Shown here in pieces: positions 1 through 64,000 of a DNA stretch of 64,000 nt. Under the pieces are notes generated by a model that was given only the letters and a program-made list of their open reading frames with translations, had not been told where the DNA came from and did no database searches. Both the position numbers and the translations under genes were made by a program. This stretch comes from Candidatus Tectimicrobiota bacterium (GTDB lineage Bacteria > JACPUC01), in NCBI GenBank assembly GCA_016192455.1, contig JACPUC010000006.1, positions 124,001 to 188,000 on the forward strand, read 5' to 3'. The first letter of the stretch is position 1, and each line of letters starts with the position of its first letter.

Positions 1-123
1 CTCGCCGAGCTTGTGGGTGACCCCCGTATAGAACAGGATGCGCTCCGACACGGTGGTCTTCCCCGCATCAATATGCGAGATAATGCCGATATTCCTGATG
101 CGATGGATCGGTACCTTACTCAT
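1..123 (-). CDS. fusA: Elongation factor G, N-terminal fragment (cut by window edge)
   Basis: Reading the minus strand from the ATG at 121-123 gives 41 residues that begin [19 protein letters not shown] and continue with the AGKTT part of the GTPase P-loop. This is the canonical start of EF-G, the ribosomal translocase GTPase. The rest of the gene lies beyond the left edge of the window, so switch motifs and domains II-V cannot be checked. The family assignment is secure because the [13 protein letters not shown] string is nearly invariant in EF-G. The lepA/typA and RF3 paralogues have slightly different openings. Confidence 0.93.
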
Positions 124-266
124 GGAGAGCGTCCCCGCGTGTTCCGGGAGAGAAAAATTCGCCTTACCATAGAAAGGCGACCCCTCTCTGTCAACCGTGG
201 GGCGCGGCGGGGGCGCCCCTCCGCCGCGCCGCGTAGACCGCCGCGGGAGTCATCGAGAGTTTCGCC

Positions 267-677
267 GTGAGCCGTCTCTTTGCGTTGCTGCGAGACTGGT
301 GGCTAGGCCGGCAGGGGGCCGGCGCGGGGGATGACGTCGGCGCCCCGGCATTCGGGCGGGGCCGGCTCGGCGGGGTGCTTCCCACCCTCGACCTCCACGG
401 CGTGGGGGTGCGCGAGGCGATTGAGCAGGTGGAGGAGTTCCTGCGCGCCTCGCGGCACCTCGGCGTGCGGCGCGTGCGCATCGTCTACGGCAAAGGCAGG
501 CACAGCCGCGGCGGCCGGGGCATCCTTCGCGAGGTGGTGCCCAGGTGGCTGGAGACAGAGGGCGCGCGCTACGTGGCGCGCTGGGAGCGTCGCCTCGATG
601 CCAGCGGCCTCGATGGCGGCGCCGAGGTGGTGCTCCGCCCGGCAAGTCCGCAGCAGCGGGAGGAGAGCGAGACGTAA
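267..677 (+). CDS. Smr-domain protein
   Basis: This 136-residue protein starts with GTG and carries an Smr (small MutS-related) domain. The diagnostic LDLHG motif is at residues 41-45 and a basic glycine-rich loop (YGKGRHSRGG) is at 74-83, where the family usually has HGKGTG. Smr domains are DNA/RNA endonucleases or nucleic-acid-binding modules, seen as the C-terminus of MutS2 or as stand-alone proteins. Here it stands alone, with a short unstructured N-terminus of about 35 residues and no MutS core. It is transcribed divergently from fusA. The exact substrate is unknown. Confidence 0.8.
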   Translation: MSRLFALLRDWWLGRQGAGAGDDVGAPAFGRGRLGGVLPTLDLHGVGVREAIEQVEEFLRASRHLGVRRVRIVYGKGRHSRGGRGILREVVPRWLETEGARYVARWERRLDASGLDGGAEVVLRPASPQQREESET

Positions 678-713
678 CCGCTGCCGCATGGCCTCGTTGG
701 GAACGCTGCCCCC

Positions 714-2465
714 TCACCTCGTGCGGTAGCCGCCGAGGCTGCGGCGTAAGTTCTCGCGCGCCCCCTGGAGACCCGGCTTCCGCAGCACCGCTGCGGCATA
801 GGCGGCGTGGGCCTTGTCGGGCCGTCCGCGCGCCGCGAGCACGAGGCCGAGGTTGTTGCGGGCCTCGGCGTAGTCCGGCAGCAGGGCGAGGGCGCGCCGC
901 AGCGTCGCTTCGGCCGGCTCGTACTCCCCCAGCCCGTAGTGGGCGATCCCCAGGTTGGCGAGGCTCCTGGCCTGGGCCGGATGCTCCGCCACGAGCCTGC
1001 GGTACTCCCGCCGCGCCGCCTGCCAAGCGTGTCGCTGTAGGAGCACCGTCGCCAGGTTGTGGCGGGCGGCGGCGTAGCTCGGCTTCGCGGCCAGGCTCTG
1101 CGCGTAGCTTAGCAGGGCCTTGTCCCAGGCGCCCCGACCTTGCAGGGCCGCGCCGAGATTCTGGTATCCCAGAAAGCTGCGCGGGAAGCGCGCCACCACC
1201 GGCGTCCAGAGGGTCTCCGCCCGCCGCCAGGCGTAGGTGCGCTGCACGCTGAGCAGGGCGAAGGAGAGGGGCACGAGGAGGGCAAGCGCAAGGGGCGCTG
1301 CGGCCGCGCTCCTCCCTCGTTGCGGCCCGGTCCCCGGCGGCAGCGCCCGGCGATGCCACAGCGCCGCCCAGCCAAGCCCACCCAGCATGCACCCCCCAAG
1401 CAGCGGCAGGTAGAGGTAGCGCTCGGCGAGCGGGTGAGCCAGGGGGTACACGTTGCTCGCCGGCAGCCAGCTCACCAGCAGCCAGCCCAAACCTAGCCCA
1501 ACGGCGCTGCCACGCAGGCGCCACGCGGCCAGCAGATACGCGGCGAGGCCGAGCACCGCGGCGACGCCGAACGGCCAGGCCCCGATTCCAGGCGCCAGCC
1601 CAGCGCGCGCCGCCACGACATAGTCCACGCTTAGCGGCGCCGGCAACCACAGCAGCTTCAGCTCGTAGGCGAAGATGCGGCTCGTCACGAAGAGCCGCTG
1701 CAGCCAGCCAAGGTGCGTCAAACCGCGCGCCGCCTCGGCGGGATTCACCAACAGCGCGAACCGCAGCACGAGGTAGGCCGCGGTCACCAGCGCGACGGAG
1801 GCGAGCAGACCTGCGGACCTTGACGGTGGCCGGGGCGCCGGCGAGTCCGCCGCGCCGGCCCCGGGCGCGATGATGAGCAGCCCCACCAGGAGCGGCAAGG
1901 CGAGCGCCGACTCCTTCGCCAGCAGCGCCAGGACATAGGCGAGGAGGGCGAGCGCAAGGTAGGCCCAAGTTCGGTATCGCCCTGTGGTACTCAGCCACGA
2001 GAGCGCCAGGCGGCACGCCAGGAGGACGAAGAGCGCCGCCAGGAGGTCCTCGCGGAAGCCGATGGCGTTGACCGCCTCGGTCGCCGCGGGATGGACCGCG
2101 AAGAGCACCGCCGCCGCGACCGCGGCGCTGGTCGGCAAGCGGCAAGCGAGCAGGAGGGAGAAGAACGTCAGCGCCACGAGGGCATGAAGGAGCGTGTTCG
2201 TCAGGTGGAAACCGGCGGGTCGCAGCCCCCAGAGGAGGCTATCGAGACGGTAGCTCAGCGTCACGAGCGGACGATAGCTCAGCTCGCCGGCGGCCTCGAA
2301 GTAGCCGCGGCTGACAAGGTTGCGCCATCGCCACGCGGTCCGCAGATGCTCGTTCTGCACGACGACGGCCCAGTCATCGTAGACGAAGCCGTTCCGCAGG
2401 CTCGGCAGGTAGACGAGCAGGGCCAGGAGGAAGAGAGCCAGGGGTGCAAGGCGCCTGACGGTCAC
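714..2465 (-). CDS. Multi-pass membrane protein with C-terminal TPR repeats (TMTC-like)
   Basis: A 583-residue protein, GTG start. The N-terminal two-thirds is a polytopic membrane region of about ten hydrophobic helices. A short loop after the first helix contains GFVYDDWAVV (Asp30-Asp31), followed further on by RPLVTLSYRLD and GFHLTNTLLHA. This pattern is typical of the TMTC-type/GT-C-like family, in which the acidic pair sits in the first outer loop of a polyprenyl-sugar-dependent glycosyltransferase fold. The last 170 or so residues are tetratricopeptide repeats (for example NLGIAHYGLGEYEPAEATL). A role in protein or surface-polymer glycosylation is inference. It ends the long minus-strand block. 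Confidence 0.75.
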   Translation of the reverse strand: MTVRRLAPLALFLLALLVYLPSLRNGFVYDDWAVVVQNEHLRTAWRWRNLVSRGYFEAAGELSYRPLVTLSYRLDSLLWGLRPAGFHLTNTLLHALVALTFFSLLLACRLPTSAAVAAAVLFAVHPAATEAVNAIGFREDLLAALFVLLACRLALSWLSTTGRYRTWAYLALALLAYVLALLAKESALALPLLVGLLIIAPGAGAADSPAPRPPSRSAGLLASVALVTAAYLVLRFALLVNPAEAARGLTHLGWLQRLFVTSRIFAYELKLLWLPAPLSVDYVVAARAGLAPGIGAWPFGVAAVLGLAAYLLAAWRLRGSAVGLGLGWLLVSWLPASNVYPLAHPLAERYLYLPLLGGCMLGGLGWAALWHRRALPPGTGPQRGRSAAAAPLALALLVPLSFALLSVQRTYAWRRAETLWTPVVARFPRSFLGYQNLGAALQGRGAWDKALLSYAQSLAAKPSYAAARHNLATVLLQRHAWQAARREYRRLVAEHPAQARSLANLGIAHYGLGEYEPAEATLRRALALLPDYAEARNNLGLVLAARGRPDKAHAAYAAAVLRKPGLQGARENLRRSLGGYRTR

Positions 2466-2563
2466 GGCGTGCAGCGGCTAGGGGAGGGCCGGCAGGGTGG
2501 CCGGGGGACGGTGGCCTGCCGCGCCGCCTCTCGTTCGGCGGCCGGCGGCGAGGGCGGAACGAT

Positions 2564-3757
2564 TCAGATGATCCCGGCCTGCCGGAGTTCGGCGCACGGC
2601 TCGGCGCTCAAGCCGAGAAGCTCCTGGTAGTACGTCCGGTTGTGCTCGCCGAGCGCGGGCGGGCCGGCGTCGGGTCCCACCGGGGTTTCGGAGAGCTTCA
2701 TCGGGGAGGCTACCAGACGGGCGGTCTCCTGGCCGTCTCCCACGGGCACCTCGGCGATCATGCCGCGGGCCTGAATCTGCGGGTGCGCCACCACCTCGTT
2801 GATGCGGTTGATCTCGCCGTAGGCGATGCCGGTCGGCTCGAGGAGCTGCGTCCACTCCGCCGTCGTCCGCTGCGCCGTCAAGGAGCGCAGGATCTCATCC
2901 AGCTCCTCGCGGTGCGCCGTTCGCGCGTTCTTCTCCTGGAAGCGCGGGTCGGTCAGAAGGTGCGCCACGCCGGCAACCCGGCAGAAGCGCTGCCACTGGC
3001 GCTCCTCGCCGATGGCCAGGACGATGTACCCGTCGCCGGTGGGGTAGGCCTGGATGGGCGTCACCACGGGGTGTTTCGTTCCCAGCGGCCCCGCCACCTC
3101 GCCGGTGGCGAAGTAGCGCGCCACGGCGTTCTCCAGCAGCGCCACCTGGCAATCCATCATCGACACGTCGAGGAATTGGCCCCGGCCGCTGTTGCCGCGC
3201 TCGATGAGGGCGGCCAGCAGGCCCATGGCGGTGAACATGCCGCCGGCGAGGTCGCCGATGGAGTAGCCCACCCGCACCGGCTCGCCGCCGGGCGTGCCGG
3301 TGACGCTCACCGTGCCTCCCATCGCCTGCACCACCAAGTCGTAGGCGGCGCGCTGCGCCAGGGGACCTGTCTGCCCGAAGCCGGAGCAGGCGGCGTAGAT
3401 GAGCCGCGCATTCCGCTCCCGCAGCACGGGCCAATCGAGGCCCAGGGCGCGCATGACGCCGGGGCGGTAGTTCTCGACCACCGCGTCGGCGTGATCCACC
3501 AGCCGCAGGAAGAGGTCGCGCCCCCGCGCCTCCTTGAGGTTGCAGGTGATGCTCTTCTTGCCGCGATTGACGCTCAGGAAGTAGGTGCTCACGCCGTGCA
3601 CGAAGGGCCCGTTGCGGCGCGCCGGATCACCCCCTTCCGGCGCCTCCACCTTCACCACCTCGGCGCCGAGGTCGGCCAGGAGCATCGTCGCGTAGGGTCC
3701 GGCGAGGAACCGCGTCAGGTCGAGGATGCGGATGCCGTGCAGGGGTTTGGCGCGCAT
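2564..3757 (-). CDS. CaiB/BaiF family (class III) CoA-transferase
   Basis: This 397-residue protein matches formyl-CoA-transferase/CaiB family members in length and motifs. It opens with GIRILDLTRFLAGPYATMLL and has ADLGAEVVKVE early on. Asp169 in the segment YSIGDLAGG corresponds to the aspartate that carries the acyl group in this family, and GRGQFLDVSMMD follows. Such enzymes move CoA between organic acids. The substrate (formate/oxalate, succinate/methylsuccinate, carnitine, or an aromatic acid) cannot be told from sequence by eye. The reading frame stays open far upstream, but homology begins at the ATG at 3757, which I use as start. No partner acyl-CoA gene is adjacent. Confidence 0.9.
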   Translation of the reverse strand: MRAKPLHGIRILDLTRFLAGPYATMLLADLGAEVVKVEAPEGGDPARRNGPFVHGVSTYFLSVNRGKKSITCNLKEARGRDLFLRLVDHADAVVENYRPGVMRALGLDWPVLRERNARLIYAACSGFGQTGPLAQRAAYDLVVQAMGGTVSVTGTPGGEPVRVGYSIGDLAGGMFTAMGLLAALIERGNSGRGQFLDVSMMDCQVALLENAVARYFATGEVAGPLGTKHPVVTPIQAYPTGDGYIVLAIGEERQWQRFCRVAGVAHLLTDPRFQEKNARTAHREELDEILRSLTAQRTTAEWTQLLEPTGIAYGEINRINEVVAHPQIQARGMIAEVPVGDGQETARLVASPMKLSETPVGPDAGPPALGEHNRTYYQELLGLSAEPCAELRQAGII

Positions 3758-3876
3758 GGCTCGGTTATGAGCAGAAGGAAGGAAGCAGACAGGGCGGCAC
3801 CGCGCGGCGCCGCTCCGCCGAGATGAGACGATCGCGCCACGGAGACGCCGACAGCCGGCGGGCGGAGCGCGGCGGC

Positions 3877-4683
3877 CTAGCCGCGAGCCTCCTGATCGCC
3901 GTCCTGACGCGACGGGCAGTGCGGCGCCACGACGCACCGCCGGCAGGCGGGTTTGCGGGCGCCGCAGACGTAGCGCCCGTGCAAGATGAGGCGATGCGAA
4001 AGGGAGGTCCACACGCGGCGCGGCGTCACCGCCATGAGGTCCTGCTCGATCTTCTCGGGGTCCTGCTGGCGGCTGAGGCCGAGGCGCTGCGCCAGTCGCT
4101 TCACGTGCGTATCGACCACCACGCCGGGAACTCCGAAGGCGTTCCCCAGGATGACGTTGGCGGTCTTGCGGCCGACGCCGTCGAGCGCCACCAGCTCCTC
4201 CATCGTCGCCGGCACTTCGCCGCCGTGGCGCTCCACGATCCTCTTGCAGCAGGCGATGAGGCTCTTCGCCTTGTTGCGGTAGAAGCCGGTGCTGCGGACC
4301 TGCTCCTCCAGCTCCTCCTGCCGCGCCGCGGCGAAGTCCTGGGCAGCGCGGTACCTGGCGAAGAGGCCCGGCGTCACCAGATTCACCCGCTCGTCGGTGC
4401 ACTGCGCCGAGAGGATCGTCGCCACCAGGAGCTGCAAGGGGTTCGCGGAGTCGAGGGTGCAGTGCGCGTCCGGGTAGGCTTTCTTCAGGGCGGCGACGAT
4501 CTTCCGGGCGCGGGCCTGGGTCGCCTCGAGGGACTCCGGCTGCGCGCCGGCGGCAGGCTGCACGTCGGCCGGTGACGGAGGCGCCGCACGTCCCCGCCGT
4601 TCCCCCACGTTGCGGACACGCCCTCTCGCCGCAGCCACCGCTGCCCCTCCTCTCGCCGCGACATCCCGTAAGTGTCGCTTCAC
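3877..4683 (-). CDS. nth: Endonuclease III, DNA glycosylase/AP lyase
   Basis: Base-excision-repair glycosylase that removes oxidised pyrimidines. The helix-hairpin-helix is [14 protein letters not shown], with catalytic Lys173 and, downstream, catalytic Asp191 in VVVDTHVKR. The C-terminus carries the [4Fe-4S] signature Cys240-x6-Cys247-x2-Cys250-x5-Cys256. At 268 residues it is some 50 longer than typical endonuclease III. The surplus is an Arg/Ala-rich N-terminus, so the true start may be internal, close to residue 50. It lies downstream of polX, giving a small DNA repair pair on the same strand. Confidence 0.93.
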
Positions 4684-4734
4684 CCGCTCCGCCGCGCCTC
4701 GCGCTGCCTCGTGCTACCCGCCACGGCCCCGCGT

Positions 4735-6447
4735 TTAGCGCCGGGCGAGGGCCGCCGCCACCTCCTCCGCATCCAGCGTCGTGACGACCTGCCCCGCCTC
4801 CAGCCAGCCCTTGCGAGCCACCGCCACGCCGTAGGCGGTATCCGCCAGCCCGTCGAGGTGGTGGGCATCGGGATTGATGCTGAACCGCGCGCCGCGCTCG
4901 GTGGCGTAGCGGCAGAGGCGCCAATCGAGGTCGAGGCGGTGCGGGTTGGCGTTGATCTCGATGATCTTGCCGTGCTCCGCGGCGGCATCGATGACGGCGT
5001 GCATGTCCACCGAGTAGGGATCGCGCGCCAGCAGCAGGCGGCCCGTCGGGTGCCCGAGCATTGTCAGGTAGGGATTGCTGAGGGCCCGGCAGAGGCGCGC
5101 CGTCATCTCCCCCTCGCTGAGATTGAAGTGACTGTGCACGGAGCCGATAACGAAGTCAAACGACGCCAACACGTCGTCATCGTAGTCGAGGCGGCCGTCC
5201 GGCAGGATATCGGCCTCGATGCCGCGGAAGATGCGGATGCCTTCGAGCCGGGCGTCGAGCGCCGCCAGCTCCGCGGCCTGCTGGCGGACGCGTTCCTCGT
5301 CCAGACCGCGGGCATAGAAGGCCGACTTACTGTGGTCGGAGATGCCGAGGTAGGCGTAGCCCAGCTCGCGCGCCCGCAGCGCCATGGCCTCGGCGCCGGC
5401 GGCGCCGTCGCTCCAGGTGGTGTGGACGTGGAAGATGCCCCGCACCGCCGTCTCGTCGAAAAGCCGCGGCAAGCTGCCGGCCTCCGCCGCCACGACCTCG
5501 CCGTAGTCCTCGCGCAGCTCGGGGGGGATGAAGGCCAGGTCGAGGGCCTGGTAAATGGCCGCCTCGTCGGCGCAGGCCAGGGGGCGGTCGCCCTGCAAGA
5601 GGCCGTCCTTGGTCAGCGTCAACCCCCGCGCCCGGGCCCGCTGCCGCAGCAGCGCGGTGTGCTCGGCGCTCCCCGTCAGCGCCAGGAGCGCGAAGGGGAA
5701 CGCCGCATCGGGCACGACGTGGAGCTCGGCGCGCATACCGTTGTCGAGGATGACCGTGGCCCGCGTCTCCTCCCGCTCCTCAACACGCTCCACGCCCGGC
5801 AGGCTGGCGAAGGCGTCCAGGAGAGCCGCGGGAGCTGCGCTCGCGGCCACGAGGTCGAGATCGCGGATCGTCTCGCGGCAGCGGCGCAGGCTGCCGGCGA
5901 TGCTCAGGCGCCGCGTCGCCGGGTGCCGCGCCAGGTGCTCGAGGAGCGGCGCGGCGCGCTGACGCGCGGCGCTCAGGTGGTAGCGGCCGCGGAAGCGCTT
6001 CAGGCGCTCGATCCCTTGCAGGACCTTTTCCTGGGAGCGGGCGCCGAAGCCCTCGAGCACGACGAGGCGGTTCTCGTTGCAGGCATACTCGAGTTCGCCC
6101 AGCGACTCGATGCCGAGCTGCGTCCAGAGGAGGCGCGTCTTCTTGGGACCGAGGCCCGGCACCTGGAGGATGTCGAGGAGGCCGGCGGGGACCGAAGCTT
6201 TCAGCTTCTCATGGTAGGCGAGCTTGCCGGTGGCGGCGAGCTCGGTGATCTTCTCCGCGAGCGCCTTGCCGATGCCCTTCACCTGGTGCGATTTCATCCG
6301 CTCGACGAGGCTCGGCAGGGCGTCGGGAAGCAACTCGAGCGCGCGGGCGGCGTTGACATACGCGCGGCTCTTGAAGGGGTTCTCGCCTTGCAGTTCGAGG
6401 AGCGTGCCGATCTCTTGCAGGACGTGGGTGATTTCTTTCTTGTCCAT
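4735..6447 (-). CDS. polX: Family X DNA polymerase with C-terminal PHP nuclease domain
   Basis: A 570-residue protein of the bacterial PolX architecture. It has an N-terminal helix-hairpin-helix/8-kDa region (FKSRAYVNAARALELL; VKGIGKALAEKI; VPGLGPKKTRLLW), then a nucleotidyltransferase palm (SIAGSLRRCRETIRDLDLV, whose acidic pair binds metal). The C-terminal PHP domain shows HVHTTWSDG, ISDHSKS, SVHSHF and NPDAHH metal-ligand segments, all intact, so both gap-filling polymerase and 3'-5' exonuclease/AP-endonuclease activity are plausible. The open frame extends 60 codons upstream, but homology begins at MDKKEITHVLQEIG, hence the ATG at 6447. It probably works with the nearby endonuclease III. 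Confidence 0.93.
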   Translation of the reverse strand: MDKKEITHVLQEIGTLLELQGENPFKSRAYVNAARALELLPDALPSLVERMKSHQVKGIGKALAEKITELAATGKLAYHEKLKASVPAGLLDILQVPGLGPKKTRLLWTQLGIESLGELEYACNENRLVVLEGFGARSQEKVLQGIERLKRFRGRYHLSAARQRAAPLLEHLARHPATRRLSIAGSLRRCRETIRDLDLVAASAAPAALLDAFASLPGVERVEEREETRATVILDNGMRAELHVVPDAAFPFALLALTGSAEHTALLRQRARARGLTLTKDGLLQGDRPLACADEAAIYQALDLAFIPPELREDYGEVVAAEAGSLPRLFDETAVRGIFHVHTTWSDGAAGAEAMALRARELGYAYLGISDHSKSAFYARGLDEERVRQQAAELAALDARLEGIRIFRGIEADILPDGRLDYDDDVLASFDFVIGSVHSHFNLSEGEMTARLCRALSNPYLTMLGHPTGRLLLARDPYSVDMHAVIDAAAEHGKIIEINANPHRLDLDWRLCRYATERGARFSINPDAHHLDGLADTAYGVAVARKGWLEAGQVVTTLDAEEVAAALARR

Positions 6448-6512
6448 GATTGCTTCATGCCGGGTCCGCCTGCCTCTACGATCGACGGGCCACGGAGCCA
6501 GGCGCGCCTGGC

Positions 6513-8879
6513 CTATGAGCGCCGGCGGCCGGGGGGCGCCGCCGGCTGCCGGCGCACGGAGATGCCCTCGCTGGGTCGGGCGCCCTGCCGGTTCCGCCCG
6601 TCGCGCTCCCCGCGGTTGCGCTGCCAACGCGCCTCCGCGGCGCGCTGTCGCTGGATTGCCAGGCGCAGGCGCTCCGGCGTGATCGGCAGGTCGTGGAGGC
6701 GCACCCCGACGGCGTGGTAGATGGCGTTGGCGAGCGCCGCGGCGGTCGGCACGCAGGGGGGCTCGCCGATTGCCTTGGCGCCGTACGGCCCCTCGCCCAG
6801 GCCGGCCTCGACGATGCAGGCGACGATAGGCGGCTGATCGAGCGGCGTCGGCATGCGGTAGTCGGTGAGGTGGGGGTTGAGCACGACGCCGTCCCGCACC
6901 ACGGTCTCCTCCATGAGGGCATAGCCGATGCCCTGCAGGACGCCGCCTTCGATCTGCCCCTCGACCGCCAGGGGGTTCACCGCCAACCCCAGGTCGTGGG
7001 CCGCGAAGAGTCGATGCACAAGAACCTTGCCGGTGTCGGGATCGACCTCGACGTCCGCCACCTGCACCGCGAAGGCCGGGCCGGGGCGAACCTTCGACTG
7101 GAAGCTGCCGCGCCCGATGAGCGGCCCGCCGCTGCGCTGGTGGGCGTGCTGCGAGACCTGCGCGTAGCTCAGGCGGCGATCCGGCGCTCCCCGCACCAGC
7201 GCGGCGCCGTCGCGCAGCACCACATCCGCCGCAGCCGCCTCGAGGAGCTCCGCCGCCACGCGCTGCATCTGCGCCCGCAGATCGGCGGCCGCGTTCTGCA
7301 CCGCGAAGCCGGCGGTGAACATGATCTTGCTGCCGCCGGTGCCGGAGTCGAAGGGGGTGCGCTCCGTATCGGCGGTGACCAGGCTGATGCGCCCCACGCC
7401 GACGTGCAGCTCCTCCGCCAGCACCTGGGTGAGCGCCGTATCCGACCCGGTCAGATCGACGACCCCGGTGAAGAGCGTCAGCGTGCCGTCTTCGTTGAGC
7501 GTCACCACCGCGCTGCTCGTCTGGGCGCCCGAGGGACGGTGGCTGCAGGCGATGCCGATGCCGCGGTTCGGAGCGGGCCTCAGGTTGGCGGCCCCCGGTC
7601 TCCAGCCGAGCTCCGCCGCGGCGCGCTCGAGGGTCTCCCGGAAGGCTACGTGGTGCGCCGGCTTGCCGGTGATCTCGAGATCGCCGTCCCGCAGCGCGTT
7701 GCGCAGGCGCAGCTCGAGCGGATCGAGGCGCAACGCCTCGGCGATGGCGTCGAGCTGGGTTTCACCCGCGAAGAAGGCCTGGGGATCGCCCGGCGCGCGG
7801 CAGATGCCGCAGCCGACCTTGTTCGTGTAGACGGAGAAGGCTTCGATGCGCTGGTGCGGGATGCGGTACGGGCCGCAGACCCGCGTGCCGCCGCCCGGCG
7901 GCACGACGACGTTGGCGCCGTTGAAGGCGCCGGCGTCCCAGATGAGCGTGGCCTGGCGCGCTAGGAGCGTGCCGTCGCGACGCACCCCCGTCTTCATGCG
8001 GAGGCGGGCCGGATGCCGGTGGTAGGAGGCGAGGAACTCCTCCTCGCGCGACAGGGTGAGCTGCACGGCGCGTCTGCAGGCGCGCGCCAGCAGCAGCGCG
8101 ATCGGTTCGAGGAGGAGGTAGAACTTGCCGCCGAAACCGCCGCCCACGCGCGTGCCGATGACCCGCAGCTTCGTCATCGGCAGTGCGAAGATCTCCGCGA
8201 GCGCGCGCCGGGCAATGAAGACCTCCTGGGTCGGGGTCCAGATGGTGATCTTGCCGCTGGCCTCGGCGACGGCGGTGACGCTGTGCGGCTCGAGGTAGCC
8301 GTGGTGCATCTTCTGGGTGGTGTAGGCGTCCTCGAAGACCTCGTCGCAGGTGGCGAAGGCCGCCGCGCAGTCGCCGAGCTCCAGGAGTTGGTAGGCGCTG
8401 AGGTTGCGGCAGCCCGGCGGCGCTCCCTTCGGGGCCGGCAGATCGGCATGGATGAGGGGCGCGTCGGGAGCCATCGCCGCCTCGGGATCGAAGAGGGCGG
8501 GGAGCGGCTCGTACTCGACGTTGATGAGGGCCAGGGCCTCCTCCGCCGTGTCCTCATCAACGGCGGCCACCGCCGCCACCGGCTCGCCGGCATAGCGGAC
8601 GCGCTCCCACGGCAGCACGATGAGGTCGCGCACCGGACCGCGCCCGTGGCGCGTGCGCGGCGCATCCTGACCGGTCACCACGGCGCGGACGCCGGGGAGG
8701 CGGCGCGCCCGGGCCACCTCAACAGAGCGGATGAGGGCGTGGGGATGAGGGCTGAGGAGGAGCCTCCCCGTCAGCATGCCCGGCAGCCGCACGTCATCGC
8801 CGTACACCGCGGCGCCCGTCGCCTTCTCCACCCCCTCCACCCGTGGCAGGCGCGTGCCGATAACCTCGTAGGGACTCAC
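6513..8879 (-). CDS. Xanthine dehydrogenase family molybdopterin-binding (large) subunit, copy 1
   Basis: This 788-residue large subunit belongs to the molybdenum hydroxylase family. It begins with the family a/b hammerhead (IGTRLPRVEGVEKATG, YGDDVRLPGMLTGRLLLSPHPHA). Middle motifs are GGGFGGKFYLLLEP and CRAPGDPQAFFAGE near the Mo cofactor, and the C-terminal GAKAIGEPPCVPTAAALANA contains the catalytic glutamate (GE). I chose GTG at 8879 because GGAGAG lies six bases upstream and homology starts just after it. Substrates of the family include purines, CO, aldehydes, nicotinate and aromatic CoA esters. No [2Fe-2S] or FAD subunit gene is adjacent, so electron partners must be encoded elsewhere. 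Confidence 0.9.
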   Translation of the reverse strand: MSPYEVIGTRLPRVEGVEKATGAAVYGDDVRLPGMLTGRLLLSPHPHALIRSVEVARARRLPGVRAVVTGQDAPRTRHGRGPVRDLIVLPWERVRYAGEPVAAVAAVDEDTAEEALALINVEYEPLPALFDPEAAMAPDAPLIHADLPAPKGAPPGCRNLSAYQLLELGDCAAAFATCDEVFEDAYTTQKMHHGYLEPHSVTAVAEASGKITIWTPTQEVFIARRALAEIFALPMTKLRVIGTRVGGGFGGKFYLLLEPIALLLARACRRAVQLTLSREEEFLASYHRHPARLRMKTGVRRDGTLLARQATLIWDAGAFNGANVVVPPGGGTRVCGPYRIPHQRIEAFSVYTNKVGCGICRAPGDPQAFFAGETQLDAIAEALRLDPLELRLRNALRDGDLEITGKPAHHVAFRETLERAAAELGWRPGAANLRPAPNRGIGIACSHRPSGAQTSSAVVTLNEDGTLTLFTGVVDLTGSDTALTQVLAEELHVGVGRISLVTADTERTPFDSGTGGSKIMFTAGFAVQNAAADLRAQMQRVAAELLEAAAADVVLRDGAALVRGAPDRRLSYAQVSQHAHQRSGGPLIGRGSFQSKVRPGPAFAVQVADVEVDPDTGKVLVHRLFAAHDLGLAVNPLAVEGQIEGGVLQGIGYALMEETVVRDGVVLNPHLTDYRMPTPLDQPPIVACIVEAGLGEGPYGAKAIGEPPCVPTAAALANAIYHAVGVRLHDLPITPERLRLAIQRQRAAEARWQRNRGERDGRNRQGARPSEGISVRRQPAAPPGRRRS

Positions 8880-8984
8880 GCGGCACTCTCCTCTGGTAGG
8901 GCTCGTCGCAGCACGCTGTTTCAGGGGACGGAGGCGGTGCGCCCACCACGTTCCTCGTTCCCGCCGCACCGCTCCGCGGCGCGC

Positions 8985-9027
8985 CCCGCCTCGCAGCAAA
9001 CCCCGCCTCGCAGCAAACCCCGCCTCG
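8985..9027. repeat. 17-bp tandem repeat, about 2.5 copies
   Basis: The unit CCCGCCTCGCAGCAAAC occurs at 8985-9001 and 9002-9018, followed by a partial third copy. It lies between the stop of the cyclic-nucleotide-binding-domain gene and the start of Mo-hydroxylase copy 1. No dyad symmetry or promoter motif is visible in it, so it may be simple slippage-derived sequence. Confidence 0.8.
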
Positions 9028-9031
9028 GCGC

Positions 9032-9478
9032 TTAGGATCTCGTCTGCTCAGTATCACCAGGCTGCACGCGCTCCGCAAGGGTGTCCGCGTAAGCCTTGAG
9101 CTGGTGAATCTGCACCGTGAGCTTCGCCAGCTTCTCCGTCGTCACCCGCAGCCGGGTGATCAGCGCCAGGATGAGGGCGCGGTGTTGCTCCGACATCTTG
9201 TCGAACTCGGCGAGGAAATTGCGCTTGTTGATGATCGCCAGGCGCACCTCGGTCTTGGCGCGCACCGTGGCCGTATGCGGCAGGCGCCCGAGCACGCCCA
9301 TCTCGCCGAAGACGTCGCCCGCGGAGAGAGTTACCACCAACACCTTCTTCCCTTCGTAGTCCTTCAGGACGGCCACCTCGCCCGTCTCAATCAGGTAGGC
9401 CGCCTCGGAAGGGGTATCTTCGCGGATGATGGTGGCTCCAGCCTGGTACGTTTCGCGGTGGGAGATGTTGGTTGCCAT
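9032..9478 (-). CDS. Cyclic-nucleotide-binding-domain protein (Crp/PKA-R cNMP fold, no HTH)
   Basis: The 148-residue protein is almost entirely one cNMP-binding beta-roll. It shows AAYLIETGEVAVL and then the phosphate-binding-cassette region GDVFGEMGVLGRLPHTATVRA (GEMG followed by the Arg/Thr-Ala element). The last 50 residues are a helix rich in Lys/Leu (LITRLRVTTEKLAKLTVQIHQ), likely a coiled coil. No helix-turn-helix is present, so it is not a transcription factor by itself. It is probably a cAMP/c-di-GMP/redox sensory adaptor. The start has a good GAGGAG ribosome site. It sits between two Mo-hydroxylase large-subunit genes on the same strand. Confidence 0.85.
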   Translation of the reverse strand: MATNISHRETYQAGATIIREDTPSEAAYLIETGEVAVLKDYEGKKVLVVTLSAGDVFGEMGVLGRLPHTATVRAKTEVRLAIINKRNFLAEFDKMSEQHRALILALITRLRVTTEKLAKLTVQIHQLKAYADTLAERVQPGDTEQTRS

Positions 9479-9609
9479 CGTGCTCCTCGCTCTTCAGAAG
9501 GTGAACCTGCGCTGTTGAACTTGGCCTGGCGGGAGGCTCGACGAGCGCAACCCGCCGGGAATCGAAGCCAGGCCAGCAGCGTGGCGGCGGCGCGGCTTGC
9601 CTCCCAGTC

Positions 9610-12021
9610 CTAGGCTCCCCGCGAAGCCCGCCGCAGCGCCGCGTGGACCCTTTCCGGCGTCAGCGGCAAATCCGTCAGCACCACCCCGAGGTGGCGGAGG
9701 GCGTCATTCACGGCGTTCGTGATGGCGCCGGCGGGGGCGATCGTCCCCCCTTCTCCCATGCCTTTCAGGCCGCCCAGCGTGTGCGGCGAGGGGGTCTCGA
9801 GGTGGACGATGTCCGTCTCGGGCATCTCCATCGCCGACGGCACGAGGTAGTCCATGAAGCTCGCCGTGAGGAGCTGCCCGTGCTCATCATAGCGCAGGTG
9901 CTCGTAGAGCGCGCCGCCGATCCCCTGGGCGACGCCGCCCCAGACCTGCCCCTCGACGACGACGGGATTGATGACCTTGCCGCAGTCCTCGACGACGAGG
10001 TACTTCACGATGGAGACGTCGCCGGTGGCGAGGTCCACCTCGACGACGGCCGCGTGGGTGGCGTTGGAGGCCGTTCCCTCGTAGGGATCGTAGTAGCGCG
10101 TCGCGGTGAGGCCCGGCTCGAGGTCGCGCGGCAGCTTCTTGTTCAGGAAGTAGGCGGCGCGCGCCACCTCGGCGAGCTGCAGGAGGGGCTGGCGCTGCCC
10201 TTTCAGGTAAACCTGGCCGCGATGGAGGACGAGATCCTCAGGGTTGGCTTCGAGGAGGTGCGCGGCAATGCGCCGCAGCTTGGCGTTGAGGTCGCGCCCG
10301 GCGAGCATCGCCGCCCCGCCGCCGATGACCGCCGCGCGGCTGGCGAAGGTTCCCATGCCGTAGGGCGAGACGTCGGTATCGCCCTGGTGCACCGTCACGT
10401 CTTCAAGGCGCACCCCCACCTCATCCGCGACGACCTGGGCCAGCGTCGTCTCCAAGCTTTGGCCGTGCGAGGTGATGCCGAACTTCGCGGCGACTTTGCC
10501 GCTGGGGTCCATCTCCAGGCTTGCCGCGTCGCTCGCCGGGTTCTCCTCCAGCCCGGGGCCCGAGGGCGAGGCGGAGCCGAGCGCCGTGAGCTCGACGTAG
10601 CACGCCAGCCCGATGCCGCGGCAGCGCCCCTGGCGGCGCAGCTCTTCCTGTCGCCGGCGCTCCTCCGCGTAGTCGAGGTGCCGCAGCGCCGTCTCCAGGC
10701 AGGCGGGGTAGTCGCCGCTGTCGTAGACGAGGCGGCTGGCGGAGGTGTAGGGGAACTCCTCGGGGGTGAGGAGGTTGCGGCGCCGCACCTCGGCGGGGTC
10801 GAGGTCGAGGCGGCGGGCGATGAGGTCGATGGTGCACTCCATGGCGAACGTCGAGGCGGGGCGCGCCACGCCGCGGTACGGTCCCACCGGACACTTGTTC
10901 GTCGCCACGCCGTAGGTGGCGGCGTCGTAGTTGCTGATGCGGTACGGTCCCGGCAGGAAGCCGCCCGCCATGAGCGGCTCCATGGCCGCCGTCCAGGGCC
11001 AGACGTGGTAGGCCCCCACATCCACGACGATGCGCGCCCGCAGGCCGAGGATGACGCCCCGCCCATCGGTGGCGACCTCGATCTCATAGATGTGCTCGCG
11101 CGCATGGATGCTGCTCGTCAGGTCCTCGCGCCGGTCCTCCACCCACTTCACGGGCCGCCCGAGCAGGCGCGACGCGGCGCAGAGCGTCACCTCCTCCGGG
11201 AAGATGTGCCCTTTGATGCCGAAGCCGCCGCCCACGTCCGGCGCCACGACGCGCACCTGCGTCTCGGGGAGACCGAGGACCTCGGCGAGGCCCGTGCGCA
11301 GCAGGTGCGGAATCTGCGTCGAGGTCCAGAGGGTGAGCCGGCCGCCCCCCGGCGCGGAGTCGGCCACGGCGCCGCGCGTCTCCAGGGGCGCCGCCGTGTG
11401 CCGCTGCGTCGTGAAGCGCGCCGATAGGACGTGCGCCGCCTCGGCGAAGGCGCGCCGGCAGTCGCCGGCGCGGAAGTGGCGCGCCACGATGAGGTTGTCC
11501 GGCAGTTCCTCATGCAGGAGGGCGCTCTCCGGCAGCATGGCGGCTTCCATGTCGACCACCGGCGGCAGCGGCGCGTACTCGACGTCGATGAGCTCCAGCG
11601 CGTCCTCCGCGACGTAGCGGCTCGTCGCCGCCACCATGGCGAGGGCCTCGCCGACGAAGCGCACCTTCTCCGTGGCCAGGGGAGGGAGCCTGGTGGCCTT
11701 GAACTCCTTCAGGCGGGAGCGCGGAGAGATCGGCTTCACCAGCGCCGTCAGGTCCGCCCCCACGAGCACGCCCTCGACGCCCGGCAGGGCCTGCGCCGCC
11801 CGCACGTCGATCGCGGCGAGCCGCGCATGGGCGTGGGGACTGCGTAGGAACGCCGCGTGGAGCATGCGCGGCAGGACGATATCGGGCACGAAGCGCCCGC
11901 CGCCGCGCAGATGCCGCGGGTCCTCGAGGCGCTTCACGGCCGCCCCGACGTAGCGCGCCCCCAGGGCGCCATCGCCCGGTATGCCCGTGACCTCCTGGGT
12001 GCGCGGCTGTGGCTGCTGCAT
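9610..12021 (-). CDS. Xanthine dehydrogenase family molybdopterin-binding (large) subunit, copy 2
   Basis: This is an 803-residue Mo-hydroxylase large subunit, closest in pattern to the aerobic CO-dehydrogenase-like/CoxL form II branch. It opens with GAAVKRLEDPRHLRGGGRF and LPRMLHAAFLRSPHAHARL, continues with VGGGFGIKGHIFPEE and GPYRGVARPASTF, and ends with GLKGMGEGGTIAPAGAITNA holding the catalytic glutamate. The form I CO-dehydrogenase active loop AYRCSFR is absent, so genuine CO oxidation is unlikely. ATG at 12021 is favoured over the GTG three bases upstream because of GGAG spacing. It is clearly diverged from copy 1. No CoxM/CoxS-type partner is nearby. Confidence 0.9.
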   Translation of the reverse strand: MQQPQPRTQEVTGIPGDGALGARYVGAAVKRLEDPRHLRGGGRFVPDIVLPRMLHAAFLRSPHAHARLAAIDVRAAQALPGVEGVLVGADLTALVKPISPRSRLKEFKATRLPPLATEKVRFVGEALAMVAATSRYVAEDALELIDVEYAPLPPVVDMEAAMLPESALLHEELPDNLIVARHFRAGDCRRAFAEAAHVLSARFTTQRHTAAPLETRGAVADSAPGGGRLTLWTSTQIPHLLRTGLAEVLGLPETQVRVVAPDVGGGFGIKGHIFPEEVTLCAASRLLGRPVKWVEDRREDLTSSIHAREHIYEIEVATDGRGVILGLRARIVVDVGAYHVWPWTAAMEPLMAGGFLPGPYRISNYDAATYGVATNKCPVGPYRGVARPASTFAMECTIDLIARRLDLDPAEVRRRNLLTPEEFPYTSASRLVYDSGDYPACLETALRHLDYAEERRRQEELRRQGRCRGIGLACYVELTALGSASPSGPGLEENPASDAASLEMDPSGKVAAKFGITSHGQSLETTLAQVVADEVGVRLEDVTVHQGDTDVSPYGMGTFASRAAVIGGGAAMLAGRDLNAKLRRIAAHLLEANPEDLVLHRGQVYLKGQRQPLLQLAEVARAAYFLNKKLPRDLEPGLTATRYYDPYEGTASNATHAAVVEVDLATGDVSIVKYLVVEDCGKVINPVVVEGQVWGGVAQGIGGALYEHLRYDEHGQLLTASFMDYLVPSAMEMPETDIVHLETPSPHTLGGLKGMGEGGTIAPAGAITNAVNDALRHLGVVLTDLPLTPERVHAALRRASRGA

Positions 12022-12095
12022 CACGGCGCTCCGGCACGAGACAATTGCATCACCTGCTGGTCACGAGGGGAAGACCCGCACCCGCCGCGCGCCCC

Positions 12096-13094
12096 TCACG
12101 GCCTGATGAGGGTTGCGGCGCGGGCATCCCAGAGGGCCTCCGGCAGGCCGCCGAGACCGGTGATCACGGCGCAGCGCCCGCCGCCGCGCACGAACTCGAT
12201 CGCCGCCTCAACCTTCGGTCCCATGCTGCCGGCGGGGAAATGGCCGGCCTCGAGGTACGCCTGCGCCTGGTCGGCGCGCAGCTCCCCGAGGCCGCGCTGC
12301 GCCGGGGTGCCGTAGTCGAGGTAGGCGCGCTCTTCGCCGGTGAGCATCGCCAGGTGCGTGGCGCCGATCTCGCGCGCCACGAGGGAGGAGGCGAGGTCCT
12401 TGTCGATGACCGCGTCGACCCCCTCGAGGCTGCCGTCGGCCAGCTCGCGGACGGGAATCCCGCCGCCGCCGACCGCGATGACGACATCGCCGCCGAGGAG
12501 CAGCCGACGGATGGACTCCCGCTCGATAATGGCGCGCGGTCGCGGCGAGGGAACCACGCGCCGCCAGCCGCGGCCGGGCGCCTCGACGAACTGCCAGCCG
12601 CGGCGCTGCTCGAAGGCCGCCGCCTCGTCGCGGCGGAGGTAGGGGCCGATCGGCTTCGTGGCGTGCTGGAACGCCGGGTCCGCCGCGTCCACGAGCACCT
12701 GCGTGATGAGCGTCACGACGTTGCGCCACAGGCGGCGGGCGTGCAAGCCGTTGATGATCGTCTGCTGCAGGAGGTAGCCGAGCGCCCCCTCGGTGTCGGC
12801 CACGCAGACGCCCAGCGGCAGCTCGGGGACGCGCCCGCGCGCCGCCTCCACCATGAGCAGCATCTGCCCCACCTGCGGCCCGTTGCCATGGGTGAGGAGG
12901 ACCGTCCAGCCCCGCTCGAGGAGATCGAGGATGCCGCGCAGGCTGCTGCGGATGTTGGCGAGCTGCTCGTCGATGCTGCCCTGCTGGCCGGGCTTGATGA
13001 GGGCGTTGCCCCCCAGGGCGAGCACGGCGGTGGACGGGGAGACCGTCGCCTCCGCGGGGGCCTCCTCAGGTGCCGGCTGAGAGACTCGTGTCAT
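12096..13094 (-). CDS. arcC: Carbamate kinase
   Basis: Carbamate kinase interconverts carbamoyl phosphate + ADP and carbamate + ATP. The 332-residue product shows AVLALGGNALIKPGQQG, then LTHGNGPQVGQMLL, the family insert (PTPAQRGLGEL-type region near the C-terminus) and AGSMGPKVEAAIEF. All are hallmark segments of the amino-acid-kinase fold in ArcC. It is about 20 residues longer than usual at the N-terminus. No arginine deiminase or ornithine carbamoyltransferase is adjacent. Its neighbours are Mo-hydroxylases and a cDPG-synthetase-like protein, so carbamoyl phosphate may come from purine or ureide breakdown, as in other bacteria that cluster arcC-type genes with xdh. That link is inference. 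Confidence 0.93.
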   Translation of the reverse strand: MTRVSQPAPEEAPAEATVSPSTAVLALGGNALIKPGQQGSIDEQLANIRSSLRGILDLLERGWTVLLTHGNGPQVGQMLLMVEAARGRVPELPLGVCVADTEGALGYLLQQTIINGLHARRLWRNVVTLITQVLVDAADPAFQHATKPIGPYLRRDEAAAFEQRRGWQFVEAPGRGWRRVVPSPRPRAIIERESIRRLLLGGDVVIAVGGGGIPVRELADGSLEGVDAVIDKDLASSLVAREIGATHLAMLTGEERAYLDYGTPAQRGLGELRADQAQAYLEAGHFPAGSMGPKVEAAIEFVRGGGRCAVITGLGGLPEALWDARAATLIRP

Positions 13095-13144
13095 GCGACA
13101 GCGAACTCGCGCGTCCGTGGGATGCGGGAGAACCCACGGCGGCG

Positions 13145-14467
13145 CTAGAGGAGCGGCTTGAGGGCGTCGCGCAGGGTCGGCGCGCCAACTTCCTGCACCC
13201 CGTAGCGCGCCCGAATGATCGGCTTGTCGATGCGCAGGAGGCGTCCCAGGTCGATGGGAGTCCCCGCCACCACGAGGTCGCAGGGGGTGCGATTGATCGT
13301 CTCGCGCAGCTCGGCGATCTGGCGCTCGCCGTAGCCCATCGCAGGCAGCACCCCCTGGAGGTGCGGGTAGCGGCGCAAGGTCTCGACGATGGAGCCGGTC
13401 GCCCACGGTCTTGGGTCCACGCGCTCCGCCGCGCCGCCGCGCTCCGCCGCCAGCACCCCGGCGCCGAACGCCATGCCGCCGTGGGTGACGGTCGGCCCAT
13501 CCTCCACCACCAGCACGCGCTTGCCGCGCAGGCGCTCCCCCTCTTCTACCACGACCGGGGAGATGGCGTCGATGACCATGGCGCGCGGGTTCCAGGTCTC
13601 GATGCTCTGCTTCACCTGGCGGACCTGTTCCGGCCGGGCGCTGTCCTGTTTTGGCACGAGCAGGACGTGCGCCCGCAGCAGGTTGGCAAATCCGGGGTAG
13701 TAGGTCAACTCGTGGCCCGGGCGGTGTGGATCGACGAGGGTGATGTGGAGGCGCGGCTCGTAGAAGGGGAGGTCGTTGTTCCCTCCATCCCAGATGAGCA
13801 CGTCGCACTCCTGCTCGGCCTGGGCGAGGATGGCGCCGTAATCGACGCCGGCGTAGACGATGGTCCCCTCGGCGAGGTGCGGCTCGTACTCCTCGCGCTC
13901 CTCGATGGTGCAGTGCTGGGTATCGAGGTCGGCGAGGGAAGCGAAGCGCTGCACCCGCTCCGCCTCCAGGTCGCCGTACGGCATCGGGTGGCGCACGACG
14001 ATGACGCGCTTGCCGGCCTCCCGCAGGAGGGCGGCGACGCGCCGCGTCACGGCGCTCTTGCCGCAGCCGGTGCGCACGGCGCAGACCGCCACCACCGGCA
14101 CCGCGCTGCGCAGGGCATGGCGCGCGCCCAGGAGGGCGAAGTCCGCGCCCGCGGCCACGACGCGCCCGGCGCGCTGCATGACGTAGTCCGCCGGCACATC
14201 GCTGTAGGCGAAGACGACGAGCTCCACCTGCAAGCGCTCGATGAGCCGCTCGAGTTCGCTCTCGTCGAAGATCGGAATGCCGGCGGGGTATCCCGGTCCC
14301 GCCAGGCTCGCCGGATAGGTGCGTCCGGTGATGTTGGGAATTTGTGCCGCGGTGAAGGCGACGACATTGGAGGCCGGGTCGCCGCGGAAGAGGGTATTGA
14401 AGGTATGGAAGTCGCGCCCGGCGGCCCCCATGATGAGAACGCGCTTCGCTTCGGTGTGACGGTTCAT
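13145..14467 (-). CDS. Cyclic 2,3-diphosphoglycerate synthetase-like P-loop protein
   Basis: A 440-residue protein, close to the length of archaeal cyclic 2,3-diphosphoglycerate synthetase. It begins KRVLIMGAAGRDFHTFNTLF, a Rossmann-like start. A P-loop follows at residues 134-138 (GCGKS) with VRHPMPYGDLEAERVQRF, LIWDGGNNDLPFY and VVEDGPTVTHGGM further on. The family is found in methanogens but also in many thermophilic and anaerobic bacteria, often beside carbamate kinase, as here. In bacteria its reaction is untested in most cases, so the annotation describes family rather than proven activity. The gene lies 50 bases upstream of arcC and is probably co-transcribed with it. Confidence 0.8.
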   Translation of the reverse strand: MNRHTEAKRVLIMGAAGRDFHTFNTLFRGDPASNVVAFTAAQIPNITGRTYPASLAGPGYPAGIPIFDESELERLIERLQVELVVFAYSDVPADYVMQRAGRVVAAGADFALLGARHALRSAVPVVAVCAVRTGCGKSAVTRRVAALLREAGKRVIVVRHPMPYGDLEAERVQRFASLADLDTQHCTIEEREEYEPHLAEGTIVYAGVDYGAILAQAEQECDVLIWDGGNNDLPFYEPRLHITLVDPHRPGHELTYYPGFANLLRAHVLLVPKQDSARPEQVRQVKQSIETWNPRAMVIDAISPVVVEEGERLRGKRVLVVEDGPTVTHGGMAFGAGVLAAERGGAAERVDPRPWATGSIVETLRRYPHLQGVLPAMGYGERQIAELRETINRTPCDLVVAGTPIDLGRLLRIDKPIIRARYGVQEVGAPTLRDALKPLL

Positions 14468-14621
14468 GGCAGGTACTCGGCAGGGTGCTCGCGCGGGAAG
14501 CCCCCGCTGCCGCACCTTCCGGTCGCCGCGCTCTCCTCGACCAGGACGACGCGCGCCGCGCCGTCCTACTGGCGGCAGGCGCTCCTGCGCCGGCGGCCCA
14601 AGGCGCCGCGGCCCGCGCGGC

Positions 14622-16088
14622 TCAGGCCAAAAATTGCGCGATGCTCTCCAGCGCCAGGCTGCCGACGGCGATCTCCGGCGCCAGGACGCTCTCCTCGCTG
14701 CCCCAGACGAGCGTGGCGTGGCGCTCCCGCGAGATGCCCACAATGTCGTTGAAGAGGCGCAGGAAGTTATCGTTCACCCGCAGCGTATTGGGTTTCACGG
14801 GGCGGCTCAGCTTGCCGCCCTCGATGAGGTAGGAGTCCCCGACGATGGTGCCGGTGAAATCGCCCGGCCCCAGGCCGTGGATGGGGTAGGTGTACCACAG
14901 GCGGCCGACGTAGACGCCGCGCTCGATGCCGGCGAGCAACGCTTCGGGGGGCGCCTCGTTGTGGCCGCAGACGACGACGTTCGTCGGGAAGACCGTGGCG
15001 CGCCGCCGGAAGTCGCGCCCATTGTTGAAGCGGAAGCCGTTGCGCGGCGCGAACTCGCGCACGGGGCTGCGCAGCTTCTGCGAGGTGTAGTGATCGGCCA
15101 GGAAGCCGACGAGGCGGCCCTCCTCGATGAGGTCGGTGCGGCCCGTCGGCAGCCCCTCGCAGGTCACCTTCTTGCTGGCGATCTCGCCGGGGAGGGCGCC
15201 GTCGTCGTAGAGGCTCAGGCAAGGCGAGGCCACGCGCTCGCCCAGGCGGCCGCAGAAGGGACTGGCCTTGGCGTCGACGACATCGAGGCTCAGGGAGGGG
15301 ACGAGGAGGTTGCTCACCAGTTCCGTCACCGCCTGGCGCCCGAGCACGGCGGCGTAGCCGCCGGACGGCAGGCGCACGCCGCCGATGGTGTTGATGGCGC
15401 TCTGCGCGGCCTGGGCGCCGGCATCGCGGGGGGTGAACTTCGCCAGGTGCGTGGCGAGGCTCCAGCCGGTCCCCTTCACCTGCTCGCGCTCGATCATCGA
15501 GGTGATCGTCGCCATCAGGATGGTGGACTCGTCCGCCACGTCGATGCCCGTGGTGCTGACGATGGCCATGCGCTCCCGCAGCACGGTCACGTCGCCGTTG
15601 ACGATGAGCGTCTGCGTGAAGCCGGCGTCCTTGTACGTCAGCACGGCTCCCGACAGCGCCTGCCAGCCGAGATCGACGAGGGTCTCATCATCGAGCGCCA
15701 TGACCTGGGGGTCGTGGTAGTCCACCAGCCGTGGCGCCTCGGACGGCGGCTGGGGGAGGGAGTGGAAATCCGGGTCCAGCACGGCGTTGCGCGCCGCCTT
15801 CGTCACCGCCCGGTCCAGCCCGTCCGGCGTTAGACTCCCCACCTCGCTGCCGAAGCCGAGGCGGCGCTCCGTCCCGGCGCGGAAGACGGCCAGCACACCG
15901 ACGCCGAAGGAGGTGCTCGACTTCGGCTCGTGGACGCCGTTGCAGGGGATGTCGGAGGTGTAGTTCAGGCGGGCGATGAGCTGCTCATTGGCGGCCACGA
16001 ACAGTTCCGCCGCCTCCACGTCGGAACGCCGCCGCAGCCGCGCCAGGCCGTCGCGCGCGAAGCCCTGGAGTTCGTCGAGGGCGATCAA
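14622..16088 (-). CDS. tldE: TldE/PmbA, partner of TldD metalloprotease
   Basis: This 488-residue protein is the catalytically passive half of the TldD/E heterodimeric peptidase, which cleaves unfolded peptides in an internal chamber (microcin B17 and CcdA processing in E. coli). Family features are FGVGVLAVFRAGTERR, GRQAVTELVSNLL and SPFCGRLGERVASPCLSLYDDG, with no HExxxH, as expected for TldE. Translation starts at TTG (16086-16088), overlapping the tldD stop as TTGA, with GGGAGG six bases upstream. The overlap implies translational coupling and equal stoichiometry. Confidence 0.92.
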   Translation of the reverse strand: MIALDELQGFARDGLARLRRRSDVEAAELFVAANEQLIARLNYTSDIPCNGVHEPKSSTSFGVGVLAVFRAGTERRLGFGSEVGSLTPDGLDRAVTKAARNAVLDPDFHSLPQPPSEAPRLVDYHDPQVMALDDETLVDLGWQALSGAVLTYKDAGFTQTLIVNGDVTVLRERMAIVSTTGIDVADESTILMATITSMIEREQVKGTGWSLATHLAKFTPRDAGAQAAQSAINTIGGVRLPSGGYAAVLGRQAVTELVSNLLVPSLSLDVVDAKASPFCGRLGERVASPCLSLYDDGALPGEIASKKVTCEGLPTGRTDLIEEGRLVGFLADHYTSQKLRSPVREFAPRNGFRFNNGRDFRRRATVFPTNVVVCGHNEAPPEALLAGIERGVYVGRLWYTYPIHGLGPGDFTGTIVGDSYLIEGGKLSRPVKPNTLRVNDNFLRLFNDIVGISRERHATLVWGSEESVLAPEIAVGSLALESIAQFLA

Positions 16089-17662
16089 TGGGCACCTCCC
16101 GCGAGCCGGGCGCGTCCGCGCATCGTCGGGCCGCCGTTGCCGACGCGCATCGTCTGCATCGGCTGTCCCTTGCCGCAGTTCGGGATGGGGTAGACCTTGA
16201 AGTCGTTGCCCACGGCGTCGATGCTCATGAGGTAATCCTTCGAGTCCGCCGAGATGCCGCCGTTGCGGTAGAGCGTCGTCAGCTCGCCGCGCTCGATCTT
16301 GTAGACCTTGCGCGCCGTGATGCGGAAGTTCTCGCGCGACTCGCTGATCGACGGGATGCGATGCCCCGCCAGGTAGTAGCCCTCCTCCACCTCCCGCAAG
16401 ATCGAGTGCGGATCGCGCTCTCCCCCGGCGAAGACGGTGTTCGTCATGCGCACGAGCGGCACGTAGACCGGGTCGGTGGCGCGCATCGAGCCGTTCGGCT
16501 CCGTTCCCATGATGGCGGCCGACTCGCGGCTGTTCATGAAGCCGGTGAAGATGCCGCGGTCGATGTGGACGACGCGGCGGGCCTTCACCCCTTCAGCGTC
16601 GTACGCGTAGTGGCCGAACCCCTGCAGCGCCGGATCGGAGTAAGCGCTGACCAGCTCCGAGGCGACGCGCTGGCCGAGCATGTTCTGCCGCAGGCCGCCG
16701 TAGAGCCAGGTGCGGCCGGCGTAGCCGGTCTCCATCTTCAGGGCGCGGTCGGCCTCCACCGGATGGCCGACAATCTCGTGCACGAGGAGGGCATTGTAGT
16801 GCGGATCGGTGACGACGACGGCCTCGCCGAGGTCCGCCGGCAGCGGCGGCGCCTGCGCCAGCTCCAGGGTCTCCTCGGTGAGGCTTTGGGCGAAGTGGAG
16901 GAAATCCGTCCCCGCGACGTTCTCCCCGCGCAGCACCTCGTAGCCCTTCAGGTCGCCGAGGGTGTCGTAGTGAGCTTCGGGCGCGCCGCTGCCCGCCGCC
17001 ACCACGTAGAAGAAGCCGCGCGTCAGCGGGTAGGTCTGGTCGATGCAGGCGCCCTCGGAGCTGACGAAGAGCTCGCGGATGAGGCCGCTCGCCACCGCGG
17101 CGTGACTCGAGAGGACCCGGGGACTCAGCCCGGCGGCGCATTTCGTGGCCTCCACCGCCTCGCGCAGCATCTGCTCGCTCGGAATGCCGCGGGGGTCCTC
17201 GCGCCAGGGGAAGACGACGCTGTCCCGGCAGACCTCGACGCGCGCCAGGGTGGTGGAGTGCAGCGAGTTGCTCAGGGAACCGAAGAGGCGCTCGGCCTCC
17301 TGCTTGCGACGGGCATTGGCGATGGCGCGCTCGTAGGCGTGGCGCAGGCCCTCCGCGAGGACCTCCTGGAGGGCGTCCAGGCTGCCGCCGCCGAGCGCCT
17401 GGCCGAAGTAGCCCGGGGCGACCATTCCTTCTCGCCCACCCGCGCCCGCCAGGACGCGCACCCCGAACGACATCTCGGCGTCGTCGCCGCACTCCTTCGC
17501 CTTGCCGTCCTCGGCGGCGCCGTAGCGCGTCTCGCGCACCTCAAGGCGGACATCGGCGTAGGCGCAGCCTGGGCGACGGGCGGCGAAGTCCCGCACAAAC
17601 TGGGAGAGGCGTTCCTTCAGCTCGTCGATGACCTCGAGGCGCAGCGCGGATCGCTCGAGCAT
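16085..17662 (-). CDS. tldD: TldD zinc metalloprotease
   Basis: The 525-residue catalytic partner of TldE. The zinc-binding HExxxH is intact at His295-Glu296 and His300 (LLVHEIVGHPVEADR). The downstream region with FMNSRESAAIMGTEPNGSMRA is conserved in the family. The ATG at 17662 has a clear GGAG. The first 46 bases of the gene overlap the 3' end of the upstream Rieske gene. TldD/E pairs digest unstructured peptides or mature ribosomally made peptides. No precursor peptide is apparent here, so general proteolysis is the default reading. Confidence 0.94.
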   Translation of the reverse strand: MLERSALRLEVIDELKERLSQFVRDFAARRPGCAYADVRLEVRETRYGAAEDGKAKECGDDAEMSFGVRVLAGAGGREGMVAPGYFGQALGGGSLDALQEVLAEGLRHAYERAIANARRKQEAERLFGSLSNSLHSTTLARVEVCRDSVVFPWREDPRGIPSEQMLREAVEATKCAAGLSPRVLSSHAAVASGLIRELFVSSEGACIDQTYPLTRGFFYVVAAGSGAPEAHYDTLGDLKGYEVLRGENVAGTDFLHFAQSLTEETLELAQAPPLPADLGEAVVVTDPHYNALLVHEIVGHPVEADRALKMETGYAGRTWLYGGLRQNMLGQRVASELVSAYSDPALQGFGHYAYDAEGVKARRVVHIDRGIFTGFMNSRESAAIMGTEPNGSMRATDPVYVPLVRMTNTVFAGGERDPHSILREVEEGYYLAGHRIPSISESRENFRITARKVYKIERGELTTLYRNGGISADSKDYLMSIDAVGNDFKVYPIPNCGKGQPMQTMRVGNGGPTMRGRARLAGGAH

Positions 17663-18000
17663 TGCCCACCGCTCCTTTCTCCCCCGTGCGCCTCAGCCGG
17701 CGCGAGCAGGATGTCAGCCCCCTCCACCTTCACCTGGTAGGAGGCGACGCGCAGGCCCGGATCGAAGGTGCAGGCGCCGCTGCGCACGTCGAAGGACCAC
17801 ATGTGCCAGGGGCAGGTGACCTCGGCGCCGTTGAGGAACCCATCGGCCAGCGGACCACCCGCATGCGGGCAGGTGTTGTCGATGGCGTAGAACGAACCCG
17901 CCACCCTGAAGAGGGCCACACTGGTTTGACCATACTGCGCCATGATGCCGGCCCCCTCCGGGACCTCGTCTATTTCGGCGACTTTCACGAACTCAGCCAT
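17617..18000 (-). CDS. Rieske-type [2Fe-2S] ferredoxin
   Basis: A small soluble Rieske protein of 127 residues. Cluster ligands are Cys44/His46 in CPHAGG and Cys63/His66 in CPWHMWSF, matching CxH and CxxH. It resembles NirD/ferredoxin components of dioxygenases rather than membrane bc1 Rieske proteins, because there is no signal or transmembrane helix and the CxH arm lacks the disulfide-forming extra Cys. The ATG at 18000 has GGAG eight bases upstream. The last 15 codons overlap tldD in another frame. It heads the minus-strand block and could donate electrons to an oxidoreductase, but no partner is evident. Confidence 0.9.
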   Translation of the reverse strand: MAEFVKVAEIDEVPEGAGIMAQYGQTSVALFRVAGSFYAIDNTCPHAGGPLADGFLNGAEVTCPWHMWSFDVRSGACTFDPGLRVASYQVKVEGADILLAPAEAHGGERSGGQCSSDPRCASRSSTS

Positions 18001-18719
18001 GGAGGACTCCATACTCCCATGTCTCCAGGGGAACTCCACCCCGAGGCGGCATCCCTGAAGCTCCCCGTCCACGTCCGCTTGCGCCTGACGGCAGGACGAA
18101 ACACCGTCGCGGCGCGCCACGCCGCACCTTAGGTGGGGATGGCTCGATCGCATGTTCCGCCGCCCCACGCCTCCAGGATGCGCCGCTGCTTCCGGTGCTG
18201 GTTCGGGCGATTCCGCGACGCCCTGCGGTGGAGGGGGCATCCCTTCACCCCGCGGTCCGGGAAACCACCCTTGCGCCGGGTTCCTGTCCGCCCCGCCCCT
18301 GTTTCCGGCCCTGGATCACGCCGCAAAGTATAGGTGTTGACGGCTGCCCGGAAAAGGCCTTTCCGTCCGCAGCAGGTTGGCGGAGCCGCGCAGCCGCGCA
18401 GCGTGGCGCCATGGACCCAGCCCCTCATCGAGGCCGCGGCCCCCGCTGTCGCCGCCGGGGCGGGCGGCCCGGCGCACGTGCTGGGGCGGCGGCGGGTTGA
18501 GCCGGGGAGAGTTTCCGCGCGGTGCCGGCCGGGCGAGATCGGCGCAGACAGGTGGCGGCTGGCCGCGGCGGGCTGAAAGGAGAGGAGGCAAGGAAGGGCT
18601 TGACGGTGGGGCCGGAGGCTAAGCTAGAGAATACTGATGCGCACTTTCCTCGCACCGCCGCGGCGCCTCCCTCCATACCGCCCCCGGCTGCGCTGACATC
18701 TTGCTAAGTTCTCCTGGAA

Positions 18720-18737
18720 CCTTGACGTTGATCAAGG
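18720..18737 (+). promoter_or_regulatory. FNR/CRP-family-type binding site upstream of the iron-uptake operon
   Basis: CCTTGACGTTGATCAAGG has perfect CCTTGA/TCAAGG arms. Its core TTGAC-GTTG-ATCAA matches 9 of 10 positions of the FNR consensus TTGAT-N4-ATCAA. Its centre is about 41 bases upstream of the start site that would follow the -10-like TTAAAT at 18757-18762, the classical class II activator position. No good -35 hexamer is present, as expected for an activator-dependent promoter. Confidence 0.5.
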
Positions 18738-18767
18738 AATTTCATGGAGCAGGGCCTTAAATTCAAA

Positions 18768-18782
18768 TGAGTGTCATTCTCA
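18768..18782 (+). promoter_or_regulatory. Fur-like box upstream of ftr1 operon
   Basis: TGAGTGTCATTCTCA matches the 7-1-7 Fur motif (TGATAATNATTATCA) at 10 of 14 arm positions. The right half, ATTCTCA, is shared with the box upstream of apbE at 23640. It would overlap the transcription start, a repressing position. The iron-transport genes downstream support the reading. Confidence 0.5.
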
Positions 18783-18879
18783 CTTACGCTGCGGCGTCTG
18801 CTCCCCACCCTGGACCTTCCCACGCGCCGCCGCCAGCGGCAGGGTGGGAGAGGCAATCGCGTCGGCAAAGGGAATACCC

Positions 18880-20166
18880 ATGGAGGTTCTTTCCAAGCTC
18901 TTAGAGGCCCTCGTGGTGACGCTGCGCGAAGGCGTCGAGGCGGCGCTCGTCATCGGGATCGTGCTCGCCTACCTCGGCAAAACCCAGCAGCGCCACCTCG
19001 ATCGTTTCGTCTACCGCGGCTTGCTGGCCGCCGTTGGGGTGAGCTTCCTGACCGCTCTCTTGCTCTACAAACTCGGCCTGGATGCCGAAAACGAGCTCTT
19101 TGAGGGCATCTTCATGCTGCTCGCCGCGGCGCTGGTGGGGACCTTCCTCATCTGGATGTGGCGGACCAGCGGCACCCTGAAGCAGCGCCTGGAGGCCCGC
19201 CTTGGGCAGGTGACCGCGGCAGGATCGGGAGTCGGGATATTCTGCTTCACCTTCGTGATGGTGCTGCGGGAGGGCATTGAGACGGTGATGTTCCTCCTGG
19301 CGCTCTCCGCGAGCATCGGCGCCAACCCCTTCTACAATCTCCTGGGAGGCAGCCTCGGACTCCTGCTCGCCCTCATTTTCGGCATCCTCTTCGTGAAAGG
19401 GAGTGTGCGCGTCAATCTGAAGAGCTTCTTCGGCGCCACCAGCGTCGTCCTCGCACTGCTCCTCCTGAAGCTCGTGGCCAACGGCCTGCATGAGTTCTTC
19501 GAGGTCGGGGTGCTGCCCTCCACGCCATGGCTCCTTGCGGTGGTCGGATTCCTCACCAAGAAGAGCATCTCGGTCCTCATCCTCATCGCCTTGATCGCCA
19601 TCCCGGCCGCCGTGATGCTGCGCGATGGGCTGCGCAACCAGGCCGCCCTGCCCGATCCCTCCCTCTCGGAGGCGGAGCGGCGCAAGCTGCGCGCGGATGT
19701 CCGCCGCGCGAAACGCTGGACCGCCACCACGGCGGCGCTCGCTCTTGCCGTGAGCACACTGCTCGGCGTGTCGCTCGTGGCCGCGGCGCGCCGCGGTTTT
19801 GACCCGGCCCCGCAGGCCCTCGCCGCGAGCGCAACGATCCGCCTGCCGCTGGCGGAGGCGACGGCGCAGCCGATGCAGAAGTATGCCGTGGACCTCGACG
19901 GCGCCGCCGTCCGCTTCTTCACGGCGGTGAACGGCAAGGGTGGCGTTGCCGTCGCCTTCGACGCCTGCTCGATCTGTCCCGTCAAGGGATACTCCCATCA
20001 AGGCGATCATCTGGTCTGCAACAACTGCGGGGCGCCGATCGCCCTCCACAGCATCGGTGAGCAGGGCGGCTGCAACCCCATTCCCCTGTCCGCGGTGGTG
20101 ACCGAGGACGCCCTGGTGATTCGCGCGGCGGACCTGGCGGCGGAACGGGATCGCTTCCTGCGCTAA
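18880..20166 (+). CDS. FTR1-family iron permease fused to DUF2318 Fe-S-type domain
   Basis: A 428-residue fusion. The N-terminal part has seven or so transmembrane helices and both FTR1 REXXE iron-binding motifs, R16EGVE20 and R130EGIE134. After the last helix (about 287-303) a C-terminal extracytoplasmic DUF2318 domain carries Cys363, Cys366, Cys380, Cys383 and Cys398 (CSICPVKGY, CNNCGAPI). In epsilonproteobacterial P19-type clusters these two modules are separate genes next to the same pair of ABC permeases. ATG at 18880 is preferred over the GTG at 18844 because AAAGGG precedes it and homology begins there. It is the first gene of an apparent four-gene iron operon. Confidence 0.9.
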   Translation: MEVLSKLLEALVVTLREGVEAALVIGIVLAYLGKTQQRHLDRFVYRGLLAAVGVSFLTALLLYKLGLDAENELFEGIFMLLAAALVGTFLIWMWRTSGTLKQRLEARLGQVTAAGSGVGIFCFTFVMVLREGIETVMFLLALSASIGANPFYNLLGGSLGLLLALIFGILFVKGSVRVNLKSFFGATSVVLALLLLKLVANGLHEFFEVGVLPSTPWLLAVVGFLTKKSISVLILIALIAIPAAVMLRDGLRNQAALPDPSLSEAERRKLRADVRRAKRWTATTAALALAVSTLLGVSLVAAARRGFDPAPQALAASATIRLPLAEATAQPMQKYAVDLDGAAVRFFTAVNGKGGVAVAFDACSICPVKGYSHQGDHLVCNNCGAPIALHSIGEQGGCNPIPLSAVVTEDALVIRAADLAAERDRFLR

Positions 20167-20208
20167 CCCGGAGCAGTCAAACAGGCGTGGTCAGGAAAGG
20201 GGAGCTCG

Positions 20209-21594
20209 GTGCTCGGTCGTCTCCTCGTGAAGTCGCTCCTGAAGCAGCGCAGCCGGACGCTCCTCGTGCTGCTCTCCGCCGCCACGGCGGCCACGCTGAT
20301 CTCGGCGTTCCTCAGCCTTGCCTTGCAGCTCACGGAGAAGGTGGCGGCAGAGCTGCGCTCCTTCGGTGCCAACATCGTGCTGAGCCCGCGCGCCGAGCCG
20401 CTCGAGGTGGAGATCGGCGGTTTGAAGCACGTCGCCGCGGCGGAGGCGGCCTACCTCGACGCCGCCGACCTGCCGAAGATCAAGGGCATCTTCTGGCGGC
20501 ACAACATTGTCAGCTTCGCGCCGTTCCTCTCGGGCGCGGTGGAGGTGGAGGGGAGGCGGGTCCTCCTCGTTGGCACCTGGTTCCAGCGGCCGGTCGACGT
20601 GCCCGGTGGGGGGAGTCTGCTGATCCGCGGCGGCAGCCAGCGCCGGGCCGTCTCCGAGGAGGCCTTGCGGAAGGCGGCCATGACCGCCCCCAGCGAGGCG
20701 ACGACGTTTCGCGCCGGTGTGCGCACCCTGGCCCCCTGGTGGCAGGTGGAGGGGAGATGGCTCGGCAACGAGGAGGATGCCGTCCTCGTCGGCCGCCTCC
20801 TCAGCCAGCGACTCAATGTCGGCCCCGGCGGCACGCTGCGCCTCACCGCCGAGGGTCGAAGCATGAGCCTGCCGGTGCGCGGCATCGTCGCCACCGGCGG
20901 GCCGGAGGAAGAGCAGCTCTTCGTTCGCCTGGAACTCGCCCAGGCGATCCTGGGGCTCCCCGGCAAGGTGGAGAAGGTCCAGGTCAGCGCTCTGGTCAGC
21001 CCGGACAACGCGCTGGCGGGGCGCGCCGAGCGTATCGGCCCGGAGAAGCTCCCCCAGGAGGAGTACGAGAAGTGGTACTGCACGCCCTACCTCAGCTCCA
21101 TCATCCATCAGCTTGAGGAGGCGCTGCCGGCGGCGAAAGGGAAAGCGATCCGCCGGGTGAGCGAGGCGGAGGCGGGCTTCCTGGGCAAGATGCGGCTGAC
21201 GCTCCTCCTCATCGCCGGCATCGCCTTGGTGGTCGCCGCCCTCGGCGTCATGGCGACGCTCATGACAGCCATCTACGAGCGGCGCGAGGAGTTCGGGCTC
21301 ATGAAGGCGATCGGCGCCAACCGGTCGCAGGTGGGGCTGCTGCTCCTCCTCGAGAGCGGGCTGACGGGCCTGGCGGGCGGGGCGCTCGGTTATGCCGCGG
21401 GCCTCACCTTCACGCGGCTCCTCGCTGCCTCCGTCTTCTCCGCCGCGCCTGCCGCGCCGCCCTCCCTGGCGCTCCAGGGCCTCGTCCTCACCCTCACCCT
21501 CCTCCTCTCGGCGGGGGTGGCGCTCCTGGGGGCGTTGCTGCCGATGCGAGGCGCGATGCGGCTCGATCCGGTTCAGACCCTGCGAGGAGAGTAA
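20209..21594 (+). CDS. FtsX/MacB-type ABC transporter permease, first of pair
   Basis: A 461-residue permease of the MacB/LolC superfamily. It has an N-terminal helix (SRTLLVLLSAATAATLISAF), a large periplasmic MacB-type domain (about 40-300) and three C-terminal helices (LIAGIALVVAALGVMATLM, ESGLTGLAGGALGYAAG, LVLTLTLLLSAGVALLGALL). Such permeases are mechanotransducers moving or remodelling periplasmic partners rather than pumping solutes. GTG start with GGGGAG. In the analogous Campylobacter P19 iron locus, two FtsX-like permeases and an ATPase also follow ftr1, so a role in high-affinity iron uptake is likely. Confidence 0.85.
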   Translation: MLGRLLVKSLLKQRSRTLLVLLSAATAATLISAFLSLALQLTEKVAAELRSFGANIVLSPRAEPLEVEIGGLKHVAAAEAAYLDAADLPKIKGIFWRHNIVSFAPFLSGAVEVEGRRVLLVGTWFQRPVDVPGGGSLLIRGGSQRRAVSEEALRKAAMTAPSEATTFRAGVRTLAPWWQVEGRWLGNEEDAVLVGRLLSQRLNVGPGGTLRLTAEGRSMSLPVRGIVATGGPEEEQLFVRLELAQAILGLPGKVEKVQVSALVSPDNALAGRAERIGPEKLPQEEYEKWYCTPYLSSIIHQLEEALPAAKGKAIRRVSEAEAGFLGKMRLTLLLIAGIALVVAALGVMATLMTAIYERREEFGLMKAIGANRSQVGLLLLLESGLTGLAGGALGYAAGLTFTRLLAASVFSAAPAAPPSLALQGLVLTLTLLLSAGVALLGALLPMRGAMRLDPVQTLRGE

Positions 21595-21595
21595 G

Positions 21596-22711
21596 ATGCG
21601 CGGCATGCGCTGGATCATCCTCTGCGGCGCCCTGCGCCATCGCAAGGCGCGGGTCCTCCTCTCGGTGTCTGCCCTCACGCTCGGCGCCGCGCTCATCGTC
21701 ACCACGGTGAACCTGCGGCAAGGCATCCGCGGCAAGCTGGCCGCGGAGCTGCAGAACTACGGCGCCAACCTCCTCGTCACCCCGGCGCCCGGCGCCGCGC
21801 CGCAGCTCGCCGAGGCGCGCCTGGCGGTGCTTGAGGGGGAAGCGACGCGGGGTCGCCTGGTGGGGTACGCGCCGGTCCTCTACGTGAGAGCCAAGGCCGG
21901 CGGTCGCGACGTCGTCGTCGTCGGCACGGACGTCGCCGCCATGCAGCGCATTAGCCCCTGGTGGAAGGTGGCGGGGGCCTGGCCGCGGCGTCCCGACGAA
22001 GCGCTCGTCGGCGCCAACGCCGCGGCGAAGCTGGGACTGCGCGTCGGCGACAGATTTCGCGCGGCGCAGGGCGCAGAGGCGCTCGAGCTCGCCGTAGCCG
22101 GCATCCTGCAGACGGGGGACGCCGAGGAGCACCAGGTCTTCGTGGCGCTGCCGGGCGCCCAGCGTCTTGCCCAGCGCCCCGGGCAGATCACCTCGGTGCT
22201 CCTCCGCAGCCGCGCCGGGGAGGGTCTCGAGGCCCTTGCCGCGGCGCTCCAGGCGGCCTGGCCGGATGCCGTGGTGCGCACCCTGCGCCAGACCGCGCTG
22301 GCGGAAGCAGCGCTGCTCGGCAACCTCGAGCGCTTCCTCCTCGCGGTCAGCCTTCTCGTCCTCTTCGCCGCCGGACTCTGCGCCTTTGCGACGATGAACA
22401 CGGAAGCCCTGGAGCGCAAGGTCGAGATCGCACTCATGCGGGCCCTCGGAGCCGATGGGCGGGAAATCGGCTGGATCTTCACCTGCGAGGCCCTGGGGGT
22501 CGGCCTCCTGGCGGGGCTCCTCGGCTGCGTCCTTGGTATCCTCCTGGCGCTGGTTATCGGCATGAGCGTCTTTCATACCCTCGTCGTGCCGAGTTTCGTC
22601 AGCCTCCCCGCCGGACTCCTGGCGGGCCTGCTCGTGTCGCTCCTGGCAAGCCTGTCGGTTGTCCGCCGCGCGGCGAGCCTGCCCCCGGCGCTGGTACTGC
22701 GCGGCGAGTGA
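21596..22711 (+). CDS. FtsX/MacB-type ABC transporter permease, second of pair
   Basis: A 371-residue paralogue of the preceding gene, starting one base after its stop, so the two are tightly coupled. The layout is again one N-terminal helix, a periplasmic domain with GANLLVTPAPGAAPQL, and three C-terminal helices (FLLAVSLLVLFAAGLCAFATM; EALGVGLLAGLLGCVLGILLA; LLAGLLVSLLASLSVV). ALERKVEIALMRALGADGREI is the cytoplasmic coupling region contacting the ATPase. It presumably forms a heterodimer with the first permease. Confidence 0.87.
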   Translation: MRGMRWIILCGALRHRKARVLLSVSALTLGAALIVTTVNLRQGIRGKLAAELQNYGANLLVTPAPGAAPQLAEARLAVLEGEATRGRLVGYAPVLYVRAKAGGRDVVVVGTDVAAMQRISPWWKVAGAWPRRPDEALVGANAAAKLGLRVGDRFRAAQGAEALELAVAGILQTGDAEEHQVFVALPGAQRLAQRPGQITSVLLRSRAGEGLEALAAALQAAWPDAVVRTLRQTALAEAALLGNLERFLLAVSLLVLFAAGLCAFATMNTEALERKVEIALMRALGADGREIGWIFTCEALGVGLLAGLLGCVLGILLALVIGMSVFHTLVVPSFVSLPAGLLAGLLVSLLASLSVVRRAASLPPALVLRGE

Positions 22712-22778
22712 GCGCTACCACGTCGACAAGGGGACACGTCACCCCGATGCCGCTTCACTCTCGCTCGAGGGATTGATC

Positions 22779-23519
22779 ATGGCGCCCTTGATTCACCTGC
22801 ATGAGTTGACGAAGGACTACCCGAACGGCGTGCGCTCCCTCGATCGCATCAGCGTGGAGATCGAACGGGGCGAGTGGGTTGCCGTGATGGGAGCCTCAGG
22901 CTCGGGGAAGACCACCCTCCTGAACATGATCGCCGCCCTCGACCGGCCCACCGCGGGCTCGCTCCGGATCGACGGCATCGACCTCGTCAGTCTTGGAGAG
23001 GAGGATCGCACGCGTTTCCGGCGCGAGAAGGTGGGCCTCGTCTTCCAGCAGTTCTACCTCATCCCTTACCTGAGCGCCGTCGAGAACGTCATGCTGGCGC
23101 AGTACTTCCACAGCATGGCCGACCGCGACGAAGCCGCCCGGGCGCTCCATCAGGTGGGGCTGGGAGAGCGGCTCCACCACCTGCCGGCGCAGCTCTCCGG
23201 TGGTGAGCAGCAGCGCGTCTGCCTGGCGCGGGCGCTGATCAACGACCCCGCCATCATCCTCGCCGACGAGCCGACGGGGAATCTCGACGCGCAGAACGAG
23301 GTGCTGGTGATGGAGCTCTTTCAGGCCCTGCACGCCGCCGGCCACACCCTCCTCATCGTCACCCACGATGCGCACATCGGCGCCCGGGCGGACCGCATCG
23401 TCCAGCTCGAACACGGGCGCGTCGTTCCCGCCGGAGCAGAGCCTGCCGCTCCTCTGATGGGGAATGGCGACGCCGGGGCCGCCCGCCGACAGGTGGCCTG
23501 GACGCCGGGCGGGGCCTGA
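22779..23519 (+). CDS. ABC transporter ATPase, LolD/MacB type
   Basis: A 246-residue ATPase. Walker A is at 38-45 (GASGSGKT), the Q-loop is [13 protein letters not shown], the signature is LSGGEQQR and Walker B is [12 protein letters not shown], followed by a switch His (VTHD). This is the LolD/MacB/FtsE group that pairs with FtsX-type permeases, consistent with the two preceding genes. The unit ends about 80 bases before the next promoter. The last 30 residues are non-conserved. Confidence 0.93.
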
Positions 23520-23602
23520 GGGGGAGGTCGCCCCTCGCGCCGGCGCGGCGCCGACTCCCGGCCGTGACGGTGGTCGGGCCGGGCCTGTCACGCAGACGCT
23601 GC

Positions 23603-23631
23603 TTGACAGGAGGGGGGAGGGCGCCTATATT
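23603..23631 (+). promoter_or_regulatory. Consensus sigma70-type promoter for the apbE unit
   Basis: TTGACA (23603-23608), a 17-base spacer and TATATT (23626-23631) form a near-perfect housekeeping promoter. Its strength in a GC-rich genome implies it needs repression. A Fur-like box begins immediately downstream. Confidence 0.75.
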
Positions 23632-23639
23632 TTGAGATT

Positions 23640-23654
23640 GAAACTCATTCTCAT
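23640..23654 (+). promoter_or_regulatory. Fur-like box overlapping the apbE transcription start
   Basis: TGAAACTCATTCTCA matches the 7-1-7 Fur motif at 11 of 14 arm positions. Together with TTGAGAT just upstream it forms an extended repeat array from 23632. The sequence CTCATTCTCA resembles the site before ftr1. It would cover the start region of the promoter, as Fur repressor sites normally do. Confidence 0.6.
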
Positions 23655-23686
23655 TTATCCTAACGACGTTGCAGGTCGATCGCCGC

Positions 23687-24778
23687 ATGCTCTCCCGACG
23701 CCGCTTTCTCCGTAGCACCCTGGGCGCCCTTGCCGGACTGCTCGTCCTCCAGCGTCCCGCTCATACCTCAGCGCTGCGGCGCTACCGCGCCCTGCCCATG
23801 CTCGGCACGCTCGTCGAGGTGAGCATCTCGGCGTCGCCGGAGACCGCCGCCCCACCGCCGCGCCAGGCCGTCTCGCCCAGCGAGGCATGCTTCCGCACCG
23901 CGTTCGCCGCCGTGCGGCAGGTCGACCACCGCATGAGCGTCTTCCAGGCCGCCAGCGACGTGAGCCGGGTCAACGCCGCCGCCGGCTCCGGCGCCGTGCC
24001 GATTGGCGCCGACACCGCCCTTGTCCTCACGACGGCGGGGCACATCGCCAGGCAGAGCGGCGGCGCCCTCGATGTCACGCTGGGCCGCCTGAGCGCCTGG
24101 CAGCGCCGCAGCGGAGCGTTCGTCCTGCCCCATCGCCTCATTGATGCCGCGCTTGCGGCTGGAGGCATGGCTGCCCTGCACCTCGGGGCCGGAGGCAGGC
24201 TCGCCCGGCTCGCCACGCCGCAGGCGCAGCTCGATCTCGGCGCGATCGCCAAGGGCTACGCGGTGGATGCGGCACTCACGGCGCTGCGGCGGGATAGGGA
24301 TGTGACAGCGGCGCTGGTCAACGCGGGAGGCGATCTCCGGGCCTGGGGAGAACCGCCGGGCGCGGCCGCCTGGCGGATCGGCGTGCGGCACCCGCTGGAG
24401 CCGCGCCGCCTGCTCCTCGTCCTCCTTCTCGAGGAAGGCGCGGTGGCCACCTCCGGGAACGACCTCGAGGGCTACGGGGAGGGGCAGGCTCGCGCCGCGT
24501 CGGGCCTGGTGCTCGATCCCCGCAGCGGCGCCGCGACGCCGCGGGATCTCACCGCCACGGTGCTCGCCGGCTCCGCCATGGAGGCCGATGCGCACGCCAC
24601 GGCGGCGCTGGTCCTCGGCCCCGAGGAGGGCCTCCCCTACCTTGCCAGGGTGGGGGCGGAAGGGCTCTTCGCGCGCGGCGTCGAGCGCAAGTCCGGCCCG
24701 CGCCTCCTGGTGCTCTGCGGGGAGCGCACCCGGAGCCGCATCGTGTGGCTGGCGGAGGAGGCGGAGATCGTCTCGTAA
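23687..24778 (+). CDS. apbE: ApbE-type FAD:protein FMN transferase, Tat-exported
   Basis: ApbE covalently attaches FMN from FAD to a Thr/Ser of target proteins outside the cytoplasmic membrane. The 363-residue protein begins with a twin-arginine signal (SRRRFLRSTLGALAGLLVL). Family landmarks are LPMLGTLVEVSI near the N-terminus, LDLGAIAKGYAVDAAL for FAD binding, VNAGGDLRAWG, and ATVLAGSAMEADAHATAALV near the metal site. The likely substrate is the FMN-binding protein encoded two genes downstream. ATG at 23687 is chosen over TTG at 23669 because the Tat motif starts there. Confidence 0.93.
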   Translation: MLSRRRFLRSTLGALAGLLVLQRPAHTSALRRYRALPMLGTLVEVSISASPETAAPPPRQAVSPSEACFRTAFAAVRQVDHRMSVFQAASDVSRVNAAAGSGAVPIGADTALVLTTAGHIARQSGGALDVTLGRLSAWQRRSGAFVLPHRLIDAALAAGGMAALHLGAGGRLARLATPQAQLDLGAIAKGYAVDAALTALRRDRDVTAALVNAGGDLRAWGEPPGAAAWRIGVRHPLEPRRLLLVLLLEEGAVATSGNDLEGYGEGQARAASGLVLDPRSGAATPRDLTATVLAGSAMEADAHATAALVLGPEEGLPYLARVGAEGLFARGVERKSGPRLLVLCGERTRSRIVWLAEEAEIVS

Positions 24779-25019
24779 GGAAGGTCAGCGCCCCGCCGGC
24801 CGAGCCTGCGGGGCGCCACCACGAGCAGCATGCCAGGGGACAACGGGGACGCGGCTGGCCAGAGCACGACCCCCGTCGCCCCTGGGGGTGGTTCCGACTG
24901 CAGAGCTCCCATGGAGTGCAGCAACGGAACCCCTGCGTGTTCCTCTCGATCTCTCTACCACAGGGGTGAAGAGAGGTAAACCTTGCGCGCCATGCTCTCC
25001 TGTCTTGTTCCTTGCTGGC

Positions 25020-26462
25020 ATGGAGGTGTCGAAGGTGCATCCTCTCTCCGACCGAGTGCATCGTCTCAGAGTCGGCATGTGGTGGGCGGCGTTCCTGGGC
25101 GCGTGGTTTCTGCTGCTCCTGGCGCTGGCGGACGTCACGGCGCAGGAGCGCCCGGCGGCCGGCGGCGCTTCGCCCGCGGAGGTCCGCATGCAGCAGCTTG
25201 AAGCGGAGATGCGGGCCCTGACGAAGGAGCTCGCCGCCATGCGCGAGCAGTTCAAAGGCGACGGGCGGCTGGCCGAGGTGGATCGCAAGATCGAGGTGCT
25301 GGCCGGTGAGCTGGAGAGCCTGCGCACCCAGCTCACCGTGCCGGCGAAGAAGGAGCTGAAGAGCCAGTTCGGCCTGGGGCCGGCGGCCTCGTCGGTCTAC
25401 CAGCTCACCCAGGGGCTCTCCATCGGCGGCTACGGCGAGGCGAGCTACCGCAGCTTCTTCGATCCCGACGATCCCCCTGCCAAGGTGGACTTGACGCGGG
25501 CAGTCCTCTACTTCGGTTACAAATTCTCCGACCGTATCGTCTTCAACTCTGAGATCGAGTTCGAGCATGCCACCACGGGTTCGACGGTGAGCGCCGGGAG
25601 CGGCGAGGCCTCCGTAGAGTTCGCGGCGCTGGACTTCTTCCTGAGGCCGGAGATCAACGCGCGCGCCGGTCTGCTCCTCGTTCCCATGGGGTTCCTCAAT
25701 GAGACGCACGAGCCGCCGTTCTACCATGGCGTGCAGCGGCCCGAGGTGGAGCGCCAGATCATCCCCTCCACCTGGCGCGAGAACGGCTTCGGCATCTTCG
25801 GCAATCTCGGCGACAAGGTGAGCTATCGCACCTACCTCATCAACAGCGTGAACGCCAAGGGATTCCGCGCCTCCGACTTGCGCAACGTCCGGCAGAAAGG
25901 GAACGAGGCGCTGGCCGAAGACTTCGCCTGGGTCGGGCGCCTCGACGTGAAACCGATCCCGGAGCTCCTCCTTGGCGGCTCCTTCTTCCTGGGCGATACC
26001 GGCCAGGACCAGACGTTCGCCGGACGCAAGGTGGACGCCTTCACCGCGCTCGGCTCGCTGCACGCCCAGCTTCGCTATCGTGGAATGGAGCTGCGGGGCC
26101 TAGGGGTGTGGGGGTCCATCGACGACGCCGAGGCGCTGAGCGCCGATCCGGCCATTCGCGGCCCCATCAGCGAGGAGGTCTGGGGCGCCTACGGCGAGAT
26201 CGCCTACGACCTCATGCGCCTCATCAAGCCCGAGTCGCAGCAGTCGCTCACGCCCTTCTATCGCTTCGAGCGCTGGAACACCCAGGATGACGTGCCGCGC
26301 GGCTTCGTCGCCGACCTGCGGCGCGATGTCACCCTCAACACCTTGGGCCTCGACTACAAGCCCCACCCGAACGTGGTCTTGAAGAGCGAGTTCCGCTTCT
26401 TCGAGCAGGAGCGGGGCGAACGGTCCGACGAGTTTGCCTTAGGCATCGGCTATGTCTTTTGA
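25020..26462 (+). CDS. Outer-membrane porin-like beta-barrel with N-terminal coiled coil
   Basis: A 480-residue secreted protein. After a hydrophobic signal (WWAAFLGAWFLLLLALADV, cleavage near AQ-ER) comes a heptad-rich coiled coil (MQQLEAEMRALTKELAAMRE). Then a barrel with alternating patterns begins at LSIGGYGEASYRSF and ends in GIGYVF, a terminal aromatic typical of outer-membrane barrels. It resembles phosphate-selective/porin O-type proteins by pattern, with no TonB box or plug. The alternative start ATG 25077 would give a tighter signal peptide. Its position in the apbE unit suggests passage of iron or an iron-bearing small molecule across the outer membrane. Confidence 0.75.
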   Translation: MEVSKVHPLSDRVHRLRVGMWWAAFLGAWFLLLLALADVTAQERPAAGGASPAEVRMQQLEAEMRALTKELAAMREQFKGDGRLAEVDRKIEVLAGELESLRTQLTVPAKKELKSQFGLGPAASSVYQLTQGLSIGGYGEASYRSFFDPDDPPAKVDLTRAVLYFGYKFSDRIVFNSEIEFEHATTGSTVSAGSGEASVEFAALDFFLRPEINARAGLLLVPMGFLNETHEPPFYHGVQRPEVERQIIPSTWRENGFGIFGNLGDKVSYRTYLINSVNAKGFRASDLRNVRQKGNEALAEDFAWVGRLDVKPIPELLLGGSFFLGDTGQDQTFAGRKVDAFTALGSLHAQLRYRGMELRGLGVWGSIDDAEALSADPAIRGPISEEVWGAYGEIAYDLMRLIKPESQQSLTPFYRFERWNTQDDVPRGFVADLRRDVTLNTLGLDYKPHPNVVLKSEFRFFEQERGERSDEFALGIGYVF

Positions 26463-27079
26463 TGAAGGAACGGCTTTCGATGCGGCAACGCTTCGTGGTG
26501 GGTCGTAGCGGCTGGGGCCGCGGCGCGGGTCTCGGGTTCGCGGCGCTCTGCCTCGGCTTCTGGAGTCTTGGCCTCTGGGGCTGGGGAGGTCCGGCCGCGC
26601 AGGCGCGGGTCTTCTTCAGCATCGAGGAGGGGCTGCAGCAAGCCTTTCCCGAGGCGACACGCTTCAGCAGCCGCACCTTCATCCCCACGCCGGAGCAGCA
26701 GGCCGCCCTGGAGAAACGCGCCGCGGCGGCCTTCTCGCGCCAGCTCCTGAAGGTCTGGATGGCGCACGCCGGGGAGCGGCTCCTCGGCTACGCCAGCATT
26801 GACATCCACACCGTGCGCACGCTCCCCGAAGCGGTTCTCATTGCGCTCACGCCGCAGGGGAGCGTGCGCACCGTCATCATTCTGGCGTTCCATGAGCCGT
26901 CCGAGTACCAGCCGCCGGGGCGGTGGCTCGAACTCTTCCAGGAGAAGCGTCTTGCCCCCACCCTGGCGTTCGGGCGGGATATCGCCGGCATCACCGGCTC
27001 GACGTTGAGCTCCCGCGCCATCACGAGTTCGGTGCGCCGGGCGCTCGCTGTGTACGAGGTTTTTCTGCGAGGATCGTAA
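26462..27079 (+). CDS. FMN-binding-domain protein, probable ApbE substrate
   Basis: A 205-residue exported protein, with a signal-like hydrophobic stretch at about 22-47. It has one FMN_bind domain resembling NqrC/RnfG. The flavinylation-type motif is GSTLSS at 179-184, placing the acceptor at Thr181. The preceding core (HTVRTLPEAVLIALTPQG...VIILAFHEPSEYQPP) fits the domain. The start codon overlaps the porin stop (TGATG). Next door is an apbE gene, so covalent FMN attachment is highly probable. The domain is not fused to heme or Fe-S modules, so electrons would have to come from another protein, plausibly the membrane protein that follows. Confidence 0.85.
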   Translation: MKERLSMRQRFVVGRSGWGRGAGLGFAALCLGFWSLGLWGWGGPAAQARVFFSIEEGLQQAFPEATRFSSRTFIPTPEQQAALEKRAAAAFSRQLLKVWMAHAGERLLGYASIDIHTVRTLPEAVLIALTPQGSVRTVIILAFHEPSEYQPPGRWLELFQEKRLAPTLAFGRDIAGITGSTLSSRAITSSVRRALAVYEVFLRGS

Positions 27080-27080
27080 C

Positions 27081-27596
27081 ATGCGCTTCGTGGTGACCGG
27101 CGAGTGGCGCGCCAATACGTTGCTCCGCCTCATCCTTCTCCTCTTCCTGCTCTTCGTCGCCCTCCTCTGGCTGACGAACGCGCTCCTCTTCTTCTCCAAG
27201 ATGAGCCTCTCGCCAGCATCCATCGTGGAGTTCTACCGTGGCTCCGAGGCGCGCTTCCTGACCCCCCGCAGCTACCAGGGGCTGCTCGAGATGAGCCACT
27301 TCCACCTCTTCGCCATGGGCATCCTGCTCATGACCATGGCGCACCTGCTGCTCTTCGCGCGCCTCTCGAACCGCGTCAAGGCGTGGACGATCCTCATCTC
27401 CTTCCTGGGGGCCCTCGCCGATGAAGGGGGCGGCTGGCTCGTGCGCTTCGCGCATCCCGGTTTCGCCTCCCTGAAGCTGGCGGGGTTCGTCGCCTTGCAG
27501 CTTGGCCTGGGCGTTATGATCATCGCCTGCGCCCTGGCGGCGGCCTACCCGCAGACGCTGGCCTCGCGCGCCTCGGGGATCATTTCCTCGACGTAG
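27081..27596 (+). CDS. Four-helix membrane protein with conserved-looking histidines, unknown family
   Basis: 171 residues, one base after the FMN-binding gene. Four hydrophobic segments are visible: about 15-38, 72-93, 100-121 and 131-156. Helix two holds SHFHLFAMG and MAHLL, giving His73, His75 and His88, with His125 before helix four. Two His on one helix or facing helices are compatible with heme b ligation. I do not recognise the family. Placement after ApbE and an FMN protein suggests a quinol-to-flavin electron conduit, an inference only. Confidence 0.7.
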   Translation: MRFVVTGEWRANTLLRLILLLFLLFVALLWLTNALLFFSKMSLSPASIVEFYRGSEARFLTPRSYQGLLEMSHFHLFAMGILLMTMAHLLLFARLSNRVKAWTILISFLGALADEGGGWLVRFAHPGFASLKLAGFVALQLGLGVMIIACALAAAYPQTLASRASGIISST

Positions 27597-27786
27597 GGAG
27601 CCCATTCCTCTTCAGGCTGGCAGCCCCGGAGAGCGCCCGCGAGGGCGCGCCGCCGTGGCGACGCGAAGAGGCTGGGACGACGCTTCGGCTCCACCGCGCG
27701 GTGGGCCAGGGGGGCAATTCCTCCCACCTGAGGGAAGACTGAACGCCAACATGGGCAACGAGCCCAGTCCAGAGAAGGAAGCCTCG

Positions 27787-28290
27787 ATGCAGCACCAACC
27801 TGTGTACGTGCAAGCACTCCAGCCGTGTCCGCGCTCGGCACACGCCGACGCCATCCTGGCCCAACGCGACGGACCGGCGACCTGGCGGTTCTGCCTCCGT
27901 CACGACGAAGGACCCCTCCTGCACCAGTTCCAGCATCAGGGCACGATCTGCTCTCACTCCCCCTATGCCGTGTCGCTGCTGCTCCTCTTCCTGGCCAGGA
28001 TACGGCTCGCCTCCGCCGTGATCGCTCCCTGCGAGCACGCCGGCTACCTCGGCATCCTGAACTTGGAGCACGACGGCAACCAGGCCGAGCTGCGCTGCGC
28101 TCCCGCCGCAGCCATCCTCATGGCGACGGTGTGCAAGGCGCCGCTCCTCATAGCCCGGTCGCGGCGCGCGTGCACCGACTGCCCCCCGGTCCCCTTCAGC
28201 AGGCCTGAAGGCGCCACGCTGCGGGAACCCTGGCGCGAGGAGGAGCTCCGTTCCTGGCTCGCGGGCCTGACACCGGAGGATTTCCGCTAA
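27787..28290 (+). CDS. DUF151/bifunctional-nuclease-like protein (probable, divergent)
   Basis: A 167-residue protein with a GGAAG site before ATG 27787. The middle segment (VIAPCEHAGYLGILNLEHDG...RCAPAAAILMATVCKAPLLIA) follows the DUF151 pattern of a beta sheet followed by a helix with small residues and a PL/IxIA end. The usual acidic 'PSDAIALA' appears as APAAAILMA, lacking Asp. Extra Cys residues occur in the C-terminal third (ACTDCPP). It could be an inactive relative, or the resemblance may be weak. It follows the flavin/iron unit by 190 bases but has no sign of belonging to it. Confidence 0.5.
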   Translation: MQHQPVYVQALQPCPRSAHADAILAQRDGPATWRFCLRHDEGPLLHQFQHQGTICSHSPYAVSLLLLFLARIRLASAVIAPCEHAGYLGILNLEHDGNQAELRCAPAAAILMATVCKAPLLIARSRRACTDCPPVPFSRPEGATLREPWREEELRSWLAGLTPEDFR

Positions 28291-28600
28291 GCCGCCTGCG
28301 GGGTGGCGGCGGCGCCCCCGCGACGAGATGACGAGGAGGCGGCAACGTTTGGCAGGCGAGGAGTGGAGGCTCGCCCCCCGGGCCTCCCCCTTCCAAGGGA
28401 GGTGACCGGCAGACGCAGCGCTTCAGGGGTGCGACGGTGCCGCGCGTTCTCCCCCTCGACCCGCAGGCTCGGTACTGCTTGAAGCGCTGCGGACTTGCAC
28501 CGCCGGGCGCAACGGCGTATAGAGGTCTGGGCGGCGGCGCCGCCTGGCGCGCGGCAAGCGCCCAACGCCGCATCGTTTCGCCGGTTTCTCCACACCGAAC
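28291..28600. other. Intergenic stretch upstream of the MFS gene with a long inverted repeat
   Basis: This 310-base gap contains no supportable gene. It holds a perfect 12-base inverted repeat (CGCAGCGCTTCA at 28414-28425 and its complement at 28480-28491) enclosing 54 bases. No terminator-like T run follows it. Confidence 0.6.
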
Positions 28601-29857
28601 GTGGTCGCTGCCTCACGTATCCCGAAGGGTCCCGACATCGTCCCGCCTGTTCTCTCCAGTACGGCATCACAGTATCGCTGGATCATCCTGGGCGTCGTCT
28701 CCCTGAGCATGATGTGCTACGCCCTGGTCTACCAGTCCATCCCGCCGGTCATCTCATTCATCATCCGGGACCTCGGCATCAGCCATGGTCAGGCTGGACT
28801 CTTGACGAGCGGCTTTGCCTTGCCTGGGATCATCATCGCCGTGCCGGTCGGCATCCTGGCCGGCGTCTACGGTCCACACCGGCTCGGCGTCCTGGCGTAC
28901 GCCGCGCTCGCCGGCGGTGCGCTCCTGGCGGCTCTGAGCACCACGTACGCCCTCCTCCTCGCCGGCAGGCTTCTGGCCGGGATCGGCGCCATGAGCCTGA
29001 TGGTCCTCCTGCCGCCGATGTTGGTTCATTGGTTCCACGGCCGCGAGGTCGGGCTGGCCATGGGGGTCTTCCACACCTCTTACACCGTGGCGGCGATCCT
29101 TGCGTTCAACGTCTACAGCCACATCGGCGCCGCCTTCACCTGGCAGACCACACTCTTCGTGAGCGCCCTCATCGCCCTGCTGGGCGGCATCCTGTATGCC
29201 AGCCTGGTGCGACCGTTGCCCTCAACTACGGCCTCCGTCAGCCGGGCTGCCACCTTCCGGGCCGACTGGTCGCTGGTGCTGCGCCGCATCTGGCCGCTCG
29301 CCCTGTCGTGGTTTTGGCTCAATGCCGCCATGCTCTCGATGTTCACCTTCACGCCCGACGCCCTCATCGAGCGCGGCTGGACGGCCGGCGCCGCGGGCCG
29401 GCAGACGAGCATGGTCCTGTGGCCGGCTTTCTGTCTCACCTCCTTCGCCGGCATCCTCATCGACCGCACCCAGCGCAAGCTGCTCTTTATCGTCGGCGGC
29501 GGGGGACTGACCACCATCGCCATCCTCGGTTTGGCCACGCCGGCGATTCCCGTCTGGTCCGCCATGCTCGTCATGGGGCTGGGGATTTCCTTCTTCCCCT
29601 CGGCCCTCTACTCCCTGCCGAATGACCTCGTGCCGCCGCGCGCCTTGAACCTCGCCTTCGCGCTGTTGATCACCTTCCAGAACCTGGGGGTGGCGCTGGG
29701 GCCGTTCTTTTCAGGCCGCGTGCGCGACGCGACGGGAGCCTACACCTGGCCCTACCTCCTGATGACCGCCTACCAGGCTCTGGCGCCGCTCTCGGCGCTG
29801 GCGATCCTGCCGATCCGGCGGCGCGTCCAGCAGGAGCGCCGCCACGCCGGCGCCTGA
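28601..29857 (+). CDS. Major facilitator superfamily transporter (CynX/NimT-like)
   Basis: A 418-residue membrane protein with twelve hydrophobic segments. The first helix pair (RWIILGVVSLSMMCYALVYQ, ISHGQAGLLTSGFALPG) and PVGILAGVYGPHRLG after helix two form the MFS motif A region. ALLITFQNLGVALGP lies near the end. The overall pattern resembles the cyanate/nitrate-like permease group, but the substrate is unknown. The GTG at 28601 is used. A start at a later position is possible because the first 25 residues are not conserved. It converges on the NCS2 permease. Confidence 0.85.
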   Translation: MVAASRIPKGPDIVPPVLSSTASQYRWIILGVVSLSMMCYALVYQSIPPVISFIIRDLGISHGQAGLLTSGFALPGIIIAVPVGILAGVYGPHRLGVLAYAALAGGALLAALSTTYALLLAGRLLAGIGAMSLMVLLPPMLVHWFHGREVGLAMGVFHTSYTVAAILAFNVYSHIGAAFTWQTTLFVSALIALLGGILYASLVRPLPSTTASVSRAATFRADWSLVLRRIWPLALSWFWLNAAMLSMFTFTPDALIERGWTAGAAGRQTSMVLWPAFCLTSFAGILIDRTQRKLLFIVGGGGLTTIAILGLATPAIPVWSAMLVMGLGISFFPSALYSLPNDLVPPRALNLAFALLITFQNLGVALGPFFSGRVRDATGAYTWPYLLMTAYQALAPLSALAILPIRRRVQQERRHAGA

Positions 29858-29889
29858 GCGGCGGGCGCGCGGGCCGCACTTCGCGGCGG

Positions 29890-31209
29890 TCAGTCGTCCA
29901 ATGAGGTGTCAGGGGCAGCCGTGGGGGTGGGGGAGGAACGGAACAGCAGGCCATCCAGCACGATGACGAAGATCATGGCGGAGAGCACCGGGTTCCGCAG
30001 GATGAGGGCGAGGACGTTCGGCATGCCCCGCAGGGACTCCGGCGGCAGTGCCGTGAAGCCGAGGGCGCAGAAGATGGCGAAGCCGACCGTGAAGGCGTGG
30101 CGCTTTGTGAAGCGCGCCGTTCCGGCGCCCCAGATTTCGGCCCCCAGCCCGATGTTCATGCCGGCGATGGCGAGCAGCACCGCCCCGGCGACGGGACGCG
30201 GAATCGCCGCCAGCAGGGCGCTGAGCGGTCCGAGGGAACTGAGCACGACGAGGAGCGCCCCGCCCGCCGCCATGGCCCAGCGGCTGGCGACGTTGGTCAT
30301 GGAGACGAAGCCCAGGCTGCCGGGGTAGCCGACGAGGGGCACCGCCGAGAGCAGCGCCGCCAGCGTTCCCTCGCCCAGGCTGTTGATGACCGCCTGCCGC
30401 AGCAGGTGGCCCTCCTGCCGTCGCACGCGCACCGCCGTGGAGACGCCGAGGGTGGCCCCCATGCCGAACGCCGCGGTGGCGAGCTGCACGAAGGTGAAAA
30501 GAATGAGCAGCCCCAGGGGCGGCCAGCGCAGCCCCAGGAGCGCCGGCCGCGGCGGGCTGATCCAGGGCAACACCGGCACCTGCACGAGCCACCAGCCCGG
30601 CAGGAGACGAAAAAGAAGGTAGCCCAGGGTCACCACCACGATCACCGGCACCGTGGCGATGAACCCCCGCAGGCGCAGGGCGATGAAGCCGCAGAGGAGG
30701 GCCAGGCCGAACGCCGCCAGGCCCGGTCCGGCGCCCTGGGCGACCATGAGGCGGATGCCGAACGGCGCGGAGGAAAGGCCGATCATCATCACCAAGGTGC
30801 CGATGACCAGCGGGGTGAAGAGGGGCCGGATGCGCCCCACCAAGCGGCTGGCGGCGAGGATGGCCACGATGACGCCGCTGAGCGCCAGGGCGCCGAAGAT
30901 GCTGGCGAAGTCATGCCCGGCGCGATGCGACTCGAGCATGGCGAAGATCGTCAAGACGAACGGTCCCGACATCATGCAGAGGGCGTGACCGAAGAACGCC
31001 TGCAGCAGTGATCCCAGGCCGATGATCCAGAGGGTTGCGGCGATGAACTTGCCCAGCACCGGCCCCTCGAGGTTCCATCCCAGGCCGAGGAGCACCAGGC
31101 TGAACATCAGGGGGTAGGTGGCGAACGCCACCCACTGGGCCGCATAGATGAGGAGCTGCAAGGCGGGAGGACGCTCTTCGACGCCGAATCGGAAAGCTTG
31201 CGCCGTCAT
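29890..31209 (-). CDS. NCS2-family (xanthine/uracil-type) permease
   Basis: A 439-residue polytopic membrane protein of the nucleobase-cation symporter-2 family, with about 12-14 helices. Family regions include the opening LLIYAAQWVAFATYPL, ALCMMSGPFVLTIFAMLES near the substrate-binding helix 3, and IPRPVAGAVLLAIAGMNIGLGAE in the later half with a following FTKRHAFTVGFA. Purines, uracil or ascorbate are the known substrates of the family. Two Mo-hydroxylase genes and a carbamate kinase occur about 15 kb away, so purine uptake would be consistent. That is context only. Confidence 0.85.
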   Translation of the reverse strand: MTAQAFRFGVEERPPALQLLIYAAQWVAFATYPLMFSLVLLGLGWNLEGPVLGKFIAATLWIIGLGSLLQAFFGHALCMMSGPFVLTIFAMLESHRAGHDFASIFGALALSGVIVAILAASRLVGRIRPLFTPLVIGTLVMMIGLSSAPFGIRLMVAQGAGPGLAAFGLALLCGFIALRLRGFIATVPVIVVVTLGYLLFRLLPGWWLVQVPVLPWISPPRPALLGLRWPPLGLLILFTFVQLATAAFGMGATLGVSTAVRVRRQEGHLLRQAVINSLGEGTLAALLSAVPLVGYPGSLGFVSMTNVASRWAMAAGGALLVVLSSLGPLSALLAAIPRPVAGAVLLAIAGMNIGLGAEIWGAGTARFTKRHAFTVGFAIFCALGFTALPPESLRGMPNVLALILRNPVLSAMIFVIVLDGLLFRSSPTPTAAPDTSLDD

Positions 31210-31514
31210 CCGGGCCCTCGTGAGGCGGAGCAGACTGCGCGGGGAAGAAGCGTGGCGCGTCGGAAGCCGCGCGGGCCCGCTGCCCGGCGATGGTACCGCC
31301 GCCGCGGCGGACCTGTCAATGAGGGCGCCGCCGGCGTTCGCTGCGCCAGCGCGGCGCCAGGCGTCGCCCCCGCGCGGCGCCCCGCGGCCAAGGCGCCGGC
31401 ATTGCGCCGTCGGGGTCGAACCGGCTAGGCTGGCATGGTGCGGGACCGCAGGTCCTCCCCGCGGCGGCAGGCCGGTCGAAGTTCTCACCACTGCTGTGCG
31501 CCAACCGAGGTCCC
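31210..31514. other. Divergent intergenic region, no gene seen
   Basis: 305 GC-rich bases between the divergent NCS2 permease and the spermidine-synthase-like gene. I see no structured element or clear promoter hexamers. Confidence 0.5.
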
Positions 31515-33143
31515 ATGGCAAAGCGCGCCCTCACCCCGCAGCGGGCAACCTCCGCTGCTCACCGCGGCGCAGAGCGAGCCACCCTCCCTGGCTGGTTCCT
31601 CTACCTCACCGTCTTTCTCTGCGGCCATGCGGTGATGATGGTCGAGATTCTGGGGGCGCGCATCATCGGGCCGTACTTCGGCGTCAGCCTCTACGTCTGG
31701 ACCGCCATCATCGCCGTCACCCTCGTCTCCCTGACGCTCGGGTACTGGTGGGGGGGATGGCTGGCGGACCGCCGGGGATCGGCCGATACGCTCTTCACGG
31801 TGATCAGCGCCGCCGGTCTCTCCATCCTCCTCATTGCGCTGGTGAAGAACGCCGTGCTGACGGCGAGCGGCTCGCTTGGCCTCCGCCTGGGGGCGCTCAC
31901 GAGCGCCTTCCTTCTCTTCAGCGTGCCGCTCCTCCTCCTTGGCGTCGTGGCGCCGCTGGCGGTGAAGCTGCAGGCCTCCTCGCTGCTGGGGCTGGGCGGC
32001 ACGGTCGGCAGGCTCTACGCCGTCTCGACGCTGGGGAGCGTCATCGGCAGCATCGACACCGGCTTCTTCCTCATCCCCCACCTGGCGGTGCCGAGCGTCC
32101 TGGCGCTCGCCGCCGCGGTCCTCCTGGCGCTCGGCGCGGCCTACTGGGGGATGCGCCGCAGCCCCCGCGCCGCCGTGGCGCTCCTCCTGCTGCCGGCGAT
32201 GGGGATCCCCTGGTGGCCCAGCCCCTCCGCCACCTTCACCCGCAACGGCGTCACCTGGAAGGTTATCGACAAGCGTGAGAGCCCCTACGGCGTCATCCAT
32301 GTCCTGGACATCACGAGCGGCGCGCAGACGAGCCGCATCCTGCTGAATGACGGCATTGGGCAATCGGCGATGGACGTCGCCACGGGCTTGTCGCTGGCGC
32401 CCTACACCTACGGCATGGAGCTGCTGGCGCTGCGCTACCAGCCGCGGGCCAAGCGCGCCCTCGCCGTGGGGCTGGGCGCCGGTCTCCTCAGCCGGGGGCT
32501 CGAAGCGCGCGGCATCCGCACCGATGTCGTCGAGATCAACCCCGTCATCCTCGAGGTGGCGCGGCGTCTCTTCAGCTACCCGGGCGCCACGGGCCGCACC
32601 TTCCTCGAGGACGCCCGGGTCACCATCCAGCGCAGCCAGGAGCGCTATGACATCATCAGCCTCGATGCCTTCCTGGGCGAGATCGCCCCGAGCCACCTGT
32701 TGACGCGCGAGATGTTCAGCGCCATCGACCGCCTGCTGAGCCAGGACGGCGTCGTCATCCTCAACCTGCCCGGCTATCGCCGCGGGCCGCAGAGCCTTGC
32801 CGCCGCCTCGCTCCAGGCCACGCTGCGGCAGGTCTTCGCGCAAGTCGATGTCTATTTCTCCCCGTTCAGCCAGCGCCCCCAGGACGCCGATTTCGGCAAC
32901 CTCCTCTTTGCGGCCTACCGCCACGAACCGCTCGACCCCTTGCCGACGCCTCAGCTCACGGTCCACCCCAGCGCCCAGGCAGCCCTGCGGAACCTTCTTG
33001 CCTCGCGATTCCGCTTGCCGACCGAGGGCGCCCTCCTTCTCACCGACGACTACAACCCCATCGACTACTACGACCTTGCCGCCAAGGAGGCCTTCCGCCG
33101 CCGCATGCAGGAGATCCTCGGCGCGAATATCCTCCTGCAGTGA
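31515..33143 (+). CDS. Membrane-anchored spermidine-synthase-like protein
   Basis: A 542-residue protein in two parts. The first 225 residues contain about seven transmembrane helices (WFLYLTVFLCGHAVMMVEIL..., SLYVWTAIIAVTLVSLTLGYW). The C-terminal 300 residues form a spermidine-synthase/SAM-type Rossmann domain with ALAVGLGAGLLSRGLEARGI and DVVEINPVILEVARRLF, then DAFLGEIAPSHLLTREM. Such fused 'MFS/spermidine synthase' proteins are common in GC-rich environmental bacteria. Their aminopropyl donor and acceptor are not established. GAGG lies before the ATG. It stands alone. Confidence 0.85.
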   Translation: MAKRALTPQRATSAAHRGAERATLPGWFLYLTVFLCGHAVMMVEILGARIIGPYFGVSLYVWTAIIAVTLVSLTLGYWWGGWLADRRGSADTLFTVISAAGLSILLIALVKNAVLTASGSLGLRLGALTSAFLLFSVPLLLLGVVAPLAVKLQASSLLGLGGTVGRLYAVSTLGSVIGSIDTGFFLIPHLAVPSVLALAAAVLLALGAAYWGMRRSPRAAVALLLLPAMGIPWWPSPSATFTRNGVTWKVIDKRESPYGVIHVLDITSGAQTSRILLNDGIGQSAMDVATGLSLAPYTYGMELLALRYQPRAKRALAVGLGAGLLSRGLEARGIRTDVVEINPVILEVARRLFSYPGATGRTFLEDARVTIQRSQERYDIISLDAFLGEIAPSHLLTREMFSAIDRLLSQDGVVILNLPGYRRGPQSLAAASLQATLRQVFAQVDVYFSPFSQRPQDADFGNLLFAAYRHEPLDPLPTPQLTVHPSAQAALRNLLASRFRLPTEGALLLTDDYNPIDYYDLAAKEAFRRRMQEILGANILLQ

Positions 33144-33317
33144 GACCCGACAGGAACGTCACCCTCGCCTGGGCCGAGCGCAAGCCAGGAGCGAGGCGAC
33201 GACCGTTGTCGGGCCGCGGACCGGCGCCAGGGTGGGGACGACAAGCGTTCCGCAGGCGTTGAGAGAGGCGCCGGGAGCGCGGCAAGGAGGCGGGAGGGAG
33301 AAAGAGGCGGAGGCGGC

Positions 33318-34742
33318 TCACACGGAGCCGCCAAGGACCCCGCCTCGATGCAGCGCATGGAGCGCCGTAAAAGCGCCCTGCCGCACCCGCTCGTCGGCGT
33401 CGTTGAGGAGCCGCAGCAGCGTAGGGAGGGAAGCGCCGCCGGCGACTCGTACCAGGGAGAGCGCGGCGTTCCGGCGCACCGCGCCGTCGGCATCGGCGCA
33501 GGCCTCCTCGAGGAGGCGGCGCTCTTCCTTGCCCCCGCAGAACCCCAGGACCTCGGCGGCGCGCGCCCGCAGTCTGGCGTCGGGGCTGGAAAGGAGCCGC
33601 GCCACCTGTGGCCGTGCCAGGACCATCCCACTCTCCCCCAGGGCCAGGACGGCGCGCTCGCGCAGTTCCGCATCCTCTCCCCCAAGCAGCTCCTCAAGGC
33701 AGGCAGACGCCGCCGGGTCCGCGATGTTCCCCAATGCCTCGATCACCTTCAGGCGCACGCTCCGAGCGCGGTCATGCAGCGCCGCGCGGAGCGCCGGCAC
33801 GGCGAGGGCGTGGCCGCTGTTGCCGAGACCCACGGCGGCGCGCCCGCGCAGCTCCGGCTCGGCATTGCGGAGCATCCGGCTGAGCGGCGGGATGCAGGAG
33901 GGCAAGGCAAGGAGGCCGAGGGCGAAGGTGGCCCGCTTGCGCACCGGCGCCGCGGCGTCTTCCAGGGCGGCCGTCAGCGCCGGCACCGCCTCCTCCTGCC
34001 CAAGGAGGCCGAGCTGCTCGACGGCGCAGTAGCGCTGGAAAACCTCCGGGCTTTGGAGCTTCTCGAGAAGCCGCTGAAGCGCGGCAGCCGGATCAGCATG
34101 AGCCAACGCCCGCGCCGCGGCATGACGGACGGCCAGCGCGTCATCCGCCAGCGCCGCCAGGAGGGCCGCGCACGCCGCCGCCGCACCCGCCTCATCTCGA
34201 CATCCTGCTTCAAGGGGGACGGGCCGTGAGCCCTCCTCCTGAGCCGCGCCGGACACCGCGCTGGGCCGCCGCCCGCGGCCAAGCTGGGGAGGCCGGAGAT
34301 CACCCCGTTGCGCCAGCGCTTCCGCCGCCGCGCGCCGCACCCGCGAGGAGCGATCGCCGAGCAGCACCGCCAGCGTCGCGAGCGTCCCCCTTGCCCTGCT
34401 CTCGCCGAAGACCATGGCCAGGGCGGCGCGCACCTCGGCGTCGGCGTCCTGGAGCATGCCCATGACCAGACCGGCCCCCGCCTCCCCAAGACTTCCCAGC
34501 GCCAGGATGGCAAGAACCCGGAGATGCGCCTGCGGCTCGACAAGGAGGGGCACCAGCTCGTCCCCCACCTCCTGGAGATCATAGCGCAGGAGCAGCTCGC
34601 GGCACTCCTCGCGGAGTGCCTCGTAGGGCGTGCTCAGGTAGAGCGCCGCAAGCTCCGCAACAATCCCGCGGCGCTCCGCGCCGGCGGCGGGGCGGAGCGT
34701 GGCCCGCTCGATGAGGTCGGTGTGGAGGAGCTGGTCGATCAT
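33318..34742 (-). CDS. HEAT-repeat protein
   Basis: 474 residues built almost wholly of roughly 30-residue helical HEAT/PBS-lyase-type repeats (for example LRVLAILALGSLGEAGAGLV, LKVIEALGNIADPAASACLEELL, VRKRATFALGLLALPSCIPPL). Over a dozen are recognisable from about residue 65 to the end. There is no signal peptide or enzyme motif. Such scaffolds mediate protein-protein contacts, and partners are unknown. The N-terminal 40 residues (MIDQLLHTDLIERATL...) are not repeats and may dimerise. It converges on the spermidine-synthase-like gene. Confidence 0.85.
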   Translation of the reverse strand: MIDQLLHTDLIERATLRPAAGAERRGIVAELAALYLSTPYEALREECRELLLRYDLQEVGDELVPLLVEPQAHLRVLAILALGSLGEAGAGLVMGMLQDADAEVRAALAMVFGESRARGTLATLAVLLGDRSSRVRRAAAEALAQRGDLRPPQLGRGRRPSAVSGAAQEEGSRPVPLEAGCRDEAGAAAACAALLAALADDALAVRHAAARALAHADPAAALQRLLEKLQSPEVFQRYCAVEQLGLLGQEEAVPALTAALEDAAAPVRKRATFALGLLALPSCIPPLSRMLRNAEPELRGRAAVGLGNSGHALAVPALRAALHDRARSVRLKVIEALGNIADPAASACLEELLGGEDAELRERAVLALGESGMVLARPQVARLLSSPDARLRARAAEVLGFCGGKEERRLLEEACADADGAVRRNAALSLVRVAGGASLPTLLRLLNDADERVRQGAFTALHALHRGGVLGGSV

Positions 34743-34820
34743 GGGCTGCTGCCGCCGCCGAGGGCCGCCGGTCCGGAACGCAGCCCCCCCCTCGCGTGCC
34801 GGCCGCCGCGGGCGCGGCGA

Positions 34821-35723
34821 TTACAACGCCACCACGTAGCGGCCGATGAACTCCCGCAGCGCCTCGTAGACGCTGCGCTCGCGGCCGCTGTAGTGGTGGT
34901 CCGCGCCGTCGATGACGGTGAACTGCTTGGCGATGCTCGGCAGCCGCTCGCAGGAGCGCCGCCACAGCTCGAGGCGCGACTCCATGCTGCCGGCCAGCCA
35001 GAGGGTGGGCAGGCGCACCTTGGCGAGGGCGTCATCGAACCAGCCTTGGCGCTCATGGAAGCGGTCGAGGAGGCTGGCGGCGCTGATGGCCCAGTACCAG
35101 CTCGGCAGCGGCAGGAGGTGGTGCCCCCGTCCCTCAGCCACCAGAGCCTCCGCCTGGCGTCGCGCCGCCTGGCGCTCCTCCTCGCTCTCGAACCAGAATG
35201 ACAGGGCGGTCTTGGTCGTGGTGAGGGGCGAGAGGAGGACGAGCGCGGCGACCTGATTGGAGCGGCTCAGGTAGTCGACGGCGTAGTAGCCGCCGGAGCT
35301 GTGGCCGCAGAGAACGATCTGACTGTAGCCGAGCTGGCGCAGCAGCTCAACCCCGGCCTTGATGTCCTTGTGGCCGTCCTCCAGCCTCTCCCAGGCGCCG
35401 CCGGCCATGGTGAAGGCGTCGGGGGAGACGCTCCCCCGCAGGTCCGGCCGTGCGTAGCCGAGATCGTGGCAGCGCAGGTTGATCGAGAAGGAGGAGATGC
35501 CGTCATTCGCCAAGAGCGGCGGCAGCGTGCGCCCCAGGCCGCTGTAGAAGTTGCTGGTCTTGCCGTGCACGATGAGCACCGCGGTGGCGATGGCCTCCAC
35601 GCGCAGCGGCACGAAGAGGGCGCCGTCGATCGTCACGCCATCTTCCGTGCGTAGGGTAAAGAGGTCCGTCGAGTAAGATTTCACCGGGCGGCGCGAGGCT
35701 CCGGCTGGTCGGCGGTTGGGCAT
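34821..35723 (-). CDS. Alpha/beta hydrolase, tandem copy B
   Basis: A 300-residue serine hydrolase with the nucleophile elbow GHSSGG, HGKTSNFYSG near the oxyanion hole and a late GADHHYSGRE holding the likely catalytic His. The sequence VTIDGALFVP near the N-terminus resembles acyl esterases and dienelactone-hydrolase-like enzymes. It is a close paralogue of the gene immediately upstream, so a tandem duplication is evident. Start at ATG 35723. The open frame extends further but without homology. No substrate can be assigned. Confidence 0.85.
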   Translation of the reverse strand: MPNRRPAGASRRPVKSYSTDLFTLRTEDGVTIDGALFVPLRVEAIATAVLIVHGKTSNFYSGLGRTLPPLLANDGISSFSINLRCHDLGYARPDLRGSVSPDAFTMAGGAWERLEDGHKDIKAGVELLRQLGYSQIVLCGHSSGGYYAVDYLSRSNQVAALVLLSPLTTTKTALSFWFESEEERQAARRQAEALVAEGRGHHLLPLPSWYWAISAASLLDRFHERQGWFDDALAKVRLPTLWLAGSMESRLELWRRSCERLPSIAKQFTVIDGADHHYSGRERSVYEALREFIGRYVVAL

Positions 35724-35832
35724 GGGGGCAGGCTCCTCTGGTCGCAGAGCGCCATGGAACGAACCATCTTCCGTGCGGCGGACGGCGAGACCTTGCCGCG
35801 GGCGCCTCGCCGGCCAGGTGAGGCGGCACGGA

Positions 35833-36732
35833 TCACCTGATCCCAACCGTCGCGAGGAACTGGGCGATCGCGGCGAAGACGGCCTCCTCGTGGCCGAGGT
35901 ACTGGTGCTCCGAGCCTGCAATGATGCTGAGGTGTTTCTGCTCGTTGCGCATCGTTTCGTAGTAGCGCCGCCAGAGGTCCACGCGGTCCTCGCTGCTGCC
36001 GTAGAGCCAGAGGGTGGGCACGTCCACCGTGGCAAGCGCCTCATCGAACCACCCCTGGCGCTCGCCGAGGCGGTCGAGGAGGCTGGCCGCGCTGATGGCG
36101 TGGTACCAGGTCCGCAAGGGGATGATCTCGTGGCCGCGCCCCTGCACCACCAGCGTCTCGGCCTGGCGCCGGGCCGCCGCGAGCTCGGCATCGGTAGGGA
36201 ACCAAAGGCGCAGGGGGGTCTTGTTCGTCGTCAGGGGAGAGAGGAGCACCAGCGCCGCCGCATCGCGATGGCGGCTCACGTAGTCGACGGCATAGAAGCC
36301 GCCGGAGCTGTGCCCGCAAAGCACAATGCGCTCGAAGCCGAGTCGCCGCAGGTGGGCCACGCCCGCCTTGAGGTCGAGGTGGCCGGCGTCGAGCTGCTCC
36401 CAGGCGCCGCCGGCCATGCGAAAGGCGCCGGCCGCGCTGCCGGAGGAGGGCAGGTCGGCGCGGTTGTAACCGAGATCATGGCAGCGCATGTTCATCGAGA
36501 GGCTGGCATAGCCCAGCTTGGCAAAGCGCGGCGGCAGGAAGCGGTTGACGCAGGTGTAGAAATTGCCGGCCTTGCCATGGATGATGAGGAGCGCGGCTTT
36601 CGAGGCCGGTCGCTTCCTGGCGAGGTAGAGTGCGCCATCGAGGAGCATGCCATCGTCGGTCGTCAGCGTGACGAGATCGACGGCGTATGGTTTGCGATCG
36701 GCAGCCCCTCTGCGGTGCGTTGTCTCAGCCAT
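35833..36732 (-). CDS. Alpha/beta hydrolase, tandem copy A
   Basis: A 299-residue paralogue of the gene that follows it on this strand. Shared segments include HGKAGNFYTCVNRFLPPRF in the corresponding position, RCHDLGYNRADLP, GHSSGGFYAVDYVSRH, LVLLSPLTTNKTPLRLWF and SAASLLDRLGERQGWFD. The catalytic Ser and His-containing GSEHQYLGHE segment are intact. ATG at 36732 gives the same N-terminus as copy B (MAETTHRRG versus MPNRRPAG). The copies differ most at the N-terminus and in the cap helices, suggesting differing substrates. Confidence 0.85.
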   Translation of the reverse strand: MAETTHRRGAADRKPYAVDLVTLTTDDGMLLDGALYLARKRPASKAALLIIHGKAGNFYTCVNRFLPPRFAKLGYASLSMNMRCHDLGYNRADLPSSGSAAGAFRMAGGAWEQLDAGHLDLKAGVAHLRRLGFERIVLCGHSSGGFYAVDYVSRHRDAAALVLLSPLTTNKTPLRLWFPTDAELAAARRQAETLVVQGRGHEIIPLRTWYHAISAASLLDRLGERQGWFDEALATVDVPTLWLYGSSEDRVDLWRRYYETMRNEQKHLSIIAGSEHQYLGHEEAVFAAIAQFLATVGIR

Positions 36733-37114
36733 GCGGCGTACTCCTCGGGAGCCAGGGGAGAAGGCCCGGGGGAGCAGAGGAGCGGCGCCCTCCGCCGTGC
36801 GGCGCTCCCCCGCGGCCTTTGCCATCAGCATACACATCGAGACTCTCCGAAACAATGGCACGCCGCCGGCGGGCCAGCCCACGGAGGGGGCGAGAGTGGA
36901 TGCGGGGAACTCGCTGGGACCTGGAGACTGGCCGGACCCGCGGTATCAAAAGGGGGAGGCACCGTGATCCAGGGCTCCATCCTTCTGCGCTGACGCGCCT
37001 CCTCTCGCGACGGCGCGCGGGACCTCGTCGGCGCCGTGGCGACCGCCGCAGAAGCGCTGGCGACGCAGCCGCGCGAAGTGCTCCCCCTATGTTCAACGGC
37101 TGCGCTTGCCGGGA

Positions 37115-37129
37115 ACCTGAAATTCAGGT
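37115..37129. promoter_or_regulatory. Perfect 7-1-7 palindrome, operator-like
   Basis: ACCTGAAATTCAGGT is a perfect inverted repeat with a single central base, the size of a dimeric regulator site. It does not match the consensus of Fur, FNR or LexA that I can recall. The target could be either the divergent hydrolase genes or the kinase-like gene. Confidence 0.4.
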
Positions 37130-37168
37130 AATGCTTGGGGTCGAGACGTCAGAGGCAGCGTAGCGAAA

Positions 37169-37221
37169 GGAGCCGCCCACGCCGCACAGCGTGGGCTCGC
37201 TCGCCTGCCGCGGGCGGCTCC
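37169..37221 (+). promoter_or_regulatory. Mutually exclusive hairpins, attenuator-like
   Basis: A 10-base stem pairs GGAGCCGCCC (37169-37178) with GGGCGGCTCC (37212-37221). An alternative 8-base stem pairs GCCCACGC (37175-37182) with GCGTGGGC (37189-37196). They share 37175-37178, so both cannot form at full length together. No T run follows. It lies about 180 bases before the start of the kinase-like gene. Confidence 0.35.
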
Positions 37222-37397
37222 TCTTGGAGCAGCGGGAGAGTGGAGCGGCGGGAAGGTAAGGGTTTGTCTCCGCTCGGCTTGCGCCCCGAGGCGGCGCGGG
37301 ACGCTGTGACGGACGGCCCCGTGGAGTCCGGCCGGGTCATCGTCTCCTCGCCCCCGGGGATACCTCACAGAGTGCCTAGGAAGGGAGGACGCGTGCC

Positions 37398-38120
37398 ATG
37401 CCGTTTACGCTCTCGCCGCAAGTTGACGCCTTGATTGCCATGCAGGTGGGGAAGCTCACGGAGCAGCTCCGCAAGCGTCGGGAGGAGGCCAGGCGGGCCT
37501 ACCCGTTCGTGACGGTGTCGCGCGAGTTTGGCTGCCAGGGCTACCCGTTCAGCGAGAGCCTCTACAAGAAGCTCAACGCGCGTTCGCCCGAGGATGCACC
37601 CTGGACGGTCTGGGACCGCGAGCTCATCACCAAGGTGAGCAAAGATACGGGGCTGAACAAGGAACTCATCGAGGCCCTCAGTGGCGAACATCGTTCACAG
37701 CTCACGCAGGTGCGCGACGAGTTCTTTGCCGGCCGGCCCAATGACTTCAAGGTCTACCTCGCCATCTTCCAAACGATGTCAACGATGGCCATGAACGGCC
37801 GCGTCATCCTCATGGGGCATGGCAGCGCCATCGCCACCAAGAACCTGCCGCGCAGCGTGCACGTGCGCCTCTACGGGTCGCTGCAGTTCCGTCTCGAGGG
37901 GCTCATGCGCGCTCACCATATCCCGCAGGAAGAAGCCCTGCGCCTGGCCCGCACCAGGGAGGCCGAGCGGGAGGACTTCGTGCGCCGCTACGCCAACGCC
38001 GACGTTCGCGACCCCCTGCACTACCACCTCATGTTCAAGAACGATACGAGCACCCCGGACGAGATGGCCGAGACGGTGATCCGCTTCATGGAGGTGAAGC
38101 ACCTCTTCGAGCCGAGGTAG
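37398..38120 (+). CDS. Cytidylate-kinase-like family protein
   Basis: A 240-residue protein of the cytidylate kinase-like (Cmk-2) group: VTVSREFGCQGYPFSESLY in place of a canonical P-loop start, then WDRELITKVS and GHGSAIATKNLP. A basic lid region contains RTREAEREDFVRRYANADVRDP, and LHYHLMFKNDTSTPDEM sits near the C-terminus. True cytidylate kinase has a clear GPAGSGKS P-loop, which is absent here, so activity on CMP is doubtful. The gene has a strong GGGAGG site and a probable terminator downstream. Confidence 0.8.
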   Translation: MPFTLSPQVDALIAMQVGKLTEQLRKRREEARRAYPFVTVSREFGCQGYPFSESLYKKLNARSPEDAPWTVWDRELITKVSKDTGLNKELIEALSGEHRSQLTQVRDEFFAGRPNDFKVYLAIFQTMSTMAMNGRVILMGHGSAIATKNLPRSVHVRLYGSLQFRLEGLMRAHHIPQEEALRLARTREAEREDFVRRYANADVRDPLHYHLMFKNDTSTPDEMAETVIRFMEVKHLFEPR

Positions 38121-38157
38121 GCGGCGCGGCACGCCCGGGCAGGAGATTCCAAAAGAG

Positions 38158-38187
38158 CGAGGCCGGAACTGTCGCGTTCCGGCCTCG
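38158..38187. terminator. Bidirectional hairpin terminator
   Basis: A perfect 12-base stem (CGAGGCCGGAAC and its complement) closes a 6-base loop, between two converging genes. A TTCCTC stretch follows on the plus strand. It probably terminates both the cytidylate-kinase-like gene and the sigma-factor gene. Confidence 0.7.
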
Positions 38188-38295
38188 TTCCTCATCGTTC
38201 CCGGTCATCACCGGCGGCTCGCAGGCCAGTCGGCCGCGCCATGCCTCGTGCCGGCGTCGCCAGAGGCGGGTGCCCCGCGGCGAGGACTCCCCAGG

Positions 38296-39150
38296 TTAGT
38301 TGAGGTAGTCCTTCAGCGTCTTCGCCTTGGCCCGAGCGCGTAGGCGCAGCTTGGCTTTCTCTTCGATCTGGCGAATGCGCTCGCGGGAAAGCTTCAGCCG
38401 CTTGCCGATCTCCTCGAGCGTCATGGGATCGCCGTCGAACCCGAAGCGCATGCGCAGAATCTCCTTCTCGCGGCTGCTGAGCTCGGCAAGGATCTCTTCG
38501 ATCTCATGGGAGAGCGAGGCGCGCAGCAGGTGCTCATCCACCGCCGGGGTGTTCTTCGACTCGAGCTGGTCGAGGTAGCTGGTCTCCTCACTGTCGCCGA
38601 TGGGCGCGTTGAGAGACAGGTAGTTGCGGTAGACGCGCAGGATCGACTCGATGTCCTCCGGGCTCATCTGCATCTCGCGGGCGAGGTCCTGGCTGGAGGG
38701 TTCGCGGCCTTCCGAGTTCCACAGCGCCTGGTACTTCTCGGCGATCTTGTAGAGCACCCCCGCCTGCTTGATCGGCAACCGCACCGTCCCAGACTGCTCG
38801 GCCAGCGCATGCATGAGGGCCTGGCGAATCCACCAGATGGCGTAGGTGATGAACTTCACGCCGCGCTCGGGGTCGAAGCGCTTCGCGGCCTGGATGAGGC
38901 CGATGTTCCCCTCATTAATGAGGTCGAGCAGAGGCAAGCCGCAGTTCTTGTATTTGTTCGATACGCTGACCACGTAGCGCAAATTCGCCTGGACCAGTTT
39001 ATGGAGCGCGCCCTGGTCGCCACGCTGAATCTTGCGCGCCAGTTCCTGCTCCTCCTCACGCGTCAACAACGGCGTGCGGCTGATCTTCTTCAGGTAAGAA
39101 GAGAGGGTATCACTCCCCACTCTTTCACGTGCAGTCTTGTATGCCGTCAC
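38296..39150 (-). CDS. RNA polymerase sigma-70 family factor, RpoD-like group 1/2
   Basis: A 284-residue sigma factor with regions 1.2 to 4.2. It opens with the SDTLSSYLKKISRTPLLT segment and has region 2 (NLRYVVSVSNKYKN; DLINEGNIGLIQAAKRFDPERGVKFITYAIWWIRQAL), region 3 and region 4.2 (MTLEEIGKRLKLSRERIRQIEEKAKLRLR). It lacks the large non-conserved region 1.1 of RpoD, so it is either a short primary or a group 2 stationary/stress type factor (RpoS-like). GTG start with upstream GGAAGG. It lies downstream of a MerR-type regulator gene on the same strand. Confidence 0.92.
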   Translation of the reverse strand: MTAYKTARERVGSDTLSSYLKKISRTPLLTREEEQELARKIQRGDQGALHKLVQANLRYVVSVSNKYKNCGLPLLDLINEGNIGLIQAAKRFDPERGVKFITYAIWWIRQALMHALAEQSGTVRLPIKQAGVLYKIAEKYQALWNSEGREPSSQDLAREMQMSPEDIESILRVYRNYLSLNAPIGDSEETSYLDQLESKNTPAVDEHLLRASLSHEIEEILAELSSREKEILRMRFGFDGDPMTLEEIGKRLKLSRERIRQIEEKAKLRLRARAKAKTLKDYLN

Positions 39151-39304
39151 TCTCGCCTTCCTTCCGATCCGAGGAAGCCCCCCTCGGCCTCCGTTGGATC
39201 AAATCTGTCCCATCATCTCAGCTCGTTTGGGGCTTTTTAGCTCCTGCGCGGTGAGCTGCGGTGCCCCAGCGTCTCCCAGAAATCCCTCCGCCCGTTCCCT
39301 CCTC

Positions 39305-39643
39305 TCATCGGTTTTCCTTTTGTTTCCATGAGCTTAGATCGACGCCCAGGTCGCGCTCCACGTACTCGATGAGGGCCTGGTGCTCTCCCTGAAGCGCCGA
39401 CAGCCGTTTCCGTAACTCCAAGATGACCTGCACTCCAGCAAGATTCACGCCAAGCTGCCGGGTGAGGGTTTGGATCATCCTGATCTGCTCAACATCTTCC
39501 TGGGAGTAAAGCCGGGTGTTGCCCCGTGTTCGCGAGGGACGGATGAAGCCTTCGCGCTCGTAGAGGCGGAGCGTCTGCGGATGAATGCGAAGTTGACTCG
39601 CGACGACGCTGATCATGAAGAGCGGTTCAGAGTTGTACCCCAT
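39305..39643 (-). CDS. MerR-family regulator, HspR-like
   Basis: A 112-residue protein. The winged helix-turn-helix is MISVVASQLRIHPQTLRLYEREG with SRTRGNTRLYSQEDVEQIRMIQ, then a coiled-coil dimerisation helix (LELRKRLSALQGEHQALIEYVE). The pattern of I(H)PQTLR-YEREGFI and RT.GN.RLYS matches HspR, the heat-shock repressor, more than metal-sensing MerR, because there are no Cys ligands. It ends with LGVDLSSW. The typical HspR target element (HAIR) was not found in this window. Proximity to the sigma gene suggests joint stress regulation. Confidence 0.8.
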   Translation of the reverse strand: MGYNSEPLFMISVVASQLRIHPQTLRLYEREGFIRPSRTRGNTRLYSQEDVEQIRMIQTLTRQLGVNLAGVQVILELRKRLSALQGEHQALIEYVERDLGVDLSSWKQKENR

Positions 39644-40569
39644 AGCCTGCCTCGAACCTAGCGGCAACGCTCCCCAGCTTGCCCCTTCCCGCCCGGGCTT
39701 CCTCGCCGGGGCCGCCTCGCCCCAGCGATGCGCCACCGCGGCCGCTCTCCACGGCGCTCGCCGCCCACGAAACACTCCCGGCTCGGTTGCCACGCGGAAA
39801 TGCCGATAGGGGACGCCACGCCGGCGGACCGCTGAGCATCCCGCCTATTCCTCATCATCCACCTTGCCTGTGCCGCATCAGCCGGCGAGCGCTCCCCGGG
39901 GTCTTCCCCGCGGCTCTCCTCCGATGGTTTACTTCAGGGGCCAGGTACCTCCAATATTGTCAAAGTTTGGGACATTTCACCCCTTTAGTCTATCCAAAAC
40001 GTAAGTTTTTAGTCACATGATCTCAATTCACTGCGGGAGGCTCACGCCCCGCAGGCTCCTTGGTTTGCTCTCTACCCAATTCGACAGCCCCGGGGATTTC
40101 GTGGTTCCTCGAAACGTGCCCCGCCAGGCACCGGCATCCTGCCTTGCTAGATGGCCTGGCCGTTCAACCTGCGATGACCAGGCGGGGGCGTCTTGGCTCT
40201 GAGGCGTTTGAAAGCTGCCTGGTGGTGCAAGGGGTGCCTCACCGATCCCGGCTACTCCACGTTCACGCCGGGCCCCTGAGGCTCAGCCCGGCGTGGAGAG
40301 CTGCATCTGTCTCTCTCCGCATCCGACCCCCGCCGAAGCCGGCGCGGCGACGAGCGGGGCCCAGGCGTGCATTGCCCCAACGGAGCACCTCTCTGCGGCG
40401 GCAGGACAAAGAGCACGGTCGGCAGCAACAGCTCAACCTGAGGAGAGGGGGAGGGTGACACAGGAACGGCGCGGAATGGTCGGTGGAGCGCAAGTTGCTG
40501 AGGGCCGCGTGGAGGCCGCGAAGGAGAGAAGGTGTCGGCGTCTGCGCTGCCTGTGGGGATGAGCGAAGC
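39644..40569. other. 926-base non-coding region with AT-rich island and inverted repeat
   Basis: No gene is supportable on either strand. An unusually AT-rich stretch spans roughly 39940-40030, unlike its GC-rich surroundings. A 10-base inverted repeat (CACGCCGGGC at 40264-40273 and complement at 40286-40295, loop of 12) lies nearby. The region probably contains the promoter of the MerR-sigma genes and the 3' ends of the bamD-like gene. Confidence 0.55.
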
Positions 40570-42252
40570 TCAGGGGATGATCTTTCCGAGAGTCTTTTTT
40601 ACACCGCTGCCGAACCAGCGGAACACTCCGACGGTCTTGGAAAGAATGCCCCCCTGGTTCTCTTCGGAAACCTGCGAGGGCGCCTCGCCGGACTGCGCTC
40701 CGGCATCTGCGTCAGTGCCGTTGGCGCGCTCCGCCGCCGCCACGGCGTTGCCGCCCGCTTCATTCCCCACGCTCCGGGCGACGCGTTCCTCCCCGCCCGC
40801 CGGACGGACAGGGCCAACCTGTGGCGCGGCGATCATCTCGCCCTGAAACCCCACCTGAACCGTGGGCGCGTCAAGCGTCTTCAGGCTTTGGACTCGTTCC
40901 GTGGGAGCTGCTTGAGCTGTCCGGCGACCCCTCGAGGTCTCAGCCTGACTTCCTTTCGATGCTGCGGCCGGCGGCGAGCCAGAGAGGCGCGGCGGCGCCG
41001 TCCCTTCCCCAGCCGCGCCGCTGCCGCCCGCTCCCGAGCCTCCAGGAGCAAACGGGGCCGACGCAGCGGTCTCGGACAAGAGAGGGGCACGGCCCGATTC
41101 TGCCTGGGGGGTGGCCGGGGAGGCGTTCTTCACAGAGAGAGCTGCCGAGGACGCCGCGAGAGCTGCCTTGCCGCCATTCTCCGGCGTACCGCCACGGAGC
41201 TCCGCCGCGTGGTCTTGGGCAGGCGTCGCAAGGGATTCCGGCGCACCTTCTTGGATGGGCACCGCGGCGCGCTCGAGGTCGGTGCGAATGGCGGACGGCG
41301 CGGCGGCGTAAGCGGGCTGCGCGTTCTCTCCGCTTCCCATGCCTACCAGGGAGAGGAGCTTGTTTCCTGCCTTGGCGAAGGGCTGCACGATGCCTTGCAG
41401 GCTGCCGACATCGAAGAGGCGCTCGCTGTAGCTCGTTGTAACCTTGTCACCGTTCATCTGCCAGTGGGATTTGGCGAGACTGGCGAACTCAGTATGCGCG
41501 TACCCGGTTTCCAGTTTGGTCAGGATAGCCGGAATTTCCTGCCCCTTTTCCTGGCGGATGAGGCTCTCACCAAGGTAGAAATACGTCTTGCTGATCTCCC
41601 GGAACTCCGGGTAGCGCCCGATCAGGTACTCGAAGCGCAACTGGGCGGCTCGGTACTTCCCTTGCCGGAAGTAGAACATGCCGACGTACTGCTCGTGTTG
41701 CGCTAGGCGGTTGCGGGAGTACGTGATCTTCGCCGCCGCATCGGCGGCATACTCGCTCTTCGGGTGTTGCTTGACGACCATGGTGAAGGAATCAAGCGCC
41801 TTCTGGGCGAATGACTGGTCGCGGTCCGCTTCGCGGAGCTGGCGCACATTCACCATGCCAAGCCGGTAGTGCGCCTTGGCTGCCAGCTCGTGGCTAGGGT
41901 ACACTTCCAGGAAGCGCTGGTAGTAGAACTCCGCATCCTGCCAGGCTTGCGCGTCGTAGTAGGCATCGGCCATGTTCATGATCGCCGCGACGCGCACGCG
42001 GGTATCGCTCGCTCCTTGCACCACCTCCTCGAACTTCTCGCGGGCGGCGTTGAGGTTCCCCGAGCGTGCGTCAGCCTGCGCCTTGCGGAAGAGGGAGAAG
42101 AGGTCGGACCGTTGCTGCGGTTGCTTCGCCGTGCCGCAGGCGCTGAGTAGAAGCGAGAGCGGCAGCACGGCTAAGAGAAAACGCTTCGTTCGATGCCTCG
42201 CGAGGGAGGTGCAGGACGCTGCGCCTTCAGGTCTCCGTGGGCGACGAGGCAT
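40570..42252 (-). CDS. bamD: BamD-like outer-membrane-assembly TPR lipoprotein with long C-terminal tail
   Basis: BamD is a lipoprotein of the beta-barrel assembly machine. The 560-residue product has a lipobox LLSAC with acylated Cys39. Five TPR-like repeats follow (FRKAQADARSGNLNAAREKFEEV; WQDAEFYYQRFLEVYPSHELA; GKYRAAQLRFEYLIGRYPEF) up to roughly residue 270. This part is BamD sized (about 250 residues). The remaining nearly 300 residues are Ala/Pro/Gly/Ser/Glu-rich, low complexity, and not seen in usual BamD. ATG 42252 has GGAGG. The tail may be periplasmic and disordered. Confidence 0.8.
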   Translation of the reverse strand: MPRRPRRPEGAASCTSLARHRTKRFLLAVLPLSLLLSACGTAKQPQQRSDLFSLFRKAQADARSGNLNAAREKFEEVVQGASDTRVRVAAIMNMADAYYDAQAWQDAEFYYQRFLEVYPSHELAAKAHYRLGMVNVRQLREADRDQSFAQKALDSFTMVVKQHPKSEYAADAAAKITYSRNRLAQHEQYVGMFYFRQGKYRAAQLRFEYLIGRYPEFREISKTYFYLGESLIRQEKGQEIPAILTKLETGYAHTEFASLAKSHWQMNGDKVTTSYSERLFDVGSLQGIVQPFAKAGNKLLSLVGMGSGENAQPAYAAAPSAIRTDLERAAVPIQEGAPESLATPAQDHAAELRGGTPENGGKAALAASSAALSVKNASPATPQAESGRAPLLSETAASAPFAPGGSGAGGSGAAGEGTAPPRLSGSPPAAASKGSQAETSRGRRTAQAAPTERVQSLKTLDAPTVQVGFQGEMIAAPQVGPVRPAGGEERVARSVGNEAGGNAVAAAERANGTDADAGAQSGEAPSQVSEENQGGILSKTVGVFRWFGSGVKKTLGKIIP

Positions 42253-42374
42253 CACACCTCCTTGAGGCAGAACCGAGGAGAGAGAACGAGTAAGAAGGGG
42301 AGAAACAGCCCGGGAGAACGTGGACCCCGGCAGCTACAACCGCGCCTCCCTTCCCCCAGGGCATGAGCACAGTT

Positions 42375-42403
42375 ACTCTACCGCAGAGGCGGTGTTTCCG
42401 CAA
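42375..42403 (-). promoter_or_regulatory. Possible sigma70 promoter for bamD-like gene
   Basis: On the minus strand TTGCGG (42398-42403) and TAGAGT (42375-42380) are 17 bases apart, about 120 bases upstream of the ATG at 42252. Both hexamers match four of six positions. Confidence 0.35.
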
Positions 42404-42551
42404 GAAAAAAAGTGGCAACCCTTACGGCTGACGGCGCGCCGAGCCGTCGCCCAGCGGACGCGGCTGGTTGCCGCACCGCGAGGCGCCTGCGGCCCGGCTT
42501 CTCGTTGGTAGGTCCTGCTCTTCCTGCGACGCACATCGCGCGGAGGTTTCC

Positions 42552-42971
42552 ATGACCCTGGAGCAGTTACGAAAAGGGATTGACCGTCTGGATCGCAAGA
42601 TCGTTGCGCTCCTCAATGAGCGCGCGCAGATCGCCCTGCGGGTGGGTGAGCTGAAGTGGCAGCAAAACCTGCCGATTGTGGCGCGCGGCCGCGAGCAGGA
42701 GGTGTATGCGCACCTTGCCGCCATGAACGCCGGTCCGCTCGAGAACGAGCAGCTCAACCGCATCTACCTGCGCATCATGCGCGAGATGAAGCAGTTGCAG
42801 CGCGGCCTGTCCACCCGCAGCGCCGCCGCCCGGCGCCGGCAAGGCGCAGCGCGGGCAGGCGCTGCGGCGACGCGGCGGGCCACGGCGGCCGGCGCGCCCA
42901 CCGCAAAGACAGCCGCTGGACGCCGCGCACCGGCAGCGAAGAAGAGTAGTGCACGAAAGACTGGGCGGTAG
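42552..42971 (+). CDS. Type II (AroQ) chorismate mutase with Lys/Ala-rich tail
   Basis: A 139-residue protein whose first 85 residues are the all-helical AroQ chorismate mutase domain (LEQLRKGIDRLDRKIVALLNER; ALRVGELKWQQNLPIVARGREQEV). Chorismate is converted to prephenate for Phe/Tyr synthesis. Catalytic residues Arg, Lys and Glu of the family lie in those segments. The last 50 residues are Ala/Arg/Lys/Thr repeats (for example RRRQGAARAGAAATRRATAA, ending KKSSARKTGR) similar to histone-H1-like tails, unusual for this enzyme. GGAGG precedes the ATG. It diverges from bamD. Confidence 0.85.
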   Translation: MTLEQLRKGIDRLDRKIVALLNERAQIALRVGELKWQQNLPIVARGREQEVYAHLAAMNAGPLENEQLNRIYLRIMREMKQLQRGLSTRSAAARRRQGAARAGAAATRRATAAGAPTAKTAAGRRAPAAKKSSARKTGR

Positions 42972-43220
42972 CGCCAAGTGAAGCCACCGCGGCTCCCCTT
43001 CCGGGCGGCTTGGGCGGGCCTGCAGGTGCCCTGCGGCCTCCACTCGCCCGCAAGCAGGCGGGGTGGTGGCGAGGCTCGGCGGGCGGGCGGCGGGCTTGTC
43101 TGGGGGGCCAACATTCGCTGGGCGAGGAGCCCTCGCCCCCTCGCGCACCCGGGCTCCCGCCCACCGATAGTCTTCCGAGATTCGTCTCGGTCGGCAACTG
43201 AAAGATACAAAGACGCAACG

Positions 43221-43457
43221 CTAGCGCGTTTCGAGGTGTTGTTTCACGGCGCGGATGAAGTCGTCCACGGCGCAATTGTGCATCGCCGCCACGAAGGCGA
43301 GGTTCTCGATCTTCGTTCCCGGACAGGTGAAGCATTCGCTGCCGAAGTAGGCGGCGACGATGGGCCGGGCGGCGGGGTAGTGCTGCAGCAGATCGGCCAG
43401 CAGCATCGTCTTCGTGATCGGCGGTTTGGGAGCACGGGACGGCGTGGGCTCGTGCAT
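43221..43457 (-). CDS. DUF1858 domain protein
   Basis: A 78-residue protein: an N-terminal Pro-rich part, then a DUF1858 domain (KTMLLADLLQHYPAARPIVAAY, then ECFTCPGTKIENLAFVAAMH). CxxC at Cys42/Cys45 plus Cys62 are present. This family occurs in anaerobes, often as modules of hybrid cluster or hydroxylamine-reduction-associated proteins, and is thought to bind metal or act in thiol chemistry. Start at ATG 43457 after AGGAAC. The open frame continues upstream but without homology. Confidence 0.82.
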   Translation of the reverse strand: MHEPTPSRAPKPPITKTMLLADLLQHYPAARPIVAAYFGSECFTCPGTKIENLAFVAAMHNCAVDDFIRAVKQHLETR

Positions 43458-44239
43458 GGGAGGTTCCTTTGCTCCTGAGCTGGGCGCCGGGGTTGGGACG
43501 CCGCCGGAGTCAGGGGGACGCCAGACGACTGACTCCCCTGCACCTGTCTGCCGACAAGGCAGGTCCTGGGCCCACAACCTCTCCTCATAGCTTAGGACCT
43601 TGAGGGCCGGATGCGCAATCGTTACCTGGGGAGCGCGACGCCACTTGCGCGGCCTCGCCCAAGGTCCTTCCTCGCCCAGGCGCGGCCGCCGATGCCGTCG
43701 GGGCGACGTCTGATCCCGCCTCAAGCTGCGGTCTGCGCGGCGGGAGGTGCGCCGGTGCGGCGAGGGTTGTTGGAGAGCAAGGCTTGGGACCCGTCTTCGA
43801 GAGGGTCTCCTGCGCCGCTGATCGTTCTGCAACGATCGGCGCACCGCTCGGAGTTGGCGGGGAGAATCTCTGCCGCCAGCGGTTGAAAGAGGGTCAGCCG
43901 CAGGATATATTGAAGAGGGAATTTGCGCTTGGGTTCCTTTCCAGGGGAACGCCCTGCCCCGCGGAATACGAGGAGGGTGGATGGCGTTCCCTGAAGGTGG
44001 AGGAAAAGGGTGGCCTGACTCCGGCGGCCCCGCCGAGCCTCGCGTCAGAGGCATGATCGCCACCTGGCTGGCGGGATGGTGATCTCCCCACCCCTTGCAG
44101 GCGGTGAGATGACAGCAATGACAGAGAGTGCGCCGTGGGCCTCGCCACCAGGGGGTGGCCCGCGAGTCGCAGAGGCGCCGCACGATCGACGCTCGCCGGG
44201 GTGCGGTTTCCGGAAGCCCGGCGGTGCAAAGGGGTAACG
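43458..44239. other. 782-base intergenic region upstream of the cytochrome maturation genes
   Basis: No recognised gene. It contains a consensus-like promoter near 43883-43911 (listed), a 9-base inverted repeat (GGGAACGCC at 43945-43953 and complement at 43983-43991), and a possible 33-codon open frame from ATG 43981 to 44082 preceded by GAGGAGGG, all before ccmE. Confidence 0.55.
43883..43911 (+). promoter_or_regulatory. Sigma70-type promoter, probable start of ccm transcript
   Basis: TTGAAA (43883-43888), 17-base spacer, TATATT (43906-43911). It is the best match in the region on the ccmE strand, leaving an untranslated leader of about 320 bases. Confidence 0.6.
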
Positions 44240-44809
44240 GTGAAGAAGAACAACCTGCGATTCCTCGTCGGTGGTGTGATCATCCTCGGGGCGATAGCGT
44301 ATCTCGTTTACACCGGGGCGCGCGACACGATGATGTACTACCTCACGGTTGCGGAGGTCCACGCTAAGGGAGAGAGCCTCATTGGGCAGGGTGTGCGGAT
44401 CGCCGGCAAGGTGCAGCCGAACAGCATCAAGCGCGACACGCAGGGCTTCGGCGTCAACTTCCTCATGGTCGATGTGCCGGCGAAAACCAATGATACCGAG
44501 AGTGGTCTCGTTGCCGTTCGTCAAGCCTCGCTGCTTAGAGACGGCGCGCCGAAGACGCTCCCGGTCCACTTTGCGGGCATTGTTCCTGACATGTTCAAGG
44601 ATAACGCCGATGTCATCGTCGAAGGGCAGGTGAGGTCGGATGGCAGCTTCCACGCCAAGACCCTGATGACCCAGTGTCCTTCCAAGTACGAGTCCGATCC
44701 CAAGGCATTGGCCGGAAAGCCTGCCGAGGCCGGCGACGCTGCAACCAAGGACCGCCCGTCTCAGCGTGTCCCAGCCGCGGTCTCCACCGGCAATGGAAGT
44801 CCCTCGTGA
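44240..44809 (+). CDS. ccmE: CcmE heme chaperone, CXXXY variant
   Basis: CcmE carries heme covalently to the cytochrome c lyase in System I maturation. The 189-residue protein has one N-terminal transmembrane helix (FLVGGVIILGAIAYLVYTG) and the OB-fold core (GVRIAGKVQPNSIKRD; FAGIVPDMFKDNADVIVEGQ). The heme-binding position holds Cys146-x3-Tyr150 (CPSKY) where proteobacterial CcmE has HxxxY. The C-terminus after it is a charged extension. CXXXY CcmE forms are established in archaea and Desulfovibrio and attach heme through Cys. GTG start at 44240 with AAAGGGG. Confidence 0.93.
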   Translation: MKKNNLRFLVGGVIILGAIAYLVYTGARDTMMYYLTVAEVHAKGESLIGQGVRIAGKVQPNSIKRDTQGFGVNFLMVDVPAKTNDTESGLVAVRQASLLRDGAPKTLPVHFAGIVPDMFKDNADVIVEGQVRSDGSFHAKTLMTQCPSKYESDPKALAGKPAEAGDAATKDRPSQRVPAAVSTGNGSPS

Positions 44810-44981
44810 CAGGCCGTGGGCCTCAGGCTAGCGAAGTGGTGGCGGCGCCGGGGTGCGCCCCCGCGACGACCATCGCGGCGCGACACCGCCCCTCGCCTGC
44901 GGCGGCGGCATCGCGCCTGCCGCTGCGCTCTCTGCCTACCTGGGCTCTCTACGAGCCTTTAGCATAGAAAGGATGCCGCCG

Positions 44982-46982
<2,001 letters not shown>

Positions 46983-47082
46983 CGAGCGTGAGCGGCGCGG
47001 CGCCTGCCGCGACCGCCGCACGGTGCGGGAGCTGGGTGGCGGCAGACCTGTCCGGCCTGGCCCAAAGCGGAGACGAGCGTTC

Positions 47083-47808
47083 ATGAGTGCGTGGCCCAGT
47101 CTGCAGTGGTTCTTCGCCGTCGTCCTCGTGCTCCTCGGTGGGGCGTGGGTGATCGTGCCCTTCTTCTGGACGCGGCGCGGCGCCGCAGAGCCGCGCGAGC
47201 CGGCTGCCGCCGGGGAACGCGGCACGGCGGTGGGCCGCGCTGCGGCAAGCGACGGCGCGCCAGGGGGCGCCGTGAACGGCGAGCGGCGGGCGGAGCTGCT
47301 GCGGCGCAAGGCGTTGGCCTACGCGGAGCTGAAGGAGCTTGAGTTCGACTACAAGGTGGGGAAGCTCTCAGAGAGCGACTACGAGCAGCTTGCGCAAGTG
47401 CAGCGGGCGACGGCGCTGGAAATCCTGCGCCAGCTCGAGGCGCAGCAGGAGCCGGACGATCTCGACCGCGCCATCGATGCCGAGGTGAGCCGGCGCCTGC
47501 AGGCGCGCCGCGCCGCCCAGGCTGCCGGGGGGCGAGGTGGCGGCGCCAGGGCGACGCAGCTCGCCGACCTGTCGCCCGCGGGACACGGCGCGGCGCCGCC
47601 GAGCGAGGAGACCTCGGCAGCTCGCGCCGGCGGGGCAGCGGCAATCCCGCCTGGAGTGTGCGGCGGCTGCGGCGGCGAGTTGCCGCCCGAGGCGCGCTTC
47701 TGCTCGCAGTGCGGCGCGCCCGCGGGCGCCCGCTGCGCCGCGTGTCAGCAACCGCTCACCCAGGGTGACAGGTTCTGCTCGCAGTGCGGCGCCCCCGTCG
47801 CGGTATGA
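47083..47808 (+). CDS. CcmI-like membrane protein with C-terminal double zinc ribbon
   Basis: A 241-residue protein. One N-terminal helix (WPSLQWFFAVVLVLLGGAWVIV) is followed by a helical segment resembling the small CcmI/DUF-type repeat (LAYAELKELEFDYKVGKLSESDYEQL), like the N-terminal module of CcmI/CycH. After a low-complexity region, two zinc-ribbon units follow: CGGCGGELPPEARFCSQCG and CAACQQPLTQGDRFCSQCG. It sits between ccmF and ccmA, so a structural role in apocytochrome handling is likely. Authentic CcmH/CcmG are absent, so it may partly substitute. That is inference. Confidence 0.8.
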   Translation: MSAWPSLQWFFAVVLVLLGGAWVIVPFFWTRRGAAEPREPAAAGERGTAVGRAAASDGAPGGAVNGERRAELLRRKALAYAELKELEFDYKVGKLSESDYEQLAQVQRATALEILRQLEAQQEPDDLDRAIDAEVSRRLQARRAAQAAGGRGGGARATQLADLSPAGHGAAPPSEETSAARAGGAAAIPPGVCGGCGGELPPEARFCSQCGAPAGARCAACQQPLTQGDRFCSQCGAPVAV

Positions 47809-47936
47809 GCTTTGTTCCTCCTGCCGGTGGATTGATCCGACAGCGCTGGGGTCATCTCCCCTCGAAGGTCCTCGCGTAGGTCCTCGGGGCACCCCCGGCG
47901 GCGTCTCTCCGGTGTAGGTTGCGCGCCGAGGTTACC

Positions 47937-49361
47937 ATGACACGAGTTGCGCTCCCATCGCTTCGCCGACGTTTCTTCCTGGCAGCCGTCGCCCTGACGC
48001 TCCTCTGCGGCGCCGGCGCGCGGGCCCAGCAAGGGGAGCCGGTCGGGCAGAGGCCGGCAGGGGTGATCCACGGCAGCGTCACCCTCGAGGGGCAACCCCT
48101 GGCCGGCAAGCAGGTGGTGCTCTATGTCCTGCGTCGCGGCGAGGAAGAGACGCGCTCCTTCACGCGCACCGAGAGCACCGGCGCCTTCCAGTTCGACCGC
48201 ATCAAGACCGATCCCTCGTATTCCTACGTCGCGGCTGCCGAGCATGAGGGGGTCTCCTACCAATCCCAACCGCTCACCTTTGCGATCCCCGAGCTGAAGA
48301 AGGAGGTGGAGCTGAAGGTCGCCCACACCACCACCTCTGATGCCGACATCTCCGTGGCTCGGGAGCACTCGATCCTCGACTTCGCCTCCGGCAAGCTGCT
48401 CGTGACCACGGTGCTCATGGCGCGCAATGGCGGCAGCAGAGCGTACATCGGTTTCGAGCAGGTCGGGCTGGGACGCCGCGAAGTGTTGAAGCTGCCGCTG
48501 CCGGTCGGGTTCAAGAACTTCCAGCTCCTGCAGGGCGGCACGACGCAGGAGGTGGAGCTGGCCGATTGGGGGGGAAGCTACACCCGCCCCATGCCACCCG
48601 GCGTCGTGACCCTGGCGTACCGCTATGAGCTGCCGGTCAAGGGCGAGGATCTCACCTTCACCCGCAAGGTCGCCTACCAGACGGGGCAGCTTGACGTGCT
48701 CGTGGCCATGGCGGGGAACGGTGGGGAGATGCAGGGGATGCCGGGAATGCAGGGTCCCCCAAGCCGCTTTCCGCAGCGTCAAAGTTCCGAGCTGCGCATC
48801 GCCTCCACAACCCTGGCCGACCAGGGTCTGCTCGATATGCAGGGGCGGCAGGTGCGACGGCTCAGCGGCCAAGGTCTGCAGAAGGGGAGCGCTATTTCGC
48901 TCACCATCGCCGGCCTGACGCCGGCCGGGTTCTGGACGAGGCATAGCAGCATCGCCTATGGCATCATCGTCCTGATCATCCTCGGCGGCATGCTCGTGCC
49001 GCTGATCTCGGCGAAGCGGCGCAAGCAGGCGCAGATGGCGGATCGACCCGTGACCCACCGTCCGCAGCAGCGCCCCGCAAAGAACCGGGCCGGCGCCCCG
49101 GAGAACGGTGCGCAGGCGGCGTCCAAGGGCGCCGCGGCGGGGCGTCGGGGCGCGGAGCGCCCGGCGCGGGAGCCGAAGCGGAGCGCGCGCCGGGAGGAAG
49201 GCCCGGCGGTTCGCCGCGAGGAGCTCTACGAGGCGCTCGTGGCGATCGAGGAGCAACGGCAGGCCGGCGCGATCGCGGAGCAGAGCTACGAACTGCAGCG
49301 CGAGGAGCTGCGGCGCGAGCTCAAGGACCTCCTGCGGGCAACGCCGCCCAACCTCGCCTGA
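47937..49361 (+). CDS. Exported membrane protein with carboxypeptidase-regulatory-like domain and CcmI-like tail
   Basis: A 474-residue protein. A signal peptide (FFLAAVALTLLCGAGARA) leads into a beta-sandwich resembling carboxypeptidase-regulatory/CarboxypepD_reg domains (VIHGSVTLEGQPLAGKQVVL). Then come a large region of unknown fold, a transmembrane helix (IAYGIIVLIILGGMLVPLI, near residue 340), a basic low-complexity linker, and a C-terminal helix (LYEALVAIEEQRQAGAIAEQSYELQREELRRELKDLL). That helix resembles the CcmI-like repeat of the preceding gene. Function unknown; probably part of the ccm unit. Confidence 0.75.
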   Translation: MTRVALPSLRRRFFLAAVALTLLCGAGARAQQGEPVGQRPAGVIHGSVTLEGQPLAGKQVVLYVLRRGEEETRSFTRTESTGAFQFDRIKTDPSYSYVAAAEHEGVSYQSQPLTFAIPELKKEVELKVAHTTTSDADISVAREHSILDFASGKLLVTTVLMARNGGSRAYIGFEQVGLGRREVLKLPLPVGFKNFQLLQGGTTQEVELADWGGSYTRPMPPGVVTLAYRYELPVKGEDLTFTRKVAYQTGQLDVLVAMAGNGGEMQGMPGMQGPPSRFPQRQSSELRIASTTLADQGLLDMQGRQVRRLSGQGLQKGSAISLTIAGLTPAGFWTRHSSIAYGIIVLIILGGMLVPLISAKRRKQAQMADRPVTHRPQQRPAKNRAGAPENGAQAASKGAAAGRRGAERPAREPKRSARREEGPAVRREELYEALVAIEEQRQAGAIAEQSYELQREELRRELKDLLRATPPNLA

Positions 49362-49539
49362 GCGGTGCGGACGCGCCGAGGGCGCGCAGCTTGCGGCGGG
49401 GTTGCGCGCCGGGGACGCGCGGCGCCGCAGCGTCGAACGCCTTGGACTGCGCCCTCACCTGCTTGGTAGCGGAGAGGCGAGGCAGCCCGCTGAGGTACGG
49501 GAGGGAGCGTGGGCCCCGCCGTCCCCCGGGAGCGCTGTG

Positions 49540-50298
49540 GTGGGTAAAGCATCGGTTGTCGAGGCGGTTGGGCTCAGCAAGCAGTTCGGGCATTTCATCG
49601 CCCTCCACCCCCTTGATCTCCAGCTTGGCAGCGGAGAGTTCCTCTCCATCTTCGGACCCAACGGCGCCGGCAAGACGACGCTCCTGAAGGTGCTCGCAAC
49701 CCTCATGAAACCGAGCTCGGGGCAGGTGCGGATTCTCGGCCTTGATCCGAGCGAGGATGGCATCGCGGTCCGGCGGCAAATCAGCCTGGTCTCCCACAGC
49801 ACCTTCCTCTACGAGAACCTGACGGCGTACGAGAACCTCCTCTTCTACGGCAGGATGTACGAGGTGGAGAACCTGCCGAAGCGCATCGCCGAGGTCTTCG
49901 AGGAGGTCGGCTTGACGAGCCGGCAGCGCGACCTCGTCGGCAGCTTCTCCGATGGCATGCAGCGCCGCCTCTCCATCGCGCGCGCCTTCCTGCATCGGCC
50001 GCGCCTCCTCCTGCTCGACGAGCCGTACGTCGGCCTTGACCCGGAGGCCGCCCACAACCTCGGCAAGGTGCTCGCCGGCCTCCACGACGGCGAACGCAGC
50101 CTCATCATGACCACCCACAACATCAGCCGCGGCCTCGAGCTCTGCGACCGCGCCGCCATCCTCGTGGGGGGACGACTCGTCTATGACGAGGTCCGCTCCG
50201 CCATCAGCGCGGACGACTTCGAAGCCACCTACCTCGCGGCGCAGCACCAGGCACGCGCAGTGCGCCCCCCCCGACGTTTCGATGGGGGGGGGCCATGA
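49540..50298 (+). CDS. ccmA: CcmA, heme-export ABC ATPase
   Basis: A 252-residue ATPase. Walker A GPNGAGKTTLLK, a Q-loop region around SLVSHSTFLYENLTAYENL, FSDGMQRRLSIARAF as signature and LLLLDEPYVGLDPEA as Walker B. It pairs with CcmB to release holo-CcmE from CcmC. GTG starts at 49537 and 49540 are both possible, and I use 49540 for better Shine-Dalgarno spacing. Its stop overlaps the ccmB start. Upstream of it in the same frame is non-homologous sequence. Confidence 0.9.
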   Translation: MGKASVVEAVGLSKQFGHFIALHPLDLQLGSGEFLSIFGPNGAGKTTLLKVLATLMKPSSGQVRILGLDPSEDGIAVRRQISLVSHSTFLYENLTAYENLLFYGRMYEVENLPKRIAEVFEEVGLTSRQRDLVGSFSDGMQRRLSIARAFLHRPRLLLLDEPYVGLDPEAAHNLGKVLAGLHDGERSLIMTTHNISRGLELCDRAAILVGGRLVYDEVRSAISADDFEATYLAAQHQARAVRPPRRFDGGGP

Positions 50299-50963
50299 GC
50301 AAGCTCATCGTCCTCCTGAAGAAAGACTTCACCGCCGAGCTGCGCAGCAAGGACATCGTGCTCACGATGCTCCTCTTCGTGCTCCTCGTCATCGTCACCT
50401 TCAGCTTCGCCTTCGAGCCCGGCAGCATCGAGGTGGGCGTGCTCGCCCCCGGTATGCTCTGGATCAGCTTCGTCTTCGCGGGGGTCTTGGGGCTGTTGCG
50501 CTCCTTCGTGAACGAGCAGCAGAATGATTGCCTGCTGGGGCTGATGCTCTGCCCGGTGGATCGCGGCGTGGTCTACCTCGGCAAGGCGCTCGGCAACATC
50601 ATCTTCATGCTCGCCGTCGAAGCGGTGACCTTGCCGGTCTTCGCGCTGCTCCTCAACTTCGACATCTGGCGCTTCCTGCCGGCCATCGCCGTCATCTTCA
50701 GCCTCTGCACGGTGGGCTACGCGGCGGTCGGCACGCTCTTCTCCGCCATGGCAATCACCATGCGCAGCCGGGAGCTCATGCTGCCGCTCCTGCAGTTCCC
50801 CATCAGCGTGCCGCTCATCATCGCCGCCGTGAAAGCGACCGGCGGCATCCTGGCCGGGCAAACGCTGGCCGAGGTGAGCGGCTGGTTGAAGCTCGTCGGA
50901 GCGTTCGATGTCATCTTCCTGACGGTCTCGTTCCTCATCTTCGAGTACGCCATCGCCGAGTAG
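50295..50963 (+). CDS. ccmB: CcmB, heme-export ABC permease
   Basis: A 222-residue six-helix membrane protein. It opens LIVLLKKDFTAELRSKDIVL, with LLGLMLCPVDRGVVYLGKALG between helices and MRSRELMLPLLQFPISVPL near the C-terminus, all standard for CcmB. The ATG at 50295 overlaps the ccmA stop as ATGA, typical translational coupling. Confidence 0.93.
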   Translation: MSKLIVLLKKDFTAELRSKDIVLTMLLFVLLVIVTFSFAFEPGSIEVGVLAPGMLWISFVFAGVLGLLRSFVNEQQNDCLLGLMLCPVDRGVVYLGKALGNIIFMLAVEAVTLPVFALLLNFDIWRFLPAIAVIFSLCTVGYAAVGTLFSAMAITMRSRELMLPLLQFPISVPLIIAAVKATGGILAGQTLAEVSGWLKLVGAFDVIFLTVSFLIFEYAIAE

Positions 50964-51023
50964 TGGTGCGCCGCGCGCACCGGCGGACCACGGCTCGGAG
51001 GGCGCAAGGAGTTCGGCTCACCC

Positions 51024-51728
51024 ATGCAGGTTCACGAGCGTCTGAATGATCGTTGGGTTACGGTGCTGGGGATCGCCGTCTTCATCACCATGCTGCTGAC
51101 CCTCTACGGCGTCTTCCTCTATGCGCCCACCGACCGCAACCTCGGCCACGTGCAGCGCATCTTCTACTTCCACGTCCCCTCGGCCTGGATCGCGTTCCTG
51201 GCGTTCGGCATCGTCTTCGTGGCCAGCATCCTCTACCTCGTCCTCAAGGAGGCGTGGGCCGATCGCCTGGCGCATGCCTCCGCCGAGGTGGGGGTGATCT
51301 TCTGCACCCTGGTGCTCCTCACCGGCCCCATCTGGGGACGGCCCGTCTGGGGCGTCTGGTGGACCTGGGACCCGAGCCTCACCGCCACCCTCGTCCTCTG
51401 GCTCATCTACGTCGCCTACCTCATGCTGCGTTCGCAGATGCCGGAGGGGCCTTCGCAGGCCCGGCTGGCGGCGATCCTGGGGATCATCGGGGCGCTCGAC
51501 CTGCCCATCATCCACATCGCCGTGCATTGGTGGCGCACCCTGCACCCCAAGCCGGTCGTCATGCAGACGAAGGGATTTGGCGGCGGGCTGGAGCCGCCGA
51601 TGCTGCAGACGTTCCTCGTTGCCCTGCTGACGTTTACGATCCTCTATGTCTACCTGACGGTGCTGCGCTACCGGCACGAGTCGGACAAGGCTGAGCTGGC
51701 GAGTGTGAAACGCCGCCTGCAGGCCTGA
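51024..51728 (+). CDS. ccmC: CcmC, heme-handling protein
   Basis: A 234-residue protein that loads heme onto CcmE. It contains RIFYFHVPSAWIAF with His50, His84 in the next loop, and the WWD domain (WGRPVWGVWWTWDPSLT, 104-120). Six helices are visible. It follows ccmB by about 60 bases and precedes ccmD. A mild extension is seen at the C-terminus (CcmC is usually 230-250 residues). Confidence 0.94.
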   Translation: MQVHERLNDRWVTVLGIAVFITMLLTLYGVFLYAPTDRNLGHVQRIFYFHVPSAWIAFLAFGIVFVASILYLVLKEAWADRLAHASAEVGVIFCTLVLLTGPIWGRPVWGVWWTWDPSLTATLVLWLIYVAYLMLRSQMPEGPSQARLAAILGIIGALDLPIIHIAVHWWRTLHPKPVVMQTKGFGGGLEPPMLQTFLVALLTFTILYVYLTVLRYRHESDKAELASVKRRLQA

Positions 51729-51818
51729 GCAGGCCGGCAGCCTCGGCCTCGGCGGAGCTGTCGGCCGCGGCCAGGCAGCGCCGCAACACTTTCCCCCGCC
51801 AACGGAAGGAGGGTCAGA

Positions 51819-51962
51819 GTGTCTGGGAACCTGGGCTACCTCTTTGCAGCCTACACGGTGACGTGGGTCGTCGTCTTCCTCTACATCTTCAGCTTGCAGA
51901 GGCGTCAGGGCGACCTGCGCCGCGAGCTCGTCGCCTTGCGGGATCTCCTGCAACGCAAGTGA
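51819..51962 (+). CDS. ccmD: CcmD, small membrane protein
   Basis: 47 residues, not long enough to appear in many gene calls. GTG at 51819 with GGAAGGAGG upstream. The sequence begins NLGYLFAAYTVTWVVVFLYI, one transmembrane helix, followed by a charged tail (RRQGDLRRELVALRD). This fits CcmD, which holds CcmC, CcmE and CcmA/B together. The position after ccmC supports the call. Confidence 0.85.
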   Translation: MSGNLGYLFAAYTVTWVVVFLYIFSLQRRQGDLRRELVALRDLLQRK

Positions 51963-52200
51963 CGCCGTGAGCTGCAACCGTGGCAGCTAGCGAGTAAGGC
52001 GATACGGCGAGGCGGGCGAACGTGCGAGGATATGGGGAGACACCCCGTCATGACAACGGGGCTGGGGGCCTGGTGGACGCGCACCGCCACGGCGGCGAGA
52101 AAACACCCGTCAACGAGACCTGGGCGGGGACGTGCGGCGGGACTCCTAGCGCGGTGTAGGCCGGCGAGCCGCCGAGCCGCGTCGGCGCTTGCCGATGGGC

Positions 52201-52407
52201 TCAGGTCTGCTCCTCCTCTTCGCGTCGCTTCTGATCCATCTGCAACAGCGCTTCATACTCCGCGAAGAGGAAGAGGATCATGAAGCTGAGGATCAGGTAG
52301 ATGGAGACCGACGCGTCGTTCAGGCCGATCGCGGCAATCCCCACCATACACAGGATGGCAGCCACCCATGTGAGTGTGATGAGCTTCACCAGGGTCTTCC
52401 GTTTCAT
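52201..52407 (-). CDS. Small two-helix membrane protein, unknown
   Basis: 68 residues starting at ATG 52407 (MKRKTLVKLITLTWVAAILCMVG). Two transmembrane helices (LITLTWVAAILCMVGIAAIG and SIYLILSFMILFLFAEYEALL) precede a charged tail (DQKRREEEEQT). No family recognised. It converges on ccmD and may be a respiratory accessory protein. Confidence 0.55.
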   Translation of the reverse strand: MKRKTLVKLITLTWVAAILCMVGIAAIGLNDASVSIYLILSFMILFLFAEYEALLQMDQKRREEEEQT

Positions 52408-52616
52408 TGCGAACCACGCCTCTGCTCTCGTCGAGTGAATCTCTCCAGCGCTACGGATTGAGGAGGATTGAAAATACCACCTCAAGCTCCTGCCGTCAAG
52501 CGCGGCAGCGCCTGCGTCACCTCAAGGTCGGGGGGCGCGGCCTGAACTTCCTGAGAAGGCGGGGAGGGGAGGCGGGGAAAGGTGGCGCGGCGCCCCGCCT
52601 GGGGATTCCTTCCTCC

Positions 52617-52970
52617 TCACACGAGGTACGAGGTCACGTAGTTGAGCGCCCGCAGCGTCAGGAAGACCTTCGCCGCGTGGCGATGCAGGCGGCGCCAGCG
52701 ATTCCGTCGCAGCACCATGATGCCGGCGCAGACCATGACGACGTAGCCGAGCAGCATGAGCACGGAGATCAGCACGTGCAGCAGGAGCAGCCGGCTCGGC
52801 TGGCGGCTGACCTTCTCAATGGCGTGACGGGTGATCTCGATGTGAAGGAGGAGACCGAGATCGATCGCGAAAGCGCTCAGCATGAGGGGGATGTGGCGGC
52901 GGCGGTGGAACCGATTCAGGAAGCCCGCGGCCAGGATGAGCAGCGCCAGGGTGGAAACGGCGTAGGTCAT
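52617..52970 (-). CDS. Four-helix His-containing membrane protein (DUF420-like, weak)
   Basis: 117 residues, ATG 52970. Four helices. Conspicuous His residues lie at HRRRHIPLML, LLHIEITRHAIEK and LHVLISVLML. The His arrangement and size recall DUF420-like or cytochrome-b-like small proteins near the respiratory chain, but the match is by pattern only. It is transcribed away from purQ. Confidence 0.55.
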   Translation of the reverse strand: MTYAVSTLALLILAAGFLNRFHRRRHIPLMLSAFAIDLGLLLHIEITRHAIEKVSRQPSRLLLLHVLISVLMLLGYVVMVCAGIMVLRRNRWRRLHRHAAKVFLTLRALNYVTSYLV

Positions 52971-53238
52971 GCAGGCGTCTTCCCGTCGCGGTCTGCCTGC
53001 CGAGGTCTTGCCGGCAACCGAACAGCGCAAGTTTGCCGCATCCGGCTCTCCCTGGTCAACGCGCGGGGACTGCCGCGGCAAGCCGACCCGCCCGGAAAAG
53101 GAGCGCGGAGGTGCGCGCCCCAGCCGCCAGCCGCGCCCAATCGCCGGGAGACCCTCTCCGCAGACATCGGCGCGGCAGTGTCCGGCTCTTCCATCGCTCC
53201 GCGCCCACAACGGTCGCGGAGTGGTTTGAGGCAGGTCC

Positions 53239-53931
53239 ATGAAGTTCGGTGTGGTTGTCTTTCCAGGCACGAATAACGACCACGACTGCGAGGAGGCGCT
53301 TGGCCGGGTACTGGGCCAGGCGGTGCGCCGGCTCTGGCATCGGGCGACGGACCTGGAAGGGGTCGACTGCGTCATCCTCCCTGGCGGCTTCTCCTACGGC
53401 GACTACCTGCGCGTCGGTGCCATCGCGCGCTTTGCACCCATCATGGAGGCCGTCCTGGCGCATGCGCGGCGCGGCGCGCCCGTCCTGGGCATCTGCAACG
53501 GCTTCCAGATCCTCCTCGAGGCCGGCCTCCTGCCCGGGGCGATGCTGCGCAACCGCGTGCCGAAGTTCATCTGCGAGTTCGTCCACCTGCGGGTCGGCTC
53601 CACCGCCACCCCCTTCACGCACGCCTACCGGGAGGGACAGCTCATTCGTCTGCCGATTGCTCATGGTGACGGCAACTACTTCGCCGAGGCCGACGTGTTG
53701 GCGGAGCTGACCCAGGAGGCGCGCATCATCTTCCGTTACTGCAACGCGCGCGGCGAGGTGGACGACGCCGCCAATCCGAATGGTTCCCTCTTGAACATCG
53801 CCGGTATCTGCAACCGCGAGCGCAACGTCCTCGGCATGATGCCGCACCCCGAGCGGGCCAGCGACGCCCTCCTCGGCAGCACCGACGGCCTCGGCATCTT
53901 CCAGGCGCTGCTGGGGCGGGCCGGCGCCTGA
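53239..53931 (+). CDS. purQ: PurQ, glutaminase subunit of FGAM synthase
   Basis: A 230-residue class I glutamine amidotransferase. It opens [16 protein letters not shown], the nucleophile is Cys86 in GICNGFQ, and the His203/Glu205 dyad lies in MMPHPE. It supplies ammonia to PurL in purine synthesis. purS and purL are not adjacent, which is atypical. ATG at 53239 follows GAGGCAGGTCC. Confidence 0.94.
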
Positions 53932-54167
53932 GCCCTGGCGGCCGCGGAGAACCCCCATGCCGGCCGCGGGCCACGGCTGCGGCAGGCAAGGTCTGCCCCT
54001 GCCGGGCAAGGGGAATGCAGGCCGGGCGCGCGCAGGGTGATCGGCAGTCCCACGGCTGAGAGAGGCGGCGCGCGGCACCCCCTTCCGAGGCGAGGGAGTG
54101 TCATGCCTGGGGAGTGGGGTTCAGGATCGCAACCCGCTGGCTCGCCCGAAGGAGCAGGAGACGCGAC

Positions 54168-55688
54168 TTATCGAGGGTCTGGCGCCTCTGGGGCGATCTT
54201 CAGGAGCGCGAACTTCGGGTTCAGGTAGAGCACACTGATGGGGTAGGGGGAGGCGCGGACGACCTCGTCAAGGTCTTCCCGCCTGATGACGAGGTACCAG
54301 ATTTCGCCCCTCTCGCGCAGCTCCTCTTGCAGCGTCTCCATCCGAGGCGACTCGAGGGTATGCTCCGGGTCTACAGCTTCCAGGCTCACGATCTCGGTGC
54401 GCGGGTACGTATAGAAGAGCAGCGAGGGGTTGATGAAGTTGTCGGGAAAGATCACCTCGTACCGTTGGCTGCCGGCATCGCGCGCAATCAACTGAGCCCA
54501 GAGGTTCGTTGGACGGGAGTCCTTCAAGGTGACGAAGCTGCTCCCGAAGGCTAGCGCCAGGAGGAGCAGCCCGTGCGCCGGCAGGGCCGGGCGCAGCAGA
54601 CGTTGGTAGTGGCGCAGCGGCACGGCGCGCAGCCTACTGGTGAAGGACTCCGCCGCCATGAGGGCCAGCGGCGCGGCGAGCGCCAGGACATAGAGCGGCA
54701 TGCGCGAGCGGGCAAGCGAGAAGCCAAGGAAGGGGATGCCGAACCAGAGCAGGTAGAGGAGGCTGAGCGCGTCGGGCCGGCGCGCCTGCCAGCAGGCGCG
54801 CCGGCGCACCCAGAGGGTGTGGAGGCAAAACGGCGTCCACGGCAGGAGGCCCACCACGAGGACCGCCACGTACATCAACCACGGCAGGTTGCGCCGGTGC
54901 TCGGTTGTCGCCAGCCGCTTGACGACCTCTTCGACCACCCAGTAACGCAGCCGCTGCGGATCGTCGATCGCCAGGAGGATGAACCAACTGAAGGCGACGG
55001 CGCAGCAGAGCAGGAAGAGACGCCAGCGCCGCAGCGGCGTTGGCAGCCACGTCCGGTGCGCCAGGCGGTGCCAGAGCACGAGCGGGACGAAAGCGAGGAG
55101 GAGCGCGGGGGGGCCTTTCGTCAGGAAGGCGAAGCCCAGGGCCAGCGCGTAGCCCGCGCCGCACCAGCGCGGCGGCGCTTCCTGGGAGGCCGCCAGAAAG
55201 CAGAGGACGGCGCTCGTCGCCAGGGCCGCAAGGAGGCTGTCGGTGGTCAGCACGTTCCCCGCCACAAAGGGAAGGAGGGAGGTGGCCCAGACGATCCCGG
55301 CCCACGCGCCGCTCTGGCGCGGCTGCAGGCGGGCACTAATCCGCACCACCGCGCAGGCGCTGGCCACATACGCCAGAGCCAGGGGGAGGCGCGCCGCCCA
55401 GACGCTCTTGCCGAAGAGCCACAGGCAGAGGGCGATGAGCCAGTAGGTGAGGGGTGGCTTGCTGAGGTGCGGGTCGACCCACAACGTTGGGACAAGGACG
55501 TTGTGGCTCGTCACCATGTTCCAGGCGACGAGCGCGTAACGCCCCTCGTCCGGATCGAGGAGGGGCCGCAAACCCAAGAAAGGGAGAATGAGGCCGAGGG
55601 CGAGGAGGCCGACGGCGGCGGTGGGATGCCGCGCGGCCCAGTGGCGAAGCTGAGCGGGGAACGAGCGTCCTGTCGCCCGGATCATCAT
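54168..55688 (-). CDS. ArnT/PMT-like glycosyltransferase (GT-C fold)
   Basis: A 506-residue polytopic membrane protein. The first periplasmic loop carries LLDPDEGRYALVAWNM, the Asp/Glu motif of the ArnT-type GT-C enzymes that use undecaprenyl-phosphate sugars, and HLSKPPLTYWLIALCLWLFG follows. About 11-12 helices, then a periplasmic C-terminal domain from roughly 390. Likely roles are lipid A or glycan modification. ATG at 55688 (MMIRATGRSF). It is divergent from leuB. Confidence 0.85.
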   Translation of the reverse strand: MMIRATGRSFPAQLRHWAARHPTAAVGLLALGLILPFLGLRPLLDPDEGRYALVAWNMVTSHNVLVPTLWVDPHLSKPPLTYWLIALCLWLFGKSVWAARLPLALAYVASACAVVRISARLQPRQSGAWAGIVWATSLLPFVAGNVLTTDSLLAALATSAVLCFLAASQEAPPRWCGAGYALALGFAFLTKGPPALLLAFVPLVLWHRLAHRTWLPTPLRRWRLFLLCCAVAFSWFILLAIDDPQRLRYWVVEEVVKRLATTEHRRNLPWLMYVAVLVVGLLPWTPFCLHTLWVRRRACWQARRPDALSLLYLLWFGIPFLGFSLARSRMPLYVLALAAPLALMAAESFTSRLRAVPLRHYQRLLRPALPAHGLLLLALAFGSSFVTLKDSRPTNLWAQLIARDAGSQRYEVIFPDNFINPSLLFYTYPRTEIVSLEAVDPEHTLESPRMETLQEELRERGEIWYLVIRREDLDEVVRASPYPISVLYLNPKFALLKIAPEAPDPR

Positions 55689-56031
55689 CAGCCCTCGCGC
55701 CCCCCCGGGTGGCGTGCCGCCCAGCCCCCGGCCGGCCGGCGGTGCGCGACGCTGCTGGCCGAGAGACCTGCCCCCCCAGCAGCGGTGGGACGGCACGCAG
55801 ATCGATCCCTCGTCCCCGGCTGCTCCTCGCCGTGCCCCATTGTACCAGCAACGGGGCCTGCCGAGGGAGTCCCATTCTGCTCTGCGCGTCGAGCGCCATG
55901 CGGCGGGGTGCGTCGTCCTGCCCGGCGACCGCCGGGAGCTTGCGCCCCCTGGACGGGGGGGCTATATTCCAGCCGGTGCGTGCGTCATGGCGGCGCGATT
56001 CGTTCTCGAGCCGGCGGAGTAGAATACCTTC
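55689..56031. other. Divergent intergenic region with leuB promoter
   Basis: 343 bases between arnT-like and leuB with no gene. The leuB promoter is listed separately. Confidence 0.6.
55940..55968 (+). promoter_or_regulatory. Sigma70-type promoter for leuB
   Basis: TTGCGC (55940-55945), 17-base spacer and TATATT (55963-55968), about 60 bases before the leuB ATG. Confidence 0.65.
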
Positions 56032-57102
56032 ATGAGCCTCATCGCGGTCTTGCCAGGAGACGGCATCGGCGTCGAGGTCACCCGCGAGGCGCGCCGCGTC
56101 CTCGAGGTCGGCGCCAGGCGCTTTGGCTTCAAGCTGAGCTTCGAGGAGGCGCCGGTCGGCGGCGCCGCCTACGAGGCCTGTGGAGAGCCGCTGCCCGCCG
56201 CCACGCTCGATCTCGCCAGGCGCAGCGCGGCAGTCCTCTTCGGCGCCGTCGGCGGCCCAAGTTGGGAGGGGCTGCCGCGCCAAAAGCGGCCCGAGGCGGC
56301 GCTCCTCGGGCTGCGCAAGGGGCTGGGGGTCTACGCCAACCTGCGCCCCGCGAAGCTCTACCCAGCCCTCGCCGGCGCCTCGACCTTGAAGCCGGAGGTG
56401 GTGGCGGGGCTCGATATCATGGTGGTGCGGGAACTCACCGGCGGCATCTATTTCGGCGAACCGCGCGGCGTGGCGACGCGCGACGGCGAGGAAGAGGCCT
56501 GGAACACCCTGCGCTACACCAAGTCGGAAATCATCCGCATCGCCCGCATGGCCTTTGAGATCGCGCGCCGCCGCCGCCGCCGCCTCACCTCGGTGGACAA
56601 GGCGAACATCCTCGAGGTGATGGAGCTGTGGCGCCGCACCACCACCGAGGTGGCGCGGGAGTATCCGGACGTTGCCTTCGCCCACATGCTCGTTGATACC
56701 TGCGCCATGCAGCTCGTCAGCAACCCGAAGCAGTTCGACGTCATCGTCACCGGCAACATGTTCGGCGACATCCTCAGCGACGAGGCGGCGCAGCTCACCG
56801 GCTCGATCGGCATGCTCCCCTCCGCCAGTCTTGGGGGCACGGTCGGCTTCTACGAGCCGGTGCACGGCAGCGCGCCGGACATCGCTGGTCAAGACAAGGC
56901 GAACCCCATCGCCGCCATCGCCTCGGCCGCCATGCTGCTGCGCTATTCGCTGCATCAGGAAGCTGCCGCGCAGGCGGTTGAGGAGGCCATCGGCGCGGTC
57001 CTCGGGCAGAGCGTGCGCACCGCTGATATTGCGCAGCCCGGCTGCCGCGTCGTCGGCACGCGCGAGATGGGCGAGCGCATCTGTGCCGCGCTGGCCGGCT
57101 GA
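56032..57102 (+). CDS. leuB: 3-isopropylmalate dehydrogenase
   Basis: A 356-residue NAD-dependent decarboxylating dehydrogenase of leucine synthesis. It opens [20 protein letters not shown], has [16 protein letters not shown] in the substrate-binding region, [20 protein letters not shown] and the NAD-binding [14 protein letters not shown]. Length and motifs are normal. leuB is followed by asd, an arrangement seen in other bacteria. The GG-rich upstream promoter drives it. leuC/D are about 3 kb downstream as a separate unit. Confidence 0.95.
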
Positions 57103-57206
57103 GGCGCGGCCGCGGCGGATCGCCGGCGGCGGCGCCTCCCTGGGCGCGCCGGCCCGGCGGCATCACCAACCTCTCCACTCCCGTTGTCATTGCGAGGAAC
57201 ACGAAC

Positions 57207-58223
57207 GTGAGTAAGGCAGAATTCAACGTGGCTGTCGTCGGCGCCACCGGAGCGGTGGGAAACGAGATGATCAGCGTCCTCGAGGGGCGCGGCTTCCCGG
57301 TGCGCGACATCCGTCTCCTGGCCTCCAAGAACTCCATCGGCAAGAAGCTGTCGTTCCGCGGCAAGGAGGTGCCGGTGTTTGAACTGACGGCGGACTCCTT
57401 CGCGGGCATCGACATCGCTCTCTTCTCCGCCGGCGCGGCCCGCAGCCTGCAGTTCGCCCCCGCCGCGGTGCGCGCCGGCGCCGTCGTCGTCGATAACAGC
57501 AGCGCCTTCCGCATGGACCCCGAGGTGCCGCTCGTGGTCCCGGAAGTGAACCGCCACGACATCTTCACCCACAAGGGGATCATCGCCAACCCCAACTGCT
57601 CGACGATCCAGATGGTCGTCTGCCTGAAACCGATCCACGACGCCGTGGGGGTGAAGCGGGTGGTGGTCTCCACCTACCAGTCGGTCTCCGGCACCGGCAA
57701 GCGCGCCATCGAGGAGCTGGCCTTGCAGACGCGCGCCCTCCTCAACATGCAGGAGGCGGTGTGCAACGTCTATCCGCACCGCATCGCCTTCAATTGCCTG
57801 CCGCACATCGACAGCTTCACCGACTCCGGCTACACCAAGGAGGAGGTGAAGATGATGAACGAGACGAAGAAGATCATGGGCGACCCGGCGATCGCGGTGA
57901 CGGCGACGACGGTGCGTGTGCCGGTCTTCTACAGCCACTCCGAGTCGGTAAACGTGGAGACGCACCGCAAGCTGAGCGTCGAGCGTTGCCGCGAGCTGCT
58001 CGCCGGCGCCCCTGGGGTCATCGTTGTTGATGAGCCGGCGAAGAGCGGCTACCCGTTGGCCTCCGTGGCGGCGGGGCGCGACGAGGTCTTCGTGGGACGC
58101 ATCCGCGAGGACCGCAGCATCCAGAACGGCCTCGACATGTGGATCGTCTCGGACAACATCCGCAAGGGGGCGGCCCTCAACGCGGTGCAGATCGCCGAGA
58201 TCGTCGCCGAGGAGATGCTCTAG
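57207..58223 (+). CDS. asd: Aspartate-semialdehyde dehydrogenase
   Basis: A 338-residue enzyme producing aspartate semialdehyde for Lys, Met, Thr and diaminopimelate. The Rossmann start VAVVGATGAVGNEMI and the catalytic Cys131 in NPNCSTIQM are intact. GTG start at 57207. It follows leuB by about 100 bases and is probably co-transcribed. Confidence 0.95.
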   Translation: MSKAEFNVAVVGATGAVGNEMISVLEGRGFPVRDIRLLASKNSIGKKLSFRGKEVPVFELTADSFAGIDIALFSAGAARSLQFAPAAVRAGAVVVDNSSAFRMDPEVPLVVPEVNRHDIFTHKGIIANPNCSTIQMVVCLKPIHDAVGVKRVVVSTYQSVSGTGKRAIEELALQTRALLNMQEAVCNVYPHRIAFNCLPHIDSFTDSGYTKEEVKMMNETKKIMGDPAIAVTATTVRVPVFYSHSESVNVETHRKLSVERCRELLAGAPGVIVVDEPAKSGYPLASVAAGRDEVFVGRIREDRSIQNGLDMWIVSDNIRKGAALNAVQIAEIVAEEML

Positions 58224-58231
58224 CCCTCCTT

Positions 58232-58270
58232 CTGCTTGGGGAAAAGAACCCCTACGTGGTTGATTTCACG
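58232..58270 (+). repeat. 39-bp direct repeat, copy 1
   Basis: Perfect 39-base identity with 58581-58619, containing CTGCTTGGGGAAAAGAACCC and GTGGTTGATTTCACG. Copy 1 starts eight bases after the asd stop. Confidence 0.9.
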
Positions 58271-58387
58271 TGACGGCGAGGCTGACGTTGGTGCGGCCGG
58301 TGTCCTTCACCTCTGCGCCCTCTGCGCCCCTACGGTTCAATGGAGTGCACCGCGGAGACGCAGAGAACGCGGAGAAGGTAGGGGAAG

Positions 58388-58449
58388 GAACCGCGGATGG
58401 ACACGGATGCACCCAGATATCAGTGTCCATCCGTGTTCATCAGTGGTTC
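58388..58449. repeat. Imperfect 22-bp inverted repeat (hairpin)
   Basis: Arms at 58388-58409 and 58428-58449 (GAACCGCGGATG and CATCAGTGGTTC as outer parts) pair over 22 positions. The three mismatches in DNA become G-U wobbles in RNA. The loop is 18 bases. Confidence 0.8.
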
Positions 58450-58463
58450 TTTGCATCCCGGTG

Positions 58464-58491
58464 GTAGGGGCGGTTCGCGAACCGCCCCTAC
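58464..58491. repeat. Perfect 28-bp palindrome
   Basis: The arms are GTAGGGGCGGTTCG and its exact complement without a loop. It resembles a short REP-like intergenic element. Confidence 0.85.
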
Positions 58492-58547
58492 GGTCGAGGG
58501 CATGGATGCCTGCTGAGAAAGAAGTGTCCGCTTATTTTCATGACCTT

Positions 58548-58578
58548 GCGGGTGGGCCGAAGGCCCATGGGGAACTGC
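58548..58578 (+). repeat. 31-bp direct repeat, copy 1
   Basis: Matches 58819-58849 with two mismatches (GGGCCGAAGGCCCATGGGG core). It abuts the second copy of the 39-bp repeat. Confidence 0.8.
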
Positions 58579-58580
58579 TG

Positions 58581-58619
58581 CTGCTTGGGGAAAAGAACCC
58601 CTACGTGGTTGATTTCACG
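58581..58619 (+). repeat. 39-bp direct repeat, copy 2
   Basis: Identical to 58232-58270. No internal dyad typical of attachment sites was recognised. Confidence 0.9.
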
Positions 58620-58818
58620 ACCTTGCAGGTTTGCCACCGTGCGGGTTACAGCGGACGGGATGTGCAGAGCCGTAGGGGGCGGGGCTTGCCCCGCCCTCTG
58701 AGCCGCCCCCTCTGAGCCGCCGCGCTGGGGCGCGGCAAGCGGCGCCCCTACACCCAGGATGCCGAACCCTTCGACATGAGAGACGGTCGCCCCCTGTAAC
58801 CCCCCTTTTCATCCCTTC

Positions 58819-58849
58819 GCGGGCGGGCCAAAGGCCCATGGGGAACTGC
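58819..58849 (+). repeat. 31-bp direct repeat, copy 2
   Basis: Second copy of the element at 58548-58578 (two mismatches), downstream of the 39-bp repeats. Confidence 0.8.
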
Positions 58850-58985
58850 CTGGGTGCGGTTGCTGAGGCGCAGACGACGGGGCCGACCTCCGCCGGCGCC
58901 ACAGCGGCTCGACCACGGCGGCTTGCCAGCGCGGGCCGCCGCGGCATTCCTGGCCGCCATCGCTCCGGCGCTCCCCCCATGCCGC

Positions 58986-59876
58986 TTACGGCTGATCGAG
59001 CAGGGTTCTCAGCGCCTCGGCGCCGGCATGGTCGAGGGTCCCCTTCGCCAGGGCCAAGGGGATAATCAGCCGCGCCAGGTCGCGGTACGCCTCCCCCAGC
59101 TTCGGCTCCTCGGTCGCCAGGGCGCGCAGGTGGAGGCGGATGGTTTCCAGGTCGCCGCGGGCGACGGGGCCGGTGAGGGCCTGCGGCAACCCCACCGTGC
59201 CGATGTTCCCCAACGTCCCCTCGATCAGCGGCAGGACGGCTGGCCAAGCACGCTGCCGCGGGATGCCGGCGGCGGCGAAGAGGCGCAGCCCGGCGTCGAT
59301 CAACGCCGCCAGGCTGTTGCTGAGGACGCAGGCGGCGGCGTGGTAGAGGGCCTTGCGCTCGCTCGCCACCTCCAGCTCTTCTCCTCCCAGGGCGCGCACG
59401 ATGGCCCGCACCTCCGGCAGCGCCGCGGCGTCGGCCTCGATGCAGAAGGAGGTGCCGGGCAGCCGCCGCAGCGCCTGCTCAAGGTCGGCGAAGCTCTGCA
59501 GGGGATGGAGCGACGCCGTGAGGGCGCCGGCGCGCGCCGCCGCCTCGAGGAGGCCGCGGTTGAAGGCGCCGCTGCTGTGCAGGACGATCTGGCCGGGGCC
59601 GACCGCCTGCGCCGCCGCGAGATCGCCGCAGACCGCGGCAATGGCCGCGTCGGGCGTGGTGATGAAGACGTAGCGGCAGCCGCGCGCCACCTCGGCCGGC
59701 GCGCTGCTGGCGAGTCCGGCCCCGATACGCGCGACGGCGCGTTGCGCCTGCGCCAGGGTGCGGCTGGCCACCCCCCGGCAGGCGTAGCCGCGCTGCTGCA
59801 GCAGGGTGGCGAAGGCGACCCCGATCACTCCCGCGCCGATGACCGAGAAGGTACGGGGGGGTTGCTCCGCAGGCAT
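58986..59876 (-). CDS. DUF2520/Rossmann-like oxidoreductase
   Basis: A 296-residue protein. The N-terminal Rossmann start is FSVIGAGVIGVAFATLLQQRG. VLHSSGAFNRGLL and SLHPLQSFADLEQA lead to the DUF2520 C-terminal helical domain (YHAAACVLSNSLAALIDAGL). It resembles 6-phosphogluconate-dehydrogenase-like/ProC-fold reductases whose substrates are unproven. It is often seen beside pantothenate or amino-acid genes, consistent with its position beside leuC. It is divergent from leuC. Confidence 0.88.
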   Translation of the reverse strand: MPAEQPPRTFSVIGAGVIGVAFATLLQQRGYACRGVASRTLAQAQRAVARIGAGLASSAPAEVARGCRYVFITTPDAAIAAVCGDLAAAQAVGPGQIVLHSSGAFNRGLLEAAARAGALTASLHPLQSFADLEQALRRLPGTSFCIEADAAALPEVRAIVRALGGEELEVASERKALYHAAACVLSNSLAALIDAGLRLFAAAGIPRQRAWPAVLPLIEGTLGNIGTVGLPQALTGPVARGDLETIRLHLRALATEEPKLGEAYRDLARLIIPLALAKGTLDHAGAEALRTLLDQP

Positions 59877-60210
59877 CGGTGAGGTCCTCAGCGTGGGGGG
59901 CCTGGGCGGGGCCTGAGCAAAGGGTCAGGACGTGGTGCGGCGCACCCGGCGCCGTACCCCGCGTGCTGCACTCGCCGATCGTACCTCGCCGAGGTCGGCA
60001 TGCCGCCGCTCGCGGCTGCGGTCGTGGTCGCGTTCCCGAGTCCCCTTGCACAGGAGCAGATGTTGCCTCGCCGCCGCACGTGACTATAATCCTTGCAGGA
60101 GAGTGTATACCCCCTGGCCTGCTCCGGCGCCACCAGCAGCCGAAAAGTAAGGGGTCGCGTGCCGCGCCGGCCCCGCGCCGGCCCTCCCCTCCCTGAGGAG
60201 AAGATTGAGG
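59877..60210. other. Divergent intergenic region with leuC promoter
   Basis: 334 bases, no gene. It contains the leuC promoter (listed) and a leader of about 115 bases with GC-rich inverted segments, but no recognisable leucine-rich leader peptide or T-box. Confidence 0.6.
60063..60090 (+). promoter_or_regulatory. Sigma70-type promoter for leuCD
   Basis: TTGCCT (60063-60068), 16-base spacer and a perfect TATAAT (60085-60090). Confidence 0.7.
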
Positions 60211-61626
60211 ATGTCGCACGGGACGCTCTATGACAAAGTCTGGGAGCGGCACAAGGTCGCCACCCTCCCCACCGGGCAGGACCAGATTTTCATCGGGCTG
60301 CACCTCATCCACGAGGTGACGAGCCCCGCCGCCTTCGGCATGCTGCGCGAGGAGGGCCGCCACGTGGCCTTTCCCCAGCGCACCTTCGCCACCACCGACC
60401 ACATCATCCCGACGACGAGCGCGCGGCGCCCCTTCGCCGATCCGCAGGCGGAAGGCCTCCTTGCGGTGCTTGAGGAGAGCGTGGCGGCGAACGGCATCGA
60501 GTTCTTCGGTCTCGACTCCGGCAGCCAGGGCATCGTCCACGTCATCGGTCCGGAGCTCGGCCTCAGCCAGCCCGGCATGACGATCGCCTGCGGCGACAGC
60601 CACACGAGCACCCACGGCGCCTTCGGGGCCATCGCCATGGGCATCGGCACGACGCAGATCCGCCACGTCCTGGAGACGCAGACCCTGGCCCTCGACCGGC
60701 TGAAGGTGCGCCGCCTTGACGTCAACGGCGAGCTGCGTCCCGGCGTCACCGCGAAGGATGTCATTCTCGCCATCATCAACCGCCTGGGCGTGGGCGGCGG
60801 CAAGGGCTACGCCTACGAGTACGGCGGCTCCGCCGTCGAGCGCATGGACATGGAGGCGCGCCTCACCCTCTGCAACATGAGCATCGAGGGGGGCGCCCTG
60901 AACGGCTACGTCAACCCCGATGAGGTGACCTTCGCCTACCTGCGGGGGAGGCGGTATGCGCCGCGGGGCGCGGCCTTCGAGCGCGCCGTCGCCTACTGGC
61001 GCTCCGTCGCTTCCGATTCGACGGCGACGTACGACGACCGGGTGCGCTTCGATGCCGCGATCCTCGAGCCGATGGTCACCTGGGGCATCAACCCCGGCCA
61101 GTCCGTCGGCGTCACCCAGCGGCTGCCGGAGATTGCGGCCCTGGCCGAGGAGGAGCGTCGCGGCGCGGAGGCCGCCTACCGGCACATGAAGCTGCGGCCG
61201 GGGGATCCCATCCTCGGCACCCCCATCGATGTCGCCTTCATCGGCTCCTGCACGAACGGCCGCATTACCGACCTGCGCGCGGCGGCGGCGGTCTTCAAGG
61301 GACGCAAGGTGGCGGCCGGCGTCACGGTCCTGGTGGTGCCCGGGTCGCAGGCGGTGAATCGGCAGGCGGAGGAGGAGGGGCTGCCCGAGGTCTTCCGGGC
61401 GGCGGGCGCCGAGTGGCGTGGGCCGGGGTGCTCCATGTGCCTGGGAATGAATCCGGACAAGCTTGTCGGCGAGCAGATCTGCGCCTCCTCCTCGAACCGC
61501 AACTTCATCGGCCGTCAGGGCAGCCCGCGCGGCCGCACTCTCCTCATGAGCCCAGCCATGGCGGCGGCGGCCGCCGTGACGGGGAAGATCACCGACGTGC
61601 GCACGCTGGAGCGGGAACCATCATGA
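60211..61626 (+). CDS. leuC: 3-isopropylmalate dehydratase large subunit
   Basis: A 471-residue aconitase-family subunit that isomerises 2- and 3-isopropylmalate. The [4Fe-4S] ligands are Cys347 (GSCTNGR) and Cys407/Cys410 (GCSMCLG). The substrate region [12 protein letters not shown] and [14 protein letters not shown] are conserved. The proteobacterial long form is indicated by the 470-residue length. ATG at 60211 is preferred over TTG at 60205. The stop overlaps the leuD ATG (ATGA). Confidence 0.95.
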
Positions 61627-62237
61627 CCACCGAGCCGCAACGGATCATCGAGATCATGGGGAGAGCCGTCCCCCTGCGCGAGGACAACGTCGATACCGAC
61701 CGCATCACCCCCGCCGTCGCCCTCATGGAGCCGACCTTCGACAACATGGCGGCCTACCTCTTCCGCGACGCCAGGAAGAGCGATCCCCGGCACCCGCTGA
61801 ATGATCCGAAGTACCAGGGCGCCACCCTCCTCGTCGTCGGCAAGAACTTCGGCAGCGGCTCCTCCCGCGAGTCGGCGCCGCAGGCGATCACGCGCGCCGG
61901 CTTCCGGGCCCTCATCGGCGAGTCGTTCGCCGAGATCTTCGCCGGCAACTGCAACGTCCTGGGCATCCCCGCGGTGGTGGCCTCCCACGAGGCGATCGCG
62001 CTCCTCTTCGCCGCCGCCGAGCGCCGCCCGGAGACGCTGTACCGCCTCAACCTGGAAACGAAGACCCTCACCTTCGAGGCGGACGGCGGCATGCAGCGGC
62101 TCGCCATCGACCTCGCCGAGCCGCGGCGCGTCGCTCTGCTGAGCGGGAGCTGGAATTCCCTCGCCATGCTGCAGGCGAATGAGGCCCGCGTGCGCCAGGT
62201 GGCGGCGGCCCTCCCCTACATGAACGAGTTCCGCTAG
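61623..62237 (+). CDS. leuD: 3-isopropylmalate dehydratase small subunit
   Basis: A 204-residue subunit: [14 protein letters not shown] near the N-terminus, [18 protein letters not shown] as the substrate-binding signature, and [14 protein letters not shown]. Translationally coupled to leuC through ATGA. Normal length for the long-form LeuD. Confidence 0.95.
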
Positions 62238-62351
62238 CGCCGTGGCTGTCGCCCTTGGCAGCCGTGGTGGCGGTACCGGACCTGGGAAGCCGTCCGCGCG
62301 GCCACGGAGAGGGTTTTGGGGCCGAGCGGCTGGACCGCGGGGGGAGAGACC

Positions 62352-63989
62352 ATGCCCATCATCCTGGAGGTGCCGGATTCGTACCAAGAGTTTCGCGCCA
62401 GCGGCGCCTGGCTGGGCAAGACGCTGCACGCCTGCATCGACGAGTGGGCCGCGAGCCAGCCGGGCAGCGAGGCGGTCGTCTCACCGCGGGCGCGCCTCAC
62501 GTACAGTGCCCTCGCCGAGCGGAGCCGGCAGCTCGCGGCGGGCTTCCAGGAGATCGGCATCGGCCGCGGCGACGTCGTCTCCCTCCTCATCCCGAACCTC
62601 GTCGAGTTCAGCCTCATCCACGTTGCCCTCTCCCGCCTCGGCGCCGTCATCAACCCTCTCTACCTCGCCTTCCGCGAGCGCGAGGTGACGCAGTTCGTCA
62701 ACCTCGCCGAGTCCAAGGTAATCATCGCGGCGCCGAGCTACGGCGGCTTCGACTACGCCGGCATGCTGCGCACCCTACGGCCGCGGCTCCCCAGCGTCGA
62801 GCACCTCGTCGCCGTGGGGGCCGCCCTCGGCCAGGCCACCCCCGCCGGCTTCCTCGACCTGCGGCAGGTCATCGAGCGCGGCGGCCGCGCGGCGGACTTC
62901 CCCGACCCGCCGGTGAGCGCCGCTGAGCCGTTCTCCCTCTTCTTCACCTCCGGCAGCACCGGCGAGCCGAAGGGGGTAGTGCACCTGCACGACGCCCCGC
63001 TCAGCAACGCCGCGCACCTCATGCGCGCCTGGGCCTCCGACACGAGCGAGGTGATCCTGGGTCAGGCGCCCTACGGCTTCGCCTTCGGCGCCTACATCGC
63101 CTACTGCAGCCTCGTCGCGGGCGCCAAACTCGTGGTCCTCGAAGCCTTCACTCCGGAGGCGTACGCCCGCCTCGTGCAGGAGGAGCGCGTCACCTACACC
63201 TTCGGCGGGCCGACCCAGGTCCACATGGTGCTCGAGCAGCGGCTGCAGGAACGCTACGACTTCTCCAGCCTCAGGAAGTACCTCATCGGCGGCACGATCT
63301 CGCCACCCGAGTTGATCCGCGAGGCCGCGGCGAAGCTCGAGTGCTATCCTATCGCGCTCTGGGGGATGACGGAGACCTACGGCGGCCTCCATACCTCGTT
63401 TGGCGATCCCCCCGAGTTTGCCGCCACCTCCGTGGGCCGGCCCGCCTTCGGCAACGAGATCATGATTGCCGACGATCGGGGCGCGGAGCTGCCGCCGGGC
63501 GAGGTGGGCGAGCTCCTCTGCCGCGGCGCCATCCTCTTCCACTCCTACCACCAGCGGCCCGATCTCACCCGCGCCAGCTTCAGCAGCACCGCGCGCGGCG
63601 ACGGCTGGTTCCACACCGGCGACCTGGCGTGCCTGGATAGGGCTGGCAATGTGCGCATCGTCTCGCGCCTGAAGGACATGATCAACCGGGGCGGCGCCAA
63701 GGTCTACCCGGCGGAGGTCGAAACCCTCCTGAGCCGCCACCCGAGGATCGCCCAGGCCGCCATGGTGGGCATGCCGGACGAGCGCCTCGGCGAGCGCGCC
63801 TGTCTCTTCGTCACCACCCGCGACGCCGCCCCCCTCGGCCTCGACGAGGTGGTGGCCTTCCTGCGCGCCCAACGCATCGCCAGCTACAAGCTCCCCGAGC
63901 GCCTCGAGGTGATCGACCGCATGCCCCTCAACCCCGCCGCCAAGCTCGATAAGCAGGCCCTGCGCGCGCGCCTCCTGCCGCCGACCTAG
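62352..63989 (+). CDS. AMP-dependent acyl/aryl-CoA ligase
   Basis: A 545-residue adenylate-forming enzyme. The P-loop motif FTSGSTGEPKG lies at about 198-208, LWGMTETYGG follows (A5), DGWFHTGDLACLDRAG (A7/A8) and the C-terminal catalytic Lys531 region NPAAKLDKQ. It resembles 2-aminobenzoate/cyclohexanecarboxylate-type ligases of aromatic-acid activation, but the substrate is unresolved. It follows leuD by about 115 bases, probably in a separate or weakly coupled unit. The window ends shortly after its stop. Confidence 0.88.
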   Translation: MPIILEVPDSYQEFRASGAWLGKTLHACIDEWAASQPGSEAVVSPRARLTYSALAERSRQLAAGFQEIGIGRGDVVSLLIPNLVEFSLIHVALSRLGAVINPLYLAFREREVTQFVNLAESKVIIAAPSYGGFDYAGMLRTLRPRLPSVEHLVAVGAALGQATPAGFLDLRQVIERGGRAADFPDPPVSAAEPFSLFFTSGSTGEPKGVVHLHDAPLSNAAHLMRAWASDTSEVILGQAPYGFAFGAYIAYCSLVAGAKLVVLEAFTPEAYARLVQEERVTYTFGGPTQVHMVLEQRLQERYDFSSLRKYLIGGTISPPELIREAAAKLECYPIALWGMTETYGGLHTSFGDPPEFAATSVGRPAFGNEIMIADDRGAELPPGEVGELLCRGAILFHSYHQRPDLTRASFSSTARGDGWFHTGDLACLDRAGNVRIVSRLKDMINRGGAKVYPAEVETLLSRHPRIAQAAMVGMPDERLGERACLFVTTRDAAPLGLDEVVAFLRAQRIASYKLPERLEVIDRMPLNPAAKLDKQALRARLLPPT

Positions 63990-64000
63990 GCAGTGCGGCG

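Follow-up and report, generated by a model that had tools for sequence, protein, structure and literature searches.

How an FTR1-type permease might be supplied with iron in the absence of the periplasmic P19 protein is the question raised by a locus of Candidatus Tectimicrobiota bacterium (GCA_016192455.1, contig JACPUC010000006.1), which lies in a 64,000-nucleotide stretch of DNA, the whole of which is here called the window. Its two plus-strand units with their eight genes, and the Fur-like box ahead of each, were located exactly where the original prediction had placed them (Table 1). That prediction held that the locus serves iron import and that a covalently flavinylated protein stands in for, or complements, P19 by reducing ferric iron outside the membrane. 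We judge it to be a P19-less, flavin-linked iron-acquisition locus, and below we consider each of its parts, including an undescribed 171-residue membrane protein, M171, in light of their occurrence in other genomes.

Table 1. Features of the two-unit locus, in window coordinates
Feature	Position	Strand	Remarks
Fur-like box 1, TGAGTGTCATTCTCA	18768..18782		2 mismatches to TGAGAATNATTCTCA; upstream of unit one
FTR1 iron permease fused to FtrD-like (DUF2318) domain	18844..20166	+	PF03239 E 6e-37, PF10080 E 4.5e-25 (Pfam); likely start ATG 18880
FtsX-like ABC permease 1	20209..21594	+	PF02687
FtsX/MacB-like ABC permease 2 (MacB_PCD-FtsX)	21596..22711	+	PF02687 and PF12704
ABC ATPase of the FtsX pair	22776..23519	+	PF00005
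Sigma-70-like promoter of unit two, TTGACA-17-TATATT	23603..23631	+	11/12 consensus bases
Fur-like box 2, TGAAACTCATTCTCA	23639..23653		near TGAGAATNATTCTCA; upstream of unit two, just 3' of the -10 hexamer
ApbE-family flavin transferase	23688..24778	+	PF02424 E 5e-57; Tat-like N-terminus (MLSRRRFLRS); reading frame 23669-24778, likely start 23688
Outer-membrane beta-barrel (porin-like) protein	25020..26462	+	N-terminal coiled coil; start uncertain
Exported RnfG/NqrC-like FMN_bind protein	26459..27079	+	PF04205 at cut-off; motif TGST
M171, four-TM protein	27081..27596	+	no Pfam family; invariant E70, H73, H75, H88, E115, W119, R122

The first unit has the features of P19-type iron systems. Its FTR1 region displays two REGxE motifs (REGVE and REGIE), in keeping with the REXXE signature of these systems, and the fused DUF2318 domain contains the Cys array CSIC-x13-CNNC-x14-C, an exact instance of their CxxC-x13-CxxC-x14-C motif, also described from the P19 operon of Campylobacter (PMC6083913). 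Downstream, Pfam matches identify the two ABC permeases and the ATPase that are likewise typical of such systems, with MacB/FtsE/LolD being the closest NCBIfam models for the ATPase. The component that is missing is P19 itself, as the original prediction had recognized: its domain (PF10634) was not found in the whole genome, which is 88% complete. This genome has no convincing FeoB, the best matches (E 1e-13) probably being other GTPases, and codes for a single TonB-plug protein. A search for a terminator between the two units found none, and an Rfam search of the window gave no match. Upstream of the locus, on the minus strand (14622-18165), are two TldD/PmbA-type genes and a small Rieske ferredoxin gene.

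Palindromes ahead of the two units indicate that both are apparently under iron control. In the window, three matches to TGAGAATNATTCTCA with at most three mismatches were recovered against 0.42 expected, and a scan of the whole 4.46-Mb genome at two mismatches or fewer yielded six places, with none for a reversed control pattern. Of the six, three immediately precede unit one, unit two and a gene coding for a cytochrome c-FTR1 fusion, one falls within an antiporter-like reading frame, and two have no obvious iron gene adjoining them. The genome has one Fur gene. The cytochrome c-FTR1 fusion, encoded on another contig (L036 8466-10502, contig C20), is the second FTR1 of this genome, and a one-mismatch Fur-like palindrome, TGAGAATGATTGTCA, occurs just upstream of its gene; it is a second iron permease of the same putative regulon. 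The palindromes extend to relatives of unit two, which recurs elsewhere as a module: when the best palindrome no more than 300 bases from the head is taken, a box with at most one mismatch is seen in 25 of 58 module loci as against 6 of 327 other gene heads on the same contigs, although the p-values overstate this enrichment since the loci are not independent (e.g., several near-identical Binatota-type heads). These hits cover Binatota, Methylococcales, Myxococcota and the window, and about a dozen loci have a Fur-family gene directly upstream of the module. The genome scan and the relatives' module heads support putative Fur-type control of the locus.

The second unit contains the candidate flavin machinery, with the genome's only FMN_bind gene and its only ApbE gene both lying in the window. 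Whereas 37 of 44 members of the FMN_bind family match PF04205, the window protein alone is a marginal match; a family profile search recovers RnfG (E 1e-8), and the structural model of the protein (pLDDT 90) matches the folds of RnfG and NqrC. The acceptor Thr of the flavinylation motif is invariant in the family (44/44). In the window protein the motif reads TGST rather than [ST]GA[ST] and the upstream Asp is absent; a GST form is also found in Binatota with an intact ApbE. The window ApbE lacks the catalytic general-base His: the relevant region (24450-24540) reads SGLVLDPRSG, with Leu/Val in place of His257, while its Ser and Asp catalytic partners are retained and the His is kept in the module ApbEs aligned with it. 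A review of how ApbE works assigns the role of general base to His257 and states that activity falls when this residue is lost (PMC12052999). Because this is the sole ApbE of the genome, covalent flavinylation there is uncertain: the enzyme may retain partial activity, FMN may be bound non-covalently, or the gene may be decaying. The porin gene overlaps the FMN_bind gene by 4 bases, and M171 starts one base after the latter; as the Pfam matches of the porin are below or barely at cut-off, we assign it to no porin family.

M171 is modeled as a four-helix membrane bundle (pLDDT 87), whose invariant residues hold across 53 sequences and include three His (H73, H75 and H88) that all lie in TM2, with some distant homologs keeping only the HxH. 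None of the 53 members matched PepSY, NapH, DsbD, NqrB/RnfD or DUF4405 at E <=1, the family giving one stray weak match to Ni_hydr_CYTB. A sequence search of solved structures found no match for M171, nor did a Foldseek search with its model find a PDB match at E <0.001. MAPEG and focal-adhesion bundles were rejected as relatives, as the VIA-align scores (Z <=9.6) are at a level that the tool describes as common for helical bundles. By the positive-inside rule, the HxH and the E115/W119/R122 cluster would face the periplasm and H88 the cytoplasm. The invariant His fit a bis-His haem across an M171 homodimer, as proposed for FezC (PMC11334425), with a quinol or metal site equally allowed by this arrangement, and we infer that M171 might be a quinol-oxidizing electron carrier. 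In the family at large, one locus has two intact M171-like genes in tandem (L047), and in another a decayed, frame-broken second copy lies between an ABC ATPase gene and an intact M171 (L048 9868-11170). A distant M171 subfamily is paired with an FMN_bind-like protein (L051 9388-11474, L054 3841-5034); in L051 the pair is followed by a solute-binding ABC gene that resembles oxyanion (tungstate-type) binders, with no iron importer there, suggesting that part of the M171 family may serve another substrate.

Of 290 widely sampled genomes, 24 contain a homolog of M171, and such homologs are also present in 286 stretches of a named genome collection. The source phylum is a very sparsely sampled lineage, there being no other member of it among the searched genomes. 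The module comprised of ApbE, porin, FMN_bind and M171 is conserved in Methylococcales (including Methylococcus capsulatus, L133), Myxococcota, Binatota, Entotheonella and other lineages. With gene calls in the GC-rich loci made using similarity weights, the 80 best related loci have a porin beside FMN_bind/M171 in 71 cases and an ApbE in 44, and FMN_bind is normally directly upstream of M171. This gene set was not described in the literature that we searched, though such absence is weak evidence. In Methylococcales loci (L081, L089, L100, L104, L124, L126, L129, L133), a MauG/CcpA-type di-haem peroxidase gene often lies inside the module or next to it, and in many cases the ApbE gene is not a direct neighbor.

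None of these 80 loci has FTR1-DUF2318 or FtsX homologs nearby, which indicates that unit two is a self-standing module and that its pairing in the window is uncommon. The pairing with FTR1-DUF2318 itself is weaker than the original prediction supposed: the full module accompanies it in the window only, and M171 alone does so in one other genome. This rarity, along with the separate promoter and box of unit two, would be compatible with the units being independent iron-starvation genes that are neighbors by chance or shared regulation, with the FtsX/ATPase set exporting something unrelated. We consider this unlikely in view of that other genome (L048), which is from a different lineage and has M171 downstream of the same run of FTR1-DUF2318, FtsX, FtsX and ATPase genes, with the decayed M171 copy preceding the intact one. 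Both genomes with such a run beside M171 are without P19, and in one further genome (G131) the P19 gene adjoins FTR1, away from M171; replacement of P19 in genomes of this type fits these observations, two cases in all.

The module was also found in apparent operons with other iron importers. Same-strand runs include Fur-FeoA-FeoB-M171-FMN_bind-porin (L035), porin-FMN_bind/ApbE-M171-FeoB (L032), an FMN_bind/ApbE fusion followed by M171, a DtxR-type repressor and FeoB (L058), and FTR1 followed by a porin-like gene, a CxxCH protein, an FMN_bind/ApbE fusion and M171 (L034). In two loci (L043, L044), the module and a cytochrome c-FTR1 gene are divergently oriented; this gene is a relative of the second FTR1 of the source genome and adds another FTR1 type to those linked with M171. 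Imelysin and di-haem oxidoreductase genes flank the module in Entotheonella (L059) and lie directly 3' of M171 in a deltaproteobacterial metagenome-assembled genome (L064); imelysin belongs to the M75 family and is related to the iron protein EfeO/M. Across the 24 genomes, 8 of 29 FTR1/FeoB genes lie no more than 10 kb from M171, where 0.19 would be expected, and counting each of two related pairs once leaves six (Poisson p about 6e-8). Thus, the anticipated conservation holds for iron importers in general, and the proposed iron function and link of the flavin module to iron import gain support across distant genomes. The module probably serves to reduce iron on the outer side of the cell membrane, ahead of its uptake.

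In most relatives, however, no iron transporter adjoins the module, which mostly stands alone, and the Methylococcales copies lie by housekeeping genes or the di-haem MauG-type peroxidases. This might be expected of a module with a general role in periplasmic electron transfer or stress that is iron-regulated as an iron-sparing replacement for cytochromes and performs no iron reduction for uptake, and flavins have indeed been discussed as iron-sparing substitutes by Meheust et al. (PMC8238504). We regard such a role as rather doubtful, since it does not predict FeoAB, FTR1 and imelysin in the same operon in unrelated genomes, or the proximity of FTR1/FeoB genes to M171.

The direction of electron flow needs separate consideration. 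Import by FTR1-type permeases is believed to be coupled to the oxidation of ferrous iron (PMC11966278), and electrons could then run the opposite way, with the flavin and M171 taking them from the ferrous oxidation that drives FTR1 and feeding them to the quinone pool. The proposal that FTR1/FtrC uses the energy of this oxidation (PMC11966278) is in favor of such a flow, as is the fact that neither a cupredoxin nor P19 is encoded in the two units. We nevertheless deem it improbable: FeoB, too, is found with the module, and as a direct importer of ferrous iron it needs no ferrous oxidase, which is why we favor reduction over oxidation. Moreover, the potentials of flavins are ordinarily low for accepting electrons from iron.

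Based on the gene content, the Fur boxes, the absence of P19 and the recurrent linkage to several unrelated iron importers, we propose, with moderate confidence, that this is an iron-starvation locus in which electrons pass from quinol via M171 to a periplasmic flavin that reduces ferric iron for FTR1-DUF2318. Under this proposal, the two Fur-repressed units would be expressed upon iron starvation, ApbE would load FMN onto the exported RnfG-like protein, and ferric iron would enter through the dedicated porin. Membrane electrons would flow from quinol, probably via haem b on the TM2 His residues, through M171 to the flavoprotein, which would reduce ferric iron in the periplasm; the ferrous product would then be handed to FTR1-DUF2318, while the FtsX/ATPase pair would play the accessory role that it has in P19 systems. 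We count against this reading the lone modules in most relatives, the His-less ApbE, the TGST motif, the coupling to ferrous oxidation suggested for FTR1-type permeases and the L051 pair. A more far-reaching and speculative idea, which we hold to be rather unlikely, is that M171 represents a further class of transmembrane electron carrier for extracytoplasmic flavoproteins and, with the porin, builds a flavin conduit across the envelope that serves assimilatory ferric reduction and can be combined with FTR1, FeoB or imelysin uptake alike; if true, this would be the flavin counterpart of the porin-cytochrome conduits. Ferric reduction outside the inner membrane is poorly known for Gram-negative bacteria that have neither P19 nor a rich set of siderophore systems, and the widespread Fur-linked four-gene module with M171, which belongs to no described family, provides a concrete candidate electron donor to FTR1 and FeoB. 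Its presence in bacteria that are harmless and can be cultured, such as Methylococcus capsulatus, makes this directly testable.

The presence of FMN-binding proteins in P19/FTR1 operons, and their possible role in iron reduction, are already known (PMC6083913, PMC8238504): a flavoprotein in place of, or beside, the thioredoxin has been published for such operons (PMC6083913, PMC8238504), and FMN-binding redox partners are known in those of Actinobacteria, Firmicutes, Spirochaetes and Synergistetes (PMC6083913). The new elements are the form of the FTR1-DUF2318 system without P19, the porin, M171, and a Fur-linked module of four genes that is associated with FeoB, FTR1 and imelysin. The locus resembles the Campylobacter jejuni 1649-1656 P19/FTR1 operon (PMC6083913) in its FTR1, DUF2318 Cys motif, two permeases, ATPase and Fur box; it differs in the absence of P19 from the genome, the fusion of FTR1 to DUF2318, and the placement of the redox part, thioredoxins in C. 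jejuni, in a unit of its own that has a Fur box and encodes ApbE, porin and M171. The flavinylation/P19 clusters of Meheust et al. 2021 (PMC8238504) similarly combine FMN_bind with FTR1 and were proposed to function in iron assimilation, but these contain P19 and are mostly Gram-positive, whereas the window lacks P19 and encodes a porin and a transmembrane partner not described before. Like the flavinylation- and ferrosome-linked cytochromes DUF4405 and FezC (PMC11334425), M171 is a small membrane helical bundle with conserved His encoded next to ApbE, and FezC needs a dimer for its haem sites, as suggested for M171; unlike them, M171 has no Pfam DUF4405 match and has four helices with three invariant His in one helix. 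Finally, the FtrABCD system of Brucella and Bordetella (PMC11966278) shares the FTR1-type permease (FtrC) and the FtrD-type partner, whereas in place of FtrA (P19) and the cupredoxin FtrB the window has the FtsX/ATPase genes and the flavin module.

Follow-up and report, generated by a model that had tools for sequence, protein, structure and literature searches.

The closest described counterparts of the locus presented here are the ApbE/FMN_bind extracytosolic systems (Meheust 2021, PMC8238504; Huang 2024, PMC11334425), which, in the portions of these papers drawn on here, combine an ApbE encoded in the operon, an FMN_bind protein with the attachment motif [S/T]G[A/S]T and a membrane partner that is NapH-, MsrQ-, PepSY-, DsbD- or Rnf/Nqr-like. 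The same portions describe a link to iron assimilation, including 260 P19/FTR1 clusters with FMN_bind, mostly Gram-positive. Some flavinylation clusters presumably reach the membrane electron pool via proteins encoded elsewhere, with the P19 iron clusters given as one of two examples in the part of PMC8238504 used.

On the iron side, excerpts on the Campylobacter jejuni FetMP-FetABCDEF/P19 system (PMC10783030) and on FtrABCD (PMC11966278) describe an FTR1 permease, an FtrD/DUF2318-like domain, two FtsX permeases and an ATPase, in the order fetM, fetA, fetBCD. Small membrane cytochromes offer further precedents: the MtrAB-type system of Methylobacter has an inner-membrane-anchored monohaem cytochrome of four TM helices, as excerpted from PMC13322032 (2026), and the FezC/DUF4405 cytochromes are small membrane proteins that bear His and are linked to flavinylation or iron, FezC being proposed, in the part of PMC11334425 used, to form haem sites by dimerising.

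The 64,000-nucleotide window analysed here (contig JACPUC010000006.1 of a Candidatus Tectimicrobiota bacterium) contains, in the same order, an FTR1 permease, an FtrD/FetA-like domain and two FtsX permeases with an ATPase. They make up a Fet-type core, and these genes precede ApbE, a porin, an FMN_bind protein and a membrane protein of unnamed family. In contrast to the Fet/P19 and FtrABCD clusters, FTR1 is fused to the FtrD-like domain, P19/FetP (PF10634) has no match in the genome (88 % complete), and the cluster has no FetE/FetF, none of the genes scanned with Pfam at 18844-27593 matching a thioredoxin; ApbE, porin, FMN_bind and membrane protein stand in place of these missing parts. Two differences also set it apart from the ApbE/FMN_bind systems, namely that its membrane protein is, by Pfam and NCBIfam, none of the known partner types, and that its unit includes a porin, a word that the main text of PMC8238504 and PMC11334425 does not contain. 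This statement does not extend to their supplements, which may mention the membrane-protein family.

Gene Layout of the Cluster

The features of the cluster, including the two Fur-box-like sites and the codons of key residues, are as follows.

18766..18784, plus strand, Fur-box-like site AATGAGTGTCATTCTCACT, about 95 bp upstream of the FTR1-FtrD start
18880..20166, plus strand, FTR1 iron permease fused to an FtrD-like domain (FetM + FetA-like; Pfam PF03239, 127.9 bits, and PF10080, 88.2 bits; start from sequence)
20209..21594, plus strand, FtsX-type ABC permease (Pfam PF02687, E 4.7e-19)
21605..22711, plus strand, FtsX/MacB-type ABC permease (Pfam PF02687 and PF12704 on 21392-22708; start from sequence)
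22779..23519, plus strand, ABC transporter ATPase (Pfam PF00005, E 9.5e-37)
23637..23655, plus strand, Fur-box-like site ATTGAAACTCATTCTCATT in the ABC-ApbE intergenic gap, about 31 bp upstream of ApbE
23687..24778, plus strand, ApbE flavin transferase (Pfam PF02424, E 4.5e-57 on 23720-24775; start from sequence)
25020..26462, plus strand, outer-membrane beta-barrel porin with N-terminal coiled coil (conserved partner; AF2 model; Foldseek; alternative start 25077)
26462..27079, plus strand, FMN_bind protein, 205 aa, with a signal-like N-terminus by eye (Pfam PF04205)
27002..27004, plus strand, codon of Thr181, predicted FMN attachment site (invariant in 26/26 aligned sequences)
27081..27596, plus strand, four-TM-helix protein, unnamed family, 171 aa (alignment of relatives; AF2 model)
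27297..27299, plus strand, His73 codon (kept in 71/71 T1, 9/9 T2 and 7/8 T3 relatives)
27303..27305, plus strand, His75 codon (kept in 71/71 T1, 9/9 T2 and 8/8 T3)
27342..27344, plus strand, His88 codon (kept in 71/71 T1, 9/9 T2 and 0/8 T3)

PF10080 is a domain that we take to be DUF2318. The last two genes are separated by a single base, 27080, as the first-pass annotation had noted, and the ATG of the FMN_bind gene overlaps the stop of the porin gene. That annotation had overlooked both the iron side of the locus, with its Fet-type cluster and Fur-like sites, and the presence of ApbE and the porin. Rfam and tRNA scans gave no match within the window, and a search of a plasmid collection gave none.

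The FMN_bind Protein, ApbE and the Porin

The FMN_bind protein carries the flavinylation motif that had been read from its sequence, T178-G179-S180-T181, with T181 as the last residue; G179 and T181 are invariant in all 26 aligned FMN_bind sequences, and the motif conforms to [S/T]G[A/S]T. The match to PF04205 is barely above the cut-off (22.2 bits against 22; 24.1 bits in the genome-wide scan, where this gene is the sole FMN_bind match), and the family's profile also finds RnfG (9eri_G, E 2.3e-8). ApbE, encoded nearby, begins with MLSRRRFLRS, a twin-arginine-like signal whose type was judged by eye. Thr181 is the predicted site of covalent FMN.

The porin had no relative among solved structures by sequence at 0.1; its AF2 model (pLDDT 86.6) matched OmpM1 best by Foldseek (8byt, E 8.8e-14). 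The cut porins of L007, L015 and L025 were omitted from the porin alignment.

The Membrane Protein Family

The 171-residue membrane protein has exactly the four histidines previously noted, His73, His75, His88 and His125, and no CxxCH. Their conservation had been made one test of the proposed conduit, and for three of them it holds, H73, H75 and H88 being invariant in T1, the close relatives, and in T2, a second clade; H125 is kept in 51/71 T1 and 0/9 T2 relatives, which rules it out as a ligand that is a feature of the family. E70, E115 and K132 are also invariant in the alignment. Identical sequences were counted once, and the frameshifted, cut L029 was set aside from the H73/H75/H88 tallies, from the alignment and from the adjacency count; the partial T3 sequence L042|7136 was omitted from the T3 alignment and kept in the conservation and adjacency counts. 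Both counts cover the fetched loci rather than every genome match, and the partial matches in G304 (149 bits) and G292 (99 bits) and the match in G197 (83 bits) lie outside them.

Profile searches bore out the earlier remark that the protein has no recognised family. It has no Pfam or NCBIfam entry and no match to NapH, MsrQ, PepSY, DsbD or Rnf/Nqr-like families (E up to 1), these carriers being likewise unmatched in eight of its relatives (Pfam, E up to 5), and no known family rose above cut-off for the scanned membrane proteins of any tier. Below cut-off were Sarcoglycan_1 (E 0.42), cytochrome b561 PRK11513 (E 0.054) and Cytochrom_C (E 0.06-0.07), the last on CxxCH loops of relatives. The best sequence match to a solved structure, SpaS (E 0.035), was taken as noise. 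With DUF4405 the best local alignment falls on the His helix, but it was not used as evidence, since the hhalign probability is only 1.4 % for T1, 1.8 % for T2 and 0.1 % for T3, against a rough DUF4405 alignment of 17 pieces extracted of 19 tried, several of them off target. No significant profile similarity to DUF4405 was found with this alignment.

The AF2 model, built without cofactor (pLDDT 90.7), has helices at 13-40, 65-90, 97-123 and 126-155. Its best Foldseek match was LTC4 synthase (E 0.28), and VIA-align returned soluble helix bundles and LTC4S/mPGES enzymes (best Z 8.2, a soluble helix bundle); its listed matches included 8c8q_C, a cytochrome c oxidase chain (Z 6.1). No b-type cytochrome fold was among the matches listed in either search, and these fold matches were not used as evidence.

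Relatives and Their Neighbourhoods

The phylum of the window contains this genome alone, so no closely related genome was available for comparison. Further afield, the family (all tiers pooled) was matched in 70/90 genomes of one class, 108/151 Methylococcales genomes and 30/95 of a third group. For 79 of the 80 distinct three-His relatives (70/71 T1, 9/9 T2), an FMN_bind gene occurs no more than 2.5 kb away and in the same orientation, which rules out a chance neighbourhood. The coupled pair first proposed is therefore strongly supported, and in more than one gene order, but the two genes alone are not the unit: what is conserved is porin, FMN_bind and membrane protein, often with ApbE, the porin being usual among relatives and ApbE standing beside 35/71 T1 relatives, many of these loci being only about 3.5 kb long.

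The distant T3 relatives are homologous to T1 (hhalign E 9.4e-14). FMN_bind adjoins none of the eight; H88 is absent from them, and CxxCH occurs in the helix 1-2 loop of 6/7 aligned sequences. The T3 gene of L044 begins directly after mtrB, which is itself preceded by a ten-CxxCH cytochrome gene (mtrA-mtrB); the T3 set whose membrane core is homologous to T1 includes this mtrAB-linked protein. By description, rather than by letter-by-letter comparison, the T3 relatives fit the Methylobacter monohaem cytochrome as excerpted from PMC13322032; the window protein, with the same number of TM helices, differs from that cytochrome in its lack of CxxCH, its H88 and its flavoprotein rather than c-type cytochrome partner. 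In L013 an FTR1-Rieske domain fusion occupies the usual FMN_bind position.

Iron Context and Fur-like Sites

The two Fur-box-like sites listed above, one before FTR1-FtrD and one before ApbE, are the only matches in the window at 3 mismatches to a Fur-box consensus, and 100 shuffles gave none. The genome has one Fur-family match. Across relatives' loci, 14 merged sites with at most 3 mismatches occur in 12/46 sequences, against a mean of 0.17 (largest 2) for 40 permuted consensus sets; in this comparison some of the sites lie elsewhere than upstream of cassette genes, and there is partial relatedness among the loci. These sites suggest Fur control of the cluster, and together with the porin, ApbE and the Fet-type iron cluster they point to iron acquisition.

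Iron genes recur elsewhere, the Methylomirabilota and Methylobacter loci having FTR1, P19 with a TonB receptor, multicopper oxidase or ABC uptake genes. Of the 27 genomes carrying the membrane protein just four have an FTR1 match, and in three of these four (G000, G012 and G013, with near-full matches) FTR1 is located in this cluster. The iron link is not universal, since the other 23 genomes lack an FTR1 match and 24/46 sequences lack any Fur-like site even when 4 mismatches are allowed, among them six of the seven loci with convergent ApbE (L003, L006, L009, L015, L016, L019).

Proposed Mechanism and Alternatives

The reading that we favour, with moderate confidence, is an iron-regulated extracytosolic reductase of which the membrane protein is the inner-membrane part and FMN_bind the periplasmic part, with the new family as its electron carrier; electrons probably leave the membrane through the pair, which would so aid iron uptake. 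ApbE would be exported to the periplasm and attach FMN to Thr181. The membrane protein would draw electrons from the membrane, most likely from quinol, and these would cross via a His site on helix 2, with H73/H75 in the periplasmic half and H88 in the cytoplasmic half, before passing to the FMN of its partner. The site may most simply be b-type haem sandwiched between two molecules of the membrane protein, since three conserved His per chain are too few for two bis-His haems and a dimer would be needed. Quinol as donor, ferric iron as acceptor and the direction of the electrons are likewise our suppositions. Of the minimal electron conduit first imagined, the coupling is strongly supported and the carrier role is supported, the latter by the conserved His, by the c-haem motif of distant relatives, one of them encoded next to mtrAB, and by the FTR1-Rieske locus; H125 drops out, and one chain alone has too few His for two bis-His haems.

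The same genes might instead form an electron sink for ferrous oxidation, in which the flavin and the membrane protein take the electron of Fe(II) to the quinone pool, replacing a multicopper ferroxidase, and FTR1 imports the ferric iron made on the spot. Yeast Ftr1p requires the multicopper oxidase Fet3p, according to the part of PMC11966278 used, and the window has FTR1-FtrD with no multicopper oxidase found among the scanned genes of the cluster. A multicopper oxidase is already present, however, in L120, with FTR1 and the FMN_bind/ApbE/membrane-protein set, and with that set in L106, L107, L109, L110 and L111, which counts against such a sink, as does the rarity of FTR1 in genomes with the membrane protein. 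Flavin is, in addition, a poor oxidant for Fe(II), and we regard this alternative as quite unlikely. Somewhat less improbable, if still unlikely, is an extracytosolic system that serves respiration or envelope redox chemistry in general rather than iron uptake in particular, for instance one reducing an external acceptor that enters via the porin, to which iron genes were added in particular lineages. Queries for iron genes brought up no iron transporter in the examined stretches of Myxococcota-type, Wallbacteria and most Methylococcales loci, and one relative lies among MtrAB-type extracellular electron-transfer genes; yet Fur-like sites stand shortly upstream of the porin in L008, L010, L011, L018, L020, L021 and L026, all from genomes in which FTR1 has no match.

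A metal-binding or assembly protein, for iron or copper handling or as a membrane anchor of the flavoprotein, is a very unlikely alternative to an electron carrier. The HxH and the invariant E70, E115 and K132 would suit a metal site, and no known b-type cytochrome fold was among the structural matches listed. Against it stand homologues that bear a c-haem motif or are paired with Rieske-fused FTR1, and the spacing of H73 and H88, which are 15 residues apart on one helix; in di-haem cytochrome b helices the His spacing is close to 15 residues.

A bolder extension of the reductase reading, offered tentatively and more likely wrong than right, is a new class of inner-membrane carrier in which each chain of a homodimer would contribute one H73...H88 helix to a wire of two haems, leading from quinol to the periplasmic protein with its covalent flavin. 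Joined by FTR1 and, in certain lineages, by a multicopper oxidase, it would be the bacterial equivalent of reductive iron assimilation in fungi, and the same core may have been re-plugged in evolution to covalent FMN, a Rieske-FTR1 fusion and c-haem/MtrAB. The set of reductase, multicopper oxidase and FTR1 in fungal Fre-Fet3-Ftr1, as outlined in the source material used, is likewise found in Methylomirabilota L120; in contrast to the fungal system, the flavin here would be FMN bound covalently to a periplasmic protein of its own, and reductase homology is not claimed.

Significance

The scanned members of the membrane-protein family have no Pfam entry above cut-off and the window's member no NCBIfam entry. 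The family is a candidate for the missing membrane link of those flavinylation clusters that presumably rely on proteins encoded elsewhere. If our reading is true, it would provide iron assimilation with an electron route that can be tested, and one membrane core would join flavin-based and cytochrome-based extracytosolic systems.

Predicted flavoprotein and membrane partner

The first-pass annotation had taken an FMN-binding protein and a histidine-rich membrane protein to be a coupled pair encoded one base apart, and the gene boundaries agree:

26462-27079, FMN_bind protein gene, with a Pfam FMN_bind match
27081-27596, membrane-protein gene, 171 aa

The FMN_bind domain scores barely above its Pfam cut-off (22.2 versus 22 bits), and a profile of the family found the RnfG of solved complexes (E 2.3e-8). 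The predicted flavinylation motif with Thr181 is present, the threonine lying within TGST and being invariant in all 26 aligned sequences. The genome (88 % complete) yields no second FMN_bind match, which leaves the nearby ApbE without another evident FMN_bind target. The membrane protein, whose family the annotation had not recognised, proved to match no Pfam or NCBIfam family on profile search; AlphaFold2, given 28 sequences, models it confidently (pLDDT 90.7) with four long helices (13-40, 65-90, 97-123 and 126-155).

Scanning named genomes yielded 28 loci that contain relatives, and searches of whole genomes turned up matches in 30 of 95 genomes in the phylum of a Methylomirabilota genome (L005), 70 of 90 in the class of locus L003, and 108 of 151 in Methylococcales, the order of locus L008, with 93 of those 108 scoring at least 200 bits by a hand count. 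The relatives fall into three tiers: T1 (full length, window-like), T2 (about 70-105 bits) and T3 (under about 55 bits, the match covering mainly helices 2-4), with T1 joined by hhalign to T2 (E 8.4e-28) and to T3 (E 9.4e-14).

The coupling recurs among these relatives: counting each distinct sequence of the fetched loci once, 70 of 71 T1 and all nine T2 sequences have FMN_bind on the same strand at a distance of at most 2.5 kb, and none of the eight T3 sequences does. A porin-like gene and FMN_bind stand upstream on the same strand in 25 of the 28 loci, the exceptions being L013, L014 and the frameshifted L029. By the same distance limit, a porin on the same strand accompanies 58/71 T1 and 4/9 T2, and ApbE, on either strand, 35/71 T1 and 9/9 T2, both being lower bounds since many loci are only about 3.5 kb long. 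The order in the nine T2 loci is FMN_bind-ApbE-membrane protein, and in seven loci ApbE is on the opposite strand (L003, L006, L009, L011, L015, L016 and L019). At L006 it adjoins an Nqr-like operon of its own strand, to which it may owe its position; that operon is convergent with the porin-FMN_bind-membrane protein cassette. An NnrU-like membrane protein gene lies upstream of the porin at L003, L006, L011, L016 and L019 (by Pfam for L006).

The window porin was modelled as a beta-barrel with N-terminal helices (pLDDT 86.6), its best solved-structure match being OmpM1 (E 8.8e-14), and the T2 porin of the Methylomirabilota locus L120 is just above the Porin_O_P cut-off (21.3 versus 20.9 bits); the porin may serve as an entry route for substrate. 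Downstream of the cluster are genes for an MFS transporter (28601-29857), a xanthine/uracil-type permease (29890-31521, minus strand) and a spermine-synthase-like protein (31515-33143, just below the Pfam cut-off).

Conserved histidines and c-haem-motif kin

Three of the four histidines singled out in the annotation, His73, His75 and His88, are present in every T1 (71/71) and T2 (9/9) sequence, and the fourth, His125, fell away (51/71 and 0/9), with the frameshifted L029, a tenth T2 row, set aside. E70, E115, W119, P126 and K132 are likewise invariant in T1, each 71/71. T3 relatives keep H75 and W119 (8/8 each) and H73 (7/8) and lack H88 (0/8), so that within this sample H88 tracks the FMN_bind partner, L013 excepted.

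Attachment of c-haem takes place in the periplasm, and the presence of CxxCH between helices 1 and 2 in six of seven aligned T3 sequences (the exception being L067) therefore puts this loop outside the membrane, with H73 and H75 in the periplasmic half of helix 2 and H88 in its cytoplasmic half. The 15 residues separating H73 and H88 resemble the spacing of histidines in the helices of di-haem cytochromes b. Because three histidines per chain are too few for two bis-His haems, the putative haem binding is most simply modelled in a dimer; FezC has likewise been proposed to form its haem sites by dimerising (PMC11334425).

Two other settings of the membrane protein were seen in Methylobacter and Methylococcales genomes:

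L013:6947-8507, FTR1-Rieske fusion directly before the membrane-protein gene; also at L014
L044:2141-6198, T3 relative with CxxCH loop, mtrB and ten-CxxCH cytochrome gene

The fusion at L013 (Methylobacter) matches PF03239 (115 bits) and PF00355 (41.7 bits). FMN_bind was not found at the L013 locus, and a second membrane-protein copy in that genome (L046) has the usual porin-FMN_bind setting. Pieces of a multicopper oxidase lie near the fusion at L013 and L014, and L013 has an exact match to a Fur consensus at 3153. In a Methylobacter MAG, the frameshifted membrane-protein gene (L029:769-1110) lies behind an FTR1-Rieske-like gene. At L044 (Methylococcales), the gene with ten CxxCH motifs is followed by an MtrB/PioB gene (428.7 bits), directly after which the T3 gene begins; no multi-CxxCH gene was seen in the stretches covered at the T3 loci L041, L042, L043, L045 and L047. 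By description, the T3 relatives resemble the inner-membrane-anchored monohaem cytochrome with four transmembrane helices that a 2026 paper reports beside mtrA-mtrB-type genes of Methylobacter (PMC13322032). One membrane core occurring with a flavinylation partner, a Rieske fusion or c-haem motifs is as would be expected of an electron carrier.

Iron-uptake context and possible Fur regulation

Upstream of the unit in the window are a fused FTR1-FtrD, a pair of FtsX permeases and an ABC ATPase, which make up the core of the Fet cluster (fetM, fetA and fetBCD; PMC10783030); P19 has no match in the genome and there is no thioredoxin among the scanned genes. Within Methylomirabilota, the unit occurs with FTR1 (L113, L116, L117, L120 and L122), alongside a multicopper oxidase (L028, L106, L107, L109, L110, L111, L114, L119 and L120), with ABC uptake genes at some loci, and with P19 and a TonB receptor at L005. 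Four of these five FTR1 were also recognised by Pfam, as were the oxidases at L028, L106, L111 and L120, and the rest are phmmer matches.

The window holds exactly two sites within three mismatches of a Fur-box consensus, and 100 shuffles gave none:

18766, Fur-like site before FTR1-FtrD
23637, Fur-like site before ApbE

In the 4.46-Mb genome, the sole occurrence of a degenerate pattern fitted to the 18766 site is that site itself, and the genome has one Fur-family match. Across 46 sequences, allowing up to three mismatches gave 14 merged sites in 12 sequences (40 permuted consensus sets averaged 0.17, with a maximum of 2), and up to four gave 33 sites in 22 (average 1.73, maximum 7), counts that are not independent since the loci are partly related. 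By eye, sites at L018, L020, L021, L026, L008, L010 and L011 lie shortly before the porin start, and others elsewhere. At L026:5257-5412, three successive Fur-box-like inverted repeats lie just 5' of the porin gene.

A fixed iron role is opposed by the 24 of 46 sequences without a Fur-like site at up to four mismatches, and by the presence of FTR1 in only four of 27 genomes. In three of those four (G000, G012 and G013) a near-full FTR1 is within the unit's cluster; in G001 the matches are part-length only and outside it. G000 has a second FTR1-like gene (contig 20, 240719-241351), a frame of 678 aa in which two part-length matches to FTR1 lie.

In the best supported reading, the unit is an extracytosolic reductase that is flavinylated and iron-regulated, uses a new inner-membrane electron carrier and is joined here to a Fet-type uptake system. 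Electrons would more likely flow outward, from membrane to flavin to ferric iron, since flavins oxidise ferrous iron poorly and multicopper oxidases lie beside the unit in Methylomirabilota. No publication naming this flavin-paired family was found in the literature listings and main-text passages searched. P19 clusters with FMN_bind are already known, and such proteins, according to the paper describing them, presumably need proteins encoded elsewhere to reach membrane electron pools (PMC8238504); the membrane-protein family is a candidate for this missing link.
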